Shown here piece after piece: positions 1 through 64,000 of a stretch of DNA of 64,000 bases (positions are counted from its first letter, which is position 1; the number at the start of each line of letters is the position of its first letter). Position numbers and translations under genes: made by a program. The notes beneath the pieces were generated by a model. That model was not told the DNA's origin. It made no database searches and saw only the letters and a list, made by a program, of their open reading frames with translations. Origin of the DNA: Bradyrhizobium sp. G127 (GTDB lineage: Bacteria; Pseudomonadota; Alphaproteobacteria; Rhizobiales; Xanthobacteraceae); contig NZ_JAKFGN010000001.1 in assembly GCF_021502575.1 (NCBI RefSeq), positions 558,001 through 622,000 of the forward strand. Reading direction: 5' to 3'.

Positions 1-37
1 AGGCGATGATTCGCCAGTAACTATCCCGGACCGACAG

Positions 38-1228
38 ATGCAAGTTGACGCCATTTTCCCAACTACACAGCGCGATGTTCGCCTCGATTTATTCCGAGGA
101 CTTGCCAATTGGGCGATCTTTTTGGGGCACATATCCGGCACGATTCTCTCATGGTTCACGACGCGGAATTATGGCTTCAGCGATGGAGCCGACCTGTTTG
201 TGTTCATATCGGGTTACACAGCAACATTGGTCTTCGGTCGAATGATGGTGGCGCATGGGTTCGTCATAGGTGCCACAAGATTGATGCGACGCGTTTGGCA
301 GATCTATGTCGCGCACATATTGCTCTTTGTCTTCTACGTGACGTCGATTCACTACGTGGCACATAATTTTGACGTTCCCCATCTGATGGATCAATTCAAT
401 GTTGCCCGTCTAATGGAGTATCCGGTTGAAACTCTTAGCCAGGGGCTGATATTGAGGCTCAAGCCACTTAATTTAGATGTGCTGCCTCTTTACATCGTAT
501 TGATGGGACTATTTCCACCAGTCCTCTGGCTTATGCTGCGATGGCGAAACTTGGTTATGGTTGGCTCTGTACTGCTTTATGTGGCTGCGCGATATTTTCA
601 GTGGAATCTTCACGCTTACCCTGCGGGCGTTTGGTATTTCAACCCGCTCACGTGGCAGTTGGCCTTCGTCCTGGGCGCCTGGCTTGTATTGGGAGGCGCC
701 CATACGCTTCGATTTGTGATCCAGTCTCGGCTGGCACTACTCCTAAGCGTTGGATTTTTAGTCTTTGCCCTTCTGCTGACTTTGTCAGAGCGGATTCCAG
801 AGTTGCAGAAGATGTTTCCTGCTATGGTGATGGAGGTATTCGTCCCCAATGATAAGACGAACCTCGCCCCTTACAGAATGCTGCACTTGGCTAGTTTAAC
901 CTTGCTTGTCGTCCGCTTTATGCCCAGTGACTGGTCAGGTCTCAACTGGCCGGTGTTTCGTCCATTGATCAAGTGCGGCCAACAATCTCTTGCGGTATTT
1001 TGTCTCGGGGTTTTTCTCTCCTTCGCGGCCCACTTGGCACTCGACACAATCTCGAATGGAATTCTGGCCCAATTGTTTGTCGGTGTCGCCGGACTGTCGA
1101 TCATGACAGGCGTAGCCTACTATCGGTCATGGTCGAAACAGGTCGACAAGCTGTTATCGGTGCGTATGGACGGGGCTGCTCGCGAAAGCCGCTTTCCCGG
1201 GTTGAGGGGCGCTGATCGAACAAGCTAG
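38..1228 (+). CDS. OpgC-domain acyltransferase-like membrane protein
   Basis: Polytopic inner-membrane protein of 396 aa with about ten hydrophobic segments. The N-terminus reads RDVRLDLFRGLANWAIFLGH, the typical opening of the OpgC family (succinyl- or acyl-transfer to periplasmic glucans, related to acyltransferase 3), followed by FVFISGYTA in the next helix. Length fits OpgC proteins (about 370-400 aa). The ATG at 38 has a weak GGA seven bases upstream. It stands alone, with 157 bp before the next gene, and has no obvious link to the metal genes. The family assignment is good; the actual acceptor and donor are unknown. Confidence 0.85.
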   Translation: MQVDAIFPTTQRDVRLDLFRGLANWAIFLGHISGTILSWFTTRNYGFSDGADLFVFISGYTATLVFGRMMVAHGFVIGATRLMRRVWQIYVAHILLFVFYVTSIHYVAHNFDVPHLMDQFNVARLMEYPVETLSQGLILRLKPLNLDVLPLYIVLMGLFPPVLWLMLRWRNLVMVGSVLLYVAARYFQWNLHAYPAGVWYFNPLTWQLAFVLGAWLVLGGAHTLRFVIQSRLALLLSVGFLVFALLLTLSERIPELQKMFPAMVMEVFVPNDKTNLAPYRMLHLASLTLLVVRFMPSDWSGLNWPVFRPLIKCGQQSLAVFCLGVFLSFAAHLALDTISNGILAQLFVGVAGLSIMTGVAYYRSWSKQVDKLLSVRMDGAARESRFPGLRGADRTS

Positions 1229-1385
1229 ATCGGAGGTTATTAGCGGCATCTACGGAAAGCCGAAGGTGCTGGCGGAGCAAACCTGAGTCGGTGCGGAAGT
1301 CTAAGTTTTTGCTTATATGACGACTCGTGTCTCATGCAGTATCAGTGGAACAGCGTGAGAATCAGTGCGAAGGGAGAATGGAAGC

Positions 1386-1799
1386 ATGATGACTTCCGAA
1401 ATGGTTCTCAGCATTGAGGCGCGAGCGGCGGTGCTTCACGTGCTCCACTGGATGGCATTCGGCATCGAGATGCTCGGTGTGACGGTCATTGTTCTCGGCG
1501 TGATTGCTGCAAGCGGTTGGTCGGTTATTCAGACCTATCGAGGCGAATGGAATGGAGCGTTCCGCTCGTATCGCGCCAATCTTGGGCGCGGTATCCTGTT
1601 GGGCCTTGAGTTCCTCATCGCGGCTGACATCATAGGCATGGTGGCGATCGTGCCAACGTTCGAAAGACTGGGGATTCTTGGGTTGATCATCGTCATTCGA
1701 ACGTTCTTGAGCTTTTCTTTGCAGATCGAGATCGAAGGCCAATGGCCTTGGCGCCGATATAAGGCAGACGCTCAGAATGGGGAAAAAGATGTCTTGTGA
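1386..1799 (+). CDS. DUF1622 family membrane protein
   Basis: Small membrane protein of about 137 aa with three hydrophobic segments and the DUF1622 pattern: RANLGRGILLGLEFLIAADI near the middle, then a conserved RTFLSFSLQIEIEG stretch and a W-P-W-R end. Function unknown; the family is often found next to stress and transport genes. I chose the ATG at 1386 because AGGGAG lies nine bases upstream; an in-frame GTG at 1365 would add seven residues without a better ribosome site. Confidence 0.85.
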   Translation: MMTSEMVLSIEARAAVLHVLHWMAFGIEMLGVTVIVLGVIAASGWSVIQTYRGEWNGAFRSYRANLGRGILLGLEFLIAADIIGMVAIVPTFERLGILGLIIVIRTFLSFSLQIEIEGQWPWRRYKADAQNGEKDVL

Positions 1800-2450
1800 A
1801 CGCGGTAAGTTCAAACGAATTGAAAACTAATTCTGCCTCTTCTCGGTCGCATAAAGGCAAGGCGTGACACGATCGAGTCGTTCAGAGGAAAGCTGATAGA
1901 TCAGGTCAAAGTCCGTTCCGGCACGAGTCACGCTGCTTTCGAAATTGTTCAAGTGTCTCGGTCATCCTGTTGATCGATTCGCACTCGCCTTTCGTCATTG
2001 GATGATCCAAAGAGGGCGTTCGACAGCTCTGCACGATGGCGGAGGCTTTTCCAAGCAAACCTTGAACGCTCGTCGTAAGTAAAGACGAAATTATATGTTG
2101 GTCCATCCGCATCGGATGTAACCACTTCACCACGTTGGCGTTCTACAGATCTGAAATCGCTTGGAGGCAACAGTTGAGGAAGATCCAGTAAATGGCTTCC
2201 GTAATCTCCTCCACGCCCCGCAGCGGTATTCCGGATCGCTGGTCTGATTATCGATCATCATTTTATATAATTTCAGCTCGAGGCCCCAATTTCTCGGACA
2301 TGCTCGAAGTCGCCGGATGCTGAGCGAGTGCTGTATTTATAAAACTTAACCTGGGTCAATTTACGAAGGGAATTTCAGGCTTACAAGGACTCTTGAAGAT
2401 TACGACGGCCAACTCGGCATTTGTCGAGCGCAGTGATCGAGGAGATTCCG
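1800..2450. other. Gene-poor gap with decayed sequence
   Basis: About 650 bp between the DUF1622 gene and the Spy-like gene. A minus-strand open stretch around 1949-2170 has no clear start and no family I recognise; it may be a relic. A weak FNR-like palindrome (TTAAC-N4-GTCAA) lies at 2346-2359, about 90 bp before the Spy-like start. No RNA gene or insertion sequence was seen. Confidence 0.4.
2346..2359. promoter_or_regulatory. Weak FNR/FixK-like half-palindrome
   Basis: TTAACCTGGGTCAA matches 7 of the 10 defined positions of TTGAT-N4-ATCAA. It sits 92 bp upstream of the Spy-like gene that opens the copper cluster. On its own this is weak; it is listed because better versions occur upstream of other units in the window. 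Confidence 0.25.
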
Positions 2451-3137
2451 ATGAAGAATTCTGTCAAGCTGCTCGCTATCGCAGCCGCAAGCGCAATCAT
2501 CGCCGCTTTCGGGTATCCACAAAGCGTATCAGTTGCTGGGCAACAGTCACCCAGTCGCTTCATCGTTGCGATGGATGACATGAAATCCATGCAGCCGGAC
2601 TCTTCGAAAAAGGCCGATCCTGGCATGGGGACGCCGGGCGGTCAGTCTCCGAAGATGGGACGCATGATGGACGACGATAAGATGGAAATGCCGCAAAAGG
2701 ATCAGGATAAAATGGGTTCAGGTTCAATGAACCAACCCGGTGGCATGATGATGGAACGGATGATGCGACAGATGTGCGGAATGCCAGGCACTGCGGGGAC
2801 CGCAGCATCAACCGACATTACTGATCGAACAGAAGGGCGGATCGCCTTTTTGAAAGCAGAACTGCAGATTTCGGACAAGCAGGTTGGTGACTGGAATGCG
2901 CTGGCGGATGCACTGCGATCCGCGCGCTCGCACCTTGTCCAGGCTCAGCAACTTGTGGCTTCCGATAAGAAAATAACCTCGGCCGAGCGTCTCGAAGCCT
3001 ACGAAAAACACTTGGCAGAACGGCTTGAGGCGGTCAAATCCTCGCGTGCAGCATACAACCGCCTGTACGCGGCGCTGAACGAGGAGCAGAGGCGTACTTC
3101 AGATACGATACTTTTGCCGCTGATCGGGGCATTCTGA
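2451..3137 (+). CDS. Met-rich Spy/CpxP-like periplasmic protein
   Basis: Secreted protein of 228 aa. A signal peptide (MKNSVKLLAIAAASAIIAAF) is followed by a Met/Gly/Asp/Lys-rich stretch with clusters such as MMMERMMRQMCGMP, the kind of sequence that binds Cu(I) or Ag(I). The second half is helical, with an LQISDKQVGDWNALADALR segment that fits the LTxxQ-type helix of the Spy/CpxP chaperone family. GGAG six bases before the ATG at 2451 decides the start. It lies seven bases before the next gene, so it is probably the first gene of the electron-transfer and copper cluster. Likely role: periplasmic metal binding or chaperoning under copper stress (inference). Confidence 0.75.
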   Translation: MKNSVKLLAIAAASAIIAAFGYPQSVSVAGQQSPSRFIVAMDDMKSMQPDSSKKADPGMGTPGGQSPKMGRMMDDDKMEMPQKDQDKMGSGSMNQPGGMMMERMMRQMCGMPGTAGTAASTDITDRTEGRIAFLKAELQISDKQVGDWNALADALRSARSHLVQAQQLVASDKKITSAERLEAYEKHLAERLEAVKSSRAAYNRLYAALNEEQRRTSDTILLPLIGAF

Positions 3138-3144
3138 CTTCTCG

Positions 3145-5298
3145 GTGCTCACAACGCACATGAGATATGCGACGTTGGAAAATCCGCTGCAACGAACAAT
3201 CGTAGGAATTGTTGCGCTTGCTGTTTTCGGTCTTATCGAGGGCCGGGCAGCAAACGCTGGTCGTTTGCAAGAAAGCCAGATATCAGTTGGAATCCGTCTG
3301 CTGCTCCCGTCTGATACCTTCATCCCCGAAGTGCGCGCGACCGCTCAAAGCCGTTGGGTTATGGCTCAGGCGCAAGATGGTCACTCCGAGCATCATCCCA
3401 ATGCTGGCGCGAGTCCGATCTCCCCCAATATAGAGCCGCCAACAAATCAAAAGGACGCACCCGCAAACACGCCGAGCGCTGCGCCGGCCGCAGGGGGAAT
3501 GAGTTCGGGCGGGGGCGGCGCCATGAGCGGAATGATGGCGGGCGGCTGTATGGGCGGCGGCTGCATGGGCGGGGGGCGTAAGGAGTTTTACCCATCCCTG
3601 ATGGCTCTCCCGTCGCTGACCGACGAGCAGCGTCAAAGCATCGAGGCGCAGGCACGTGGTTGGATCAGTTCAGGTACGGATGAGATCGCGCGTGCGCAGG
3701 ACGAACTGCGTCACGCTAATGCGGCTGGCGACACGGCTGGCGGCGAGCAAGCCGCATCACGTCTCCGGGACGCATTGAATCAGGTCAAGAGTGGAACGAC
3801 GACGCTGCGATCACTCGCTGAAGGGGCGCCGCCTCAGCAAATCGCATTGGATTGGTTCAAAAGTCAGATGAGCCTCGTATCTGATCGGCACGATCAAGAA
3901 GTGGTCGGGCCGCTCGGTCTCTCCTGGTTTCATTTGATCACAATGGCATTGGTGGCAACCTTCGCGGTTGCCATGGTTGCTGTTTATCTGATGCGCATGC
4001 GCCGCGCGAATGCGCTCGTGGATCGTCTGGTCGGTGGCACGCCTGCCGCAGCGCTTGGCCCGGCGGCGGTCACCCCGTCGGCACGGTCATCCCCTGGCGG
4101 GACACTTGGTGTTGCAGATCCGATGGTTTCACCCGCGCCGGTGACCGGGCTGCCACCCTCTGTCGTAGCGATTGGTCCGGCTGGTCAAGCTGGCCGTACG
4201 GGTCCGGGGCTCTGGAAAGGGAAATTGCGCGTTGTTGCTATCTTCGATGAAACTCCCAACGTCAAGACGTTCAGGCTGAGGGATCCAGGCGGTGGGCCGA
4301 TTCCCTTCAGTTTCGAACCAGGCCAATTTCTCACCTACTCCGCCGAGATCGACGGCAAGGTGGTGAAACGGTCCTATACGATTGCATCATCGGCCGCGCA
4401 GACCGCTTATGTCGAGACCACCATCAAGCGTGAGGACAAAGGGATTTTCTCGGACTACATGCACCAGAAGATCTCCGAGGGCGACTTGGTGGACGTAATG
4501 GGACCCTCCGGCGCATTCACGTTTACAGGTAAAGAATCCGAGGGCGTGGTGCTCATCGGCGGGGGTGTCGGTATCACCCCCCTCATGGCGGCCATTCGCT
4601 ATCTCGACGATACGGCGTGGCCTGGAGAGATCTTCCTCATCTACGGCGCTCAGACGACCGAGCACTTCATCTTTCGCAGCGAGCTGGAATTTCGCCAGCG
4701 CCGCATGCGTCATCTGCATGTGGCGGCCACAATGGCGCGGGCCGCTGGTACGTCTTGGATGGGGGCCGAAGGACAGATTAGTCGGGAGTTTCTTACACAG
4801 TCCGTTCCCGACTTGGTGAAGCGTCGCATCCATCTGTGCGGCCCGCCGGGTATGATGCAGGCGATGAAGAAGCTCCTTGCCGAGATTGGAGTTCCGGCAG
4901 AACAGATCAAGACAGAGGCGTTCGGACCGGCCCTCGGAGCGGTGCCACCACCCGGTTTCACCGTGGTAAGCGAGGTCAGATCCACCGGCGCTGCAATCGC
5001 TCCGTCTGAGGCGAATGTACCGGCTATTGGTCCAGCAACGGCCTCGATACGCTTCTCAAAATCGAACAAGGTGGCGCCCCTCCCACCCGACAAGAGCGTA
5101 CTCGAGGTTGCGGAATCCGTTGGTGTGCCGATCGACTATTCCTGCCGCGCCGGCATTTGCGGGGTATGCAAGACCCAGCTTCTTGAAGGCAAGGTAACGA
5201 TGGAGGTTGAAGAGGCCTTGACGACCGATGACAAGGCTCGTGGCCTCATCTTGGCGTGCCAAGCGAAGTCGATCGATAACCTAGTCGTCGAGGCCTGA
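3145..5298 (+). CDS. Membrane-anchored Met-rich / ferredoxin-reductase / 2Fe-2S fusion protein
   Basis: A 717-aa multidomain protein. Order: hydrophobic signal or anchor (about 17-31); Gly/Met/Cys-rich linker (117-144) containing two CMGGG repeats; helical Spy-like part (147-245); one membrane helix (about 263-283) followed by RMRR, which predicts a cytosolic C-terminal half; Pro/Ala linker; FAD domain (359-465) with the RSYT flavin motif at 409-412; NAD(P) domain with GGGVGITP (472-479) and CGPPGM (565-570); and a plant-type 2Fe-2S ferredoxin domain with Cys667, Cys672, Cys675 and Cys705. The reductase and ferredoxin halves are standard; joining them to a periplasmic Met-rich domain is not an arrangement I know. 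GTG at 3145 or ATG at 3160 could start it. The next gene begins 1 base after its stop. Likely role: draw electrons from cytosolic NAD(P)H and pass them to the membrane b-type protein (inference). Confidence 0.85.
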   Translation: MLTTHMRYATLENPLQRTIVGIVALAVFGLIEGRAANAGRLQESQISVGIRLLLPSDTFIPEVRATAQSRWVMAQAQDGHSEHHPNAGASPISPNIEPPTNQKDAPANTPSAAPAAGGMSSGGGGAMSGMMAGGCMGGGCMGGGRKEFYPSLMALPSLTDEQRQSIEAQARGWISSGTDEIARAQDELRHANAAGDTAGGEQAASRLRDALNQVKSGTTTLRSLAEGAPPQQIALDWFKSQMSLVSDRHDQEVVGPLGLSWFHLITMALVATFAVAMVAVYLMRMRRANALVDRLVGGTPAAALGPAAVTPSARSSPGGTLGVADPMVSPAPVTGLPPSVVAIGPAGQAGRTGPGLWKGKLRVVAIFDETPNVKTFRLRDPGGGPIPFSFEPGQFLTYSAEIDGKVVKRSYTIASSAAQTAYVETTIKREDKGIFSDYMHQKISEGDLVDVMGPSGAFTFTGKESEGVVLIGGGVGITPLMAAIRYLDDTAWPGEIFLIYGAQTTEHFIFRSELEFRQRRMRHLHVAATMARAAGTSWMGAEGQISREFLTQSVPDLVKRRIHLCGPPGMMQAMKKLLAEIGVPAEQIKTEAFGPALGAVPPPGFTVVSEVRSTGAAIAPSEANVPAIGPATASIRFSKSNKVAPLPPDKSVLEVAESVGVPIDYSCRAGICGVCKTQLLEGKVTMEVEEALTTDDKARGLILACQAKSIDNLVVEA

Positions 5299-5299
5299 C

Positions 5300-6001
5300 A
5301 TGAGCGGGGCAGAGCGCGCTATCGTTGGGCTCGTGCTCACCATGTTGCTCTTTTTGGTTCCTGCGTTCGTCCTTCATACATCGCAACGATTTGCCGGAAG
5401 CCTGGCGGGATTTGCGCTTGGTACCATCGCCGCAACCTTGATGGTCTCCCTACTCATTTATCCGCTTGCCAAGCGCAGTCTCGGGCTGAGGTCACTGATC
5501 ACCCGGCTGATATCGATGCGCGCTCTTCTCGCATTTCACGTCTATGCGGGCGTGTTCGGAGCTTTTCTTGCTATCTTGCACACTGGCCACAAGTACCAGA
5601 GTGCGCTTGGTGTCGCACTGGTGATCAGTATGCTGGTGGTGGTGGTAACAGGGCTCGTGGGCAGATACCACCTGCCTGAGACCGCAGCGGAGCTGCGCGA
5701 GGAGCAAGCGCGGTTGGCAACGCTAAGGTCCGCATACGACCGCACGGCAGCCGCTTTGGCAAACCGTAGCGCGGCGGGAAACGGCCCGCTCCCTAGCGCA
5801 TCGACCTTGCTTGAAGTGCCGATTCTGCAACTCGTCGATGGCATAGCCGATCTGGAATATGCTATCGGATCGCGCGAAGGGGTGAAGCGCATCTTTACGC
5901 CGTGGATCGTCGCGCATGTTGTGGCGGCGATCGTGATGTATTTCCTATTGTCGCTTCACGTGGCGGGCGAGATCTATTATGGATTGCGGTGGCTATCGTG
6001 A
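5300..6001 (+). CDS. Di-haem b-type membrane protein (ferric-reductase-like)
   Basis: 233 aa with about five or six membrane helices. Two helices each carry a pair of histidines 14 residues apart, H80/H94 and H206/H220. That spacing is the haem-stacking pattern of cytochrome b and NOX/ferric-reductase membrane domains, where the two pairs bind two haems across the membrane. Extra histidines are H97 and H124. A soluble charged loop (about 127-195) separates the two haem-binding regions. It is translationally tight with its neighbours: 1 base after the FNR/ferredoxin fusion and a 4-base overlap (GTGA) with the multihaem cytochrome. It lacks its own flavin domain, which the upstream gene supplies. 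Best guess: the transmembrane electron carrier of a three-protein conduit. Confidence 0.75.
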   Translation: MSGAERAIVGLVLTMLLFLVPAFVLHTSQRFAGSLAGFALGTIAATLMVSLLIYPLAKRSLGLRSLITRLISMRALLAFHVYAGVFGAFLAILHTGHKYQSALGVALVISMLVVVVTGLVGRYHLPETAAELREEQARLATLRSAYDRTAAALANRSAAGNGPLPSASTLLEVPILQLVDGIADLEYAIGSREGVKRIFTPWIVAHVVAAIVMYFLLSLHVAGEIYYGLRWLS

Positions 6002-6774
6002 AGAAGCTTGGCGCATTCTATACAGCGCTGATCACGCTGGCGCTGGTAAGTAGCGTAGCGGCTATTGGAACTCTCTACAAAAAGGGATCGATATCGTTTC
6101 CAGGCTGGCAGGCCTCGTTCCAGCCTGGGCCGCTTTCCGCAAAGCACTCGTTTCTTGCTGAGAAATGCGAATCCTGTCACACGCCGACCCGCGGTGTTGA
6201 GGCAACTGCCTGTATCAACTGTCATACCACGGCTGCTACCGACCTGGCCAAGCAGTCGACCGCATTTCACGCAAACGCCCAGAACTGCACTGGTTGCCAT
6301 GTAGAGCACACCGGTGCAGCGCGGCCGATAAAAATGGCTCACACCTCTCTCGTTCGGATCGGTTCACATGCTGCCTATGGCGACACAGGACATCCGAACG
6401 TTCCGCGCCAGATGGTGGACGATTTGAAAGAGCTCTTGGGGCTACCCGCCTCGGAGCCGGTTGAGAAGTCGCAACTCGACTGCGCAGGCTGCCACAGCAA
6501 CCGTGATCCGCATCGGGAGCTGTTTGGGCGGGACTGCGCGAACTGTCATGCGACCGCGACTTGGCGGATTTCCCCATTCTTGCACCCATCGCCGACTTCG
6601 AAAGACTGCGCGCAGTGCCATCAAGCACCGCCGAGTCACTACATGATGCATTTCCAGATGATGGACCGGGGTATTACCGGTCGGGAGCATGCTCAAGTAA
6701 ACCAGTGTTTCGAATGCCATCGTACAGACTCGTTCAACAATATCAAAGGCGTCGGCTGGTTTAAACACCACTGA
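5998..6774 (+). CDS. Periplasmic seven-haem cytochrome c (cytochrome c3-like)
   Basis: 258 aa from a GTG at 5998 that overlaps the stop of the previous gene by four bases. An N-terminal hydrophobic segment (AFYTALITLALVSSVAAIG) serves as signal or anchor. Seven CxxCH haem-attachment motifs follow: CESCH, CINCH, CTGCH, CAGCH, CANCH, CAQCH and CFECH, with extra histidines that could be distal ligands. This resembles multihaem cytochrome c3/c7-type electron carriers (class III-like). Placed after the b-type protein, it is the likely periplasmic electron acceptor. Whether it passes electrons to copper, to CopA, or to an outside acceptor cannot be told from sequence. Confidence 0.9.
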   Translation: MKKLGAFYTALITLALVSSVAAIGTLYKKGSISFPGWQASFQPGPLSAKHSFLAEKCESCHTPTRGVEATACINCHTTAATDLAKQSTAFHANAQNCTGCHVEHTGAARPIKMAHTSLVRIGSHAAYGDTGHPNVPRQMVDDLKELLGLPASEPVEKSQLDCAGCHSNRDPHRELFGRDCANCHATATWRISPFLHPSPTSKDCAQCHQAPPSHYMMHFQMMDRGITGREHAQVNQCFECHRTDSFNNIKGVGWFKHH

Positions 6775-7286
6775 GAAAACATGCCTTATGGCGAGCATGG
6801 TCAGATTTGGTCCGACACCATTTGATTTTGGCTTCGCCGATCTCGTCTAATGAACGAACGCCCTCCGATACGTGAAAGCCTGCATTCTAGGAAACAAAAC
6901 GTGTGAGCGTAGCTCGATTCCTTAGTTGGGTTGGACCGGGACTAATGGTTCAATCTAGCCTACAGTCTCGAACCCAATGTATGCGGAATTGTTTCAACCG
7001 TGACGCCGAGGTGATCTGCGATATCCTGGGTGGCGGTCGGTCGATGTCGCCGGTGGCACTAAGCAGTTCTCATAACAGCTTGCCATCACAGCGCGGAGAA
7101 CGGCACGCAGTGATCGAGAGCACCAAAAGAAATTCCTGCACAAGGGTACAACCGCGCTGCTTACTGTTGCGCGAAAACATCAAGCTTGCGAGATCGCAGC
7201 AATCTTTAACGTAGATCAGTTTTTTAAATCAACGGAAGCCTAACTTGCCAGTCGCTTGTACGCGACGCTGACTCTGGTCAGGCACC
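6775..7286. other. Gap before copA
   Basis: About 510 bp between the multihaem cytochrome and copA. The short open stretch at 6903-7214 on + shows no recognisable domain and no ribosome site. I saw no copper-regulator operator, FNR palindrome or transposon end. It probably holds the copA promoter and some decayed sequence. Confidence 0.35.
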
Positions 7287-9326
7287 ATGGTTGCCTCGAT
7301 TAGATGCGTCCAAAATGGTGTTGGCATGCACAAGATATGGAGCGCTGCTTGGTGTGCAGTGATTGCCTGTATCCCCGCAAGCAGCGGATCGGCGGTCGCC
7401 GAAACACATGACATCGTGATCGAGCGTCATGTTGTAAATGTAACGGGACGCGAGCGCGTTGGCATGCTCATCAATGGCCAACTTCCAGGACCAATTTTAA
7501 GGCTCAGGGAAGGGGAAGACGCTGAGATCAATGTCACCAACAAACTTGATGAGAATGCGTCGATCCATTGGCACGGTTTGATCGTGCCACCCGAAATGGA
7601 CGGTGTGCCGGGAATTTCACCGGGATACGGGGATGGTATCAAGCCAGGTGAGATCTTTACTTATCGGTTTAAGGTTCGGCAGGCCGGTACCTATTGGTTT
7701 CATAGTCACTCCTCGGGCGAGCAAGAGCAACTCGGGATGTACGCCCCTCTCATTGTTGAGCCGCGCGAGCGTGAGCCATTTAGTTATGACCGCGACTATG
7801 TGATCATGCTCTCAGACTGGACGGATGAGGATCCGAAACGCATTATCAGGAATCTCAAACAGGATAGTAGCTGGTATAATTTTAACCGCCGTACCCTGGT
7901 CGGGTTGATACAGGAGCTCAGCCAAGCCCCCGATGAGGAAGCGCGCCGAGCGATCATTAATGATCGCGCGACGTGGGGACTTATGCGGATGGACCCGACT
8001 GATATCGCGGATGTGTCGGGCTACACGTTCTTGGTGAATGGTCAATCGCCGGAGCGGAATTACACTGCCTTGGCCCGTCCGGGCGAGCGGGTACGTTTGC
8101 GTTTTATCAATGCGGCGACGTCGACGTACTTCGATGTTCGCATTCCAGGGCTCAAGATGACGGTCGTGCAGGCCGACGGCAACAACGTGTCACCGGTGCA
8201 GGTCGATGAATTCCGTATCGCAGTCGCAGAGACTTTCGATGTCATTGTGCAACCAAAGGAAGATCGCGCCTATACAATTGTAGCGGAGTCGATGGACCGG
8301 ACCGGCTTTGCTCGCGCGACCCTGGCGCCGCGACTGGGGATGATTGGACAATTACCGGTTCATCGCGCTCGACGGCTCGTGTCCATGTCCGAAATGGCGA
8401 TGAATCCTGGGCCGACGGGAATTGATCGTGGCACGGTTCATCCGGAACAGGACATGCTGGGTCATGTAGCACCGCAGATTCCCATGGAAATGGAGAACGG
8501 CACTGGCGGCATGCCAAGGATGGGTGATGCGCCTATGACGGGAAAAAGCGTCATGCCCATGAAGCGCGGCAGCGTAGGGCAGGAGGAGAAGCGAAAGACG
8601 AAAAGGCCTTCTTCTAGTCCAAGCATGCCGGGAATGAAGCATGAGAGAATGCCGGGGATGAGTGGGGCACCGGCCGACGAAAGGGCGGCCTTTGCGCAGA
8701 TGCAAAGCGGAGGTCACGGCAGCATGCCGAGCATGGCTGATCAATCGAAAGGCAAGCCCGGCAACTCCACTCCTTCAGCAGTTCCGATAACGCCGGCGCC
8801 TGAGCAAGGGGGAGAGGATATGCCAAGCGTTGGTGAGATGGGTCAGCAGGCGATGCCCGATCCGATCACTCACGACACCGGAGCGCCCCCCGGCACAAGA
8901 GTTCTTTCCTACCGCGACCTGAAGCCGCTCAAACCTTATCCCTACAGGCGCTTTGACCGGATCATCGAAATCCGGCTGACCGGGAACATGCAGCGATATT
9001 TCTGGTCGATCAACGGGCGCAAATTCAGCGAAGCTGAACCTATTACCTTGCGTTTCGGCGAGCGCGCTCGATTCCGTTTCATCAATGAGACCATGATGAA
9101 TCATCCAATGCATATCCATGGTACGTGGATGCTTCCGGAAGTTGGAAACGGGGCACGCAATCCCATGAAACATACGGTCAACATCAAGCCCGGTACCACG
9201 CTGGATGTCGACATACCGGCAGATGCGGAAGGACCATGGGCCTTTCACTGCCATCTGCTCTACCACATGGAGACAGGCATGATGCGCCAGGTCAACGTGG
9301 TGCGCCGGACTGCGTCGACCCATTAG
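7287..9326 (+). CDS. copA: Copper-resistance multicopper oxidase CopA
   Basis: 679 aa. All four copper-ligand motifs are present: HWHG (94-97), HSH (139-141), HPMHIHG (606-612) and HCHLLYHMETGM (654-665) with type-1 Cys655. Between about 380 and 550 there is a long Met/His/Gly-rich insert with repeats such as MPGM and MSGAP, as in CopA/PcoA, which binds extra copper. CopA proteins oxidise Cu(I) in the periplasm. The N-terminus (MHKIWSAAWCAVIACIPASS from the second ATG at 7326) looks like a Sec signal and lacks the twin-arginine motif usual in this family. Start may be 7287 or 7326; neither has a strong ribosome site. copB follows after 9 bases. Confidence 0.95.
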   Translation: MVASIRCVQNGVGMHKIWSAAWCAVIACIPASSGSAVAETHDIVIERHVVNVTGRERVGMLINGQLPGPILRLREGEDAEINVTNKLDENASIHWHGLIVPPEMDGVPGISPGYGDGIKPGEIFTYRFKVRQAGTYWFHSHSSGEQEQLGMYAPLIVEPREREPFSYDRDYVIMLSDWTDEDPKRIIRNLKQDSSWYNFNRRTLVGLIQELSQAPDEEARRAIINDRATWGLMRMDPTDIADVSGYTFLVNGQSPERNYTALARPGERVRLRFINAATSTYFDVRIPGLKMTVVQADGNNVSPVQVDEFRIAVAETFDVIVQPKEDRAYTIVAESMDRTGFARATLAPRLGMIGQLPVHRARRLVSMSEMAMNPGPTGIDRGTVHPEQDMLGHVAPQIPMEMENGTGGMPRMGDAPMTGKSVMPMKRGSVGQEEKRKTKRPSSSPSMPGMKHERMPGMSGAPADERAAFAQMQSGGHGSMPSMADQSKGKPGNSTPSAVPITPAPEQGGEDMPSVGEMGQQAMPDPITHDTGAPPGTRVLSYRDLKPLKPYPYRRFDRIIEIRLTGNMQRYFWSINGRKFSEAEPITLRFGERARFRFINETMMNHPMHIHGTWMLPEVGNGARNPMKHTVNIKPGTTLDVDIPADAEGPWAFHCHLLYHMETGMMRQVNVVRRTASTH

Positions 9327-9335
9327 GAGGCGGCC

Positions 9336-10115
9336 ATGAATCGGGTCCTGCTGTTCAGCCTCTGTCTCGCCGCCTCTTTCGCACGGGCGGGTCTCGCCAC
9401 CGCTCAGACGGTTTCGAGCCCATCCCAGGACATTCCATATTCCGGGCTTCGCAGTTTGCCCGGGTCGAACTTTCCAGACCAGGCGCTGTTCAGCGGTGTC
9501 CGTTTCGACAAATTGGAATGGGCGGGTTTGGGCGCCGGTAACTCTGCCCGCTGGGATATGGAAGCCTTTGTCGGCAATGACTACGATAAGTTCTTCTTTA
9601 AATCAGAAGGTGCTTATGATGGCAGAAAGCAGAAGTTTGAGGAGGCTCGATTTCAGGCGCTCTACTCGCGCATGATCAGTTACTTCTTTGATCTACAGGT
9701 TGGCGTTCGTCATGATGTCTCGCCGAACCCGTCGCGTACTTATGCGGTAATTGGCATTGAGGGCTTGGCGCCGGGCGTGTTCGAAATCGATGCGGACGCG
9801 TATGTTAGCCAAAAGGGCGAGCTATCTGCATCATTCACTGGGTTTTATGATCTTTTGATAACGAACCGACTTATCCTACAGCCGCGTATCGACGTAAGAT
9901 GGCAGCTACAGTCGGTTCCAGAGTTGGAGCTCGGCAGCGGTATTACCGATTTCGAACTCGGCGCTCGGCTCCGATACGACATTACACGCAATGTCTCGCC
10001 GTATATCGGCGTGAGTTGGGATCGTAAGCTAAGCGAGACGGCGGCTATTGCGGAGCGCAACCTGAAGGCAGTCTCAAGCGTGAATTTCGTAGGCGGAGTA
10101 CGCCTTCTCTGGTGA
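9336..10115 (+). CDS. copB: Outer-membrane copper-resistance protein CopB
   Basis: 259 aa with a signal peptide (MNRVLLFSLCLAASFARAGL) and a beta-barrel core typical of CopB/PcoB: the opening DKLEW, alternating aromatic/hydrophobic strands, GVRHD and RYDITRNVSPYIGV, and an aromatic C-terminal residue (LLW) suited to outer-membrane assembly. It lacks the Met/His-rich N-terminal region found in many CopB proteins, so it is a short form; Met-rich segments occur instead in its neighbours. AGGAGG lies 5 bases before the ATG. It is co-transcribed with copA. Confidence 0.93.
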   Translation: MNRVLLFSLCLAASFARAGLATAQTVSSPSQDIPYSGLRSLPGSNFPDQALFSGVRFDKLEWAGLGAGNSARWDMEAFVGNDYDKFFFKSEGAYDGRKQKFEEARFQALYSRMISYFFDLQVGVRHDVSPNPSRTYAVIGIEGLAPGVFEIDADAYVSQKGELSASFTGFYDLLITNRLILQPRIDVRWQLQSVPELELGSGITDFELGARLRYDITRNVSPYIGVSWDRKLSETAAIAERNLKAVSSVNFVGGVRLLW

Positions 10116-10190
10116 GAAATTCCAAGTGGATTGAGTTTAAACGTTCTTCTAGAGGCACCTTGAACATTAAGCGTTCGCGGGATTTGCTGG

Positions 10191-10204
10191 CTGATTAGGT
10201 TCAA
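10191..10204. promoter_or_regulatory. Possible FNR-like box before the Csp gene
   Basis: CTGATTAGGTTCAA matches 8 of the 10 defined positions of TTGAT-N4-ATCAA and ends 43 bp before the ATG of the Cys-rich copper-store gene. That spacing leaves almost no leader if the site acts at -41.5, so it may be chance. Confidence 0.25.
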
Positions 10205-10247
10205 AATCTCGACGCCGTATCAAGCAGTTCGAACGAAGGTAGATAAC

Positions 10248-10703
10248 ATGATGGACCGTCGTCAGCTTCTCGGATCGTCTGCGGTTCTTGCCGCAGTCAG
10301 TCTCGCCGTGGGGCCCGTTTCGGCTCACGGACCAGATCATTCTGCGATGCCTGGAATGACTCCAGGTGCCATGACGCGGGAGAGCTGCATAGAAGAGTGC
10401 CTAAGATCCCATCGTATGTGCCTCGAGACTGCAAGGTACTGTACCGAAAAGGGAGAAGGTCATGTTGCCGCAGCACATATGGCTCTCCTGCTCGATTGTG
10501 CGGAGATGTGTCAAACCACAGCTAATTCCTTGCTTCGCTTTTCTCCGCAACACGGTGTCATATGCGGAGCATGTGCTCAGCTATGTGAGGCTTGCGCTAA
10601 GGATTGCGAATTGTTTGCTGGTGACGACCGGATGGCGCGCTGTGCTGCGACGTGTCGCGAGTGCGCCCAGCATTGTCGTGGAATGATCAACGTGAAGCTG
10701 TGA
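10248..10703 (+). CDS. Tat-exported Cys-rich four-helix copper storage protein (Csp/DUF326-like)
   Basis: 151 aa. A twin-arginine signal (MMDRRQLLGSSAVLAAVS) precedes a helical domain with 15 cysteines, most in CxxxC or CxxC pairs (47/51, 84/88, 106/109/113/116/120, 132/136/139/143). This matches the Csp1-type four-helix bundles whose core is lined with Cys thiolates that hold many Cu(I) ions. A short His/Met segment (HGPDHSAMPGM) follows the cleavage site. Tat export suggests folding, perhaps with metal, before export. It is the last gene of the copper cluster, 132 bp after copB. The family assignment is strong. Confidence 0.9.
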   Translation: MMDRRQLLGSSAVLAAVSLAVGPVSAHGPDHSAMPGMTPGAMTRESCIEECLRSHRMCLETARYCTEKGEGHVAAAHMALLLDCAEMCQTTANSLLRFSPQHGVICGACAQLCEACAKDCELFAGDDRMARCAATCRECAQHCRGMINVKL

Positions 10704-10786
10704 GTTGATAGTCTTTGCGAAAAGGCGTCGGGCTGCAGTGATCGCCTAACTGCCGATATTCATCGTGGCGAGCGGGGCTGTGGCCT

Positions 10787-12118
10787 TCAAGTCGGCACTT
10801 CGGACGACCCACATCCATGCATTCCGGCGCTTGGAATTTTGGTGGATGACGAAACGGAAGTGATCGGTCTGCTGATGGCAAGCAAGCCCTTTAGGCCTTC
10901 GCCGAAGCGGGCAATCGATTCCCGATGATTTCGAAGTTCGCTGTAAGGAAGATACCGTAAATTTAATTCAGACACGCGGGAGAACGCAGGTCGGCCAAAT
11001 TGCGTCCGGACCTCGCCTTGCCGATTATCAGGGGCGACGAGAAAGAGGTGATGCGCGGCGCCGCCTTCTATGCCGAGCGCGAGGTCCAGCATTCTCAAGA
11101 TGCCGGAGTAGATGCTGGTCGTATGCTCGACCTCAAAGGCCGCTGCGACATGTCCCTGGGTATCGATCCAAAGAACGTCGATCAGTTTGATGGTATCGCC
11201 TTGCATTGCATATGCAATATTGTCGGGCAACTGCACAAGGCAGCCGTCGCTAAGCCGGCCGTTACGGTAGGATCGGGAGGAATCATTCGAGGCGATCCAT
11301 ACGCTATAGCCCAGTGCCATTCCAAGATCCCGGAGCCATCCCTGGATTTCGGTGTGAGTGTGGTCGGCGTCGTGAGCGATAGTTGTCGTTGCCGCGGCGG
11401 ATTCGGCGCGGACCTGCTCGAGAATTGCTTTCCATGCATCGAGCGAGCCGTTCATCGCCTGCGGCGGTAGCGGATAGCGTTCCGTACCTAAATCGAACAG
11501 GAACGCAGCGGCCGCTCCTAAATCATTTGACAGCAGGCTCCGATGTTGGGAGTTCAGCGTCAGGATCCCTTTTCGCATCCCCAGATATTGATCCCACCGG
11601 CCAAGTTTGACGCCGGCATTTGTCAGCGCGTTGTAGCCTCTAACGATAGCTGTGTTGAACGGGGGCATGATCGTCGGATGCAAAAAATACAGCAGGTTAG
11701 CAGCAGCCGGCCCGAGGCCTTTGATTGCCACCTGCTCTAAAGTCCGGATTGCGTCGAGTACGTGCTCCTCGGTATCGCAGCAAAGGCAGGTGTCGAGGAA
11801 ACGACCGAAGGCAATCTGGTTTGGACGGCTCTCATAGATGTCTGGAATACGTAGTTTTGGCTTCCACATAAACGCGTGATTGGCACCTTTGAAGACTTGC
11901 CGCTGCTCGGCGATCGAGTCGAGCACCGTCTCCAGGGAGGATCCCCTATAGGCGTTACCGAAGGTGTCGGCCTTGATTTCCGTGATGACCTCCTGAAGCC
12001 CGCGCCGGATGGACCGGAAATTCTTGATCCTTTCTTCCCACAGGAACCAGTTCCGGTAGGTCCCACCCTCGTCGTCCCTCCAGTGCCGTATGAGGTCTCC
12101 GATCCAGATCTCATCCAC
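10787..12118 (-). CDS. Restriction-endonuclease-like protein with helix-hairpin-helix-like segment
   Basis: 443 aa, opposite strand to the copper genes. Residues 131-161 (AIKGLGPAAANLLYFL...) resemble the helix-hairpin-helix found in glycosylase and restriction proteins. The C-terminal third has a PD-(D/E)XK-like signature: Glu257, Asp314 in LIDVLW, then FEVEH (Glu329, Glu331), with Glu where many nucleases have Lys. No methyltransferase gene adjoins, so if it cuts DNA its target must be modified or otherwise restricted. Function is inferred from fold-level pattern only; it could be a solitary restriction or repair-type nuclease. Confidence 0.6.
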   Translation of the reverse strand: MDEIWIGDLIRHWRDDEGGTYRNWFLWEERIKNFRSIRRGLQEVITEIKADTFGNAYRGSSLETVLDSIAEQRQVFKGANHAFMWKPKLRIPDIYESRPNQIAFGRFLDTCLCCDTEEHVLDAIRTLEQVAIKGLGPAAANLLYFLHPTIMPPFNTAIVRGYNALTNAGVKLGRWDQYLGMRKGILTLNSQHRSLLSNDLGAAAAFLFDLGTERYPLPPQAMNGSLDAWKAILEQVRAESAAATTTIAHDADHTHTEIQGWLRDLGMALGYSVWIASNDSSRSYRNGRLSDGCLVQLPDNIAYAMQGDTIKLIDVLWIDTQGHVAAAFEVEHTTSIYSGILRMLDLALGIEGGAAHHLFLVAPDNRQGEVRTQFGRPAFSRVSELNLRYLPYSELRNHRESIARFGEGLKGLLAISRPITSVSSSTKIPSAGMHGCGSSEVPT

Positions 12119-12368
12119 CTACTAAAGCCCTTTCTGTTCACAACCCGCTGACCGATGCAGTTGTTCGCCGAATCCTTCAGCCAATTACACGAAATATAGC
12201 TGGAGGTTGTGATCCGCGAAACGGCCATATCTCGGAAGATCATCCAAGGACCACGAAATAAGCATCAAAAGCCAATTCTTTCCTCGGAGGCCTTATCCGA
12301 TAGCGGTGGATCTAGACCACACCCGGCCGCCTACCCGAGTGATTCAATTCGTGCGTGATCAGCATTTC

Positions 12369-13928
12369 TCAGGCGAAGGCTTTTTCTAGCGTGTCAATGA
12401 GAACACTAATCGACTTATCGTGTCGGGTGATGGGAGGGACGGGGCGCCTAATTTTCAGAAGCTCGTAAACTGCGGTCTGTGCTGCCCGGACTGAGTATTC
12501 AACAGTAAACACAACGTCATCCGGAATCTCAACAAACTGGCTAATAAAGGCAAGATTCTTGGAGTTCGAGGGGACCGGGAGTGGCCGATCAGAGCTGCTC
12601 CGTGGCATAAACATGCTTGTGATATATGGCATCCGGCAGGGAATGCAGGTGGACTTTTCGAATACCGTCCTGCTGAAGTTTAGGTGGCCACACAACTCGT
12701 GAAGAATCTCGGCGCCACCGCATTCCGACATAGGCTTGGCAACGAAATCACCGACCCGGTCAGGATGCAGCGCATAGCCCCAAAACACCTGAACATCTTG
12801 TGGCTGTCCGATGAAGTGCGGCTGATGATAGAGAACTATCGACATCAGCCAGTTCGAATCCTTGAAGGTGACGAGTCCGCCCGTTCCTGCGGGGTTGCCA
12901 GAAAATGCTTCCATCTGGTCGAAGAATGTTCGATCACGACATGTGACCGTGAAAGATGCCCAATAGGACTCTGGAATTGAGGTGTTAAATGCGGCGGGAT
13001 TGCCGAACTCCGGTCGCCTCGCAGCGATCTTCTCCCACAACTCCCATCCGCGGCTATCGGCCTTGGTCAGTTGTCCCGGAGGCCTTGTCATTGAACCGAG
13101 ACTCGATGCATCTGTCATCGAACCATTCTGGAAGAATGCAAGGTCATCGTCATCGAGAAAAACGATTGTGTCGTTTCCATTCTGATCCAGAACGAGGTGC
13201 TTTACAGAGATTTTGTCGCCATCTTCTTCAAGTCTCATATCGGTCACCCGCGTGTTCCGAACGAACTGGACGTCCTGCTTTTCCAACCAAGTCATTAAGG
13301 GACGGACGATTGCATCGTATTGATTGTAAACAGTTCGCTTCACGCCGCCGAGCGTTTCGATACGTGGAAACTCGTTCATGAAGCGATGAAGATAGCGCTT
13401 CAGTTCGACGGCACTGTGCCAAGGCTGAAAAGCGAAGGTCGTTTGCCACATATACCAGAAGTTCGTTTGAAAGAATGATGGAGACAGCCAGTCTGTGATT
13501 CGGCTCTTGCCGAGTTTTTCCTCCGAAGCTTCAGACAGTCTAACTAATTCCATCCGGTCGCGCATTGTGAACCCCATCGTCGACACATCCACTTTGAAGC
13601 GGTTACGATCGACGAGGCGAGCCCGTGAATGTGATTTATGCTGGAGATTGAATGCCACGGTTTCATCGCGGACTGATTGGCTTGGATGCTCTAGGGAGAG
13701 AATGCTCGATAGAAGGTCCCACGTGCATTCATAGTGATCTGTTGTTAGCATGCGGCCACCGCGAAGCGAATATGAACCGTCGGCAAGTTGAGTGCCGTCC
13801 AAACTCCCGCCAAGCGTCGGCAACTCTTCGTAAATTATGATATTCCGCCCGTCGACCCCGCCGTCGCGGATTAAGAAGGCCGCTCCCGCGAGCGATCCGA
13901 CGCCACTGCCGATGAAATATGCTTTCAT
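12369..13928 (-). CDS. ohyA: Oleate hydratase (67-kDa myosin-cross-reactive-antigen family)
   Basis: 519 aa flavoprotein. The N-terminus MKAYFIGSGVGSLAGAAFLI carries the FAD-binding GxGxxxxxG motif; RGGRMLTTDHYECTWDLLSS is the family's conserved active-site block, and SWxMGFTMRDR-type and FQPWHSAVE segments follow. These enzymes add water to the cis double bond of unsaturated fatty acids and often protect cells against toxic free fatty acids. Start chosen at the ATG at 13928 (ATGGGG six bases upstream); an upstream in-frame extension to 14081 has no conserved residues. No linked fatty-acid genes are nearby. Confidence 0.9.
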   Translation of the reverse strand: MKAYFIGSGVGSLAGAAFLIRDGGVDGRNIIIYEELPTLGGSLDGTQLADGSYSLRGGRMLTTDHYECTWDLLSSILSLEHPSQSVRDETVAFNLQHKSHSRARLVDRNRFKVDVSTMGFTMRDRMELVRLSEASEEKLGKSRITDWLSPSFFQTNFWYMWQTTFAFQPWHSAVELKRYLHRFMNEFPRIETLGGVKRTVYNQYDAIVRPLMTWLEKQDVQFVRNTRVTDMRLEEDGDKISVKHLVLDQNGNDTIVFLDDDDLAFFQNGSMTDASSLGSMTRPPGQLTKADSRGWELWEKIAARRPEFGNPAAFNTSIPESYWASFTVTCRDRTFFDQMEAFSGNPAGTGGLVTFKDSNWLMSIVLYHQPHFIGQPQDVQVFWGYALHPDRVGDFVAKPMSECGGAEILHELCGHLNFSRTVFEKSTCIPCRMPYITSMFMPRSSSDRPLPVPSNSKNLAFISQFVEIPDDVVFTVEYSVRAAQTAVYELLKIRRPVPPITRHDKSISVLIDTLEKAFA

Positions 13929-14714
13929 AAAAGCCCCATCTTTGCCGAATTTTATATTGAAGTTTCGCTCTGATAAATCACGCGGACTCTCGGAAGATTG
14001 AGCTAGATCATAATTGTGACGGTTGATGCGCGAGCAATTGTTCGGCATCGATCTCGCGAGTAGAAATCTCTGACCGCCCACGCGCTCACTATGCGACAGT
14101 GTCAGGGTAGCATGGATTAAGTTCCGCCCCCAGCAGACGCTAGGCAGACGAAGCTTGCTCTCCGCTACACGGATCCGAACTATTTGATGTGTTTAGTGCT
14201 GAGCATGGCGATTTAGATCCTTTCGGAAAAGAAAACCGATAATTTGGGATTGGCGTATATCCGTCGATTGCCAACGCCAATGCTTTGTCGTTGATCGAGG
14301 CGAAGCGTCGTTACGAATAGATCGTTGGCGAATATGGAAATTGAACCCGCACCGACGGTCCCTCTCGATTTAACTCAACACCGCACTTGGTTCGAGAACT
14401 TATCCGCGAGAAATTCCTTGTTCACAAACCGCCGGCGAAGATGATCGTAAGGGCCGGCATTGCTACGGTGTTCAGTTGTAGCTCCAACCAGCCGCCGGTA
14501 GCATCCAAATAAAATTCGTTTCTTTTGGGCCGGGTCGGTTGGTGGTGGGACTTGGCGCAAATTATCAGGGGCAAAAATTTCTAGGATCACTAGTCTGTTT
14601 CTGCTGGCGATGCCCACAGCAATGCGCAGACATAAAGCGCTTAGAGGGTGCGCGGGAAGTCGTTTGGAATCACTGCGCTTAGAGGGCGGCACTGTCCAGT
14701 AAGGGGGCTATCGA
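13929..14714. other. Gap without recognisable gene
   Basis: About 790 bp between the divergent oleate hydratase and MFS genes. An open minus-strand stretch at 14375-14692 shows no domain or ribosome site. No repeat, palindromic FNR box or insertion-sequence end was recognised. Confidence 0.35.
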
Positions 14715-15959
14715 GTGTTCGAAGAAACATGCTCTCGGCCGCTTCCAGTACGCGCGCGGTTTGCAATATTGATGGGCGTATTTGCCATCGCCGTCGGCTA
14801 CGGCATTATTCTGCCGATGCTTCCGTTTTTGATTGAACGACTTGCCCGCACTACGGACGCTACGACGCTATCGGGGCATACCGGCCTTCTGAGTGGAATT
14901 TATGCTATCGCCCTCTTTTTGTTTGCGCCGCTCTGGGGGAAAATTTCCGACCAGCACGGGCGGAGACCTGTCATTCTCTTAGGATTGATTGGTTTTGCCG
15001 GATCGTTGGGGCTGTTCGTGTTGGTGCAAAACCTGCCGGCCCTTTATTTTGGCCGTTTTCTCGCGGGTCTATTCGCGGCAGCAGTCACGCCGGCGGCATA
15101 CGCCCTGATTTGCGACCATGCTCCTTCAGAGGAATGGCGCGCTCACCGTTTTGCTCTAATAAATATCGCCGGCGGTGCCGGCTCTTTCGTTGGACCGATG
15201 ATCGGCGGCATGGTTCTGGGTGCTACTACTGGCCTCCTCACCGAAAGGGCGGAGGAAACATTCGTTGCCGGTCTTCTTGCTGCTGTGGTTCTAACTCTCC
15301 TAGGAGCATCAGCGGTGTGGAGCCTCGTTCCCGATGCGATAGAGCAGAACGATGTTAGGGCCAAGAAAGCCGAAAGAGGAGGTGAATGGTCGCTTGTTCT
15401 ACGTCTATGGTTCATCGTGTTCGTTACTGCGGCGGCGGTCGGGGCCTTCGAAGTAGGATTATCCCTACGAGGCAAACAAACTCTCGGCATGGATAAGTTC
15501 CAAGTCGGCATGATGTTCACTGAATGCGGCTTGGTGATGTTCGTTGTCCAAGGGATGGTGCTTCCGCCCCTCGTCAAGCCTCAAATCACGCGTTGGCTCT
15601 TGGCGCCGGCCCTCCTAATGTTGGCGGTAGGACTCGTCCTTGTTCCGTTGGCAAGCAGTCATATCGCCGTGATTATAGATATTGCCCTTGTCGCGGCTGG
15701 TGCCGGTGCCATTTTTCCGATCGTGACATATTGGGTGTCGTTTCATGCCGGTCAGACGCGGGGTGCTAACTTGGGTCGTGTAACCGGGGCAGCGAGTCTT
15801 GGGCAGGCGCTCGGCTCGACGACAAGCGGCCTGCTGTTCGATGTTTCGATCCTACCGAATGCCGCTTTTGCCGTCGCCATTGTAATCGTTATAGCGGGTA
15901 TCGCAGCAACTCTGGGTCTTCCCCGCATGCTTGCAGGTCTAATGGGCCGCGCCAATTGA
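14715..15959 (+). CDS. MFS drug/proton antiporter, TetA-like
   Basis: 414 aa with twelve predicted membrane helices. The loop 2-3 motif GKISDQHGRRPVI and the helix-5 antiporter motif GGAGSFVGPMIGG identify a DHA1-type major facilitator close to the TetA/multidrug group. Start GTG at 14715, preceded by a GGGGG ribosome site. Substrate unknown. It is transcribed alone and has no TetR-type regulator next to it. Confidence 0.85.
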   Translation: MFEETCSRPLPVRARFAILMGVFAIAVGYGIILPMLPFLIERLARTTDATTLSGHTGLLSGIYAIALFLFAPLWGKISDQHGRRPVILLGLIGFAGSLGLFVLVQNLPALYFGRFLAGLFAAAVTPAAYALICDHAPSEEWRAHRFALINIAGGAGSFVGPMIGGMVLGATTGLLTERAEETFVAGLLAAVVLTLLGASAVWSLVPDAIEQNDVRAKKAERGGEWSLVLRLWFIVFVTAAAVGAFEVGLSLRGKQTLGMDKFQVGMMFTECGLVMFVVQGMVLPPLVKPQITRWLLAPALLMLAVGLVLVPLASSHIAVIIDIALVAAGAGAIFPIVTYWVSFHAGQTRGANLGRVTGAASLGQALGSTTSGLLFDVSILPNAAFAVAIVIVIAGIAATLGLPRMLAGLMGRAN

Positions 15960-16086
15960 ATAGATCAAGCGAGATAAGGTTCAGTAATCTTCGAGCCACA
16001 TTTTTGAAGCTGCAGTGCACCTAAATGCAAGATAATGACATCTTGCTCCGCAAGGTTGGTCGGGTTGGGTTTGTCATCTCAAGAAA

Positions 16087-16401
16087 GCTCGCTTCGCTGT
16101 TAAAATTAATGAAACGATAAATCTTCACGACGTTCGGAGGCGTCTCGGCATCGCCCCGATTTGACCGCTTGTCATACTGCTGAGATAAGCGGATACATCC
16201 TTGAGGGTCATGTCCGCTGTAGCCGCTATACGAGAACTATTAGAAAGGCGGCCCAATGTTCTCGGGTTGTCGGTTCCTGGAATGCCCGCCGACTCATTCG
16301 GAATGGAGAGCAGTGCATCCGAAAGCTATCAGGCCATTCTCTCTGGGGGCCTCTGGTCGTCAAACATTTTCGCGTTTTATAGAAGGAATATGGCTGGTTG
16401 A
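16087..16401 (+). pseudogene. Decayed DUF411 metal-binding protein gene
   Basis: Three stretches in two reading frames rebuild the C-terminal two thirds of a DUF411 protein. 16087-16158 reads KARFAVKINETINLHDVRRR then LGIAP. 16159-16212, shifted by one base, reads LTACHTAEISGYILEGHV. 16213-16401, back in the first frame, reads AVAAIRELLERRPNVLGLSV then PGMPADSFGMESSASESYQA. The two frameshifts are one lost base near 16158 and one further change near 16212. The N-terminal Cys motif of the family is missing. DUF411 proteins are periplasmic, bind metal and accompany copper genes, so this is likely a relic of the same island. Confidence 0.75.
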
Positions 16402-16441
16402 GGCGGCTCTCTTAATTATATTGCAGGTAACCGTCACGTGA

Positions 16442-16455
16442 TTGTTCCAGATCAA
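16442..16455. promoter_or_regulatory. FNR/FixK-like box before the Cus-type efflux operon
   Basis: TTGTTCCAGATCAA matches 9 of 10 defined positions of TTGAT-N4-ATCAA. Its end is 65 bp upstream of the first small gene of the FixH-CusB-CusA operon, a suitable distance for a class II activator with a short leader. It may link metal efflux to low oxygen. Confidence 0.5.
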
Positions 16456-16520
16456 TTGTGTTTGCGGATTTGTAATGTGATCTGTCTTCCCAAGTCCGCG
16501 ATCTTATGTGAAATTGGGCC

Positions 16521-16907
16521 ATGGATTTTTATCGATTCATCAGCCGTTTGCTCGTGATCTTTGCGATCGTTGGGCTCGTTGTTGTGCCACTGTCGCGCCC
16601 CGTGATGGCGCAGGCATCTTCCGATGCTTCGACGCACGCGATGATGGATGGCATGTCTGCCCCGGCCACGACGGACGAGATGGCGAACGACATGCCGTGC
16701 TGTCCGTCGAAGGCTCCGGCACCGATTACTTGCGACAAATGCATCTTCATGGCGGCCTGCAACGCCCAGTGCTTCACTGGCCTGTCGGCGGCTATTGTCC
16801 AGCCGTCTTTCACCGCCGCCGGAACCGTCATGTCCCTGCGGAATGAGTCCTGGCCCGATAGCCTGGGTCATCCACCTCCCGACCAGCCTCCTCGAATCCT
16901 GATCTGA
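16521..16907 (+). CDS. Small secreted Met/Cys-rich protein upstream of Cus efflux genes
   Basis: 128 aa. A signal peptide ends near RPVMAQ; then a Met/His/Asp-rich part (HAMMDGMSAPATTDEMANDM) and four or five cysteines (PCC, CDKC, ACNAQC). The C-terminus ends PPRILI. I do not recognise a named family with certainty, though the layout resembles small CopL/DUF2946-like proteins found with copper pumps. A second protein of the same length and ending (60372-60758) lies at the other end of the window. Probably binds metal in the periplasm; inference only. Confidence 0.7.
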   Translation: MDFYRFISRLLVIFAIVGLVVVPLSRPVMAQASSDASTHAMMDGMSAPATTDEMANDMPCCPSKAPAPITCDKCIFMAACNAQCFTGLSAAIVQPSFTAAGTVMSLRNESWPDSLGHPPPDQPPRILI

Positions 16908-17003
16908 TCGGCGCTTCGCCGCCGTGCTGCCGCGCGACTCGGTCGTGCGGATCGACGCATGCCGCTTTGCGGCAATCACGATCATTCGAGGAGGATTTTT
17001 GAA

Positions 17004-17414
17004 ATGAAGAAGCTCAATTCACTGCGCGTCCTTCGGACGGCGCTCATCGGCATGGCCATGACTGGGTCGCTCGCCACGATCGCGCGTGCTGAAATCAAGG
17101 ACTATGAATTCCAGCTTGTGGATCAGACCGTCAAGGCGGGTCCGGACAAAACCGTCACGGTGAGGCTGGTCAACAAGACCACCGGCAAACCGGTGCCGGA
17201 CGCCATCATCATCGCGACCCGTCTCGACATGGCGCCGGATGGCATGAAGGAGATGGCGACGAAAGTCGTGCCGGTGCCGGGCGGTGAGCCGGGGATGTAC
17301 AGGTTCAAGGCGACTTTCGGGATGGAAGGCCGTTGGCAACTCTCGCTCGGAGCCAAGGTGCAGGGCGAGGCCGGGACCGTCGAAAACAAGCTCGTCATCA
17401 CGGCACAGAAATGA
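17004..17414 (+). CDS. FixH/YtkA-like periplasmic protein
   Basis: 136 aa with signal peptide (cleavage after ARA) and a single beta-sandwich domain of the FixH/YtkA type: DYEFQLVDQTVKAGPDKTVT, TRLDMAPDGM, then GMYRFKATFGMEGRWQL. Such domains are often found ahead of Cus-type efflux genes and may bind copper by Met and His residues. The ATG at 17004 has GGAGGA 11 bases upstream, so it is preferred to a longer in-frame start at 16959. The stop overlaps the next start by four bases (ATGA), giving translational coupling to the adaptor protein. Confidence 0.8.
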   Translation: MKKLNSLRVLRTALIGMAMTGSLATIARAEIKDYEFQLVDQTVKAGPDKTVTVRLVNKTTGKPVPDAIIIATRLDMAPDGMKEMATKVVPVPGGEPGMYRFKATFGMEGRWQLSLGAKVQGEAGTVENKLVITAQK

Positions 17415-18811
17415 GAACCGTCAGTGCGGTTATCGCCGCCGCCGCGTTAATCGCGTCGGCGGGTGGCGGATTCATCATGGTTCGTGGGCAACATCAGGGA
17501 GGCGAAGCTCCGCGCCTCGCTCTTGTGACGCCAGCGGCCGCGCAGGCAAATGACGCGCCGATCTATTATCAGGATCCGGACGGCAAATCGTTGTACTCGC
17601 CCACGCCGAAGAAAACACCGGACGGCCGCGATTACGTAGCCGTGCGTGCCGCTGCGGAGGAGGCATCGGCTCCCGACGCGATTCCTGCTGGAACGGCGGA
17701 TCGGAAGATCAAGTACTACCGCAACCCGATGGGATTGCCGGACACGTCACCGACGCCGAAAAAAGATTCGATGGGGATGGACTACATCCCCGTCTACGAA
17801 GGCGAAGACAGCGACGATGGATCGGTCAGGCTGTCCCCCGGAAAAATCCAGCGCACCGGCGTCAAGTCGGAACCCGCCGCACGCCGTGTCATTCATACGA
17901 TGATCCGCGCGCCGGGCACGGTTCAGCTCGACGAGCGCCGCATTTCCGTCATTTCGATGCGGGCGGAAAGCTGGGTCCAGAAGGTCGCGGACGTCACCAC
18001 CGGCGCAAGGGTCGGCAAGGGCCAGCCGCTGATGGAAATCTACAGTCCATCCGTCGCTTCTGCCGCCGCTGAATACATCGCCACCATCACGTCGAAAGGG
18101 ACGAGCGGCGTGGCCGCGTTTGGCCGCGGCTCGCGGCAGCGGCTGATGAACCTCGACGTTCCCGACGCGGCAATTGCCGCGATGGAGAAGAATGGAATAG
18201 TTCCGATCAGCATCGAGTGGTCGGCGCCGCGCAACGGCATCGTGCTCGAGCGCAATGCGATCGAGGGGATGCGCGCGCAGCCCGGCGATGTCTTGTTCCG
18301 GGTTGCGGACACCTCCGTGGTCTGGGCATTGATCGATGTCGCCGAGCGCGATCTTGGTGCGCTGGCAGTCGGCCAGCTGGTCGTTGTGCGTGCTCGCAGC
18401 TTTCCGGCACGGACGTTCACCGGAACGATCAGCGTCATCTATCCGCAGGTCAATCGCGAAACGCGAACCGCGCGGGTCCGGATCGAGCTGACAAATCCGG
18501 ATCTCGCGCTGCTTCCCGACATGTATGTCGATGCGGACATCGATATCGGCAGTCCGCAGCCCGTGCTCGCCGTTCCCGAGAGTGCCGTGCTCGATACCGG
18601 CAGCCGCCAGGCGGTGTTTGTCGACAAGGGGCAGGGACGTTTCGAGCCGCGCGACGTGAAACTCGGTCATCGCGGCGATGGCCATGTTGAAATCCGCGAG
18701 GGCCTCGTGGAGGGCGATCCCGTCGTCGTGTCGGCAAACTTTCTGATCGACGCGGAAAGCAATCTGAAGGCTGCGCTCAAGGGCTTCTCGGAAGCGGGAG
18801 GTCAGCCATGA
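17411..18811 (+). CDS. cusB: CusB-type periplasmic adaptor of a heavy-metal RND efflux pump
   Basis: 466 aa. After a membrane anchor there are two heavy-metal-binding domains: a degenerate one (51-78, IYYQDPDGKSLYSPTPKKTP) and a canonical one (100-129, KYYRNPMGLPDTSPTPKKDS then MGMDYIPVY). The rest is the membrane-fusion-protein fold with an APGTVQLDE start of the barrel-sandwich domain and an RARSFPARTFTGTISVIYPQ beta-barrel strand. It links the inner-membrane CusA pump to an outer-membrane channel. Four-base overlaps (ATGA) at both ends couple it to its neighbours. No TolC gene is present in this operon. Confidence 0.92.
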   Translation: MRTVSAVIAAAALIASAGGGFIMVRGQHQGGEAPRLALVTPAAAQANDAPIYYQDPDGKSLYSPTPKKTPDGRDYVAVRAAAEEASAPDAIPAGTADRKIKYYRNPMGLPDTSPTPKKDSMGMDYIPVYEGEDSDDGSVRLSPGKIQRTGVKSEPAARRVIHTMIRAPGTVQLDERRISVISMRAESWVQKVADVTTGARVGKGQPLMEIYSPSVASAAAEYIATITSKGTSGVAAFGRGSRQRLMNLDVPDAAIAAMEKNGIVPISIEWSAPRNGIVLERNAIEGMRAQPGDVLFRVADTSVVWALIDVAERDLGALAVGQLVVVRARSFPARTFTGTISVIYPQVNRETRTARVRIELTNPDLALLPDMYVDADIDIGSPQPVLAVPESAVLDTGSRQAVFVDKGQGRFEPRDVKLGHRGDGHVEIREGLVEGDPVVVSANFLIDAESNLKAALKGFSEAGGQP

Positions 18812-21800
18812 TCGCCCGCATCATCGACTGGTCGGCGCGCAACCTGCTGCTGGTCCTGTTCGGCGCGGGCTTTGCCGCCGCCGCCGGCATCTATGCGCTG
18901 GTCCATCTGCCGCTCGACGCGATCCCCGATCTCTCCGACACGCAGGTCATCGTCTATACCGAGTATCCCGGGCAAGCGCCGCAGGTGATCGAGGATCAGG
19001 TCACCTATCCGCTGACTACCGCGATGCTGACCGTGCCGCGATCGAAAGTCGTGCGCGGCTTCTCGTTCTTCGGGGTCTCGTTCGTCTACGTCATTTTCGA
19101 AGATGGCACCGACATTTATTGGGCGCGCTCGCGCGTGCTCGAATTCCTCAACGGAGCGGCCTCGCGGCTGCCGGCCGGTGTAACGCCGACAATCGGTCCC
19201 GACGCCACCGGCGTGGGATGGGTCTATCAGTACGCGGTGATGTCGAAGGAGTTGAATCTCGCCGAGACACGCACCATCCAGGACTGGAACCTGAAGTTCG
19301 CGCTGGCGAAGGCTGAAGGCGTCGCGGAAGTGGCCAGCGTCGGCGGCTTCGTCAAGCAATACAATGTCATCCTCGACCCGCAGCGCATGCGCGACCGCGG
19401 CATCACCATGCAGAAAATGCGCGATGCGATCCGCGCCAGCAATGCCGATGTCGGCGGCCGGACGGTGGAGTTGTCCGAGTTCGAATACCTCATTCGCGGC
19501 AAGGGCTATCTGAAAAACATCAACGACCTCGGCAACATCGTATTGAAGACCGATAACGGCACGCCGGTGCTGCTGCGCGATGTCGCCCGCGTCGAACTCG
19601 GTCCCGATGAGCGGCGCGGCATCACCGAGCTTGATGGTGAGGGAGAGGTCGCCAGCGGCATCGTGCTGCAACGGTTTGGCGTCAATGCGCTCGACGTGAT
19701 CGACAACGTCAAGAAACGCTTCAAGGAGATCGCGAGCAGCCTGCCGAAATCCGTCGAGATCGTTCCGGTTTACGACCGTTCCAACCTGATCAAAGCGGCC
19801 ATTGCCACCCTCAAGCATACGTTGCTGGAGGAAAGTATCGTCGTCGCTCTGGTTTGTATCGTCTTCCTGCTGCATGTCCGAAGTGCGCTGGTGGCGATCC
19901 TGATGCTGCCGGTTGGAGTACTGATGGCGTTCGGTGCGATGAAGCTGCTGGGGCTCGGCTCCAACATCATGAGTCTCGGCGGCATCGCGATTGCGATCGG
20001 CGCCATGGTCGATGCAGCGATCGTCATGATCGAGAATGCGCACAAGCATCTGGAGCGGGCCGAACCCGGACGGTCAAGAGTCGATATCCTGATCGAGGCG
20101 GCGTCGGAGGTCGGTCCCGCGCTGTTTTTCAGCCTGCTGATTATCACCGTGTCGTTCATGCCGATCTTCACGCTGGAGTCGCAGGAAGGACGTTTGTTCA
20201 GTCCGCTCGCCTTCACCAAGACATTTTCAATGGCGGCCGCGGCCTTGCTGTCGGTGACGCTTGTCCCGGCATTGATGATTATCTTTGTGCGCGGCAGAAT
20301 TGTCCCCGAGCACAGGAATCCGATCAACCGCTTCCTGATCTGGATCTACCGGCCGGTGATCAAGGCTGTGATGCGCGCCAAGGTGCTGGTGATCGCGCTG
20401 TCGCTCGTTGTTCTTGCAGTGACGATCTGGCCGGCTCGTCAGCTCGGCACCGAATTCATGCCGAACCTCAACGAGGGCACGCTGCTCTTTATGCCGACGA
20501 CGCTGCCGGGTATTTCGGTCACCAAGGCAGGTGAACTATTGCAGATGCAGGATAGAATTATCCGGTCGTTTCCGGAGGTGGCGTCTGTTTACGGCAAGGC
20601 CGGCCGCGCGTTAACCGCGACCGATCCGGCGCCATCAGAAATGTTCGAGACCATCGTCAACCTGAAGCCGAAGGAGGAGTGGCGGACAGGCGTCACGGTC
20701 GACAGTCTGATCGCGGAGATGGACAAGGCGCTGCAATTCCCCGGCGTCTCGAATGCATGGACCATGCCGATCAAGGCCCGCATCGACATGCTGTCGACTG
20801 GCATCCGGACCCCGATCGGGGTCAAGGTGATCGGCACCGATCTGGTCGAGATCGACAAGCTCGCCAGGCAGATTGAGCAGGTGCTCAAGGCCGTGCCTGG
20901 AACGTCGTCGGCTTATGCGGAGCGCGGGATCGGCGGATATTATCTCGACGTCACGCCCGACCGCGCGGCTCTGGCGCGCTACGGCATCATGATTCAGGAC
21001 GTCCAGGACGTGATCGGGACCGCGCTGGGCGGCCAGACCGTCACGACAACGGTGGAGGGCCGGCAGCGCTTCAGCGTCAATATGCGTTATCCGCGCGACA
21101 TGAGGGACAGTCCGCAAGCCATTGCGAACGATGTCTTCGTTCCGATGCCGGCTGGCGGCGCGGTGCCGCTCGGCGAAATCGCCAAAATCGAACCGGCGCG
21201 TGGGCCGACATCGATCCGCACCGAGAATGGCCAGCTGGCAACCTATATCTATGTCGATATCCGCGACCGCGACCTTGGCGGTTACGTTGCCGACGCGCGG
21301 CAGGCCGTGCAGGCCAGCATCCAGTTTCCACCGGGTTACTATGTGGTCTGGAGCGGCCAGTACGAATATCTCGAACGCGCCACCGCGCGCCTGAAGATCG
21401 TGGTGCCGGTGACGCTGCTCATTATCTTCCTGCTGCTGTATCTCAACTTCCGCTCCATCACCGAGACCATGATCGTCATGCTGTCGCTGCCGTTTGCGCT
21501 TGTCGGCGGGCTCTGGTTGATGTGGTGGCTTGGATTCAATCTGTCGGTCGCGGTCGCGGTCGGCTTCATCGCCCTTGCCGGCGTCGCAGCCGAAACCGGT
21601 GTCGTGATGTTGATCTATCTCGATCATGCACTGGCGGAGATCAAGGCAACGCGTGATGCCGAAGGCCGGGCGCTGACCCGCGGCGATCTTTATGACGCAG
21701 TCATGGAAGGTGCGGTCGAACGTGTGCGCCCGAAAATGATGACCGTGGTAGCGATCATGGCGGGATTGCTACCGATCATGTGGAGCACAGGCGCTGGCTC

Positions 21801-21999
21801 GGAGATCATGCAGCGCATCGCAGTGCCGATGATCGGCGGCATGATCTCATCGACACTGCTGACGCTGATCGTGATCCCGGCGATCTTCACGCTGGTCAAG
21901 GAGGTCGGTTTGGCGTCGAGCGATTCCGGTGCCCCTCAACCACCGATCCGCAATGTTGGAATGGTGAAACCGGTGCATGTGCCAGAACCAGTCGAATGA
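18808..21999 (+). CDS. cusA: CusA/CzcA-family heavy-metal RND pump, copy 1
   Basis: 1063 aa with the resistance-nodulation-division plan: N-terminal helix, large periplasmic loop, six helices, a second periplasmic loop and five helices. Family markers include LPLDAIPDLSDTQVIVYTEY in the first loop, GGIAIAIGAMVDAAIVMIEN in helix 4 and GTEFMPNLNEG in the second loop. This is the HME subfamily, which exports Cu(I)/Ag(I) or Zn/Co/Cd; the adaptor's metal-binding domains favour monovalent copper or silver. Its ATG overlaps the cusB stop by four bases. Confidence 0.93.
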   Translation: MIARIIDWSARNLLLVLFGAGFAAAAGIYALVHLPLDAIPDLSDTQVIVYTEYPGQAPQVIEDQVTYPLTTAMLTVPRSKVVRGFSFFGVSFVYVIFEDGTDIYWARSRVLEFLNGAASRLPAGVTPTIGPDATGVGWVYQYAVMSKELNLAETRTIQDWNLKFALAKAEGVAEVASVGGFVKQYNVILDPQRMRDRGITMQKMRDAIRASNADVGGRTVELSEFEYLIRGKGYLKNINDLGNIVLKTDNGTPVLLRDVARVELGPDERRGITELDGEGEVASGIVLQRFGVNALDVIDNVKKRFKEIASSLPKSVEIVPVYDRSNLIKAAIATLKHTLLEESIVVALVCIVFLLHVRSALVAILMLPVGVLMAFGAMKLLGLGSNIMSLGGIAIAIGAMVDAAIVMIENAHKHLERAEPGRSRVDILIEAASEVGPALFFSLLIITVSFMPIFTLESQEGRLFSPLAFTKTFSMAAAALLSVTLVPALMIIFVRGRIVPEHRNPINRFLIWIYRPVIKAVMRAKVLVIALSLVVLAVTIWPARQLGTEFMPNLNEGTLLFMPTTLPGISVTKAGELLQMQDRIIRSFPEVASVYGKAGRALTATDPAPSEMFETIVNLKPKEEWRTGVTVDSLIAEMDKALQFPGVSNAWTMPIKARIDMLSTGIRTPIGVKVIGTDLVEIDKLARQIEQVLKAVPGTSSAYAERGIGGYYLDVTPDRAALARYGIMIQDVQDVIGTALGGQTVTTTVEGRQRFSVNMRYPRDMRDSPQAIANDVFVPMPAGGAVPLGEIAKIEPARGPTSIRTENGQLATYIYVDIRDRDLGGYVADARQAVQASIQFPPGYYVVWSGQYEYLERATARLKIVVPVTLLIIFLLLYLNFRSITETMIVMLSLPFALVGGLWLMWWLGFNLSVAVAVGFIALAGVAAETGVVMLIYLDHALAEIKATRDAEGRALTRGDLYDAVMEGAVERVRPKMMTVVAIMAGLLPIMWSTGAGSEIMQRIAVPMIGGMISSTLLTLIVIPAIFTLVKEVGLASSDSGAPQPPIRNVGMVKPVHVPEPVE

Positions 22000-22104
22000 G
22001 GAGAGCCTGATAAAGGACGCGACACCTTATCAGTCGTTCTCGAACTGAAGCAACGATTGGTGATGTTGTTAACTGAGGCGAGATATCATGATGGGGCACC
22101 TTGG

Positions 22105-22118
22105 TTGATCCTGATCAA
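22105..22118. promoter_or_regulatory. Perfect FNR/FixK palindrome
   Basis: TTGATCCTGATCAA is a perfect TTGAT-N4-ATCAA site. Its centre (22111.5) would put a class II start of transcription near 22153, 50 bp before the first codon of the small membrane protein and cytochrome b561 pair. This is the best oxygen-response site on the + side of the island. Confidence 0.75.
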
Positions 22119-22204
22119 CGCTCTTTACGCATAGGCTATTCAATAATGGGGACTATTGCCTGAATTGATAGGAACAGAGCGTGATGTATGGGTAGTCGGA
22201 TACG

Positions 22205-22402
22205 ATGGAGTTTTCTGGACCAATTCACTGGCTCTTTGTTCTAGCGTTGATAGCGTTGGTGCTTTATCCAATCGGTCGCATTCTTAGTAGGATCGGCTTT
22301 TCCCCGCTCTGGTCGATATTGGTGTTCGTGCCCATCCTGAATCTCTTAGCGCTTTGGATATTGGCATGCAGCGTCTGGCCGAGCCAAAAAGACCACAGCT
22401 AA
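22205..22402 (+). CDS. Small two-helix membrane protein
   Basis: 65 aa with two hydrophobic segments (HWLFVLALIALVLYPIGRIL and PLWSILVFVPILNLLALWIL). The PxGRIxxRxGFSP.W..L...P..N pattern is seen in many short proteobacterial membrane proteins of unknown function. It sits under the FNR palindrome and 25 bp before cytochrome b561, so the two are probably co-transcribed. Confidence 0.7.
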   Translation: MEFSGPIHWLFVLALIALVLYPIGRILSRIGFSPLWSILVFVPILNLLALWILACSVWPSQKDHS

Positions 22403-22427
22403 ACATCTAAACAAGGAAATCATCGCA

Positions 22428-22967
22428 ATGCTCAAATCCGCACGAAGTTATGGCGCTACAGCCAAAGCCTTGCACTGGCTGGTCGTGGTGTTGTTGATCG
22501 TGCAATATTTGATTGGCTGGCTGATGCAAGATGTCCATGGTGGACCACCCGGAACAGCGATGGTGCTTCATATCTCGTTCGGCATTTTGATTTTGGCACT
22601 GATCGCGTTCCGCCTTGCGTGGCGCCTGATGCATCCGGTTGCGCAAGACGCTTCCTTGCCAGCATGGCAGCGCAATCTCTCCGAACTGGTTCACTGGCTG
22701 CTCTATGCATTTGTCCTTGCAACGACGCTGAGTGGATGGCTTTTCGCTTCGGCGCGTGGATGGACGGTCTCGCTGTTCTTCGCCATCCCGTTGCCGATGC
22801 TGACCTCACAAAGCCCGGCGCTCATCTACAGGATCGATGGACTGCATCAGATCATGGAATGGACGCTGCTGGCCGTGATCGGTGTTCATGTGGGTGCGGC
22901 ACTCTTGCACCTGCTGGTTTACAGGGACCGCGTGTTGCAGCAGATGCTGCCAGGCGAAATTTCATAG
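22428..22967 (+). CDS. Cytochrome b561-type membrane protein
   Basis: 179 aa with four membrane helices. Haem-ligand histidines occur in the expected places: KALHWLVVV (helix 1), VLHISFGI (helix 2), LVHWLLYAF (helix 3) and GVHVGAALLHLLVYRDRVLQ (helix 4), the bacterial CybB/b561 pattern. Such proteins carry electrons between quinol and periplasmic acceptors. AAGGAAA lies before the ATG. A perfect FNR box upstream of the pair suggests expression at low oxygen. Confidence 0.88.
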   Translation: MLKSARSYGATAKALHWLVVVLLIVQYLIGWLMQDVHGGPPGTAMVLHISFGILILALIAFRLAWRLMHPVAQDASLPAWQRNLSELVHWLLYAFVLATTLSGWLFASARGWTVSLFFAIPLPMLTSQSPALIYRIDGLHQIMEWTLLAVIGVHVGAALLHLLVYRDRVLQQMLPGEIS

Positions 22968-22980
22968 CGGCGAGAAAATG

Positions 22981-23676
22981 TCAGACGGCGGTGCCGAATA
23001 GGGTGCCGATGCCGGCGGTCACGGCCATCGCGAGAGCGCCCCAGAATGTCACGCGGATCGTCGGCGTGAGAATGCCGGCGCCGCCGGCCTTTGCGCCGAT
23101 CACGCCGAGCAGAGCGAGGAACAGCAGAGAACCTATTGAAACAACCGGGAGCAGCCAATGTGCTGGAGAGAAGAGCACGAGTGCGAGCGGTGCGGCCGCT
23201 CCGACGGAAAAGCTCGCCGCCGATGCCAGAGCTGCCTGCACCGGACGTGCCGTGGTGCTCTCCGAGATGCCGAGTTCGTCCAGCGCATGCGCTCCCAGGG
23301 CGTCCTTGGCAATGAGTTGCTCGGCGATCTGGCGAGCAAGACTAGCCTCAACGCCCCGGGACACATAAATCTGGGCGAGTTCTGTCTTTTCAAACTCCGG
23401 GTCCTTTGCGAGTTCTTGTTTTTCACGGGCGAGGTCCGCATGCTCGGTGTCGGATTGCGAACTGACCGAAACATATTATCCCGCTGCCATGGACATCGCG
23501 CCGGCAACAAGGCCAGCTATCCCTGTCAACAACACATTGTTTTGGGAGGCTGCTGCAGAGGCTACTCCCAAGATCAGGCTCGCCGTCGAGATGATCCCAT
23601 CATTTGCGCCGAGTACGGCGGCCCGAAGCCATCCAATTCGTTTGACAAGATGTTTCTCTTGATGCGTGCGACTCAT
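22981..23676 (-). pseudogene. VIT/CCC1-family Fe/Mn transporter gene interrupted by one stop codon
   Basis: Read on the minus strand from 23676, the protein starts MSRTHQEKHLVKRIGWLRAA, then GANDGIISTASLILG, the VIT1/CCC1 first-helix motif, and runs to AGAMSMAAG. A TAA at 23478-23476 follows. Translation then continues in the same frame without other stops (YVSVSSQSDTEHADLAREKQ ...) to the natural end at 22981, giving 231 codons in all, the full length of the family. Relatives have Glu (GAA or GAG) at this point in the AAGEYVSVSSQ motif, so a single GAA-to-TAA change fits. VIT proteins move Fe(II) or Mn(II). Unless the stop is read through or is a sequencing error, the gene is inactive. Confidence 0.85.
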
Positions 23677-23877
23677 GGATTAGCCTTGATATGTTGGATA
23701 GCAGCGAGTTCTACCGGTTATGCTTCAGCTAAATGGCATCACCGAATTTTGGACTTGATTTATCACGCGGCGATGAATCGGAGTATATGAAATCGTTATG
23801 ATGCTTCTGGCGAGTAATTCCCAAAGCATGGAATCGATGAAGGCTCGCACAATGAGACGTCGTTGGAGCATCTGGTC

Positions 23878-25068
23878 ATGGTAGACGCGCCGCCCGTTAC
23901 CTCAAAATCGCGCGCCGCGTTGCCGCGCAGCATATGGGCGCTCGGTTTCGTCAGCATGTTCATGGATATCTCGTCAGAGATGATCCACGCATTGCTGCCG
24001 ATCTACCTTGTCACTGTGCTTGGTGCATCGACACTGGCCGTCGGATTCATCGAAGGCATAGCGGAGGCGACCGCGAACATCGCCAAGATATTTTCCGGCG
24101 TGCTGTCTGACTGGCTCGGCAAGCGCAAGTTTTTGACCGCCCTTGGCTATGGTCTAGCGGCCTTTACCAAGCCGGTCTTCCCGCTGGCCGCGTCAATCGG
24201 CTGGGTGGTCGCGGCGCGCTTTATCGATCGCATCGGCAAGGGCATCCGCGACGCACCCCGGGATGCGCTCATTGCCGATATCGCATCGCCAGATCAGCGT
24301 GGTGCGAGTTTCGGTCTGCGGCAAGCGCTCGATACCGTCGGGGCTTTTGTCGGTCCGCTCGCCGCGATCGTTCTGATGTCGCTCAGTTCCGATAATTTCC
24401 GCCTCGTGTTCTGGGTCGCGGTCGTCCCGGCTTTCGCTGCACTGGCGGTGATGGTCTTCGCGGTCAAGGAGCCGGCGAGGCACGATGCCGCGGTCAGGCC
24501 GCGGTTGCGCCTTTCGGACGTCAAACGCCTGTCCCGCGGTTTCTGGACCGTGGTCGGTGTCGCCACGATCCTGACTCTTGCCAGGTTCTCCGAGGCGTTT
24601 CTGATCCTGCGTTCGCAGAATGTCGGGTTGCCCGCCGCGCTCGCACCGGCGATCATGGTGGTGATGAACATCGTCTACGCGATAACGGCCTATCCAGCCG
24701 GTGTGTTGTCCGACCGGATCGGCAGAACTGGACTACTCGCGCTAGGCATCGTCTGCCTGATCGTTGCGGACCTCGTCCTTGCACTAGGCACGACCGTTAC
24801 GCTGGTCATGGTCGGCGTGGTGTTCTGGGGTCTTCACATGGCGCTTACGCAGGGATTGTTCGCCAGCCTCATCGCCGATACCGCGCCGGATGACCTGCGC
24901 GGGACTGCGTTTGGCGTATTCAATTTCGCCGGAGGCATTGCCATGCTGGTCGCGAGCGTCCTCGCTGGCGGGCTGTGGGAGGCTTACGGTCCGGCGGCTA
25001 CTTTTCTGGCGGGTGCCGGGTTCAGCACAGTTGCGTTGATTTGCTTTGTGCTTGCGCAGAGGGGCTAA
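23878..25068 (+). CDS. MFS transporter
   Basis: 396 aa, about twelve helices. Conserved blocks include FVSMFMDISSEMIHALLPIY in helix 1, DWLGKRKFLTALGYGLAAF (motif A) and RFIDRIGKGIRDAPRDALIA, typical of a proteobacterial MFS group of unknown substrate that often neighbours heavy-metal genes. ATG at 23878 is preferred (GGAG nine bases upstream); an in-frame TTG at 23863 would add five residues. Confidence 0.85.
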   Translation: MVDAPPVTSKSRAALPRSIWALGFVSMFMDISSEMIHALLPIYLVTVLGASTLAVGFIEGIAEATANIAKIFSGVLSDWLGKRKFLTALGYGLAAFTKPVFPLAASIGWVVAARFIDRIGKGIRDAPRDALIADIASPDQRGASFGLRQALDTVGAFVGPLAAIVLMSLSSDNFRLVFWVAVVPAFAALAVMVFAVKEPARHDAAVRPRLRLSDVKRLSRGFWTVVGVATILTLARFSEAFLILRSQNVGLPAALAPAIMVVMNIVYAITAYPAGVLSDRIGRTGLLALGIVCLIVADLVLALGTTVTLVMVGVVFWGLHMALTQGLFASLIADTAPDDLRGTAFGVFNFAGGIAMLVASVLAGGLWEAYGPAATFLAGAGFSTVALICFVLAQRG

Positions 25069-25260
25069 TTGAAGAAGCAATCGTCAAGCGAAAGGAGTTT
25101 GCGCGCCGACAAAAATCGCGCATGGTCGGCAATTCTGGAATCACCGAGAAATTATGAAGTTTTGAATATCGATGTGAAGATCGCTGTCCATCTATTTGTT
25201 CGTATGAGTTGCAACTTCGATGAGTCCGTTAGAGTGTGATTGGGAAGGCAGCGGATTCTT

Positions 25261-26607
25261 TCAAGCTGCAGGGAGCCGCAATTCCGCATGCAGACCACCA
25301 TTGCTATTAGTGGTGAGTTCGATGGAGCCGCCGTGCAGCGCGGCGAGATCGCGCACGATTGCGAGGCCCAAGCCACTGCCCGGGGTGGCTTCGTCGAGCC
25401 GCTCGCCAGGTGCAAAGGCGCGGCTCAGCGCTTCGGGCGGAATGCCGGGACCGTCATCGACGATGGTGATGCAAAGTTGTCCCGACGGTAGACAACGCGC
25501 AGCCGTGATCGAGACGCGGCTATGAGCCCATTTGCAGGCATTGTCGGTCAGATTGGCGACCATCTCGTCAAGATCGTTGGGATCGACGGCGGCGACCAGT
25601 CCCTCCTCGGTAACATTGACGATCGTGAGTGAACGTTCGGCGTAGAGTCGTCGCATGGCCACTGCAATGGCCGTCAGTGCAGGTTCAACCGGGGTGATGA
25701 CGCCGGGCAGGCCGGCGTTGGCGGCGGCGCGGGCACGGGCCAATTGGAAATCGATCTGGCGCTGCATGCGCTCGCTCTGCTGGGTAAGGACCGCGGCACC
25801 TTCAGTATCGCCCCGTGCAAGCAGGCGACGTGCTTCGTCTGTCAGTATCGCCAGCGGTGTTTTCAACCCATGTGCCAGGTTGCCGGCCTGGGTACGGGCC
25901 CTTCGGATCATCTGCGTATTTCCATCGATCAGGGCGTTGAGATCGTCGACGAGCGGCCGAACTTCGGAGGGGAAATCATTGGGGAGACTTTCTGCCTTGC
26001 CTGCGCGGATGTCGCCGAGTGCAGATCGCAAGCGTCGCATGGGACTGAGCCCGAACCAGATCTGCAACGTGCCCGCTCCAATCAGGGCAACCGCCAACGT
26101 GCCGAGCGACAGGATCAGCGCATGATTGAAATGAGCAAGCACGTCGTCCACAATCCGCTGGTCGGCGCCGACCTGGATCACATAGCCGCTCTCCGGGTTT
26201 TCCCAGGGGCGGCCATACGCGATCATCCTGTCGCCGAAGGGGCCGACTTCGAGTGAGCGGACAAGCTGCCGGTCGCTGCCCGGCGCGGGCGGCGGCAATT
26301 TCTGTTGTGGCTCGAGCGGTGGCGACTGTAGGACGAAGCCGTCGCGGTCGCTCACCTGCCAGTAAAAGCCTGCTCGAGGCTGTGCAAAGCGCGGATCACT
26401 CAACCGCCGCGCTAAAGCGACATGCCCGTCGGTTGTGCGTATCAGCAGGCGTTCAAGCTCGTCGAGATGGCCGATCAGCTCGGCATTAACGAGTTCAGTC
26501 ACATGCGTGCGGAACAGCGTGGAGATCGAGAAACCGGCAATGGCGACGCCGGCGACGGTCCATAGAACCGCTCCGAGAAGCAGGCGGGCGCGCAGGCTGC
26601 GAACCAT
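25261..26607 (-). CDS. Sensor histidine kinase of the metal-responsive type
   Basis: 448 aa. Two membrane helices (about 10-33 and 163-186) flank a periplasmic sensor; then HAMP (188-238), the dimerisation box LAHGLKTPLAIL with phospho-accepting His246, and an ATPase domain with N (NLTDNACKWA), G1 (DDGPGIPP) and G2 (GSGLGLAIVRDLAALHGGSI) boxes. It lies one base after its response regulator (TGATG overlap) and faces the TolC-CusA operon, so it probably senses periplasmic metal and controls it. The signal is not known from sequence. Confidence 0.9.
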   Translation of the reverse strand: MVRSLRARLLLGAVLWTVAGVAIAGFSISTLFRTHVTELVNAELIGHLDELERLLIRTTDGHVALARRLSDPRFAQPRAGFYWQVSDRDGFVLQSPPLEPQQKLPPPAPGSDRQLVRSLEVGPFGDRMIAYGRPWENPESGYVIQVGADQRIVDDVLAHFNHALILSLGTLAVALIGAGTLQIWFGLSPMRRLRSALGDIRAGKAESLPNDFPSEVRPLVDDLNALIDGNTQMIRRARTQAGNLAHGLKTPLAILTDEARRLLARGDTEGAAVLTQQSERMQRQIDFQLARARAAANAGLPGVITPVEPALTAIAVAMRRLYAERSLTIVNVTEEGLVAAVDPNDLDEMVANLTDNACKWAHSRVSITAARCLPSGQLCITIVDDGPGIPPEALSRAFAPGERLDEATPGSGLGLAIVRDLAALHGGSIELTTNSNGGLHAELRLPAA

Positions 26608-27281
26608 CAGCCGAACCGATAGCCGAGGCCGCGCAAGGTGCGGATCGTATCGCGTCCGACCTTGCGCCGCAGCCGGCCGACATACACTTCAATTGTATTC
26701 GAGTTTCGCTCCTCATCCAGGCCGTAGAGATGGTCGAGCAGTTCGGCCTGAGTGACGACGCGGCCGACGCGATGCAGGAACAGGTTGAGTAGCCGGAATT
26801 CCTGGGCCGTCAGATCAATCGGCCGGCCGGAAACATGGACCGTGCCGGACACTGGATCAAGTGTGATATTGCCATGGCGAAGTTCGGACGTTGCCTGACC
26901 GGCGGCACGCCGCATTAGTGCACGCAATCGGGCCGCGAGTTCATCCATCTGAAACGGCTTGGTCACATAGTCGTCGGCGCCTGCATTCAGGCCCTCGACC
27001 TTTTCAGTCCAGCTATTACGCGCTGTCAGAATCAGAACCGGAGAGGCGCAGCCTGCACGACGCCACCCGCGCAATACCTCAATGCCGGGCAAGCCAGGCA
27101 GGCCGAGATCGAGCACAATCGCATCGAACTGTTCCTGCAACGCGAAGGAAAGACCCTGTTCGCCATCCTCCACCTGCTCAACGACAAAACCAAAGCCGCC
27201 CAACCCCTCTTTCAGGCGGGTGCTGATGTCGTGATCGTCCTCGACAAGCAGAATGCGGATGGTCGTTTCTCCAGTTTGCAA
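26607..27281 (-). CDS. OmpR-family response regulator
   Basis: 224 aa. Receiver domain with acid pocket Glu14/Asp15/Asp16, phosphorylation site Asp58 (VLDLGLPG) and Lys in VTKPF; C-terminal winged helix ending VYVGRLRRKVGRDTIRTLRG, the OmpR/CopR-like DNA-binding form. No ATG is available at this end; a TTG at 27281 gives full length. It is divergent from the TolC-CusA operon with a 99-bp spacer that contains a 9-bp perfect inverted repeat, its likely target. Confidence 0.9.
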   Translation of the reverse strand: MQTGETTIRILLVEDDHDISTRLKEGLGGFGFVVEQVEDGEQGLSFALQEQFDAIVLDLGLPGLPGIEVLRGWRRAGCASPVLILTARNSWTEKVEGLNAGADDYVTKPFQMDELAARLRALMRRAAGQATSELRHGNITLDPVSGTVHVSGRPIDLTAQEFRLLNLFLHRVGRVVTQAELLDHLYGLDEERNSNTIEVYVGRLRRKVGRDTIRTLRGLGYRFG

Positions 27282-27289
27282 TAATTCAT

Positions 27290-27318
27290 TGTCAGCGCTG
27301 GCTGAATTTGCGCTGACA
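27290..27318. promoter_or_regulatory. Perfect inverted repeat in the divergent promoter
   Basis: TGTCAGCGC (27290-27298) and its exact complement GCGCTGACA (27310-27318) are separated by 11 bases. They lie between the start codons of the response regulator (27281, minus) and the TolC gene (27381, plus). The position suggests the binding site of this regulator, controlling both directions. Confidence 0.6.
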
Positions 27319-27380
27319 GGCTCCTTTCAGATTAGCGTGGCACGCAGGCGCTCAGAAGCCAGTTTTGAGTTCTCCTGCCC

Positions 27381-28679
27381 ATGTCCAAGCAGCTTTTGAT
27401 AATCGTTTGCAACATTGCGATCGTCTTGGCCACAACGGCGCAAGCGCAGCAAGCGGTGACCCTGTCGATCGACGCGCTTGCCAGCAATGTGGTCGCCAAC
27501 AATCCCGAGCGGCGCTTCTATGTGGAGCAGATCGGCCTTGCGGGTATCGAGCGTGATGCATCGAATCGGCTGCCAGACCCTGAAATGTCGGTCGAATTCG
27601 GCGAACGACGAACGGCGGATGGCATCACGGGCATGCCGACGGGTAAAGGCCCGACTTATGGCGTGTCGATTATGCAGCCGCTGGATTTTGCTGGCCGGGG
27701 CGCGCTTCGCGAAGCCATCGCCGGGCATCAGATCGCACTGGCGCGGATCGGCTTGGCGCAATTTGACGCAACGCTGGCCAGCCGCGCGCGCTCGCTGGGC
27801 TATGCATGGTTTGTAGCCGGGCAGAAGGCGGCCGCGGCACGAGACGTTGCCGCGCGAATGCGAAGGCTCGCACAAGTGATGGAGCAGCGGGATCCGGCTG
27901 GTCCGGCGCCCATGCTGGACGTGGCCATTCTTGAAGCTGGCGCCATGACGTCAGAGCGCAATGCCACGGCCGCCGACGTGCAGGCCAATGTGATGATCTA
28001 CGAGTTGAACCAACTCCGTAGCGCGCCCCTCGATGCGCGCATCCGCATCAATCCACCCGATGTCCCGCTGCCCGGCTTGCCGCCAGTCGTTCGCTTGGCG
28101 CAGGATGTGGACGCTCACAATTTCGAACTTCAGTCACTGCGCGCGCAATCGCAGCAACAAAGGTTGCGCGTCGATCTGGCGCAGAAATCTCGTCTGCCGA
28201 GCGTGGCTGTCGGTCCCTATTACAACCATGCAAAGTCCGACATTCGCGAGACCAATTTCGGCATCCGATTGTCCACGACGCTGCCGCTTTGGAACAGCCA
28301 GGCGGTGGGTGTCGCGCAGGAGCAAAGCCGCCAGTCCCAGTCCAATACGGCCTTGTTGGCCGCGAAGCGGCGGGTCGCGCGTCAGGTCTACGAGCAAGCC
28401 GCGTTGTACGAAGCTAAGCGCAGGACACTTGCGGGCTGGTCCGCGTCCGCCATCGACAAATTCGCGGCCGCCGCCACCGCCGCGGAAAACAATTTCCGTC
28501 AGGGGGCCATTCCGGTCGCGACCTATGTGGAAATGCAGCGCCAGTATCTGGATGCATTATCGGCGATGCTGGATACGAAGCGTGAGGCGCTGGACGCGTT
28601 GCTTGTGCTTCGCGCGCTTAATGGCGGCCGCAGCCTCCTGGGTGACACGACACACGGCCTGGGCGGCACAACACAATGA
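27381..28679 (+). CDS. TolC-family outer-membrane channel (CusC/CzcC-like)
   Basis: 432 aa. A Sec signal (MSKQLLIIVCNIAIVLATTA) precedes two repeats of the outer-membrane efflux domain: EQIGLAGIERDASNRLPDPE (first helical repeat) and QKSRLPSVAVGPYYNH, then LSTTLPLWNSQAVG (second). It forms the exit duct of a tripartite pump. Its stop overlaps the start of the RND pump by four bases (ATGA), with no adaptor gene between, unlike the usual czcCBA or cusCBA order. Confidence 0.88.
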   Translation: MSKQLLIIVCNIAIVLATTAQAQQAVTLSIDALASNVVANNPERRFYVEQIGLAGIERDASNRLPDPEMSVEFGERRTADGITGMPTGKGPTYGVSIMQPLDFAGRGALREAIAGHQIALARIGLAQFDATLASRARSLGYAWFVAGQKAAAARDVAARMRRLAQVMEQRDPAGPAPMLDVAILEAGAMTSERNATAADVQANVMIYELNQLRSAPLDARIRINPPDVPLPGLPPVVRLAQDVDAHNFELQSLRAQSQQQRLRVDLAQKSRLPSVAVGPYYNHAKSDIRETNFGIRLSTTLPLWNSQAVGVAQEQSRQSQSNTALLAAKRRVARQVYEQAALYEAKRRTLAGWSASAIDKFAAAATAAENNFRQGAIPVATYVEMQRQYLDALSAMLDTKREALDALLVLRALNGGRSLLGDTTHGLGGTTQ

Positions 28680-31600
28680 CGCGCCGCCTGCTGCACTGGA
28701 CAACCGGTCATTTCGTCGCTGTGGTGGCGATTGCGCTAATGGTCACCGGCCTCGGAATCTGGTCGTTCCTGCGATTGCAGGTCGACGCCATTCCCGACAT
28801 TACCGGGGTCCAAGTCCAGATCAATACGACGGTCCCCGCTTTCGCGCCGGAGGAAATCGAGCGCCTCGTTACTCTGCCCATCGAGCGCACCATGGCTGGC
28901 CAACCCGGGCTCAGCGAAATGCGCTCGCTGACCAAAACCGGACTGTCGCAGGTCACGCTCATCTACGAGGACGGGACCGATCAGTTTCGCGCTCGTCAGT
29001 TCGTCACGGAAAGGCTGGCCACGGTGAGCAGCATGCTGCCGGCCGGATCGGTGCCGCAGCTCGCGCCGATCACCACCGGGCTCGGCGAGATCTGGTACTA
29101 TACGCTCGAATGGGCGCAGCCTCCGGCCGGCATGGACGAGCAGCGGCAGTTGATGGAGCTGTATGAGGCGCAGGAGTACACTATCAAGCCGATGCTGCGT
29201 GCCATCCAGGGCGTGGCGGATGTGAACTCCAACGGCGGTCTCGAGCGGCAATTCGTTATCGAGCCCGATCTGCGCCGGTTGGTGGAGGCGGGCGTCACCG
29301 CCAGCGAACTGGCTCAGGCCATTGGCGCAAATGTCGAGAACGCCGGCGGCGGGACGATTACCGCGGGTGGCCAGCGTTTCACGCTCCGGACCGAGGCGCG
29401 CGTCACTGACGAGGAGATGATCCGCGCGTTACCTGTCAAGTTCGCGGGCGGCGCACGGCCGCTGACGGTGGCCGATCTCGCCACCGTCACGATCGGCTCC
29501 GCTCCGCGTGCGGGCGCCGCGACCGCCAACGGCAAGGAAACCGTGCTCGGCACGGTGATGATGCTGGTCGGCCAGAACAGCAGGGAAGTCGCAAGGCGGG
29601 TCGACGCGCAATTGCCCAACCTGCGCGCGGCCTTGCCCAAGGGCACGATTCTGCAAGTCCAGTATGATCGCTCCGAACTGGTGGATCGTACGATCGCCAC
29701 CGTCGAGCGCAATCTCGGCGAAGGGGCGCTGCTGGTCGCTCTGGTGCTGCTGGTCGTGATGGGCAACTGGCGCGCCGCGCTGATCGTCGCAAGCGTCATT
29801 CCGCTGGCGTTTCTGATGATGATCACGGGCATGAACAGGTTCGGAATATCGGGCAATCTGATGAGTCTTGGCGCGCTCGATTTCGGCCTCGTCGTCGACG
29901 GCGCGATCGTGGTGGTGGAGAATTCCTTGCGTTTGATGAGCGAGGCCGGCGTTGCGAAGGGACGGCGACTGACGGCAGGCGAGCGCCGGGCCATCGTGAT
30001 CGAAGCCACAAGCAGCGTGGCGCGGCCTGTCTTTTTCGGCATCGCGATCGTCGCGCTCGTCTATGTGCCGGTGCTCAGCCTGGGCGGGGTCGAGGGCAAG
30101 CTGTTTCAGCCCATGGCCGAGGCCGTGATGCTGGCGCTGGGTTCCGCCTTGATCGTCACCTTCACGCTGGTGCCGGTGCTTTGCGCCTGGCTGCTGCGCG
30201 GTGAAAAGATAAGACCACAGCGCCATTTTCCGGACGGCGACAACGGCGTGGAGTCCGGGGCCGGTCGCGGTTTTGCCGGTTTCGTCGCACGCGGCTATAT
30301 CCCCTTGCTCGACGTTGCCCTGCGTCATCCGGCGGTCCTGCTGTGCCTGGCGGCCGGCTTGCTGGGCGGGACAGCTATCCTTTTCCAGACGCTCGGCGCT
30401 CAGTTCACGCCGCGCCTCGACGAGGGCTCGATCACGGCGATGGTCTACAAGCCTGTCGGCATGTCGCTCGATCGCAGCCTCTCGATCGAGCGGAACACCG
30501 AGCAGGAAATCCTGCGCCGCTTCCCGCAGGTGACACATACGTTCTCGCGCATCGGCACTAGCGCGGTCGCGACCGATCCGATGCCGCCGAACGAAAATGA
30601 TTTGTACATCTTCTACAAGCCGCTCGATCAATGGCCGAAGGATCCCGGCACGCCGCGCGACAAGGCCGAACTGGTCATGGCGATCGAAAAGGCCGCCACC
30701 GCGCTGGCACCGGAACAGTCCTTTCTTTTCGCCCAGCCGATCGAGATGCGTTTCAATGAAATGCTGGAGGGCACGCGCGCGGATCTTTCGGTGAAGATTT
30801 TTGGAAACGACTATGACGTACTCGAGCAGCTCGCCGCGCAAGCGCGCGATGAGTTGCGAGACCTGCCCGGCACCGCCAATGTTCAATTCGAAACCGCGGA
30901 CCGCACGCGCAGCCGGGTGGTCGAGATGGACCGCGGGGCCTTGGTCAGGCTCGGTCTCGGCACCGCCGAAGTGAACCGTGCCATCGCCTCGGCCATCGCG
31001 GGCGACGAGATCGGCTTCATCAGCGAGGGTGAGCATCGCCACGCCATCGTCGTGCGCCTGCCTGAATCGGCGCGCGCCGACAGCGCCTCGATCATGGCGC
31101 TACCGCTGCGCGTGGGCGCGACCGGGCTGGTGCCGCTCGAACGGGTTGCGCGCTTGCAGGAACTGCGCACGGTGGAGCCGATTCTGCACGACAACGCCAA
31201 GCGCCGCGCCGCGTTGATGGTCAATCTCAATACCAGCGACGTCGAAGGCTATGTTACGGCGGCGCGGGCTCGGCTGGACTCCAAGCTCAAACTGCCCGAG
31301 TCCTACCGCATCGAATTTGGCGGCCAGTTCCGCCAATTGGAAGCGGCACGCGCGCGCCTGATGATCGTCGTGCCCGCCACGCTAGTGATGATTTTCGCAC
31401 TGGTCTATTCGGCGGTCGGCAGCGTGCGGCAGGCGGCCATCATCTATACCGGCATCCCGTTTGCGATCACCGGCGGCATACTGGCGCTTTGGCTGCACGG
31501 CATGCCGTTTTCGATCACCGCCGCGATCGGGTTCATCGCGCTATCGGGCATAGCGATGTTGAATGGCCTAGTGCTGGTTGATCACATCAATGCTCTGCGC

Positions 31601-31852
31601 AAGACGCTGCCGCTCGCCGATGCCGTGCGGCAGGCCGCGATCGACCGTCTGCGACCGGTTCTATCGACGGCATTGGTCGCGGGCATCGGCTTCATGCCGA
31701 TGGCGCTCGCGACCGGCGCTGGCGCGGAGGTGCAGCGCCCGCTCGCGACCGTGGTTATCGGCGGCATCATCACCTCGACCGTGCTGACGCTGTTGTTGCT
31801 ACCGGCGATCTATCGCTGGGCGGAGCGGCGTTCAATTGGCGCTCTTAATTGA
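28676..31852 (+). CDS. CusA/CzcA-family heavy-metal RND pump, copy 2
   Basis: 1058 aa HME-type RND protein: LQVDAIPDITGVQVQINTTV near the N-terminus, GALDFGLVVDGAIVVVENSL in helix 4 and FTPRLDEGSITAMVYKPVGM in the second periplasmic loop. The FGLVVDGA version of helix 4 resembles the divalent-metal (Zn/Co/Ni/Cd) group more than copy 1 does, so the two pumps probably export different metals (inference). Its missing adaptor might be supplied by the CusB-type protein 10 kb upstream or by another locus. Confidence 0.92.
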   Translation: MTRRLLHWTTGHFVAVVAIALMVTGLGIWSFLRLQVDAIPDITGVQVQINTTVPAFAPEEIERLVTLPIERTMAGQPGLSEMRSLTKTGLSQVTLIYEDGTDQFRARQFVTERLATVSSMLPAGSVPQLAPITTGLGEIWYYTLEWAQPPAGMDEQRQLMELYEAQEYTIKPMLRAIQGVADVNSNGGLERQFVIEPDLRRLVEAGVTASELAQAIGANVENAGGGTITAGGQRFTLRTEARVTDEEMIRALPVKFAGGARPLTVADLATVTIGSAPRAGAATANGKETVLGTVMMLVGQNSREVARRVDAQLPNLRAALPKGTILQVQYDRSELVDRTIATVERNLGEGALLVALVLLVVMGNWRAALIVASVIPLAFLMMITGMNRFGISGNLMSLGALDFGLVVDGAIVVVENSLRLMSEAGVAKGRRLTAGERRAIVIEATSSVARPVFFGIAIVALVYVPVLSLGGVEGKLFQPMAEAVMLALGSALIVTFTLVPVLCAWLLRGEKIRPQRHFPDGDNGVESGAGRGFAGFVARGYIPLLDVALRHPAVLLCLAAGLLGGTAILFQTLGAQFTPRLDEGSITAMVYKPVGMSLDRSLSIERNTEQEILRRFPQVTHTFSRIGTSAVATDPMPPNENDLYIFYKPLDQWPKDPGTPRDKAELVMAIEKAATALAPEQSFLFAQPIEMRFNEMLEGTRADLSVKIFGNDYDVLEQLAAQARDELRDLPGTANVQFETADRTRSRVVEMDRGALVRLGLGTAEVNRAIASAIAGDEIGFISEGEHRHAIVVRLPESARADSASIMALPLRVGATGLVPLERVARLQELRTVEPILHDNAKRRAALMVNLNTSDVEGYVTAARARLDSKLKLPESYRIEFGGQFRQLEAARARLMIVVPATLVMIFALVYSAVGSVRQAAIIYTGIPFAITGGILALWLHGMPFSITAAIGFIALSGIAMLNGLVLVDHINALRKTLPLADAVRQAAIDRLRPVLSTALVAGIGFMPMALATGAGAEVQRPLATVVIGGIITSTVLTLLLLPAIYRWAERRSIGALN

Positions 31853-31884
31853 GGAAAGCAGCCGTTGAAATGTGGGGTGTCCGT

Positions 31885-32367
31885 ATGAGAACCTTGGATA
31901 GGCTGTTCGCCACGGCAATAACGGCCACCATAACGTCGTCTGTTATCGTGCTTCCGGCATTCTCGCTTGCAAGCTCTCCCGTCCATGACAATCAGCCGAA
32001 GCCAGCGTACATTCAAACCTTACCCCCGGAAGTCCGATCCAACCTTCAAAGATACAGAAAAGTATGCGGAGACGCACTGACCGCAACAAACGGTTTCTCC
32101 CGCTTTATTGCCGTCTCCGGGTTTCACCTTATTGCCCTTCATTTTCATGATCTAAGATGTGACGATCGCTCCGGGTTTTGCAAAGGCGATCGATGTCTCC
32201 ACCAAGTTTATGTGTCGCATGGTGGGCGATATCGGTTGATATTGAGCGAACAGATAACTGAAGTCACGTTGTCAAGCATCGACGGTACTCCAGCAATCGA
32301 GATTGAGTACACCGCTGGAAGACAGCGCCTATTGCGATGGAACGGTAAGCATTTCGTCGGCGAGTGA
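31885..32367 (+). CDS. Hypothetical secreted protein
   Basis: 160 aa from ATG 31885 (GGGG seven bases upstream). Signal peptide RTLDRLFATAITATITSSVI, cleavage near SLASS. The mature part has four cysteines (VCG, LRCDD, GFCKGDRCLH) and a C-terminal beta-rich half. It starts 32 bp after the second CusA gene and may be in the same transcript. No family recognised; the Cys/His content would suit metal or disulfide roles. Confidence 0.6.
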   Translation: MRTLDRLFATAITATITSSVIVLPAFSLASSPVHDNQPKPAYIQTLPPEVRSNLQRYRKVCGDALTATNGFSRFIAVSGFHLIALHFHDLRCDDRSGFCKGDRCLHQVYVSHGGRYRLILSEQITEVTLSSIDGTPAIEIEYTAGRQRLLRWNGKHFVGE

Positions 32368-32410
32368 GTTCGCTTAACTGGTCCAATAGTGAGATTTTCG
32401 GAGAATCGTT

Positions 32411-32550
32411 TTGTTAAGCGTCGCTCTCTCTTTCGAGGGGCCACCGCCCATCCGGATGAGCACGCCCGCGATCTTCGCTCTTGCCTATAACGGCGTGATC
32501 GGTACGGCACTCGGCTTATGGGCGATGACCGTCAAAGCTGCCAAAACATT
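32411..32550 (+). pseudogene. Fragment of an EamA/DMT transporter gene
   Basis: A short stretch reads SFEGPPPIRMSTPAIFALAY then NGVIGTALGLWAMT, which matches the last part of an EamA-type drug/metabolite transporter. Upstream helices are absent and the sequence after about 32550 no longer fits, so this is a remnant. No function expected. Confidence 0.5.
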
Positions 32551-32614
32551 CGCTTATCACCGTCAAATGGCTTCCCTCCAAGACGAGTTCATAACGGCGG
32601 CCCGAGGATTATGC

Positions 32615-32628
32615 TTGATCTGCGTTAA
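32615..32628. promoter_or_regulatory. FNR-like variant box before the sigma-factor gene
   Basis: TTGATCTGCGTTAA has a perfect left half and a GTTAA right half (8 of 10 positions). The same TTGAT-N4-GTTAA form occurs at 48773 and 55614. It is 98 bp upstream of the sigma factor start. Confidence 0.35.
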
Positions 32629-32725
32629 AGACCGTCAGCAGTCGGAATTGTACGTTTAATCATGGTGCTGTTAGCGGCAGTTCAGGACAGCGTCCGAATC
32701 TTGCTTGGAAAGATCTGGCTGGCCG

Positions 32726-33406
32726 ATGAACAGAAATCGCGGGTCCGATGACCCGCAGCCTAAAGATGATGCGGAAGGACAGGAGGCCGCGAAACCAGCG
32801 GACGCCGCTGTACGACGCGCGCTTGTCGAGGCGCGTGAGGAGTTTCTTGCTTTTTTGCGACGCCGATTGGGCAGTCGGGACGAGGCCGAAGAACTCCTAC
32901 ATCGCTTCTCGCTCCGGGCGATTGAACGCGCATGGCAGCTGCGAGACGTGCGTACAGTCCGCGGATGGCTTGGGCGCATATTGGCGACCACCCTCGTCGA
33001 TCATCAGCGCCGTGTCACAAGACGTCGCCGCCTGGAGATCGACATGGAGCGTATTGATGTCGAGAATTTGGCGATCGAGCCAGATCGAGAAGCCGACGAA
33101 GCCGTCTGCAACTGCCTTCATAAACTGCTACCGACGCTCAAGGCAGAATATGCCGATGTCATTTGGCGCTCGGACATTCTTGGCGAGCCCCGTGATCGAA
33201 TTGCTGCCAGCCTTGGTACGACGCTCAACAACATCGCGGTCCGACTTTACAGAGGAAGACAATCGCTCCGGAAGAGGCTTGAGGAGATGTGCCTGACCTG
33301 TCCGGTTCACGGATTCCTCAACTGTCATTGCGACGAGGCCGAGCGCGTTCGCCAACTGTCACGACGCGTCGCTGATGATACCAAGACTCCGTCTGAAGAC
33401 GGGTGA
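32726..33406 (+). CDS. ECF-like RNA polymerase sigma factor with C-terminal Cys tail
   Basis: 226 aa. Region 2 (EFLAFLRRRLGSRDEAEELL... VRGWLGRILATTLVDHQRR) and region 4 (LKAEYADVIWRSDILGEPRD then RIAASLGTTLNNIAVRLYRG) are clear. The C-terminus holds CLTCPVHGFLNCHC, a Cys/His motif that may bind metal or sense redox state. Start ATG 32726; an in-frame TTG at 32705 is less likely. No anti-sigma gene adjoins. It may direct expression of the thiolase-phasin-DUF3141 genes behind it (inference). Confidence 0.88.
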   Translation: MNRNRGSDDPQPKDDAEGQEAAKPADAAVRRALVEAREEFLAFLRRRLGSRDEAEELLHRFSLRAIERAWQLRDVRTVRGWLGRILATTLVDHQRRVTRRRRLEIDMERIDVENLAIEPDREADEAVCNCLHKLLPTLKAEYADVIWRSDILGEPRDRIAASLGTTLNNIAVRLYRGRQSLRKRLEEMCLTCPVHGFLNCHCDEAERVRQLSRRVADDTKTPSEDG

Positions 33407-33563
33407 GTACAATGGCGAAGAGAGACTTTGGGCGATGGCGATGAGGTCGAAGGTACCGTCCAGTTAGCAGTAACGATAACGCAGCAGCAATCGGGGCTCA
33501 ACCATTGTCGCCATTGGCCGATCAATATCTGGCTAAAGTGTTGCGAGACCGAAAGAAGCCAAT

Positions 33564-34751
33564 ATGACTCCAGCGAACATTGTGATTTGTTCCCCGGTGC
33601 GGACTGCCATAGGCACTTATGGTGGAACGCTAAAAGATATAGCGGCACCCGATCTTGGGGCCGTGGTTATCAGGGAAGTCTTGTCCCGCGCGAAGATCGC
33701 AGATGTTGCGATCGACGCCGTGGTGATGGGTCAGGTCGTCCAGGCTGGTGCCAAGATGAATCCGGCACGGCAGGCGGCGATTAAGGCCGGGGTTTCCGTC
33801 AATGTTCCGGCCATGACAATCAACCGCGTGTGTGGTTCGGGCGCGCAGGCAATCGCGACCGCCGCCCAGGAGATCATGCTTGGCCTTGCGCAAAGCGCTA
33901 TCGCCGGTGGCATGGAGAATATGGACCAATCTCCTTATCTAATGGCCGGCGGTCGATGGGGCTACCATATGGGTGACGGCCAGATCTACGACAGCATGCT
34001 GCGCGATGGCCTCAATGACGCATTTTCCGACCACCACTCGGGCTTGGTGACCGAATATCTCGTCGACAAATTTCAAGTGACGCGCGAGGCGCAGGACCGC
34101 TGGGCGGAGCGGACGCAGCGGCGCTTTGGCGCGGCGCAGTTGGCTGGCAAGTTCAAAGCCGAGATTGCGCCGATCGAAATCCCCGGCCGCAAGGGATCGA
34201 CCATCTTCGAGAAGGACGAGCACAACCGCCCGGACGCTACGCTGGAGTCGCTTGCCAAGTTGAAGCCAGCTTTTCGCAAGGTTGGGACAATCACCCCCGG
34301 CAATGCACCGGGCCTTAACGGCGGCGCTGCGGGCATGATCGTTGCGGATGTGCGCTGGGCCGAGAAGCACAGTCTGACGCCAATGGCTCGCCTCGTTGCA
34401 TTTGGGGTCGGTGCGGTCGAACCTAGTCTCTTCGGCCTCGGACCTGTTCCAGCGGTTCGGCAGGCCTTGGATCGCGCCGGCTGGAAGCTCGGAGACGTCG
34501 AACGCGCCGAGATCAACGAGGCCTTCGCGGCTATTGTGTTGGCCGTCATTGGAGAACTCGGACTTCCAGAAGATATCGTGAATGTCGAGGGCGGCGCTAT
34601 CGCACATGGCCATCCGATTGGCGCAACGGGAGCTGTCCTGACGACTCGGCTGCTTCACGCCACGCACAGGGACGGTATCCGCCGAGGTTTGGTCACGCTC
34701 TGCATCGGGGGTGGTCAAGGTGTTGCACTGGCACTTGAAGCCGTGAACTGA
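33564..34751 (+). CDS. phaA: Acetyl-CoA C-acetyltransferase (thiolase)
   Basis: 395 aa, the usual thiolase length. Catalytic residues are in place: nucleophile Cys90 (NRVCGSGAQA), His350 (AHGHPIGATGA) and Cys380 (LCIGGGQG). Condenses two acetyl-CoA to acetoacetyl-CoA, the first step of polyhydroxybutyrate synthesis, or runs in reverse. With a phasin and a PhaC-like DUF3141 protein downstream it probably belongs to PHB metabolism; an acetoacetyl-CoA reductase gene is not in the window. Confidence 0.92.
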   Translation: MTPANIVICSPVRTAIGTYGGTLKDIAAPDLGAVVIREVLSRAKIADVAIDAVVMGQVVQAGAKMNPARQAAIKAGVSVNVPAMTINRVCGSGAQAIATAAQEIMLGLAQSAIAGGMENMDQSPYLMAGGRWGYHMGDGQIYDSMLRDGLNDAFSDHHSGLVTEYLVDKFQVTREAQDRWAERTQRRFGAAQLAGKFKAEIAPIEIPGRKGSTIFEKDEHNRPDATLESLAKLKPAFRKVGTITPGNAPGLNGGAAGMIVADVRWAEKHSLTPMARLVAFGVGAVEPSLFGLGPVPAVRQALDRAGWKLGDVERAEINEAFAAIVLAVIGELGLPEDIVNVEGGAIAHGHPIGATGAVLTTRLLHATHRDGIRRGLVTLCIGGGQGVALALEAVN

Positions 34752-34836
34752 CGAGAAAAAAGTGAAGCCACTTCGCTGAGAGAAACCCGCAAGTCAAATC
34801 TCGGCAGTTGCAACAGGAGTTATGAAGGGGATGACA

Positions 34837-35274
34837 ATGGCAACCAGGAACGACACACCAATGGGCCTGGATCGCATAAATGCCGTGTTCGTGTGGTGGG
34901 GACTATCAGGCACGGACAGTGTCGGCAAACTCAATGGTCAGTTCAAACGTTTTCAGGCTTTCACGTCCGATCTTCAAAAGGCTTATGGTGAGACATACAG
35001 CGCTCAGATCAGTTCCCTCTTTGGTGCCAATGAGCGAATCGGGCGCTTGCTTCTTGAACTCGTTCAGTGCCGGCGACCGCAGGATGTGATCGCCGCAGAA
35101 TCGAGCGTGATGGCGGCCATCTTGGACGAGGCGTCGCTGCAGACGAAGACTTGGCTCGAACTCTCGCAGAAGGTTCAAGAATATTACGCGACCGTGGCCC
35201 GCGAGACTGCAGACGAGATCCGGCAGCAGGTAAACAAAGCCACTGACGCCGAACGCAACACCAAGTCTTCGTAG
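34837..35274 (+). CDS. Phasin-like protein
   Basis: 145 aa, largely helical, without signal peptide. Pattern of small phasins: an amphipathic helix pair with FKRFQAFTSDLQKAYGETYS and VQEYYATVARETADEIRQQV, covering PHB granules. Start ATG 34837 follows AAGGGG with good spacing; ATG 34822 is possible but has only two bases after its AGGAG. It lies between thiolase and DUF3141, which supports the call. Confidence 0.75.
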   Translation: MATRNDTPMGLDRINAVFVWWGLSGTDSVGKLNGQFKRFQAFTSDLQKAYGETYSAQISSLFGANERIGRLLLELVQCRRPQDVIAAESSVMAAILDEASLQTKTWLELSQKVQEYYATVARETADEIRQQVNKATDAERNTKSS

Positions 35275-35387
35275 CCACCTGCTGGACGACTAAACTTCCC
35301 GTGAGAGTCGGCTCGAGAGCATTACCACGGCTGATATGTCGTCCTGATCTTCGAGCCGCTGTTCAAATTCTTTGAATTGAAGATCTG

Positions 35388-37250
35388 ATGATGGAGATGG
35401 TGATGCTTGAAGCAAAGTCGGGTTCCGCTCTGATTGAAGTGCCGAAGGCTTCACCAAGTCAGCAGTTGGCTGTTCAACAGCGTGTTGTGGCCGCCGCTAC
35501 AGCGAGTGACAAGAAACCGACCGGCGAGGGGTATCCAGTCCCGGCGTCATCCGTCTCAATGGCAGAGATCATGCGTAATCCCTTTGCCTATCAACAGGAT
35601 TTCTTCGAGCGGTCTATTTTATTCTGGGATACGCTGCGCCAGCGCGCCAACAACATGATCGCGCATCAGCGTGCTGGCATGCCGCCGCTTCTCGACTTCG
35701 ACTATGAGACGCTGGTCGATGCCCGCCGTTTCGAACGACCCGTCAATTACGCCCTCCTGCGGATCACCCGGATCGGCGACGATTGCATTGAAGATTGCGT
35801 CGATCCAGCGAAGCCGCCTGTTGTCATCGTTGACCCTCGAGCAGGGCAGGGGCCGGGCATCGGCGGCTTCAAGCGCGATTCCGAGGTTGGGATGGCCATG
35901 CACGAGGGCTATCCGGTCTATTTCGTTTCCTTTTTCCCTGAACCCTGCGCAGGCCAGACCCTGGCCGACGTGCTGCATGCGCTCAGACGTTTCGTCAAAG
36001 ACGTGGTCAAGCGCCATCCCGGCAAGCCTCCGGTGCTCTATGGCAACTGTCAGGCCGGCTGGGCGGTCACCTTGCTCTCAGCGGACTGCGAAGGTTTGGT
36101 CGGGCCAGCCGTGCTCAACGGCTCTCCACTCTCCTATTGGGCGGGTGAATCCGGGGTGAATCCCATGCGGATCGCTGGCGGGCTGCTCGGCGGTGTCTGG
36201 TCCACCCATCTTCTCGCCGATCTCAACGACGGCCGTTTGGACGGCGCGTGGCTCGCCTTCAATTTCGAGAATCTTCAGCCCGAAGCCGTCTGGGAGAAAT
36301 ACGCTAACCTGTTCATGCATGTCGACACGGAACAGGAGCGCTTCCTTGAGTTTGAGCGGTGGTGGAATGGCTTCTACTTCCTCAGCCGGGAAGAGATCGT
36401 CGCCATCGTCGAGAACCTATTCATCGGCAATCGCCTTGAGGAGGGCAAGATGCGGATCTGCGATGGCTGCGTCGCCGACCTTCGGCGCATTCGCAATCCG
36501 CTGGTGATCTTCACTTCCTATGGCGACAACATCAGCCCACCACACCAAGCGCTCGGCTGGATCCCGGTCGTGTACAAGGATACAGGCGATCTCAAGGCCG
36601 CCGGCCAGCGCATCGTCTATCTGACGAACCCGCATGTTGGCCATCTCGGCATTTTCGTGTCGGCCAAGGTCGCGCGCTTCGAACATCGCGCGATACTCGA
36701 AAGCCTCGGTGAGATCGAGACCCTCGATCCCGGTCTCTACGAGATGAAGATCAACAATCCGACCGGCAATCCCGATTGCCATAAGCCGGAATATTCGGTC
36801 CGTTTCGAGGAGCGGCGCGTTGAAGATCTGCGGTTCGAGACACCGCGGGCGGCATTCGAGCAGGTTCGCCATTTGTCGGAGGTGAACGAGCAATTCTATA
36901 AAACGATGATCAGTCCGTTCGTGCGCATGGCCTCCAATCCCTGGACGGCGACCGCGCTCGAGTGGTTGCACCCTATGCGCGCGAGCCGCTACCTGCTTTC
37001 GGAATCCTTCAGTCCTTGGATGCACGGCGTCGCCTCGCTCGCGCGTCTGATTGAGCCACGCCGCCAGCCGCTGCTGGAGGGCGATGCCGATCTTCGTCGC
37101 GAACGGGAAGCGATCGGGCGAGTTTCCGAATCGATCGAAGACGGGCGCAAGCAGCGCGATGCGGTGGAGGAGCAGATATTTCGAATGCTTTACGATGGTG
37201 CCAAGTCAGCACGGCCGGCAGTGCTACCAGCCGCTGGTGCATCGCAATGA
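35388..37250 (+). CDS. DUF3141 protein, PhaC-like alpha/beta hydrolase
   Basis: 620 aa. The central fold resembles PHA synthase: strand VVIVDPRAGQGPGIGGFK, and a lipase-like box YGNCQAGWA with Cys221 as likely nucleophile, as in PhaC. The later segment FTSYGDNISPPHQALGWI carries the Asp of the triad, and NPHVGHLGIF the His. DUF3141 proteins are usually longer (about 750-800 aa); this one ends early after IFRMLYDG. Several ATGs lie close together at the start. Function in PHB turnover is likely but unproven. A broken copy lies at about 49 kb. Confidence 0.85.
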   Translation: MMEMVMLEAKSGSALIEVPKASPSQQLAVQQRVVAAATASDKKPTGEGYPVPASSVSMAEIMRNPFAYQQDFFERSILFWDTLRQRANNMIAHQRAGMPPLLDFDYETLVDARRFERPVNYALLRITRIGDDCIEDCVDPAKPPVVIVDPRAGQGPGIGGFKRDSEVGMAMHEGYPVYFVSFFPEPCAGQTLADVLHALRRFVKDVVKRHPGKPPVLYGNCQAGWAVTLLSADCEGLVGPAVLNGSPLSYWAGESGVNPMRIAGGLLGGVWSTHLLADLNDGRLDGAWLAFNFENLQPEAVWEKYANLFMHVDTEQERFLEFERWWNGFYFLSREEIVAIVENLFIGNRLEEGKMRICDGCVADLRRIRNPLVIFTSYGDNISPPHQALGWIPVVYKDTGDLKAAGQRIVYLTNPHVGHLGIFVSAKVARFEHRAILESLGEIETLDPGLYEMKINNPTGNPDCHKPEYSVRFEERRVEDLRFETPRAAFEQVRHLSEVNEQFYKTMISPFVRMASNPWTATALEWLHPMRASRYLLSESFSPWMHGVASLARLIEPRRQPLLEGDADLRREREAIGRVSESIEDGRKQRDAVEEQIFRMLYDGAKSARPAVLPAAGASQ

Positions 37251-37594
37251 TCGGTGACAAGTGCTCTTGGCGTTAAATAGTTGCCGCAAGGCAATCGATT
37301 TGACGACCCAGCATGGCGCCGTCGGTCTGTTAACATTCTACATCAGGGTTTTCCGCTGATGGCGCAATACTGCACAAAGCGACGAGTGGGTTGTCGGGCA
37401 TCTCCAGACACCATGTCGACACGATGTCACTCGCCATGCGTTAACTGCGTGAACCCGTCATTGGCCGTGGCCCGGCCAGCAGAGCCAGAAGCCAACCGGG
37501 CCGGCGACGAGAGTGATCAATAGTCGGCCTGGGGCCACGCACAGATAGCGCGCTGCTAAACCTCAGGGCTGTCCGCAATGGAAGGAAGCACTCT
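37251..37594. other. Gap with a relic of an MgtC/DUF4010 gene
   Basis: Minus-strand sequence at about 37460-37540 reads APGRLLITLVAGPVGFWL, closely like LGRLSLAIVAGPVRFWL near the C-terminus of the intact MgtC/DUF4010 protein 700 bp downstream, and then stops. It looks like the tail of an older related gene. Nothing else was recognised in the 340 bp. Confidence 0.45.
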
Positions 37595-38017
37595 ATGGAC
37601 TTCGGCAAAGATCCCCTCAGCGGCATCCTGATATTTGTGCTCGGCGTCCTCACCTTGGGAACGGCGGTATATTTCCTGGCGCTGCGCCCGCCACTTCTGC
37701 CGGAAGATATCCGATATTCCGGAATCGACATTGCGACCTTGCCGCCGGCATTTCTCGACTGGCTCGGCGTTGTGTTCCGGAGCTGGGGCGGTTTCATTGC
37801 CGGCTTTGGGATCGTGCTGCTGGGTATCGGCACCTTCGTGCTGACAGGACACACGCGGTGGCTTTCCTGGGCAACTGCGGCTGGCGTTGTCGTTGCCTTC
37901 GGGCGTTTCGTTTACGGCAACATCATCCTGAGTTCGGACTTTCTTTGGTTCATCGCGATCCTATTCCTTCTGGCAGCAGGTGCCGCTCTGTCTCTGCTGG
38001 TGAGGTACAGGCGATAA
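37595..38017 (+). CDS. Four-helix membrane protein of unknown function
   Basis: 140 aa with four hydrophobic segments (ILIFVLGVLTLGTAVYFLAL; WGGFIAGFGIVLLGIGTFVL; WATAAGVVVAFGRFVYG; FLWFIAILFLLAAGAALSLL). A good GGAAGGA ribosome site precedes the ATG. I do not recognise the family. It converges with the MgtC-like gene. Confidence 0.7.
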   Translation: MDFGKDPLSGILIFVLGVLTLGTAVYFLALRPPLLPEDIRYSGIDIATLPPAFLDWLGVVFRSWGGFIAGFGIVLLGIGTFVLTGHTRWLSWATAAGVVVAFGRFVYGNIILSSDFLWFIAILFLLAAGAALSLLVRYRR

Positions 38018-38186
38018 GGGCGCGGGATGAGCGGACCGGACCTGTGAAAGTGCAAGCAGTCTGAACGAGCTTTTCGACAAGTCGGGATCGTGAATGCGAT
38101 GCTCTCAAGAGACAATTGTCTTCTGAAGGCTCGGCAATACGTGCAATTCAGGACCGGGCAAATGGAGCGTTCGAAATCTTTCGGGC

Positions 38187-39509
38187 TCAGTTTCCCGGAA
38201 CAGCGGACATACTCAGCCATTCGAAGTGCGGTAACGTAACAAAGGCCACAAAACCGAGGACACCGGCCATAGCCGTGGCCCCGGCCAACGGCAGCCAGAA
38301 GCGAACCGGCCCGGCGACGATGGCAAGCGACAACCGGCCCAATGCGTTCGTCGTGAGCGAAAGAAGCACTGCATGCCCGACGGCCTCTACGGTCGCCGGT
38401 TGCCTGAGGAGTCGCAGCGCGCTGAGCACTGCAACGTCGACATCGAACATACCCGAGACGGCGGAAGTCGCTACCATTCCAAGGCTGCTTCCGACCGAGA
38501 AGGCGGCGCTCACCGTGGAGACAACTGCAAACAGCCCCGCGAAGAGGGCGAGCGGACCCAGTTCGAAGGGGTTACGCGGCAATTGCGTAGCTTCGCCCGA
38601 CATCGCATGGCGCGACATGAAGAGAATGCCGCAGAGCGTAAAGCCACCAATCGCCGCCAGAATGGCCAAGCCCACAACGCCCAGTACGGGCGGCGCGACG
38701 ATTGCAACAATCGCGGTCACCCGAATCAGGGATACGGTTGCAGCTAGGGCAGCCGCCCCCGCCAGCGGCCATTGATTTGCGGCGGTCTTGGCGCTTCGTG
38801 CCAAGGCCAACGTCACTGCGGTGGACGAGATGACCGCTCCCGCGAGACCGCTCACCAAGACTCCTCGAGTCGTACCGAACGCCCGAACGGCAATATATCC
38901 AAGGAAAGAAATGGCGGCCGTCAACATGGCGAAGAACCAGACCTGCTGAGGATTGAAGCCGCCCCAGGGATCGATGGCGCGGTTGGGCAGCAGCGGGAGG
39001 ATGATTGCCGTCATCACGGCAAGCACCAGCGCAGAACGAAGCTCGATCCAGGAAATTCGTTTGAGAAGTCCGTGCAGAAGATCACGACTGGCGAGAACGG
39101 CAGTGAGTGCTGTCCCGGCGGCGGCGGCAGCGCGATGGTCCCCGACGACGGCGAGAGCACCCAGTGCGAACACGCCAAGCCCGGCGACAACGCCGGTTAC
39201 GCTGTAGTTCTGATCATGAGCGGATTCACGCACATTGTACCACGCGAATACGGCGGTAAAGCCAAGGAAGCCTCCGATCAGCACGGAGGGCGCATTCAGA
39301 CTGACGGCAAGCGCCGCGACGATACCACCGAGCAATCCCGCGATGCTGTACGTTCGGATGCCGGCAGTGCGGCCACCGTCGGGGGTTTCCCTCTCGCGCC
39401 AGCCGCGCTCGAGCCCAACAAGTAATCCAATCGCCAGAGCCAGGCCAAGTCGAGGGATCAGGGAATCCACGTCATGCACCGTGTCAGAAAAGTTCGGGTT
39501 TGGTTGCAA
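38187..39509 (-). CDS. MgtC/SapB-DUF4010 membrane protein
   Basis: 440 aa with about twelve hydrophobic segments. The N-terminal part has the MgtC/SapB pattern (LGLALAIGLLVGLERGWRER then AGIRTYSIAGLLGG); the rest is DUF4010 (SWIELRSALVLAVMTAIILP, FGTTRGVLVSGLAGAVISST). Function of the fused family is unknown, perhaps transport or Mg-related. Start is a TTG at 39509 or a GTG about 30 bases further in. It follows the phosphorylase gene by 273 bp on the same strand. Confidence 0.85.
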   Translation of the reverse strand: MQPNPNFSDTVHDVDSLIPRLGLALAIGLLVGLERGWRERETPDGGRTAGIRTYSIAGLLGGIVAALAVSLNAPSVLIGGFLGFTAVFAWYNVRESAHDQNYSVTGVVAGLGVFALGALAVVGDHRAAAAAGTALTAVLASRDLLHGLLKRISWIELRSALVLAVMTAIILPLLPNRAIDPWGGFNPQQVWFFAMLTAAISFLGYIAVRAFGTTRGVLVSGLAGAVISSTAVTLALARSAKTAANQWPLAGAAALAATVSLIRVTAIVAIVAPPVLGVVGLAILAAIGGFTLCGILFMSRHAMSGEATQLPRNPFELGPLALFAGLFAVVSTVSAAFSVGSSLGMVATSAVSGMFDVDVAVLSALRLLRQPATVEAVGHAVLLSLTTNALGRLSLAIVAGPVRFWLPLAGATAMAGVLGFVAFVTLPHFEWLSMSAVPGN

Positions 39510-39782
39510 TCCGCTGACGCAGGAGAGGTTGGTCCTCCGGCTGCATGGCGAGCGTCGTATATGCGCAAGGCTTAGTTTCCCTCTAGCGCGACAAGGCTTG
39601 TACGACCAGAAAGCGAGTATTTACTATCTACATCAGTCAGACACTAGGGAAGCACGACGGCGATCGAGGTTTTTTGTGTCTGTTTGGTCACCCGTGCAGC
39701 ACATCGTTGCGCCGACAAAAATGATGCCGAGACACTGCCACGACGTCGGTGACAACGATGATTGAACCCGTCCACAATCACC

Positions 39783-41312
39783 TCATGGTTCGACCTTGAT
39801 GATATCACCGGACCGGGCAGCGTATTCGAGAGCATAAGCGAGTTCGCCGTGCGTCTCGGCATGGACATGAAGCATTGGCTGGCCCTTATCAATTTCGTGG
39901 CCCAGCCGCACGTCCATGCGAACGCCGGCAGCCTTGGCCTCGGGGGCTCCGGCGAGTTTGGCAAGTCGGGCGAGCTTTCGGTTGTCGATATGGACAATAC
40001 GTCCTGCATGCGGCGCCACAAGCGGGTGAACGTTGGAGGCGGTCGGGGGTGTGCGCATGCCACCCTGCGCCTCGCAGATGGCCTTAAATTTCGTCCAGGC
40101 TAAACCTTCGGCAAGCGTTTTGAGCGCGAGCCGAGTCCCTTCGCCCTTTTCGGCTTTTCTGCCGATTTCGAGCGCTGCGCCCGCAAGCGCCGCGGCGCGC
40201 CTCCTAAGGTCGTCCGGTGCATCGTGTGCATTTTGAAGGACAGCCAGGATGTCGAGAGCCTCAAGGGCCGGCCCGATACCCCGGCCGACGGGCTGCGACC
40301 CGTCGGTCTGGAGACATGTCGCGGTGAGGCCGAAGCGTGCTGCGACTATGCCAATACGCTTAGCAAGGTGATCGGCGCTCTCTTCGCTGCGGACCTTTGC
40401 GGTCGCACCGACAGGAATGTCGATCACCACATGGGTCGAGCCAGCGGAAATTTTCTTCGACAGCACGGAGGCGATAAGTTGGCCTTCGGTATCGATATCG
40501 AGTTCACGCTCGACGCGCAGAAAGATGTCGTCGGCAGGACTGAGATGCACCGCGCCGCCCCAGGCGATGCAGCCACCCTCGGTCTCCACGACACGCCTGA
40601 GCGTCGCAATATCGAGGTCGACTGGCGCAAGCGTCTCCATCGTGTCGGCCGTGCCCGCCGGCGAGGTTATCGCGCGCGAGGAGGTCTTGGGCATGATAAG
40701 GCCGTGCGCTGCAACGATGGCGACGATTATCGGCGTGGTGCGATTGCCCGGCAGGCCGCCGATACAGTGCTTGTCGATGACAATCGGAGCATCCCAGTGC
40801 ATGCGATCGCCGACCTCGACCATCGCGCTAGTCAGGTCGGCGGTTTCCTCCTCATCCAAAGGCAGGGCAGCCCCCGCTGTCAGGAAAGCGGCAAGATGCA
40901 CGTCGGTGTATCGGCCCGCTACGACGTCGTTGACGATCGCCCCAAACGCGGAGGCGTCGAGGCGGTTACCGTAGATGCGCCGGCGGACGCTTGCCAGCGA
41001 TTCGATCGCAGGGGCGTGTGTTACTTTCACGGCCTCGCCGTTAACAATGCCGAGGATTATCCAGGCGGTCTCCGAAAGCGCAATCTCGTCATGCCCGACT
41101 AATCCGTCGCCCTCAACCTGGAAGAGGGTTGCCTGTACTTGTCGGTTGCCGGTCGAAACGAGGATCTGCGATCTTGCGGTAAGGCCCTCCGACCGGCAGA
41201 CATGGCAGTCTGTGCGCATGATGACCACTGCCTGATGCTGGGTGTGGAGGCCGAGACGTTTGGCGCGGAGCATTGGCTGTGCGACTGCGTTGTTCGGTTC
41301 GAAGGCGGTCAT
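39783..41312 (-). CDS. Long-form thymidine phosphorylase / AMP phosphorylase family
   Basis: 509 aa, the length of the archaeal-type family rather than the 440-aa DeoA. Extra N-terminal domain (about 1-90), then the phosphorylase core: DVHLAAFLTAGAALPLDEEE, DKHCIGGLPGNRTTPIIVAI (the KHS/CxGG phosphate loop), KTSSRAITSPAGTADTMETL and the C-terminal GRIVHIDNRKLARLAKLAGA domain. Members split nucleosides, or AMP and other NMPs in archaea, with phosphate to base and ribose-1-phosphate or ribose-1,5-bisphosphate. ATGA overlap with the upstream ribonuclease-like gene. Substrate cannot be decided here. Confidence 0.85.
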   Translation of the reverse strand: MTAFEPNNAVAQPMLRAKRLGLHTQHQAVVIMRTDCHVCRSEGLTARSQILVSTGNRQVQATLFQVEGDGLVGHDEIALSETAWIILGIVNGEAVKVTHAPAIESLASVRRRIYGNRLDASAFGAIVNDVVAGRYTDVHLAAFLTAGAALPLDEEETADLTSAMVEVGDRMHWDAPIVIDKHCIGGLPGNRTTPIIVAIVAAHGLIMPKTSSRAITSPAGTADTMETLAPVDLDIATLRRVVETEGGCIAWGGAVHLSPADDIFLRVERELDIDTEGQLIASVLSKKISAGSTHVVIDIPVGATAKVRSEESADHLAKRIGIVAARFGLTATCLQTDGSQPVGRGIGPALEALDILAVLQNAHDAPDDLRRRAAALAGAALEIGRKAEKGEGTRLALKTLAEGLAWTKFKAICEAQGGMRTPPTASNVHPLVAPHAGRIVHIDNRKLARLAKLAGAPEAKAAGVRMDVRLGHEIDKGQPMLHVHAETHGELAYALEYAARSGDIIKVEP

Positions 41313-42667
41313 AGATCGAACGCCTGATCCTGACGGGGAACGGTCGCGTTCCATCCGAGATCCTTGTCGATGCGAATGCGCAGCGCCTCAGCTGCTTCGG
41401 GCTCGCCATGCACGATGAAGACATGCGAGGGGCTGTGACGGAAGCCTGAGAGCCAGCGCATCAGTTCGTTGGCGTCCGCATGAGCCGAGAGCGTCGTTAA
41501 ATCGTCGACCTCCGCACGAACGGGAATCCATTCGCCGTAAATCCTGATCTCCTGAGCACCCTGCAACATCGCTCGCCCTCGCGTCCCGGCGGCCTGGAAA
41601 CCGGAGAACAGGATCGTGTTTCTCTGATCAGGTGCGAATGTCTTCAAATGATGGAGCACGCGTCCGCCGGTCGCCATACCGCTCGCGGAGATCACCACCT
41701 TGGGATAGCGGCTGGCGGTGATCGCTTTGGAAGCTTCGACATCTCTTGTGTAAGTTGCAATTCCGCAGATCGCGCCGCAGACGTCCGGTGTGAGGCGATG
41801 ATCAGCACGGTGCGCGTGAAGCAAGTCGGTCGCGTTGATCGCCATGGGGCTGTCGAGATAGATCGGAATATTCGAAAGTCTGCCGGCGGTCTTCAACTTC
41901 CATAAATGATAGAGCAGCGATTGCGCGCGTCCGACGGCGAAGGCCGGGATCACGACGGTGCCGCCGCGCTGAACCGTCCGCTCGATGACGGCGCCGAGAA
42001 GCTCTGTGCTGTCGCCCGGCTCATGGACGCGGTTGCCATAGGTAGATTCGATGACAATGTAGTCAGCTTCCAGGATCGGCTCGGGATCGAGCATCACCGG
42101 ATCGCTATAGCGTCCGAGATCGCCGGAGAAAGCAATGCGGCGGCCAGCCCATTCGATGTCGGCGGTTGCGGCGCCCAGGATGTGCCCGGCATGACGGAAT
42201 GTCAGCGCCGCGCCACCCGGAAGCTGAATGGTCTTACCGAAGGGGACGGGCGAAAAGAACTCAACCGTACGTTCGGCGTCGTGAATGCCGTAGAGCGGCA
42301 AGGCGGGCTTGTGCTTCGAGAATCCCTTGCGGTTAGCGTATTCGGCATCCTTCTCCTGAAGATAGCCGCTGTCATTGAGGATCATCTCGGCCACATCGCG
42401 CGTGGCGTCGGTTGCGAAGATGCGGCCTCGAAAGCCATCGCGTATAAGCTTGGGCAGATAGCCGGAATGGTCGAGATGGGCGTGGGTCAGCACGATCGCG
42501 TCAATGCTGGACGGCTCGATCGGCAATGGCACCCAGTTCAGGTCACGCAAATTCTTCAGGCCCTGGAATAGGCCGCAGTCGATCAGAATGCGCTTTCCGC
42601 CGTGAGAAAGTAGATGTTTCGAGCCGGTGACGGTTCCCGCACCGCCAAGTGAAGTGAGTGTGAGCAT
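41309..42667 (-). CDS. Metallo-beta-lactamase/beta-CASP RNA-processing exonuclease-like protein
   Basis: 452 aa. Zinc motifs of the MBL fold: LTHAHLDHSG (motif 2), H in RHAGHILGAA (motif 3), D in FSGDLGRY (motif 4); beta-CASP region with IPAFAVGRAQSLLYHL and motif C in TLSAHAD; a final FIVHGEPEAAEALRIRI RNA-specificity segment. Related to CPSF73-like and RNase J-like nucleases. It lies 8 bases after the phosphoketolase-like gene and overlaps the phosphorylase gene, suggesting coupled work on RNA or nucleotide salvage. Confidence 0.9.
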   Translation of the reverse strand: MLTLTSLGGAGTVTGSKHLLSHGGKRILIDCGLFQGLKNLRDLNWVPLPIEPSSIDAIVLTHAHLDHSGYLPKLIRDGFRGRIFATDATRDVAEMILNDSGYLQEKDAEYANRKGFSKHKPALPLYGIHDAERTVEFFSPVPFGKTIQLPGGAALTFRHAGHILGAATADIEWAGRRIAFSGDLGRYSDPVMLDPEPILEADYIVIESTYGNRVHEPGDSTELLGAVIERTVQRGGTVVIPAFAVGRAQSLLYHLWKLKTAGRLSNIPIYLDSPMAINATDLLHAHRADHRLTPDVCGAICGIATYTRDVEASKAITASRYPKVVISASGMATGGRVLHHLKTFAPDQRNTILFSGFQAAGTRGRAMLQGAQEIRIYGEWIPVRAEVDDLTTLSAHADANELMRWLSGFRHSPSHVFIVHGEPEAAEALRIRIDKDLGWNATVPRQDQAFDL

Positions 42668-42675
42668 GATGGCCT

Positions 42676-45045
42676 TCAGATCGAGGGTTGGAAAAGATCA
42701 GCCGGGTCATCCCGTCCGTCGATGGCGTCGCGTTCGGCTGGCGTGAGCAATTCGTTGCGTTGCCACCCGGCAAGCGCGGTCGATGCATCGATCAGGTGAG
42801 CCCAGGAGCAGCGATTGGCGAACAGCATGCCGGCGACGTCGAGCGTGCCGCCGCGGCTAATGTAGCCGCGTGCGGCCGTTCGTGTCGGGCCGCCGTCCAG
42901 CCGGCGCAACAGGCCGAGCATCGGCTCGGGCCGCGTATGAGTGACGATCAAGCGGGGAAGTAGCGGGGGAAACAACGCGGCAAGATCTTTGTCGCTCGCA
43001 GTGAAGGCGGCCTCAATCGAATCGCGCGGCGCACGGAAGCGACCCGGCTCCGCCATTGCCGTCACAAGGGCTTTGAGGCCGCGCGCCGAGAGGCGTCGCG
43101 ACGCCTTAAGCGCCTCCTCAAGCTGGTAGGCCCCGATCGCCACTAGTTGCAGGTCGGCTTTGTCGGGATTGCCGTCGATATGGGCCGCGCCTTCAGTGAC
43201 GAAGCGGCTCGCGGCTTCACCATCGAGCCGGTGCGGCATGTCGCGCTTCGACACGATGAGGCAAGCTACCTGGCCACGCCCCTCGTAGACCGAACGGAGC
43301 GTCGCCATGGCGCTGTTGGCATCGACGGGAAACATAACACGGGCGGTGTCCGACATTTCGCCGAGCAATGCCTCACCGATCGTCGGATCCTGGTGCGACT
43401 GCTCGTTCTTGGAGTTCTCCCAAGTATGAGAGGTTACGACGAGGGGGACCGAAATCCAGCCGGGTTCTTGGCCAATCTCACGCTGCCGCCGGGCGAAGAC
43501 GATTTCCTGACGCAGACCTCCAAGCATCTTCATGGCGAAGGCTTCGTAGCTGACAATTAGGTTGATCCCGCCTTTGTTGGCAAGCGCCGCACCCGCCACT
43601 GCTTCCTCGTTCAGCGCGGTGACGATGGCCCCATTGATCGCCTCCGCCACGCCGGGCTCCGACGCGTTGACGCGATGCCGCAAGCGATCGAGGGTCGCGC
43701 CCATGTGGTTGGAGCGCAACTCGTCGGGGTTGCCGACCCGCGGCCGCAAGCCCGGATTGGCGTCGACGACACGCACGAACCAGCGATCGAGCGCGTGCAT
43801 GGCGCAGTCGGGCGGCTCGCCCGCGCGAGTCCATTTGGGCTCGGGAAACCGCGGTAGCGGCGGTCGGCGGATTGCCAGCGGATGCCTGCTTTCGAGGGGT
43901 CGATTTTGCTGGCCGTTGATGGCTAGTGTGCTCACCGCGCGACCGATCTCTTCGGGTGACACAAAGAGCGTGGCGCAAGCCTCGTTGAAGGCGAGTCGCG
44001 CCGCTTCGTCCCGAAACGGATTTCCATCGATCGGAAGATTGTGCGCGGCATTTGTGCCCGCGCCCGGAAAGCCGAACCCCTTGACTGTCTCGGCGATCAC
44101 ATAGGGGATGGGTGCGGGATAGGTGTGGTCGGCATCGGCGGCGAAACGTTCAAGACGCTCCTCGGCCGTGAGGATCGCCCAGGCGAAGGCGGCTGGGTCC
44201 CGTCCGTCTATGGCGAACGGATCGAAGCCATTATGGCGAAGATGGGCTGCGAGCCAATCGGAACCGCCCTGCTGGGCGATCTGCGCGCGCTCCTCGATGC
44301 GGCGTCCGTTGAGGATCATGACGGGGATCGCAAGGCCCGAATCCTCGGCGCGCCACCAACGGGGTGTCCAGTCGGAGCCGCGCTGCTCCTCGAAAGCACC
44401 GTCGCTCAGGAAGGCGATAAGGCTCTCCCCCGGAAGCGGCATGTGGACGTATTGGACTTCCGCGAAGCCAAGATAGCCGCCTTCGGAGATCGCGCCAGCG
44501 GTGTTGGGACCGGCATGGCTCCCGAGCGGGACCGCGGCGCTACCCTCCGCATCGATGGCATAGGAATAGAAATCTGCGGCGAGTTGAGAGAGGCCCTTCT
44601 CGGTCCGGTCGTATCGGCCTTTCTGTGCCGGCGAAACATCGCCGGTCAGCGCATTGACAGCTTCGATCGCGGCGACGCAGTGACCTTGCCCCATTATCCA
44701 GGAGCGGGTCGTTGCGGTGATCGAGTTGGCGGCGAGATAGCCGACGAAGGCCGGAACCATATTGAGTGAGCCGCCAGTATGGCCTTCGGGGGTTGGCTTG
44801 AAGGCGTCCGCCGGCAATGGGGCGCCGGACAGATCGACCCGGCGCGCATAGGTCATATGGACGACGGTCCACATCGCCGCGCAGGTCAGCCGGTCGGCGG
44901 CAGCGAGTAGGTTGTAGAGCGTGTCGGCATCAAGCGGTGTGGATGCCGCTAAGCTGGCAATGCGATCGGCTGTTTCAGCGCTGTGTTGAATCGGTCCGTA
45001 ACCCTTCCGCCATTGCTCGAATGCGGCCGATTTCAATTCGCTCAT
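42676..45045 (-). CDS. Divergent phosphoketolase-like thiamine-diphosphate enzyme
   Basis: 789 aa, the normal length of xylulose-5-P/fructose-6-P phosphoketolases. SHAGPNTAGAISEGGYLGF matches the family's SHxxPETPGSIHEGGELGY block and FLSDGAFEEQRGSDW the diphosphate-binding block, but the usual GDGExETGP residues are changed. The C-terminal GYISRGGTLDVAGMLFANRC domain corresponds to the phosphoketolase end. Canonical members split sugar phosphates to acetyl phosphate. Start ATG 45045 (MSELKS) after AGGA; a longer reading to 45225 has no conserved residues. The active-site changes leave some doubt about substrate. Confidence 0.8.
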   Translation of the reverse strand: MSELKSAAFEQWRKGYGPIQHSAETADRIASLAASTPLDADTLYNLLAAADRLTCAAMWTVVHMTYARRVDLSGAPLPADAFKPTPEGHTGGSLNMVPAFVGYLAANSITATTRSWIMGQGHCVAAIEAVNALTGDVSPAQKGRYDRTEKGLSQLAADFYSYAIDAEGSAAVPLGSHAGPNTAGAISEGGYLGFAEVQYVHMPLPGESLIAFLSDGAFEEQRGSDWTPRWWRAEDSGLAIPVMILNGRRIEERAQIAQQGGSDWLAAHLRHNGFDPFAIDGRDPAAFAWAILTAEERLERFAADADHTYPAPIPYVIAETVKGFGFPGAGTNAAHNLPIDGNPFRDEAARLAFNEACATLFVSPEEIGRAVSTLAINGQQNRPLESRHPLAIRRPPLPRFPEPKWTRAGEPPDCAMHALDRWFVRVVDANPGLRPRVGNPDELRSNHMGATLDRLRHRVNASEPGVAEAINGAIVTALNEEAVAGAALANKGGINLIVSYEAFAMKMLGGLRQEIVFARRQREIGQEPGWISVPLVVTSHTWENSKNEQSHQDPTIGEALLGEMSDTARVMFPVDANSAMATLRSVYEGRGQVACLIVSKRDMPHRLDGEAASRFVTEGAAHIDGNPDKADLQLVAIGAYQLEEALKASRRLSARGLKALVTAMAEPGRFRAPRDSIEAAFTASDKDLAALFPPLLPRLIVTHTRPEPMLGLLRRLDGGPTRTAARGYISRGGTLDVAGMLFANRCSWAHLIDASTALAGWQRNELLTPAERDAIDGRDDPADLFQPSI

Positions 45046-45175
45046 ACTTCCTGCCCACGCTTGTGTGATTGTGTTCCGTGTCCGGGCATTCCGCTTAGGC
45101 GACGTCGCAGTTGACACCACTCGGCCGGGTCGAATGATTGTTGGCAGAATTGCTCCGTAGCTCGTATCGGGTTGT

Positions 45176-45481
45176 CTAGAAGAGGACCCTGAAAACGAGC
45201 AAGGTCGCCAGCCCAGCCAGGACAAGCCAACACGACCAGTAAAGCGCTTTCATCCAGACGACTTCCGGTCGCCCAAGATCGCGTTCGGTCGCGTGCTTGT
45301 CGTACATGCCCCAGCCATGCATCAGAGCTCCTGTGACTAGCACGAATAGAGCTAAATCGGCGATGTAGGGCGACGCCATCGCTCCCAGCCCAAGGCCGAG
45401 AAGGCCGGCGCCAAAGGATGACGCCAGTTCTGCCCGCTTCAAACGAGAATTGGATGCCGCAACGGGGTCGCTCTGCTTCAC
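45176..45481 (-). CDS. Small membrane protein in the PRPP synthetase operon
   Basis: 101 aa from a GTG at 45481 with GGAGAA seven bases upstream. Three hydrophobic segments; ends LVLAGLATLLVFRVLF. The loop WGMYDKHATERDLGRPEV recurs in small proteins beside such metabolic clusters, but I know no function. It lies 28 bp after prs. Confidence 0.65.
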   Translation of the reverse strand: MKQSDPVAASNSRLKRAELASSFGAGLLGLGLGAMASPYIADLALFVLVTGALMHGWGMYDKHATERDLGRPEVVWMKALYWSCWLVLAGLATLLVFRVLF

Positions 45482-45508
45482 TTGCCGTTCTCCGGAGGGG
45501 CTTCGGCA

Positions 45509-46504
45509 TCATCGTCCGGCCGTCCATGGCGGAGGATCGCTGGCCGGAAAGGAGTCCATGCCCGCTCGCTCAACCTCATCCAGCGGTTCCGGTGGCCGAC
45601 GGTGACGGATCAAGTCCTCCTCGGCTTTATCCGCGAACGCGATGGCGGACGCAATCAGCGGCGCGAGGGGAATGGCATTGCTCGGATGCGAAACACTGTC
45701 ACTGGAGACGATCCGCTGTGCGACGGCCTGAAGACGCTCGTAGGCGTCGTCGGCGAGGACACCATGGACTACTGCACAGATCGGCCGTGGCAGCCCCTGA
45801 AGTGGCAATTGCCGGGCCGCCTCGATCATCGTGCGGCCGGAGGAAGCGATGTCATCCACGAGAACCGGTTGCCGCCCACGCCATTCCGAAAGATCAGGGA
45901 GTTCGACGTCGACGCTGCGGTCGCCATGCCTGATCTTGCGCAGAACGGCATAGGGTGCGCCGATGCGTGCTGCAATGGCCGAGACCCACTGGTTGCTTTC
46001 CTCATCTGGCCCGATGATGAAAGGCTTTTCCACTTCTGCCGCGATCCAGTTGGCGAGAAGTGGCGCGGCATGAAGCGTCTCGGTTGGGATCGTGTAGAGC
46101 GCGGAAAGAGCGGGATAGCGATGAAGGTGTGGATCGACAGTCACCAGTCGATCGAAGGTTGAGGACGCAAGACGGGCGAAGGTTTTTGACGTTACTGCCT
46201 CGCCGGTAAGAAAGCGACGATCTTGCCGCATATAGGCGAGATAAGGTGCAATGAGTGTGACCTCGCGCGCGCCGAGCGACCGGGCCGCATCGGCTGCGAA
46301 AACGAGACGCAGGAAGCCGTCGTCCGGCCGCGCCAATGTGCAGACGAGATCGACATGTCGGTCCGCGACATCCGATAGAATCCGCACATAGGTTTCTCCG
46401 TCGGGAAAATGGCGTGTCTCGATCTCGCCAAGCTCCCATCTTCCGGCTTCTGCCAAATGGCGGGCGAAGGTCTCGTTTCCGGGTAGGGGCAGAATCAGGC
46501 GCAT
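45509..46504 (-). CDS. prs: Ribose-phosphate pyrophosphokinase (PRPP synthetase)
   Basis: 331 aa. N-terminal phosphoribosyltransferase-like half with HFPDGETYVRI and the ATP-binding ARPDDGFLRLVFAADAARSL region; C-terminal half with the PRPP loop VLVDDIASSGRTMIEAARQL. Converts ribose-5-phosphate and ATP to PRPP and AMP. Its placement among a phosphorylase, a nuclease and a phosphoketolase-like gene suggests a salvage role rather than the housekeeping copy; the sequence is divergent from the main Prs. Start ATG 46504. Confidence 0.85.
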   Translation of the reverse strand: MRLILPLPGNETFARHLAEAGRWELGEIETRHFPDGETYVRILSDVADRHVDLVCTLARPDDGFLRLVFAADAARSLGAREVTLIAPYLAYMRQDRRFLTGEAVTSKTFARLASSTFDRLVTVDPHLHRYPALSALYTIPTETLHAAPLLANWIAAEVEKPFIIGPDEESNQWVSAIAARIGAPYAVLRKIRHGDRSVDVELPDLSEWRGRQPVLVDDIASSGRTMIEAARQLPLQGLPRPICAVVHGVLADDAYERLQAVAQRIVSSDSVSHPSNAIPLAPLIASAIAFADKAEEDLIRHRRPPEPLDEVERAGMDSFPASDPPPWTAGR

Positions 46505-46535
46505 GACCGTCTGCTCGTTTGATCTGGCGACGCCT

Positions 46536-48635
46536 TCATTTGTGCCGCCTGTAGAAACGCAGAAACTGCGCGTTGATGGCAACGATGACAGTACTGGCCG
46601 ACATGAAGACGGCGGCGACGGCCGGGGTCATGAGGAAACCCGTTCCGAAGGTGATGCCGGCCGCCATCGGGATGGCAATTGCGTTATAACCGGTCGCCCA
46701 GATCAGGTTTTGCACCATCTTGCGGTACGTGGCGCGCGACAGGCCGAGGATTGCGGCCACATCGCGTGGGTCGCTCCTGACCAGGACGACGTCGGCGGAT
46801 TCCACGGCGACATCGGTACCGGCACCGATGGCGATCCCGAGATCGGCTACGACCAGCGCCGGCGCGTCATTCACGCCGTCGCCAACCATGGCGACCTGCA
46901 GGCCGCGGGCCTGCAACTCCTCGATCTTCTCGGACTTCTGGTCCGGCAGCACCTCGGCGAAATACTCAGCTATGCCCAATTCCTCAGACACAGCCTGGGC
47001 CACACCCTTGGCATCTCCAGTAAGCATCACGGAGTTGATGCCGAGCGCCTTCAATTCGGCGATGGCCTCCTTCGATTCCGGCCGGACAATATCGGCAAGC
47101 GCGAACAGTGCGCGCGGCTCTTCAGCGCGGACAAGAACGACGACGGTCTTGCCTTGACTCTCTAATTGCTTGAGCCGCTCGTGGTCGATCGCCTTGCCCT
47201 GCCTGGAGAGATGGCCGGGGCTGACGATACGGATGTCCTGACCATCGACACTGGCAACGATGCCCTCTCCGGTAATGTTGCGAACGTCGCTGGCCTTCGG
47301 GACAGTCAGGCTGCGATTCTTTGCCTCGGCTACGATACCGTGGGCGATCGGATGTTCGGACTGGCTCTCGGCTGCGGCTGCGAACGCGAGTTCCTCGTCC
47401 TCGCTGCCGCCGGTGAGCAGTACAATGTCACTGACTCCAAAACGACCCTCTGTCAGCGTGCCAGTTTTGTCGAAGACGACTGCGTTGAGGTTACGCGCCC
47501 GCTCGAACGCCGCACGGTCGCGGATCAGAAGCCCGTTCCCGGCGGAAAGCGACGTACTGACGGCAACGACGAGCGGAACGGCAAGGCCGAGCGCATGCGG
47601 GCAGGCGACGACCATTACGGTTACCATCCGCTCGAGCGCAAACTGGAGCGACGCACCGAACACCAGCCACCAAACGAAGAACGTGCCGAAGCCAACAGCG
47701 AGAGCGATATAGGTCAGCCAGGCGGCAGCGCGGTTTGCGATATCTTGTGTCCGCGATCTTGTCGCCTGCGCCTTCTTTACGAGGTCGATGACTTGGGCGA
47801 GATAGGTCGCATCGCCGGTGGCCGTCACTTCGATGGTCACGGCATTGGCGCCGTTGATCGCGCCGCCGATGGCGGTGGCGCCAACCGTCTTCGAGACCGG
47901 GCGGGATTCTCCGGTCAGCATCGCCTCGTTGAAGCCGGATGATCCTTCGATAATCGTCCCGTCTACGGGCACCTTGGCGCCAGGGCGGACGAGAACCCGA
48001 TCCCCCGGCTGCAATGCTGAGATGGAAACCTCGCGCGTCGAGCCGTCGGGGTCGATTTTTGTTGCGCTGTCAGGCAGCAAGCGGACCAGTTCCTCGAGTG
48101 CGCGCGATGCACCCATCACGGAGCGCATCTCGACCCAGTGGCCGAGAAGCATGATGGCGACCAAAGTCACGAGCTCCCAATAGAACGGCTCTCCCGGAAA
48201 GCCAAAAGTGGTGGCGGCCGAGAAGAAGTAAGCGGCCGAGATCGCCAGCGCGATCAAGGTCATCATTCCGGGCTGCCCTTTTCGCAGTTCGGACGTAAAG
48301 CCCACGAGGAACGGCCAGCCGCCATAGACATAGGCGATCGTCGAAAGAGCGAATAGGACCAGTCCGTCTCCAGCAAAGGCGAGCTTTTGGGCGACGCCTA
48401 GCCAGTGCTGGATCATTGGAGAAAGAAGCAGGACCGGCGGCGTGAGAATGAGCGTGACCCAGAACCGTTTGCGGAAGTCAGCGACCATTGCGGAGTGGTC
48501 GTGGCCGCCGTGCCCGGCATGCTCGGAATGGCTGGATCCGGCAGCGGCCACAATCTTGGCATCGGTATGGTCGTTTTGCCGGCGGCCGGCTGCATGACCA
48601 ACGTGGTTGTGGGTATGAGGCCGATCGGATGTCAT
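46536..48635 (-). CDS. CopB-type (P1B-3) copper-transporting P-type ATPase
   Basis: 699 aa from ATG 48635. A His-rich N-terminus (HTHNH, HSEHAGHGGHDH) replaces the Cys-type metal-binding domain. Six to eight membrane helices; motifs TGES, CPHALGLAVPLV (the CPH signature of the P1B-3 group, linked to Cu(II)/Ag), phosphorylation site DKTGTLTEG, HP in SEHPIAHGI, and GDGVNDAPAL. Exports copper to the periplasm using ATP. It heads an operon-like run of six minus-strand genes, with prs starting 31 bp after its stop. Confidence 0.95.
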   Translation of the reverse strand: MTSDRPHTHNHVGHAAGRRQNDHTDAKIVAAAGSSHSEHAGHGGHDHSAMVADFRKRFWVTLILTPPVLLLSPMIQHWLGVAQKLAFAGDGLVLFALSTIAYVYGGWPFLVGFTSELRKGQPGMMTLIALAISAAYFFSAATTFGFPGEPFYWELVTLVAIMLLGHWVEMRSVMGASRALEELVRLLPDSATKIDPDGSTREVSISALQPGDRVLVRPGAKVPVDGTIIEGSSGFNEAMLTGESRPVSKTVGATAIGGAINGANAVTIEVTATGDATYLAQVIDLVKKAQATRSRTQDIANRAAAWLTYIALAVGFGTFFVWWLVFGASLQFALERMVTVMVVACPHALGLAVPLVVAVSTSLSAGNGLLIRDRAAFERARNLNAVVFDKTGTLTEGRFGVSDIVLLTGGSEDEELAFAAAAESQSEHPIAHGIVAEAKNRSLTVPKASDVRNITGEGIVASVDGQDIRIVSPGHLSRQGKAIDHERLKQLESQGKTVVVLVRAEEPRALFALADIVRPESKEAIAELKALGINSVMLTGDAKGVAQAVSEELGIAEYFAEVLPDQKSEKIEELQARGLQVAMVGDGVNDAPALVVADLGIAIGAGTDVAVESADVVLVRSDPRDVAAILGLSRATYRKMVQNLIWATGYNAIAIPMAAGITFGTGFLMTPAVAAVFMSASTVIVAINAQFLRFYRRHK

Positions 48636-48772
48636 TCTACGCACCTGCTGTTTGTTACGGCCTTCGGGAGAATATGGCGCCCATGGAATGTTTAACGAAG
48701 CTTGGCCCGCGTGAGACGCGAGCGCTATTTCATGCGGGATCTGTTTGGTCGCTGCTTCCCCAAAGCATGTCT

Positions 48773-48786
48773 TTGATCAAGGTTAA
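48773..48786. promoter_or_regulatory. FNR-like variant box upstream of the CopB-type ATPase operon
   Basis: TTGATCAAGGTTAA: perfect left half, GTTAA right half (8 of 10 positions of TTGAT-N4-ATCAA). It is 138 bp upstream of the ATPase start on the minus strand. The same variant is found at 55614 and 32615. Confidence 0.4.
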
Positions 48787-48990
48787 GTTTGCCGATCGTT
48801 TCATCTCGTAGGCAAGGTCAACACTGACAGCCTCTTTGCTCATTCGCGGGGCCAGGCGATGCCGCACTCGGAGAGAAGGAGGCCGATCAAGTGTAAGGGA
48901 GATCGTTCAGGTCCTGATCATCTGCTGGATGGATCCGCCATGCAATAAGCCGCGACGATGAAAGCAGGTATAGACGTGGAGATAATCTCA

Positions 48991-49190
48991 GTTGCTCGGT
49001 GCGGAGAAGAAGCTGACAAAATAGACCGGCTGGCCTTCATGCAGCGCGATCCCAATCTCTGAGTCGCGCTTAAACCCACCGATGCCCGGGCCGTGGCCGG
49101 CAGGCGGGTCGATGACAATGACCGACGGCTTGGTGTCATCGATGCAATCGTCCGAGCACGCTCCTCGCCGACCGTCGTAATGCAGAGCAT
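48991..49190 (-). pseudogene. Fragment of a second DUF3141 gene
   Basis: Residues read DDCIDDTKPSVIVIDPPAGH then GPGIGGFKRDSEIGIALHEG and QPVYFVSFFSAP, nearly identical to residues 131-186 of the intact DUF3141 protein (VIVDPRAGQGPGIGGFKRDS). A frameshift separates a short ITTVGEE piece upstream. The rest of the gene is gone, so it is a relic, likely of an older PHB-type cluster. Confidence 0.75.
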
Positions 49191-49278
49191 GGCATGTAAT
49201 GCAATCTTTTGAAGCGGCTTCATTTGCCGGCACTTTTGTGAGCCCGTGAGCGTTCCGTGGTTCATCTCTAGGGAAAGC

Positions 49279-50334
49279 TCACCGAAAGCTTGCGTTGATC
49301 TCTTTCAAACTCGCCTTACCCGGGCACAGCTCCTTCTCGCCGAGCGAGTTGAGCGGCGCGTCCACCGTATTAAGATGATCGTGCAGATCCTCGGCCTTGG
49401 GAGCCAGATAAACGAGACCGGTCACGATCTCAGCCTTGTCTTGATGTTTGAGCAGAAAATCCATTGCCAAACGACGGTCATGCACGTCGTAGTCGCCGGC
49501 CAGCTTGCGCAGCTTTAGCCAAGTCCCGTCATGCTGCTGCACCAGTTCGACTGTACCGGGTTCGTAATCGACCGTGATCGGTGTGCGGCCAGTGATGAAA
49601 TCGAGCCGATTGACCGCAATGTTATGTTCACGCACGTAGTCAAAGCTTTTCGTTGATCCCGGATGGTTGTTGAAGGCAATGCAAGGTGAAATCACATCGA
49701 TGACGGCCGCGCCTTCGTGCTCGATCGCAGCCTTGATCAACGAAACGAGCTGGACCTTGTCGCCGGAGAATGACCGTGCGACGAAGCTCGCACCGAGCTG
49801 TAGCGCCATGCCGACGAGGTCTATCGCGTTGTCGGTATTAACGACGCCGCGTTTCGATTTTGAGCCATGGTCGGCAGTCGCGGAGAACTGGCCCTTGGTC
49901 AAACCGTACACCCCGTTATTCTCGACGATGTAGACCATGTTGACGCCGCGTCGCAGTGCATGGGCAAATTGGCCCAAGCCAATCGAGGCGCTGTCACCGT
50001 CCCCCGACACGCCGAGATAGATCAGGTCACGATTGGCCAGGCTGGCGCCAGTCAGGATCGAAGGCATGCGGCCGTGCACGGTATTGAAACCGTGCGAATT
50101 ACCTAAAAAATAGGTTGGTGTCTTGGACGAACAGCCGATACCGGAAATCTTCGCCACGCGGTGCGGCTGGATCGATAATTCGAAACATGCCTCGATAATG
50201 GCCGCTGTGATCGAGTCATGCCCGCAGCCGGCGCAGAGCGTAGTGACCGAGCCTTCGTAATCGCGGTGAGTGTAGCCAAGTGTGTTTTTCGGCAGTTCGG
50301 GGTGATGGAATTTCGGCTTGGCAAGATAAGTCAT
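49279..50334 (-). CDS. korB: 2-oxoacid:ferredoxin oxidoreductase, beta (TPP) subunit
   Basis: 351 aa. CAGCGHDSITAAI (Cys ligands and thiamine-diphosphate region), SGIGCSSKTPTYFLGNSHGF (another conserved Cys and the TPP site) and GVSGDGDSASIGLGQF (Mg/TPP GDGD motif) define KorB/PorB. With KorA it decarboxylates a 2-oxoacid, most often 2-oxoglutarate, to the acyl-CoA and reduces ferredoxin. ATGA overlap with korA. Confidence 0.93.
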   Translation of the reverse strand: MTYLAKPKFHHPELPKNTLGYTHRDYEGSVTTLCAGCGHDSITAAIIEACFELSIQPHRVAKISGIGCSSKTPTYFLGNSHGFNTVHGRMPSILTGASLANRDLIYLGVSGDGDSASIGLGQFAHALRRGVNMVYIVENNGVYGLTKGQFSATADHGSKSKRGVVNTDNAIDLVGMALQLGASFVARSFSGDKVQLVSLIKAAIEHEGAAVIDVISPCIAFNNHPGSTKSFDYVREHNIAVNRLDFITGRTPITVDYEPGTVELVQQHDGTWLKLRKLAGDYDVHDRRLAMDFLLKHQDKAEIVTGLVYLAPKAEDLHDHLNTVDAPLNSLGEKELCPGKASLKEINASFR

Positions 50335-52178
50335 GACATCACCTTTTGCAGCGGAATTGCCGTAAGTGCGTTAAGTCGATCGGCTATACCGTGCGCAATA
50401 AAATGCGCAGTGATAGGCGTTCCGTCATAGTGCAGGATCGGCACCAGCCGGATTGGATCGATTCCGCACTCATTGATGATCAACGAGCGCAGTTGCGCAT
50501 CGCGGTTCTGCTCGACCACGAACACGAAGTCGTGGTCGGCAATGAAACTCGTCACGCTTGAGTGGAACGGGAAGGCACGCACGCGCATCTGGTCGAGGAC
50601 GTTGCCGCCGGCCTCCAGCATCTGGATAGCCTCGTCCATGGCGGGCGAGGTTGAGCCGTAATAGATGACGCCGAATTTGGCTGGCTTCGCCGCGGTCGCC
50701 TGTAGCGGCCGCGGCACCAAATCCTTCGCTGTCTCGAATTTGCGCAGTAGACGCTCCATGTTATCGACGTAAGCGCTGCCTTCTTCGCTATAACGCGCGT
50801 AGCGGTCGCGCGAGGTGCCGCGGGTAAAGAATGAGCCCTTGGTCGGATGGGTGCCGGGATAGGTGCGGTAGGGAATTCCGTCGCCGTCAACATCGAGATA
50901 GCGGCCGAAGTCCTTGCCGGCGTCAAGATCGGCGGCGGTCATCACCTTGCCGCGGTCGTATTTGCGATTTTCGTCCCATGTCAGCGGTCGGCAAAGACGA
51001 TGGTTCATGCCGATATCGAGATCCATCATGATCAGAATGGGTGTCTGTAGGCGATCGGCGAGGTCGAAGGAGAGCGCGCTGAACTCGAACGCCTCGGCCG
51101 GATCCTCAGGGAAGAGCAGCACGTGCTTTGTGTCGCCATGCGAGGCATAGGCTGCGATCAAGACGTCAGATTGCTGGGTGCGGGTGGGCATGCCGGTCGA
51201 GGGTCCGCCACGTTGGACATCAATGATCACGGCCGGGATTTCTGCGAAATAGGCGAGTCCAAGAAATTCCTGCATCAGCGAGATGCCAGGTCCCGAGGTC
51301 GGGGCGAAGGCGCGCGCGCCATTCCATGCCGCACCGATTACTATGCCACTGGAGGCCAGTTCGTCTTCGGTCTGAATGATGGCGTAGCTATTTTTTCCCG
51401 TTTTGGCGTCAACCCGATAGCGCTCACAATAAGACGAAAAGGCGTCAGCAATCGAGGTGGAGGGCGTAATAGGATACCATGCGCAAACCGTGGCGCCGCC
51501 AAAGACAGCGCCAAGAGCAGCCGCCGAATTGCCCTCGATGAGGATACGATCGCCCACAGCATCGGCGCGCTTCACACGTAGGCCGATCGGGCACTTGATA
51601 TTTTGCAGCGTCCAATCACGACCGATATGGAAGGCGCGTATGTTGGGCTCGATTAGCTCATCCTTACCTTTGTATTGCTCGCCGATCAGCTTATCGACTT
51701 CGTTAACATCCATGTCGAGGAGCGCGGCAAGGGCGCCAATATACATAATGTTCTTGAACAACTGGCGTTGGCGCGGGTCGGTGTATTCGCGGTTGCAAAT
51801 CTCACCCAGCGGGACACCCAAAATCCCGATATCGTCGCGGAAATGCGACTTCGGAACTGGTCTGGTCGAATCGTAAAGCAGATATCCGCCAGGCTCGATC
51901 GCCGCCATGTCCTTGTCGAAGGTCTGCGGGTTCATTGCGACCATTAGATCGGTGCCGCCGCGAGCGCCGAGATAGCCCGACTCGGAGATCCGCACCTCAT
52001 ACCAAGTCGGCAAGCCCTGGATGTTTGACGGAAATATGTTGCGTGGGGAGACCGGCACGCCCATACGCAGTACCGCCCGCGCGAACAATTCATTGGCGCT
52101 TGCAGAGCCTGATCCATTGATATTGGAAAATCGCACGACAAAGTCGTTCACGCGGCTGATTGGAATCTTGCTCGGCAT
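50331..52178 (-). CDS. korA: 2-oxoacid:ferredoxin oxidoreductase, fused gamma-alpha subunit
   Basis: 615 aa, with an N-terminal gamma domain (about 1-185; GLPTWYEVRISESGYLGARG) fused to the alpha subunit (about 200-615; GNSAAALGAVFGGATVCAWY, TPSTSIADAF, TSGPGISLMQEFLGLAYFAE, RGGPSTGMPTRTQQSD). This is the aerobic-type KorA form. It shares 31 bp with the flavoprotein gene upstream and overlaps korB by four, so all three are probably made together. Confidence 0.93.
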   Translation of the reverse strand: MPSKIPISRVNDFVVRFSNINGSGSASANELFARAVLRMGVPVSPRNIFPSNIQGLPTWYEVRISESGYLGARGGTDLMVAMNPQTFDKDMAAIEPGGYLLYDSTRPVPKSHFRDDIGILGVPLGEICNREYTDPRQRQLFKNIMYIGALAALLDMDVNEVDKLIGEQYKGKDELIEPNIRAFHIGRDWTLQNIKCPIGLRVKRADAVGDRILIEGNSAAALGAVFGGATVCAWYPITPSTSIADAFSSYCERYRVDAKTGKNSYAIIQTEDELASSGIVIGAAWNGARAFAPTSGPGISLMQEFLGLAYFAEIPAVIIDVQRGGPSTGMPTRTQQSDVLIAAYASHGDTKHVLLFPEDPAEAFEFSALSFDLADRLQTPILIMMDLDIGMNHRLCRPLTWDENRKYDRGKVMTAADLDAGKDFGRYLDVDGDGIPYRTYPGTHPTKGSFFTRGTSRDRYARYSEEGSAYVDNMERLLRKFETAKDLVPRPLQATAAKPAKFGVIYYGSTSPAMDEAIQMLEAGGNVLDQMRVRAFPFHSSVTSFIADHDFVFVVEQNRDAQLRSLIINECGIDPIRLVPILHYDGTPITAHFIAHGIADRLNALTAIPLQKVMS

Positions 52179-53947
52179 GGCGTACCTGCATAAGTCATTT
52201 CAATGAGATATTTCTGCATGTCCCAAGCACCGGTCGGGCAGCGCTCGGCGCAAAGTCCACAATGCAGGCAGACATCCTCGTTCTTCACCATGACCCGTCC
52301 AGTCTTCAGATCGTCGGCGACATAAAGATCCTGGAAATGGTTCTTCGCCGGCGCTCGCAGCTGCGTCCGCAATTCATCTTCTTCCCCATTCGCGGTGAAG
52401 GTGATGCAATCCATCGGGCAGATATCGACGCAGGCATCGCATTCGATGCAGAACTGGCTGGTGAACACCGTTTGCACGTCGCAATTCAGGCAGCGGTATG
52501 CTTCGCCCAGTGCGAGATTGAGGTCGTAACCGAGTTCGACCTCCGTCCGGATGTCCTTCAGCGCCACCTCCTGGTCGCGCAACGGTACGCGGTAGCGGTG
52601 ATCGGTCGTGATCTCGTTATGATAGGACCATTCATGAATACCCAGTTTCTGACTCTCGATCTGCACGTCAGGCAGCGGACGTTCCTTGATGTCCTCGCCG
52701 AACAGCAGACGGTGGATCGAGAGCGCTGCATCATGGCCGTGTGCCACTGCTGAGATGATGTTCTTAGGGCCGAAAGCGGCGTCGCCGCCAAAAAATACTT
52801 TTGGATTGCTTGAGACGAAGGTCGTCTCCGCGACAACCGGCATGTTCCATTTGTCGAAATCGATGCCGATGTCGCGCTCGATCCAGGGAAACGCGTTTTC
52901 CTGCCCGACCGCGATCACGACGTCGTCGCATGGAAAATGTTGCAATGGAGCGCCGGTCGGAGTTACGACCCAGCGGCCGTTTTCGTTGACAGTCTTCACC
53001 GGTTCGAACAGCACGCCTGTCAGTTGGCTGCCCTCGTAAGTGAACGCCTTGGGCGCCAGATTGACGGAGATTGTGATACCCTCGCTGAGAAGAGCATCCT
53101 TCTCCCAGTTCGAGGCTGTCATGTTCTCGAAATCCTCGCGAACGAGAATCTTCACGTCCTCGCCGCCGAGACGGCGTGCCGAACGTCCGCAGTCCATGGC
53201 GGTATTGCCGCCGCCGATGACGATGACGCGCTTGCCGATTTTATCGGCATGGCCGAACGACACCGAGGACAGCCACGCGATGCCGATGTGAATGTTCTTG
53301 GTTGCTTCCTTGCGGCCGGGAATATCGAGATCGCGGCCGCGCGGCGCGCCAGAGCCAACGAACACCGCGTCATAGCCTTCCGCGAGAAGGGCCTTCAGGC
53401 TGTCGATACGTTCGCCGCTATGAAATGTTATGCCAAGGTTGAGGATGTAGTCACATTCCTCGTCAATGACGGAATCGGGTAATCGGAATTTCGGGATTTG
53501 GCTGCGCATCATGCCGCCGGCTCTTTGATTGCCGTCGAACATGATGCAGTCATAGCCGAGTGGAGCGAGATCGCGGGCGACCGTGAGTGAAGCAGGTCCG
53601 GCGCCCACGAGCGCAATGCGCTTGCCATTTTTTCGCGCAACGGGTTTCGGCAGCCGATCGCGAATATCGTCCTTGAAATCGGCAGCCACGCGCTTTAGGC
53701 GGCAGATCGCGACCGGCTCCTTCTCCACACGCCCGCGTCGGCAGGCCGGTTCGCACGGGCGGTCGCAGGTGCGTCCGAGGATTCCTGGAAACACATTCGA
53801 CCTCCAGTTGATCATATAGGCGTCTGAATACCGACCCTGCGCAATCAACCGGATGTATTCAGGAACAGGAGTGTGCGCCGGACATGCCCACTGGCAGTCC
53901 ACCACCTTGTGGAAATAGTCCGGCGCGGAAATGTCAGTTGGCCTCAC
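52148..53947 (-). CDS. GltD-like FAD/NAD(P) oxidoreductase with two 4Fe-4S motifs
   Basis: 599 aa. N-terminal GltD-type iron-sulfur region (CxxxCPAHTPVPEYIRLIAQ; GRTCDRPCEPAC), FAD site ALVGAGPASLTVARDLA, NAD(P) site VIVIGGGNTAMDCGRSARRL, and a C-terminal ferredoxin part with CIECDACVDICP and CLHCGLCAERCP. It likely moves electrons between NAD(P)H and the ferredoxin used by KorAB. Its reading frame overlaps korA. Such flavoprotein-KorAB units occur in several alphaproteobacteria. Confidence 0.9.
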   Translation of the reverse strand: MRPTDISAPDYFHKVVDCQWACPAHTPVPEYIRLIAQGRYSDAYMINWRSNVFPGILGRTCDRPCEPACRRGRVEKEPVAICRLKRVAADFKDDIRDRLPKPVARKNGKRIALVGAGPASLTVARDLAPLGYDCIMFDGNQRAGGMMRSQIPKFRLPDSVIDEECDYILNLGITFHSGERIDSLKALLAEGYDAVFVGSGAPRGRDLDIPGRKEATKNIHIGIAWLSSVSFGHADKIGKRVIVIGGGNTAMDCGRSARRLGGEDVKILVREDFENMTASNWEKDALLSEGITISVNLAPKAFTYEGSQLTGVLFEPVKTVNENGRWVVTPTGAPLQHFPCDDVVIAVGQENAFPWIERDIGIDFDKWNMPVVAETTFVSSNPKVFFGGDAAFGPKNIISAVAHGHDAALSIHRLLFGEDIKERPLPDVQIESQKLGIHEWSYHNEITTDHRYRVPLRDQEVALKDIRTEVELGYDLNLALGEAYRCLNCDVQTVFTSQFCIECDACVDICPMDCITFTANGEEDELRTQLRAPAKNHFQDLYVADDLKTGRVMVKNEDVCLHCGLCAERCPTGAWDMQKYLIEMTYAGTPCRARFQSAA

Positions 53948-54037
53948 CCGATCATCTCCTTCGGGTCCATGTCTCCACAGCTTGCGATTTTGAGACCGAT
54001 CGTCGGAACGAGAGGTGGCACATTCGCTCCGTCCAAC

Positions 54038-55555
54038 TCAAACATAGCCAAGCCAGCGCCAATAGGTCGCTCCTAGCCCCATCACCAAGGCAAACGCGAT
54101 CAGTGTGAGCACCAGGCCAGTGCGAACGAAATCACGCGCTTCGAAGGTTTCGGTACCATAGGCCACCATATTCTGCGGTGCGTTCACCACCAGGATAAAG
54201 CCAAAGCTGACCACGAACTGTAGCAGCATCGTCATACCGACAACGTTGATGCCGGGTGTTGCCACGCCCTGTAGTACCGCAATGATAATCGGGATCATCG
54301 CGGAGGCGAGCGCAGTAGCGCTGGCAAAACCGAGATGAATGACGATGAGGAACAGGCTCATCGTGCCGAGGATAAATAATGCGCTGGCCTGCTTGAGTCC
54401 GAGTTCGACGACAGCGATGTCGGCGAGCCAGATTGCTCCCTTGGTTTGAAGCAGCGCGGTCCCAAGGCTGATGCCAACGCCGAACAGTATGATTGTGCCC
54501 CATGGAATCCTTGGCTGCGCTTCTTTCCATGTCATGATGCCGATACCTGGCATGAACATGAGCGCAACGGCCGTAAGCGTGGTCGTGCTGGTATCGAGCT
54601 TATGGAAAACCCCCTCGGTTGCCCAGAACGCAAGTAACGTGAGCGAAATTGCGAGGAGTTTCATTTCCGATGCCTTGATCGGGCCGAGATCGGACAGCGC
54701 CTTGCGGATACCGTCCCGCCCGCCCGGCACTTCCTTCACCTCCGGCGGCATCATCCGCGTCATCACGAAATAGAGCGCGATCGACATGATGATACTGAAC
54801 GGCGCGGCTGCGATTAGCCACTCAAGCCAAGTGATGGTCTTGCCCAGTGTCTTCTCGATAAAACCGATCGCGACCATGTTCTGGGCCGCCGCCGTCTTGA
54901 TCCCCACGTTCCAGATGCTGGCCGTCTGCACCGTTGTGATCATGAGCATGCTCGCAAAGGCACCCTTCTTGTTGACGCCAAAGGCCGCGATGATCCCGAG
55001 CGTTATCGGCACCAGGCAGGCCACGCGCGCGGTAGTCGACGGCACCAGGAACGCGATGACGAATCCGACCAGAATGGTGCCAAGCACGACGCGGTGCGTC
55101 TCCACGCCGACCCGCGAAAGAATCGCGAGAGCGATCCGCTTGTCGAGACCAGTGGCTGTCATCGCTGCGGCGAGAAATAGAGCCGCGGCAACGAGGACGA
55201 GAGCCGTGTTAGCGAAACCGCTAAACGCGAGGCTTAAGCCAGCGCCCGTGCCGATAAGAACAGAAGGATTTGTGACGTTGGGGGAAAACCCCAGCAGAAG
55301 GGCCATAAGCACCGCGATAACGATAGCGGACACCGCATAGTCGATCGACTCGGTCATCCATGCGATGACCGCGAACGCGAGAATTGCGAGCATGCGGTGA
55401 CCCGCCACAGGGAGCGCGGCCGGTGTTGGTAGCAACAAGACAACGAGCAGAGCTGCAATGGCAAGCAATAGCCCCAAGTTTTTAACAACCCAACTTGGTC
55501 GTTTAGCGGGCGCGTGTGCAAGATTCTTTGCGGGTGTGTCGTTTGCAATGGACAT
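54038..55555 (-). CDS. DASS/SLC13-family anion (dicarboxylate) symporter
   Basis: 505 aa with about twelve helices. Two pseudo-repeats with the family's SNT-like region changed to VPSTTARVACLVPITLGIIA and VVNAPQNMVAYGT; FASATALASAMIPIIIAVLQ in the second half. Members carry citrate, succinate, 2-oxoglutarate or sulfate with Na+ or H+. Next to KorAB, uptake of a dicarboxylate such as 2-oxoglutarate is plausible. Start ATG 55555 (MSIANDTPAK). An FNR-like box lies 59 bp upstream. Confidence 0.85.
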   Translation of the reverse strand: MSIANDTPAKNLAHAPAKRPSWVVKNLGLLLAIAALLVVLLLPTPAALPVAGHRMLAILAFAVIAWMTESIDYAVSAIVIAVLMALLLGFSPNVTNPSVLIGTGAGLSLAFSGFANTALVLVAAALFLAAAMTATGLDKRIALAILSRVGVETHRVVLGTILVGFVIAFLVPSTTARVACLVPITLGIIAAFGVNKKGAFASMLMITTVQTASIWNVGIKTAAAQNMVAIGFIEKTLGKTITWLEWLIAAAPFSIIMSIALYFVMTRMMPPEVKEVPGGRDGIRKALSDLGPIKASEMKLLAISLTLLAFWATEGVFHKLDTSTTTLTAVALMFMPGIGIMTWKEAQPRIPWGTIILFGVGISLGTALLQTKGAIWLADIAVVELGLKQASALFILGTMSLFLIVIHLGFASATALASAMIPIIIAVLQGVATPGINVVGMTMLLQFVVSFGFILVVNAPQNMVAYGTETFEARDFVRTGLVLTLIAFALVMGLGATYWRWLGYV

Positions 55556-55932
55556 GTTATTCCTTCGCTCGCCGCGATGTTGAAATACATAAAGCCAATG
55601 CGTTGGTCCGACGTTGATGTAGGTTAAGTTCTTGCGTTCGCGGTTCGCAGTAATCAGTTTAATAGCTCGGATGTGCCGCAATCGATCTGTGCTACGTCCA
55701 GACTCTCTGTCCGTGAAAGCAGTTGTTCGAACCCATCAACTGAGGTTCAGAAACATGAGTTGAGGAGATGGGCTAATAACCGACCATCACGCGTTCCACG
55801 TACCAGCGCTTGCGGGCACGAAGCCCTTCGCAGCAAGAAACGACATCGGCCTGCGTCAATTCCTGTTTGTCGTGAATAGCTACACGGGCCACAACTGAGA
55901 TTACTCAGCAGTCCCCAAATTCGAGTAAGCCA
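55556..55932. other. Divergent spacer between the DASS transporter and PPK2
   Basis: About 375 bp. Contains the FNR-like site at 55614-55627. No further gene recognised. Confidence 0.5.
55614..55627. promoter_or_regulatory. FNR-like variant box before the DASS-KorAB operon
   Basis: TTGATGTAGGTTAA (8 of 10 positions). Its centre is about 65 bp upstream of the DASS start codon on the minus strand, so a class II start of transcription would fall about 24 bp before the gene. This is the best-placed of the three TTGAT-N4-GTTAA sites. Confidence 0.5.
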
Positions 55933-56721
55933 ATGGCAAAGAAAGCAAAGAGCCGATCTTCAGAGGACCATGCAAAGTATAAGGCGTTATTGCACGAGCT
56001 CCAGGTTGAGCTCGTGAAGGTCCAAAGGCATATTATCAAGCATGGACACAAAGTCTTGATCTTATTCGAAGGTCGCGATGCGAGCGGCAAGGACGGCACG
56101 ATCAAACGTATCGTCCAACACCTTAGTCCGCGCGAGACTCGCGTCGTAGCGCTAGGCAAGCCGTCTGACAGAGACCGTGCCTCCTGGTACTTTCAGCGTT
56201 ATGTGCCGCATTTGCCCTCGGCCCAGGAGTCAGTGCTCTTCAATCGCAGTTGGTACAATCGAGCGGGTGTCGAGCGTGTAATGGAATTCTGCACGGATCG
56301 TGAGTATGAGAGCTTCTTGGAGGAAGTCGTTCCGTTCGAGCAAATGCTCATCGGTTCAGGAATTCAGATTCTAAAATATTATCTGGACATTGGTAAAAAA
56401 GAACAGAAGAATCGTCTTCGATCTCGCCGTGACGATCCGCTAAAGCAATGGAAGACGAGCCCCATCGACAAGGTGGCGCTGAAACACTTCGAGGGTTATA
56501 GCGAGGCTCGGGACCGGATGTTGGCGAGAACGTCGAGTCCTATCTCTCCATGGATTGTAGTTCGCGCCGACGATAAACGTGTCGCGCGTCTTAACGTGAT
56601 CCGCGATCTGCTTGCGCGTCTGGCTTGCCCCGAGACGAATGAGCATCTGGCGGTGCCGGATGCCAATGTAATTTTTACCTACGACGAAGCGCACGCTAAA
56701 GCAGGATTGCTCGCAACGTGA
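55933..56721 (+). CDS. ppk2: Polyphosphate kinase 2 (PPK2)
   Basis: 262 aa. Walker A loop FEGRDASGKDGTIKR, the lid region with LGKPSDRDRASWYFQRYVPH and Walker-B-like VLFNRSWYNRAGVERVM; the helical end KKEQKNRLRSRRDDPLKQWK is typical of class I PPK2. Uses polyphosphate to phosphorylate nucleoside diphosphates. The start follows a CCAATGGCAAAG context. Transcribed alone. Confidence 0.93.
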   Translation: MAKKAKSRSSEDHAKYKALLHELQVELVKVQRHIIKHGHKVLILFEGRDASGKDGTIKRIVQHLSPRETRVVALGKPSDRDRASWYFQRYVPHLPSAQESVLFNRSWYNRAGVERVMEFCTDREYESFLEEVVPFEQMLIGSGIQILKYYLDIGKKEQKNRLRSRRDDPLKQWKTSPIDKVALKHFEGYSEARDRMLARTSSPISPWIVVRADDKRVARLNVIRDLLARLACPETNEHLAVPDANVIFTYDEAHAKAGLLAT

Positions 56722-56849
56722 ACGTGAAACAGCACGAGCAGGGATGATTGGAAACATGAACCGTGTAGTCCAATCGACGACGATATGACGACCCATTTAT
56801 TGCAATTGTCTCGCCAAAAGTTGGTTTCACGCTTGCGATCGGTCCGCGA

Positions 56850-57359
56850 TCAGGGCTGGCGGTGATCGTATTTGAAGTCCAGCACCACAGCTTGTGAACC
56901 TGGACGCTGAACCGTTACGCTGATCGTGTAGAGATCGGCAGACACGTTGTAGTAAGCACCATAGGTAATCGTATTGGCGATTGTCATGGGCTCAAGTATT
57001 TTCTGAGGATCCGAGAGTCCGATCCCGGAGATCTTTGCGGTCACGGTCGCATCCGTGATTCGTATATTACTAGCGGAATCATAGACCGCGACAACGACGT
57101 GGTGTTCGTGCTGGCCCTTCGGCGCTCCGCCATGCATCGGTCGCTCGGCCAAGTGAGGTCCAGGGCCTTCAATGATTTCGGCCGGTACCACACCGAGATA
57201 GACAGTCAACCCACCCGCCGACTTGGTGTCACCGCTTTCCGCGGCTTTCGCAGGACTCCATGTCAGGATGACCACGGCAAGCAGCACGACGACAAAGCCG
57301 AAATGCTTCTTGGATGTGATCCAATAGCGCGATGCGAGTCGTCGTGATTGTTCTCTCAT
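56850..57359 (-). CDS. Hypothetical secreted beta-sandwich protein
   Basis: 169 aa from ATG 57359 (GGCGGG upstream); an in-frame GTG at 57374 is an alternative. A membrane segment FGFVVVLLAVVILTWS serves as signal. The mature part has GGLTVYLGVVPAEIIEGPGP, a His/Gly stretch (HGGAPKGQHEHHVVVAVYD) and regular beta-strands with TDATVTAKISGIG, suggesting an Ig-like or YtkA-like fold that may bind metal. Family not certain. It is probably in one unit with the genes upstream on the same strand. Confidence 0.65.
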   Translation of the reverse strand: MREQSRRLASRYWITSKKHFGFVVVLLAVVILTWSPAKAAESGDTKSAGGLTVYLGVVPAEIIEGPGPHLAERPMHGGAPKGQHEHHVVVAVYDSASNIRITDATVTAKISGIGLSDPQKILEPMTIANTITYGAYYNVSADLYTISVTVQRPGSQAVVLDFKYDHRQP

Positions 57360-57438
57360 GTCACCCGCCTTCACATGTCAACGCGATTCCCTGGCAACCA
57401 GCTTATGCGCTACGCTCAGCACTCTGCCTCGACCGAGC

Positions 57439-58092
57439 CTAGGCGGCGGACTGACGGATACGACTTAGACGCGGAATAAAGGCCGGCACGCGCGCAGCAT
57501 AGTCAGTATAGGACTTGCCAAAGGTAGACGATGTATCTCGTTCTTCTTGCCGTGCGAGGCGGGCGTACATCCAGACCAGGAAAGGAAACATCGCAAGCGT
57601 CAGAATGGTCGGCCATTGCAGAAGAAATCCGAACATCACCAAGACGAAGCCAACATATTGCGGGTGACGAACGTAGCTATAGGGTCCGGTGGTAGCCAGG
57701 CTTTGACTTTTCTGGGCTTCGTAGAGCACCTTCCAGGCCGCTGAAATCAGGATGAACCCGCCGCCGATGAAAACAAAGCTTAGAATATGAAATGGACCGA
57801 AGTGCGGGTTTCCCTGCCAGCCGAACAACTCTTCGAGAAGGTGCCCGGCGTCATGGGAGAACCAATCGATGCCGGGATACCGGCTCTGGAGCCAGCCTGA
57901 TAAGAAATAGATCGTGAGCGGGAACCCGTACATTTCGGTGAACAACGCGACGATAAATGCGCTGAATGCTCCGAACGATCGCCAGTCGCGGCCCGTTTGC
58001 GGTTTGAAGAAGCTATAAGCGAAGAAGATGAAGATCACTGAATTGACGATGACCAAGCTCCAGAGACCGTAGGCGGGCGCGGCGTCGCTCAT
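57439..58092 (-). CDS. Isoprenylcysteine carboxyl methyltransferase-like membrane protein
   Basis: 217 aa with about five helices. The ICMT/PEMT signature is clear: GPYSYVRHPQYVGFVLVMFG, then the RQEERDTSSTFGKSYTDYAA motif that binds S-adenosylmethionine. Membrane methyltransferases of this type (phospholipid or unknown substrate) often pair with DUF2933 genes in metal-resistance islands. Start overlaps the DUF2933 stop by four bases. Confidence 0.88.
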   Translation of the reverse strand: MSDAAPAYGLWSLVIVNSVIFIFFAYSFFKPQTGRDWRSFGAFSAFIVALFTEMYGFPLTIYFLSGWLQSRYPGIDWFSHDAGHLLEELFGWQGNPHFGPFHILSFVFIGGGFILISAAWKVLYEAQKSQSLATTGPYSYVRHPQYVGFVLVMFGFLLQWPTILTLAMFPFLVWMYARLARQEERDTSSTFGKSYTDYAARVPAFIPRLSRIRQSAA

Positions 58093-58358
58093 GTGCCATC
58101 CCTCTTGGTCCCGGCATCCGATTGAGATCCGGTATCATGCCGCGAGTGACCTCCATGTCCGCCATGCATGAACAAATGCAAGAGCGGACAAGCGAGCACC
58201 AAGAGGAAAAGCCCCCAATTCAGGACGTGGGCACGATGCTCCGTGAAGAGCAGAAATCCAGCGATCGCGAGCAGGACCAGAAGGGCAATACCGGTTCGCG
58301 ACGTCAGAAATCGGCCTTCTGGCCCAGAAGGTCGGTCTGCGTGATCATGATGTGACAT
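58089..58358 (-). CDS. DUF2933 membrane protein
   Basis: 89 aa. A His-rich start (MSHHDHADRP), two helices (TGIALLVLLAIAGFLLFTEH; WGLFLLVLACPLLHLFMHGG) and a His/Gly tail (HGGHGGHSRHD), the DUF2933 layout. Probably binds divalent metal near the membrane; function unknown. Coupled by ATGA to the methyltransferase. Confidence 0.85.
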   Translation of the reverse strand: MSHHDHADRPSGPEGRFLTSRTGIALLVLLAIAGFLLFTEHRAHVLNWGLFLLVLACPLLHLFMHGGHGGHSRHDTGSQSDAGTKRDGT

Positions 58359-58877
58359 GCGGTTCTTTCATAAAACAACCAGCGTATGCAACGCGCAGCC
58401 AAAGCTCATTGCGTCACTCTGCAATTCTTGAGTCCGTCGTCGATTATCTTCGATGTCGAAACTCTCGTGAAAAAGTATCGCGACCGGGCACCGGCGTATT
58501 TAATCTCGGTTAAACAAACTTTGCTTAGTGTGAAGCCGCTGCCAAATCCCGGACGCCGATGGCTCCTTCAGGATGGCAATACACATAGGTCGTCCCTTTC
58601 GATACGCTCCGATGGGCGCCAGCACGGCGGCCAGTGAGTGCAGATACGCGGGGGCCGGGCTCCCCGTCAGCAGGCTATCTTCTGATTTGACCATGACGGG
58701 CTAAACGACGGGCCAGAATAGAAGTTCCGATCATGCGAGGCACATCCGAACTGAACTGGTAAGTGAGATCGGAAAGTGTTTGACCTCCACCGGCAATTTG
58801 GAGAAATCTCCATTGCTCGTTCAAAATATCGCCAGATTAGGTGCAATCGTTCGCGGGTGGCGATGTAGGATATCCTC
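58359..58877. other. Gap without recognisable gene
   Basis: About 520 bp between the divergent DUF2933 and DUF6629 genes. Short open stretches on both strands show no domain. A poor palindrome TTAAT-N4-GTTAA near 58500 is 140 bp from the DUF2933 start. Otherwise nothing seen. Confidence 0.35.
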
Positions 58878-59567
58878 ATGTGCTTTTCGGCCGAAGCCAG
58901 TTTCACTGCCGCCGCAGTTCTAGTGTCGGCTGGTGCTGTTAGCGTGGTTCGTGCCTACAAGACTGATCGCAGGTATCTCCCCATTGCCGCTCTTCCTCTT
59001 CTATTCGGTTTGCAGCAGGGGTTTGAAGGTGCGGTCTGGATGGCAAACGGGAATGCTGCCTTGGTCGCGCAATTTTCGTTGGCCTACATGTTTTTCTCTT
59101 GGCTTGCGTGGCCGGTTTGGGTTCCATTCTCCGTGTACTTCCTGGAATCCGAGCGACGCAAACCCCTTTACTTGGTGCTCGCTATTGTGGGCGGCATGCT
59201 CGGCGCCATGCAATACTTCCCTTATTTTGCACATAATGGCTGGCTCACGACGCAGTTCCTACCGCGCGTCATTGTCTATGAGGGCAAGGAGCTTTTTGAC
59301 TATATCATCGGTCGCCACACGACCTATGCAATCTACGTTGCCGTCGTGGTGGGATCATTGCTTTTATCACGCGAGGCGAACATCAGGATTTTCGGACTGT
59401 TAGTTGCCACGGTTTTGATCGTCACTTATCTCTTTTTTTCATACGCCTACATCTCTGTGTTCTGTTTCGGCGGAGCGCTGATGTCCCTCTATCTGGTGTG
59501 GATAATATTCGGGGGTGGCTGGCGTCCGCGAACACCGAGGGCTCACGCCACCGGACAAATCGCCTGA
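58878..59567 (+). CDS. DUF6629 family membrane protein
   Basis: 229 aa with seven hydrophobic segments. Starts MCFSAEASFTAAAVLVSAGA, the strongly conserved opening of this family, followed by ALPLLFGLQQGFEGAVWMAN. Function unknown. GGA lies eight bases before the ATG. Transcribed alone. Confidence 0.85.
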   Translation: MCFSAEASFTAAAVLVSAGAVSVVRAYKTDRRYLPIAALPLLFGLQQGFEGAVWMANGNAALVAQFSLAYMFFSWLAWPVWVPFSVYFLESERRKPLYLVLAIVGGMLGAMQYFPYFAHNGWLTTQFLPRVIVYEGKELFDYIIGRHTTYAIYVAVVVGSLLLSREANIRIFGLLVATVLIVTYLFFSYAYISVFCFGGALMSLYLVWIIFGGGWRPRTPRAHATGQIA

Positions 59568-59761
59568 TTGTCAAAGCTGCCAGCAGCAATCTGGGCGCAT
59601 ACCCGGCAGCAACATAAGAAGGACGGATAGCGTATCGAACCAGGGTCAGCTGGGATTCGACAATGCGCTCCGGACAACATCATGCTGTAGCTGCGGCGCG
59701 GGTTCGCCACATATCAATTTCGCTATATATGCATGAAGGATTCGCGACGAGAGCCAGTCCA

Positions 59762-60127
59762 TCAAGCCCTTGGTAAACTGGAAAACGAGGTCACAAGCTC
59801 ATCGACGGTACAACTACAAGCGCCGAGACGAACGTCGATACCAGCGGCGTGTAGCCGCTGTTTTTCGGGTTTATCGATGAATCCGCAAATCACTCGCCTG
59901 GGCTTCAATTCCAGAATGAGGTCACACATCGATTCGGCGTCCGATCGCTTCCGTGGACGAAATTCTTTGGAGCCGTTGGCCGCATTGATGAGCAAGATAC
60001 CGTCACACTTGCCGAAAAATGGACATAGCAGAGATGTGGACCCAGAATTCATCACCAGTACAGCAGTCGGCACTGCCGACTGGCCGGATGCATTCTCGGT
60101 CACGAGTTTCCTATATGTACCCAACAT
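59762..60127 (-). CDS. NifX/NifB-domain-like small protein
   Basis: 121 aa from ATG 60127 (a TTG at 60151 is possible). AVLVMNSGSTSLLCPFFGKC, then ILELKPRRVICGFIDKPEKQ and LHAAGIDVRLGACSCTVDEL, fit the dinitrogenase cofactor-binding (NifX/NafY-type) fold, in which a G-rich loop ends each half. Four or five cysteines could hold metal or an iron-sulfur group. No nif genes lie nearby. A perfect FNR palindrome 93 bp upstream points to low-oxygen expression. The family call is by eye and moderate. Confidence 0.55.
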   Translation of the reverse strand: MLGTYRKLVTENASGQSAVPTAVLVMNSGSTSLLCPFFGKCDGILLINAANGSKEFRPRKRSDAESMCDLILELKPRRVICGFIDKPEKQRLHAAGIDVRLGACSCTVDELVTSFSSLPRA

Positions 60128-60219
60128 TTTTAAAAGATAGCCAAAACCCAAGCTTCTGGCCTTAATCTCGATCAGACATCAAGCACATCATTACATAAGA
60201 TTTGCACGACCGGCGCGAA

Positions 60220-60233
60220 TTGATACAGATCAA
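60220..60233. promoter_or_regulatory. Perfect FNR/FixK palindrome between divergent genes
   Basis: TTGATACAGATCAA, a perfect TTGAT-N4-ATCAA site. A class II start on the minus side would fall near 60185, about 58 bp before the NifX-like gene; on the plus side near 60268, about 100 bp before the secreted protein's GTG. Confidence 0.75.
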
Positions 60234-60371
60234 GCCGCTGGGCGGCGGACACGATTATTGAAATTGCAGTGTGTCCTGTGTCCTCGGAAATTGAACGAGC
60301 GCGGCATGTTAGCCTTGCCATCGCCAAATCGGCCCAATAGTGCAATCTCGCTTTTAGAGCGTGGTGGAACG

Positions 60372-60758
60372 GTGCTGAAGTGGGCATCGCTTGTCGCGGC
60401 GATCCTACTCTTGTTTACGTTTGTGACCGTCATGCCCTCGTATGCATGCCAAGATGGCGATAAGTCGGCACCACATGTTACGCAAGCCGCGACTAAGTTG
60501 ATTGCAAAACAGCCGGCTATAGTCGCCTCTGTTGCCAAGCCTGCAATTATAACTGTCGCTCGTTTTGATGAGGAATCAGGCTATCGTCATGGTCTTGAGG
60601 TCGGCTCGTGCTGTGCTGGTTGTACGGCAGGTATGATTGCTACGGGCTGGTCCGCTGCTCAAAGCCTCATTTTGAAATTGGATTTTCCACTCCCCCAAAC
60701 GTACCTGTCTTCGATTCAATCGGATAGCCAGTTTCGACCCCCCAGAATCACTCTCTGA
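60372..60758 (+). CDS. Small secreted Cys-rich protein, possible relative of the 16.5-kb protein
   Basis: 128 aa from a GTG at 60372 that begins a clear signal peptide (LKWASLVAAILLLFTFVTVM); ATG 60306 would add 22 residues. Mature part has GSCCAGCTAGM and ends FRPPRITL. The protein at 16521-16907 has the same length, a similar Cys cluster and a similar PPRI end, so the two may be related metal-binding proteins. No named family assigned. Confidence 0.6.
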   Translation: MLKWASLVAAILLLFTFVTVMPSYACQDGDKSAPHVTQAATKLIAKQPAIVASVAKPAIITVARFDEESGYRHGLEVGSCCAGCTAGMIATGWSAAQSLILKLDFPLPQTYLSSIQSDSQFRPPRITL

Positions 60759-60897
60759 TCAAGCTCTCGATCGAACACGCCATCGCTGGTTTCGCGGGTG
60801 AGCAGCGTTCGACCGGAAGGCAATAGATGCTGCGGGTCTCGGTTCTCGAACCCGTCCTTGATGAGACATGTGTGCTCAGTTCTTTGGGAGTCGAAAG

Positions 60898-61698
60898 ATG
60901 TTAAGCTTGATGAGTGTGGCAAGAAAGATTTCCTCAAATCGTCAAACCAGTCCGGTGCGCGGGGATGACTTTGATGCCGACCGCGCAACGCGCGGGTTGG
61001 ATATAGATGACCGCTATAGGTCAACAGATCGCCAGATTAAGGCGGGATGTGATCTATTCCGCGCCGGTGAGAAAGGCGATGCAATCTACAGCCTCATCAG
61101 CGGGTGGGTTGCCCTGTATAGTTTGATGGAAGATGGTCGTCGGCAAATTCTCCAGTTCGCCCTGCCAGGAGCCGTGCTGGCCTTTATGCCTACACAGGGT
61201 TCAGTGATGAATTATAGCGCGCAGGCCCTTACCGATGCGACCGTCGGCATCATTCCGCATTCGAATCTTGGGCGTCTTGCTATGAGCAATCCTGAGATCG
61301 GAATCCAGCTTGCAGGTCTCATCTCACAAGATCGTAGCTTCGCTTATGACCATTTGTCCAGTATGGGTCGACGTTCCGCACGAGAGCGGGTGGCATACTT
61401 GCTTCTCGAACTGTTCATTCGATGTCGGCTGCGTTGGCCAGGACATCGCAGCGAGGAAATGTATCTGCCGTTGACTCAGGAGCACATTGGTGACGCAACG
61501 GGTCTCACCCACATTCATGTCAATCGGGTGTTGCGAAATTTACGAAAGGAAGGGGTGGCTGAATTTCACTATCGACGCCTTCGTATCCTAAATCCGGACA
61601 GACTCGTTGATGTTGCTGGAATCGATCCGCGTGTTGCTATGGCATGGATCGATAGTGATTTGTTGAATGAGGAAAATGCCCAGCGTTTCCTCTACTAG
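60898..61698 (+). CDS. Crp/Fnr-family regulator lacking cluster cysteines
   Basis: 266 aa. Cyclic-nucleotide-binding-type sensor (FRAGEKGDAIYSLISGWVAL), dimer helix and a C-terminal winged helix LTQEHIGDATGLTHIHVNRV. The recognition helix lacks the E-x-x-S-R of FNR/FixK. There is no N-terminal Cys cluster, and the position equivalent to FNR Cys122 is Gly (ATVGIIP). So it probably does not sense oxygen through an iron-sulfur cluster. Start ATG 60898 or 60910. Closely resembles the second regulator downstream. Confidence 0.88.
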   Translation: MLSLMSVARKISSNRQTSPVRGDDFDADRATRGLDIDDRYRSTDRQIKAGCDLFRAGEKGDAIYSLISGWVALYSLMEDGRRQILQFALPGAVLAFMPTQGSVMNYSAQALTDATVGIIPHSNLGRLAMSNPEIGIQLAGLISQDRSFAYDHLSSMGRRSARERVAYLLLELFIRCRLRWPGHRSEEMYLPLTQEHIGDATGLTHIHVNRVLRNLRKEGVAEFHYRRLRILNPDRLVDVAGIDPRVAMAWIDSDLLNEENAQRFLY

Positions 61699-62502
61699 TC
61701 TCACCCATTCACATCCATCGACGCTGCGATGTTGTTAGCGTCGCATCGTCGGCAGCATTTAGATATTCTGCTCCGATTGTGCGAGCCTTGAGCTGCTGAT
61801 TTGCAGCGGCCATCATGTTTGCCTAAGAAGGGACCATCTTGAATCATAATTAGAGACTGGATCGTTCAAATCGGGACGGTGACAGCAGATTGCTCTCTCG
61901 GATTGCCCCGTCATGGAAGCGCTTTAGCTTTTCTCAAGACGACGAGCATTTTGAGAAGGTTGCTCGGTGAACACGATCTTACCGAAGCACTTCGGAAACT
62001 GTCGCCTGAGGTGATCCATGTCTGGTGGAGGTCACGTCATATTCCTCCATTATCTTCTGCGTGTCTCAGAAATGACTGCGGTGCAGAGGGTTATGTAGGC
62101 GTTCTACATGGGGATCGTGATGCAGGCTTCTCGGTTTCGGAAGCAGGAAAGCGCTCGTATGTAGCTTCGGTGGGCCAACCGAACGCTTGAGAAATTATCG
62201 TCGGGCGATGACACTGCGGGATGCGACGAGGGGTGCACGAAAGTCGCTATGCCACCCCCGTGAGTGTTCGGGCGCCATCACGAGGCGATGGTGATCCCAA
62301 CAAATCTCACCAGATGTAAACATCGGAGTTATGTAAAGTGTAATATAACACAGACCAAAGCGTCTTAATAAAAGGAGAGGTGCTACCTCAAATTTAGGTC
62401 TCGGATTGCTGAAGTGGAAACCATTGAAATTCCAAGATTCGGCCTTCCACCCACTCCCCCTAGGCGAGGGAGTTCGTCTGCGACGACGTGGGTGGTCAAG
62501 CG
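61699..62502. other. Gap between the two Crp/Fnr genes
   Basis: About 800 bp. Open stretches on both strands (for example 61879-62190 on +) show no recognisable domain. No FNR palindrome found. Possibly a decayed gene. Confidence 0.35.
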
Positions 62503-63270
62503 ATGGCGAGTTTTCCAAGAAGATCAAGAGCACTACCGGTTGATTGTGTCGCCTGTCGGGTAAGTATTGAAGGGTTGTGCGGAGACTGTGCCTCGGAAGT
62601 GCGGAAGGTTCTTGCAGGCTACAAGTCGAGCGATCGTACAATTAACGCTGGTGAAGATCTGTTTCGGCCGGCTGAACCGTGTGCGGGGCTCTATCATCTC
62701 GTTGACGGATGGGTATTCTTATATAGCCTGATCAAAAATGGGCGTCGTCAAATCCTCCATTTTGTGCTCCCTGGGGCGTTGCTTGGGCTCTATCCTGGAC
62801 CTGTCGCAGTCTACGGTGCTGAGGCCTTAACGGAAGCCACAGTCTGCGTCATCCCGCATGAAAACCTCGGGCCACTCATCGAGGAACATCCCGGAATTGG
62901 ATTGCGCCTCGCCTGGACCGTCTGGCGTGAGCGGAATCTTGCATATGATCACCTTTCAAGTGTCGGGCAGCGCTCGGCACGCGAACGGGTCGCACGTTCC
63001 CTACTTGAGCTCTATGTTCGGTATCGCATGACGTGGCCAGCCTATCGTTCGGAGGAAATGCATCTTCCTTTAACCCAGGAGCATATTGGCGACGCGACAG
63101 GTTTGACTGGGATCCACGTCAATCGGATCCTGCGTGGCCTTTCCAACGAAAAGATTGTCGAGTTCCACTATCGACGACTCCGTATTCTGAATCCCGACAA
63201 GCTAGTGGATGTCGCTGGGATTGATCCCCAAACGGTCCTTTCATGGACAGGCCGACATCCGTCTGCCTAA
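62503..63270 (+). CDS. FNR-type Crp/Fnr regulator with four cluster cysteines
   Basis: 255 aa. N-terminal DCVACRVSIEGLCGDC gives Cys15-x2-Cys18-x7-Cys26 (the FnrN spacing) plus Cys29, and Cys115 in ATVCVIPHENL sits where FNR has Cys122, so all ligands for an oxygen-sensitive 4Fe-4S cluster are present. Sensor, dimer helix and winged helix LTQEHIGDATGLTGIHVNRI follow. The recognition helix has I-H-V-N-R instead of E-T-x-S-R, so its DNA site may differ from TTGAT-N4-ATCAA. ATG 62503 chosen by position relative to the Cys motif. Confidence 0.9.
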   Translation: MASFPRRSRALPVDCVACRVSIEGLCGDCASEVRKVLAGYKSSDRTINAGEDLFRPAEPCAGLYHLVDGWVFLYSLIKNGRRQILHFVLPGALLGLYPGPVAVYGAEALTEATVCVIPHENLGPLIEEHPGIGLRLAWTVWRERNLAYDHLSSVGQRSARERVARSLLELYVRYRMTWPAYRSEEMHLPLTQEHIGDATGLTGIHVNRILRGLSNEKIVEFHYRRLRILNPDKLVDVAGIDPQTVLSWTGRHPSA

Positions 63271-63405
63271 CATTGGTGTCCATGTATTGACGCTGTATGC
63301 GTGGCTCCGCGCTCTACTCGATATCGCCAGTCGTGATCCAGCCGATCATGACGGCAGGTCTTATGACGTCGGTCGAGCGCTTATCGGCTTTAGGGCTATG
63401 GGCAT

Positions 63406-63621
63406 CTAAGTGGTCTTCCCCGTACAGCAGCTGGTGCTGCTCTGGATCGGTGGACACGGCACAGATCCAAAAGAACAGAATACGCAACAGTCGCCTGCTA
63501 GTGGTCTTAGTCTCGCTCCACAGCCTTTGCAGTGATAAAAGAACTGGCAGGCATCAGTCGGCATCGTCTCGATAGCCTGATAGTTGCACTTCGGACAGGT
63601 GAGGGTTGATTCCAGCCGCAC
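63406..63621 (-). CDS. GDCCVxC-domain protein (Cys form of a selenoprotein family)
   Basis: 71 aa from GTG 63621 with AGGAAG six bases upstream. Two zinc-knuckle-like CxxC pairs (TCPKCNYQ; YHCKGCGARLRP) then GDCCVFCSFGSVPCPPIQ, the name-giving motif of the GDCCVxC family, and a CC near the end. Some members have selenocysteine at this site; here both codons are Cys (TGT TGC). Found with mercury, arsenic and copper islands; function unknown. Confidence 0.9.
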   Translation of the reverse strand: MRLESTLTCPKCNYQAIETMPTDACQFFYHCKGCGARLRPLAGDCCVFCSFGSVPCPPIQSSTSCCTGKTT

Positions 63622-63804
63622 GGATAGCTTCCTGCTTGTTGCTAACTATAACACATCTATGGTGGGCGTGCGGCCCCTTTCTGCTAGTTTATCTTCAAAC
63701 TGAGACATTACCGAAACACGCAGCTGGATAAACTGACTAAGGAATCCGAGCGCATCAGTGCGCATATCACATGGTCAGCTCCGCCATAAGCGCTGCGTCC
63801 GATA

Positions 63805-64000
63805 TCAGGGAGTAATCGCGACTTTCAGCACTCCGTCTCTCTGATGAGAGAAAAGATCATAGGCCTTCTCGATATCGTCGAGCTTGTAGCGGTGCGTGAC
63901 CAACGATGTCAGATCGACCCGGCCTGAAGCGATCACACCCATAAGGCGCCGCATCCGCTCTTTTCCACCCGGACATAACGCCGTTACGATCTTATGATCG
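63805..64000 (-). CDS. Zinc-dependent alcohol dehydrogenase, C-terminal part (runs off the window)
   Basis: The last 65 codons on the minus strand read IVTALCPGGKERMRRLMGVI, ASGRVDLTSLVTHRYKLDDI, EKAYDLFSHQRDGVLKVAIT, the C-terminus of medium-chain Zn alcohol dehydrogenases. Stop TGA at 63807-63805. The catalytic and NAD domains lie beyond position 64000. Confidence 0.88.
   Translation of the reverse strand, partial: DHKIVTALCPGGKERMRRLMGVIASGRVDLTSLVTHRYKLDDIEKAYDLFSHQRDGVLKVAITP

Follow-up and report, generated by a model that had tools for sequence, protein, structure and literature searches.

A candidate transmembrane NAD(P)H:multihaem-cytochrome reductase encoded among copper genes in Bradyrhizobium sp. 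G127

Introduction

Bacterial copper islands are usually described as sets of pumps, binders and oxidases, and the oxidation of Cu(I) is ascribed to the CopA-type oxidases. Among proteins that pass electrons across membranes, NOX carries two haem-ligand His pairs about 14 residues apart, while the Fre-MsrQ-MsrP system consists of a cytosolic flavin reductase, a b-type membrane protein and a periplasmic acceptor, the molybdoenzyme MsrP. The available part of one study proposes a transmembrane electron role for the four-His membrane cytochromes of the DUF4405, MsrQ, PepSY and FezC types, as well as one-way transfer from NAD(P)H to the extracytosol by a two-subunit Nqr/Rnf-like system (PMC11334425). 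In the HynSL hydrogenase cluster of Alteromonas, two genes, orf1 and cyt, are grouped with the hydrogenase accessory genes in the part of the report available (PMC3102683).

Here we describe three coupled genes from a 64,000-nucleotide stretch of the Bradyrhizobium sp. G127 genome (contig NZ_JAKFGN010000001.1, positions 558,001 to 622,000), hereafter the window, encoding a membrane-anchored FNR/2Fe-2S protein (FNR protein), a candidate di-haem cytochrome b (b) and a heptahaem cytochrome c (c). The trio resembles the ferric reductase/NOX superfamily (PF01794) in its two His pairs about 14 residues apart on two helices and its supply by FAD and NAD domains, but here those domains sit on a protein of their own, anchored in the membrane and extended by a 2Fe-2S domain, and the predicted electron exit is a heptahaem cytochrome. 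With Fre-MsrQ-MsrP it shares a flavin reductase, a b-type membrane protein and a periplasmic acceptor, yet its acceptor would be a heptahaem cytochrome, and its FNR/2Fe-2S protein is integral to the membrane and has a predicted periplasmic head. Four central His residues liken b to the DUF4405/MsrQ/PepSY/FezC cytochromes, and 15 of 21 b proteins match PF14358 (DUF4405) at E≤0.1 (best 4.2e-5), whereas the window protein scores 19.2 bits against a curated cut-off of 26.7 and its partner is a multihaem cytochrome rather than the flavinylated partners given in the available part of that study (PMC11334425). The Nqr/Rnf-like system shares the proposed direction of transfer, but is described there as pairing an NqrC/RnfG-like subunit with an NqrB/RnfD-like one that has an NAD-binding domain, in place of b and a multihaem c (PMC11334425). 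A literature search found no description of the trio, in agreement with the initial annotation, which knew of no such three-protein set; that claim needs qualifying, however, as, judging from gene order, orf1 and cyt of Alteromonas seem to correspond to b and c of the same trio at locus L023, although the constructs listed in the available part of that paper do not include the upstream FNR gene (PMC3102683). New here are the predicted exported head of the FNR protein, with an HxxHH motif and a Met-rich stretch, and a Met-rich upstream gene.

Results

A conserved and sporadically distributed gene unit

The features of the locus are collected in Table 1. A single base (5299) separates the FNR and b genes and the b and c genes overlap by four bases (GTGA), as the initial annotation had described; the seven CxxCH motifs of c and the pairs H80/H94 and H206/H220 of b that it listed are likewise borne out on the translated proteins. 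The mechanical ORF list starts the c gene at 5902, while homologues align from 5998.

Table 1. Features of the trio and its surroundings (window positions).
Feature	Position	Strand	Evidence
DUF1622 membrane protein, recurrent neighbour (17/45 loci)	1365..1799	+	profile match
Met-rich LTXXQ (Spy/CpxP-like) protein, signal-like N-terminus	2451..3137	+	LTXXQ E 1.4e-19; start codon from ORF list
Membrane-anchored FNR/2Fe-2S protein, 717 aa	3145..5298	+	ORF (GTG start), profile matches
HxxHH motif (HSEHH, residues 80-84), near start of predicted exported part	3382..3396	+	conservation
Stretch rich in Met, Cys and Gly (residues 119-144), with candidate ligands for Cu(I)/Ag(I)	3499..3576	+	composition
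Conserved helical domain, predicted periplasmic, residues 148-241, without family match	3586..3867	+	alignment, model
Predicted membrane helix, residues 261-297; Arg-rich C-terminal (cytosolic) side	3925..4035	+	charge pattern, model
FAD_binding_6 and NAD_binding_1 domains	4234..4869	+	Pfam
Fer2, plant-type 2Fe-2S; Cys 667, 672, 675, 705 invariant	5071..5268	+	Pfam, alignment
Five-helix membrane protein, candidate di-haem cytochrome b	5300..6001	+	ORF (ATG start), His conservation
Heptahaem c-type cytochrome, N-terminal hydrophobic segment	5998..6774	+	GTG start, profiles, 7 CxxCH
CopA-type multicopper oxidase, neighbour	7287..9326	+	TIGR01480 E 2.4e-197
CopB, neighbour	9336..10115	+	PF05275 E 3e-73
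Csp1-like four-helix copper-storage protein, neighbour	10248..10703	+	TIGR04401 E 1.2e-7, below cut-off

The b gene was surveyed in 52 places (47 without repeats) and is adjoined by the FNR gene in 50 and by the cytochrome gene in 51, with the missing partners falling at contig or locus edges. The trio is thus a real conserved gene unit, and this near-perfect linkage disposes of the possibility, named in the initial annotation as fatal to its electron-conduit model, that homologues are never linked. Mirror-tree correlations among the three proteins were 0.90, 0.88 and 0.87 (43 loci) against a highest permuted value of 0.39, from trees that carry no support values and omit repeated or near-identical loci (L006, L012, L022, L033, L082 and L083) and loci missing one gene. 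The distribution is sporadic across Alpha-, Beta- and Gammaproteobacteria and Bacteroidota and often plasmid-borne, and the trio looks like a horizontally moving module on mobile metal-resistance DNA; among viral contigs, no relative of the trio was confirmed.

The FNR protein has a predicted periplasmic head

The profile searches supported the FNR/2Fe-2S fusion proposed at the outset: FAD_binding_6 (residues 364-459), NAD_binding_1 (470-575) and Fer2 (643-708) all score above the Pfam cut-offs in the window protein and are matched at E≤0.1 by 11 of 11 FNR members. This domain order is that of a ferredoxin-NAD(P) reductase with a C-terminal plant-type 2Fe-2S domain (PaaE/GbcB-like), and the protein falls below the cut-offs of the named equivalogs GbcB, PaaE and NADH oxidoreductase PRK10684 (best 225.7 bits against 500).

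Residues 1-300 contain, in order, a signal-like segment, the HxxHH motif, the Met/Cys-rich stretch, the helical domain and a membrane helix. Neither these features nor the Met-rich gene upstream appeared in the initial annotation, whose cytosolic placement of the FNR and 2Fe-2S domains agrees with the positive-inside charge distribution but which missed the predicted exported head. HxxHH is present in 16 of 16 FNR proteins with countable starts (L022, L030, L031 and L086, with short annotated starts, and L081 were left out) and in nine other aligned rows reaching that region, while the composition of the Met/Cys/Gly-rich stretch differs among lineages. The structure model of the protein has a mean pLDDT of 55. 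The beginning of the head is LTxEQR-like. A Spy/LTXXQ origin of the head was rejected (hhalign probability 0.2 against the LTXXQ proteins of this island), and LTXXQ is absent among the Pfam families matched by the 11 FNR proteins.

The Met-rich gene ends seven bases before the FNR gene and is probably the first gene of the operon. Met makes up 8.9% of its product after residue 25, whereas the average over 38 proteins of the window is 2.3%. The nearest annotated upstream gene is Met-rich at 19 of 20 loci (at L030 none is annotated immediately before the FNR gene); these 19 proteins fall into ten groups without detectable mutual similarity, and 17 have a hydrophobic N-terminus. Of the two exceptions, the L022 protein probably has too early an annotated start, and the L031 "upstream gene" may be the displaced head of the FNR protein itself.

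A CueR-like operator before the operon was rejected (three weak matches in 15 regions against 2.3 expected from shuffling), promoter and terminator scans did not rise above shuffles, and no Rfam family matched within positions 1-12000.

Candidate haem ligands of the b and c proteins

The candidate ligands of b (codons at 5537, 5579, 5915 and 5957) form two pairs, 14 residues apart, that are conserved without exception across an alignment of 21 b proteins. Among 24 distant b relatives examined, all have His pairs 14 apart at least twice, and all lie beside a multihaem neighbour gene. The b protein shows the paired His residues, 13-14 positions apart and on two helices, that characterise the PF01794 superfamily. 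The profile itself (Ferric_reduct) has no match in the window protein and is reached at E≤0.1 by five of 21 b members, with a best value of 0.0049. Sequence searches of solved structures gave chance-level matches alone, and a weak structure model (mean pLDDT 67) found mostly coiled coils and long helices as fold matches, which were set aside, the lack of any given family among them carrying no weight. Ligand conservation makes b a candidate di-haem cytochrome b.

The c protein passes the Cytochrom_c3_2, Cytochrome_C7 and Paired_CXXCH_1 profiles (Pfam), placing it with the c3/c7-type multihaem cytochromes, and has CxxCH at residues 57, 72, 97, 162, 180, 204 and 237. An alignment of 20 c proteins shows all seven sites and eight further His residues unchanged throughout, a pattern that would fit bis-His haems of a molecular wire. 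Frames departing from seven motifs occur at L013 (eight, in a frame that extends upstream), L037 (six) and L086 (three, at a place where no c gene is annotated).

Copper, pentose-phosphate and hydrogenase genes near the trio

Neighbouring genes were surveyed at 45 loci, one per replicon stretch, several of them shortened by contig ends, and at 40 control places. Copper markers lie near the trio at 28 of 45 loci and at 5 of 40 controls; strict copper markers at 21 and 0; and a CopA-type oxidase at 19 and 0. Seven of the 28 have RND or P-type ATPase matches only, the same generic type as all five positive controls. The significance of these enrichments is rough, as the marker queries were drawn from the same set of loci, the controls come from seven alphaproteobacterial genomes and are mostly non-plasmid, and the loci are related. 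The copper setting noted originally in the window recurs, with copper-resistance genes beside the trio in unrelated bacteria, but a role in copper alone is opposed by 17 loci at which no such marker lies inside about 8.5 kb, and also by the two with a hydrogenase cluster directly after the trio.

Pentose-phosphate genes are found at six of 45 loci and none of 40 controls (gnd at five, zwf at three and tal at four). They lie upstream of the FNR gene on the same strand in L009 (all three) and L065 (gnd and zwf), as do gnd and zwf on the BTAi1 plasmid.

Hydrogenase genes occur near four trio loci and no control, with small-subunit matches near L011 and L084 and, in Alteromonas and Glaciecola, a HynSL-type cluster directly after the trio. 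The Alteromonas record also has copC, copD and an RND gene about 10 kb upstream. These loci raise the alternative that electrons are imported, from an uptake [NiFe] hydrogenase in the periplasm, or some other donor there, through the heptahaem c and b to the FNR protein, making NAD(P)H. Transfer from H2 to NAD+ is downhill, which counts in its favour; both small subunits inspected (Alteromonas and BTAi1) start, by eye, with Tat-like signals, and the Alteromonas and Glaciecola arrangements fit import equally well. We nonetheless regard import as distinctly unlikely: 41 of 45 loci have no hydrogenase nearby, gnd or zwf beside the trio points to NAD(P)H as donor, and the [NiFe] large-subunit family had no match in the window's genome (99.99% complete), while the same search was positive in 5 of 14 control genomes. 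In the available part of the HynSL study, moreover, Orf1 and Cyt, which from their gene order seem to correspond to b and c, were dispensable for maximal HynSL activity in E. coli, although this bears on maturation and less on the natural electron partner (PMC3102683).

Discussion

We propose that the trio is a mobile unit encoding a transmembrane NAD(P)H:multihaem-cytochrome reductase that serves metal redox in the periplasm, most probably the reduction of Cu(II) to Cu(I), and put the probability of this reading at about 0.55. From the domains and conserved residues, we infer that NAD(P)H would reduce the FAD domain and that the electron would pass to the 2Fe-2S domain, then to a cytosolic-side haem of b held by His80 and His206, on to a periplasmic-side haem held by His94 and His220, and finally to the anchored heptahaem cytochrome, which would spread electrons in the periplasm. 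The FNR protein would also present a periplasmic head bearing the HxxHH motif and Met-rich stretches, with the Met-rich protein made beside it. The most likely use would be one-electron reduction of periplasmic Cu(II), perhaps of Ag or other metal ions, with Cu(I) caught by Met-rich sites and transferred to the copper-handling systems of neighbouring genes (Csp, RND efflux, P-type ATPase or CopA). Oxidation of Cu(I) by CopA-type enzymes would oppose such a Cu(II) reductase.

The electrons might instead serve general redox relief, in which NAD(P)H electrons are dumped on periplasmic acceptors (monohaem cytochromes, or an oxidase and O2) when oxygen is low or respiration is blocked by metal, copper being merely the setting. 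Islands carrying fermentation and sugar-storage genes (phosphoketolase, AdhP, aldehyde dehydrogenase and glycogen enzymes), with a phosphoketolase in the window also, are consistent with this, as are monohaem cytochrome c genes near the trio on several plasmids and the two Crp-type regulator genes and two perfect TTGATN4ATCAA sites of the window. Control of the trio by an FNR box was, however, rejected, with no site before the operon and the sole one in it inside the FNR-protein coding region; CxxCH is found in none of eight neighbouring multicopper oxidases inspected, and redox relief leaves the HxxHH motif and the Met-rich partner unexplained. We consider it unlikely.

A reductive repair or maturation role, with electrons feeding a periplasmic enzyme, for instance a reductase of methionine sulfoxides or disulfides, that would protect copper proteins rich in Met, would share the wiring logic of Fre-MsrQ-MsrP, in which MsrQ supplies MsrP, and copper stress might oxidise the Met-rich partners. 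Yet no reductase so annotated stands out as a constant neighbour among the annotated regions examined, and we judge this role highly improbable.

Returning to a metal reductase, a broader form of the proposal can be put forward tentatively, at somewhat less than even odds: that the trio is a periplasmic metal reductase of a kind not described before, spread by plasmids and driven by NAD(P)H, whose three proteins form a transmembrane wire equipped with a copper-binding head, that it sets the periplasmic Cu(I)/Cu(II) balance from cytosolic fuel, and that it is at the same time one branch of a much larger bacterial family of FNR, four-His b and multihaem c conduits with haem numbers running from a few up to over 20. 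If true, the trio would link resistance to metals with NAD(P)H of the cytosol, with some plasmids bringing their own NAD(P)H-making enzymes. It offers a well-delimited group of genes for testing whether bacteria actively reduce copper in the periplasm, and is a pointer to a wider, minable family of FNR-b-multihaem c conduits.

Results

A coupled three-gene unit whose reductase carries a predicted exported head

The initial annotation had read the start of the window as a candidate NAD(P)H-to-periplasm electron conduit made of an NAD(P)H/FAD/2Fe-2S reductase (FNR), a membrane protein that is a candidate di-haem cytochrome b (b) and a heptahaem cytochrome c (c). All three reading frames were borne out, as were the 1-base gap between FNR and b, the 4-base overlap between b and c, the seven CxxCH motifs of c and the His 80/94 and His 206/220 pairs of b. 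Pfam models FAD_binding_6, NAD_binding_1 and Fer2 scored above cut-off in the FNR protein, as did c3/c7 and paired-CXXCH models in the c protein, while b gave a weak DUF4405 match alone (19.2 bits; cut-off 26.7).

The FNR and 2Fe-2S domains were recognized from the outset, while a predicted N-terminal exported head and a Met-rich upstream gene had been overlooked. The N-terminus of the FNR protein runs from a signal-peptide-like segment through HxxHH (residues 80-84), a Met/Cys/Gly-rich stretch and a helical domain to a single membrane helix, followed on its C-terminal side by an Arg-rich segment. Given this signal-like segment, single helix and flank, the head is predicted to lie in the periplasm and the reductase in the cytosol. 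The comparison covered 16 FNR proteins, drawn from Bacteroidota and three classes of Proteobacteria, and all of them contain HxxHH. Profile comparison ruled out LTXXQ as the identity of the helical head.

The nearest annotated gene 5' of FNR is Met-rich in 19 of 20 loci (at least 5.2% Met after residue 25), versus a mean of 2.3% for window proteins, 2 of 38 of which exceed 5.2%; the exception is zwf on the plasmid of Bradyrhizobium sp. BTAi1. These 19 proteins form 10 groups without BLASTP similarity between groups, 17 have a hydrophobic N-terminus, two are encoded on the opposite strand, and the one at L031 may represent the displaced head of FNR. The block formed in the window by OpgC, DUF1622 and the Met-rich LTXXQ gene partly recurs elsewhere. 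Of 45 loci, 8 have an OpgC match near the trio, 17 a DUF1622 match and 18 an LTXXQ match, and none of these occurs in 40 control stretches.

Features of the window and of related loci
Feature	Location	Positions	Remark
OpgC - DUF1622 - Met-rich LTXXQ block	window	38-3137	precedes trio
Met-rich LTXXQ protein	window	2451-3137	ends 7 bases before FNR gene
FNR gene	window	3145-5298	
b gene	window	5300-6001	
c gene	window	5998-6774	
FNR-box-like DNA sites	window	3775-3788, 22105-22118, 49295-49308, 60220-60233	
Thymidine-phosphorylase-like and ribose-phosphate pyrophosphokinase-like genes	window	39783-41354 and 45509-46582	
Crp-type regulator genes	window	60868-61698, 62488-63270	cNMP_binding + HTH_Crp_2
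Third trio copy	L083, pBBta01 (BTAi1)	7103-9257	FNR gene cut short beside IS3 transposase
Same phosphorylase/pyrophosphokinase pair	L088, Legionella adelaidensis plasmid	14106-16513	adjoins trio
Same pair	L092, Qipengyuania plasmid	13150-15485	adjoins trio
ccm operon downstream of trio	L090, Methylophaga plasmid	14751-20756	

Conservation and spread of the trio

One scan of genome contigs yielded 20 loci with b relatives, all labelled as Hyphomicrobiales genera or families; FNR, b and c matches occurred together in 19, and at the exception (L020) the contig starts inside b. By tblastn, b matched in 52 plasmid records, including Alpha-, Beta- and Gammaproteobacteria and Bacteroidota, with query coverage of at least 80% in 24. 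The genes were almost always linked: across 52 b-gene places (47 once repeats are removed), FNR adjoins b in 50 and c does so in 51, gaps or overlaps between aligned parts are at most 15 bases, and the number of CxxCH motifs is exactly seven in 48 of 51 c frames. The b, c and FNR trees were concordant over 43 loci (r 0.903, 0.881 and 0.867; highest of 1000 permutations 0.388), and the b tree, printed without support values, placed Bacteroidota copies among proteobacterial ones and Legionella copies next to sphingomonad ones.

The trio is a rare unit, with 7 strong matches in 398 genomes of a phylum sample, 3 in 385 of a class sample and matches in 3/100 of a family sample (two strong), each sample containing the window's own genome, and it was found in none of three other genomes examined from the genus. 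BTAi1's plasmid carries three copies. On the Methylophaga plasmid a cytochrome c maturation (ccm) operon lies ~3 kb downstream, as if haem attachment were supplied by the plasmid itself.

Matches in the phylum sample came from 37 genomes, 30 of which gave weak ones. We inspected 24 weak loci (23 from this sample, one from a family/genus search) over ~1.5 kb each side. This revealed a frame with 4 to 14 CxxCH after b and two or more pairs of His residues 14 apart within b in all 24, the second pair lying outside the aligned part in nearly all, and an FNR match ahead of b in nine. Longer stretches contain very large multihaem cytochrome frames near distant b genes, with 24, 34 and 24 CxxCH at L072, L073 and L075.

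Genomic context

Neighbourhoods were counted up to 8.5 kb each side of 45 loci and in 40 control stretches. Copper markers occurred at 28 loci versus 5 controls, seven of the 28 and all five controls having RND or P-type ATPase matches alone; strict markers (multicopper oxidase, CopB, Csp, CsoR, CusF) occurred at 21 versus 0, CopA-type oxidase at 19 versus 0, pentose-phosphate genes at 6 versus 0, hydrogenase at 4 versus 0, and copper, pentose-phosphate or hydrogenase genes of any kind at 36 versus 5. Fisher p values for copper, pentose-phosphate and hydrogenase (2e-6, 0.019 and 0.07) are indicative, since the loci are related, marker queries were drawn from them and controls came from seven alphaproteobacterial genomes. 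A separate count with looser limits gave copper at 22/36.

Five of the six pentose-phosphate loci have gnd or zwf, and L013 has tal alone, whose product does not itself generate NAD(P)H. The gene order is gnd-zwf-FNR-b-c-hypothetical-tal on one strand of BTAi1's plasmid and tal-gnd-zwf-FNR-b-c at another locus (L009).

TTGAN6TCAA has four matches in the window versus 0.7 expected, and perfect TTGATN4ATCAA occurs twice; because of such FNR-box-like sites and two Crp-type regulators, part of the island may respond to low oxygen. The thymidine-phosphorylase-like and ribose-phosphate pyrophosphokinase-like pair is putative shared island cargo.

Discussion

Electrons would most likely pass from NAD(P)H through FAD and 2Fe-2S to the two haems of b and the seven of c. 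The eight invariant His that c has besides CxxCH would be enough to give each of its seven haems bis-His ligation, consistent with a role as a wire and not as an enzyme. Adjoining pentose-phosphate genes point to NAD(P)H as donor, while HxxHH, Met-rich partners and nearby copper handlers suggest a copper role, of which Cu(II) reduction would be the simplest product.

The main rival is that, at loci with hydrogenase, the trio imports electrons from H2. A hydrogenase operon directly follows the trio in Alteromonas and Glaciecola, and the Alteromonas small subunit appears Tat-exported; the window's own genome gave no match to [NiFe] hydrogenase. According to PMC3102683, the Alteromonas cluster AltDE is orf1/cyt/orf2/hynD/hupH/hynS/hynL, and HynSL could reach its maximal activity in E. 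coli without Orf1 and Cyt; by gene order, we infer that orf1 and cyt are b and c of the Alteromonas locus L023. PMC8478169 and PMC4781885 describe islands for metal resistance in Alteromonas that include hydrogenase genes, and the word cytochrome is absent from their main texts. PMC4781885 reports greater copper, zinc and mercury tolerance in a strain with such a plasmid, which is no evidence for the trio itself.

The literature covered also includes PMC11334425, on DUF4405-like cytochromes, and PMC3701524. Consistent with the initial annotation's view that no described three-protein set of this kind is known, titles and abstract openings among the matches listed, a scope outside which most subscription literature falls, held no description of the trio. 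The proposed wiring is well supported by sequence features, and electron direction and the copper role are suggested only by context. We regard the trio as a real, conserved and mobile arrangement of known parts that is apparently undescribed.
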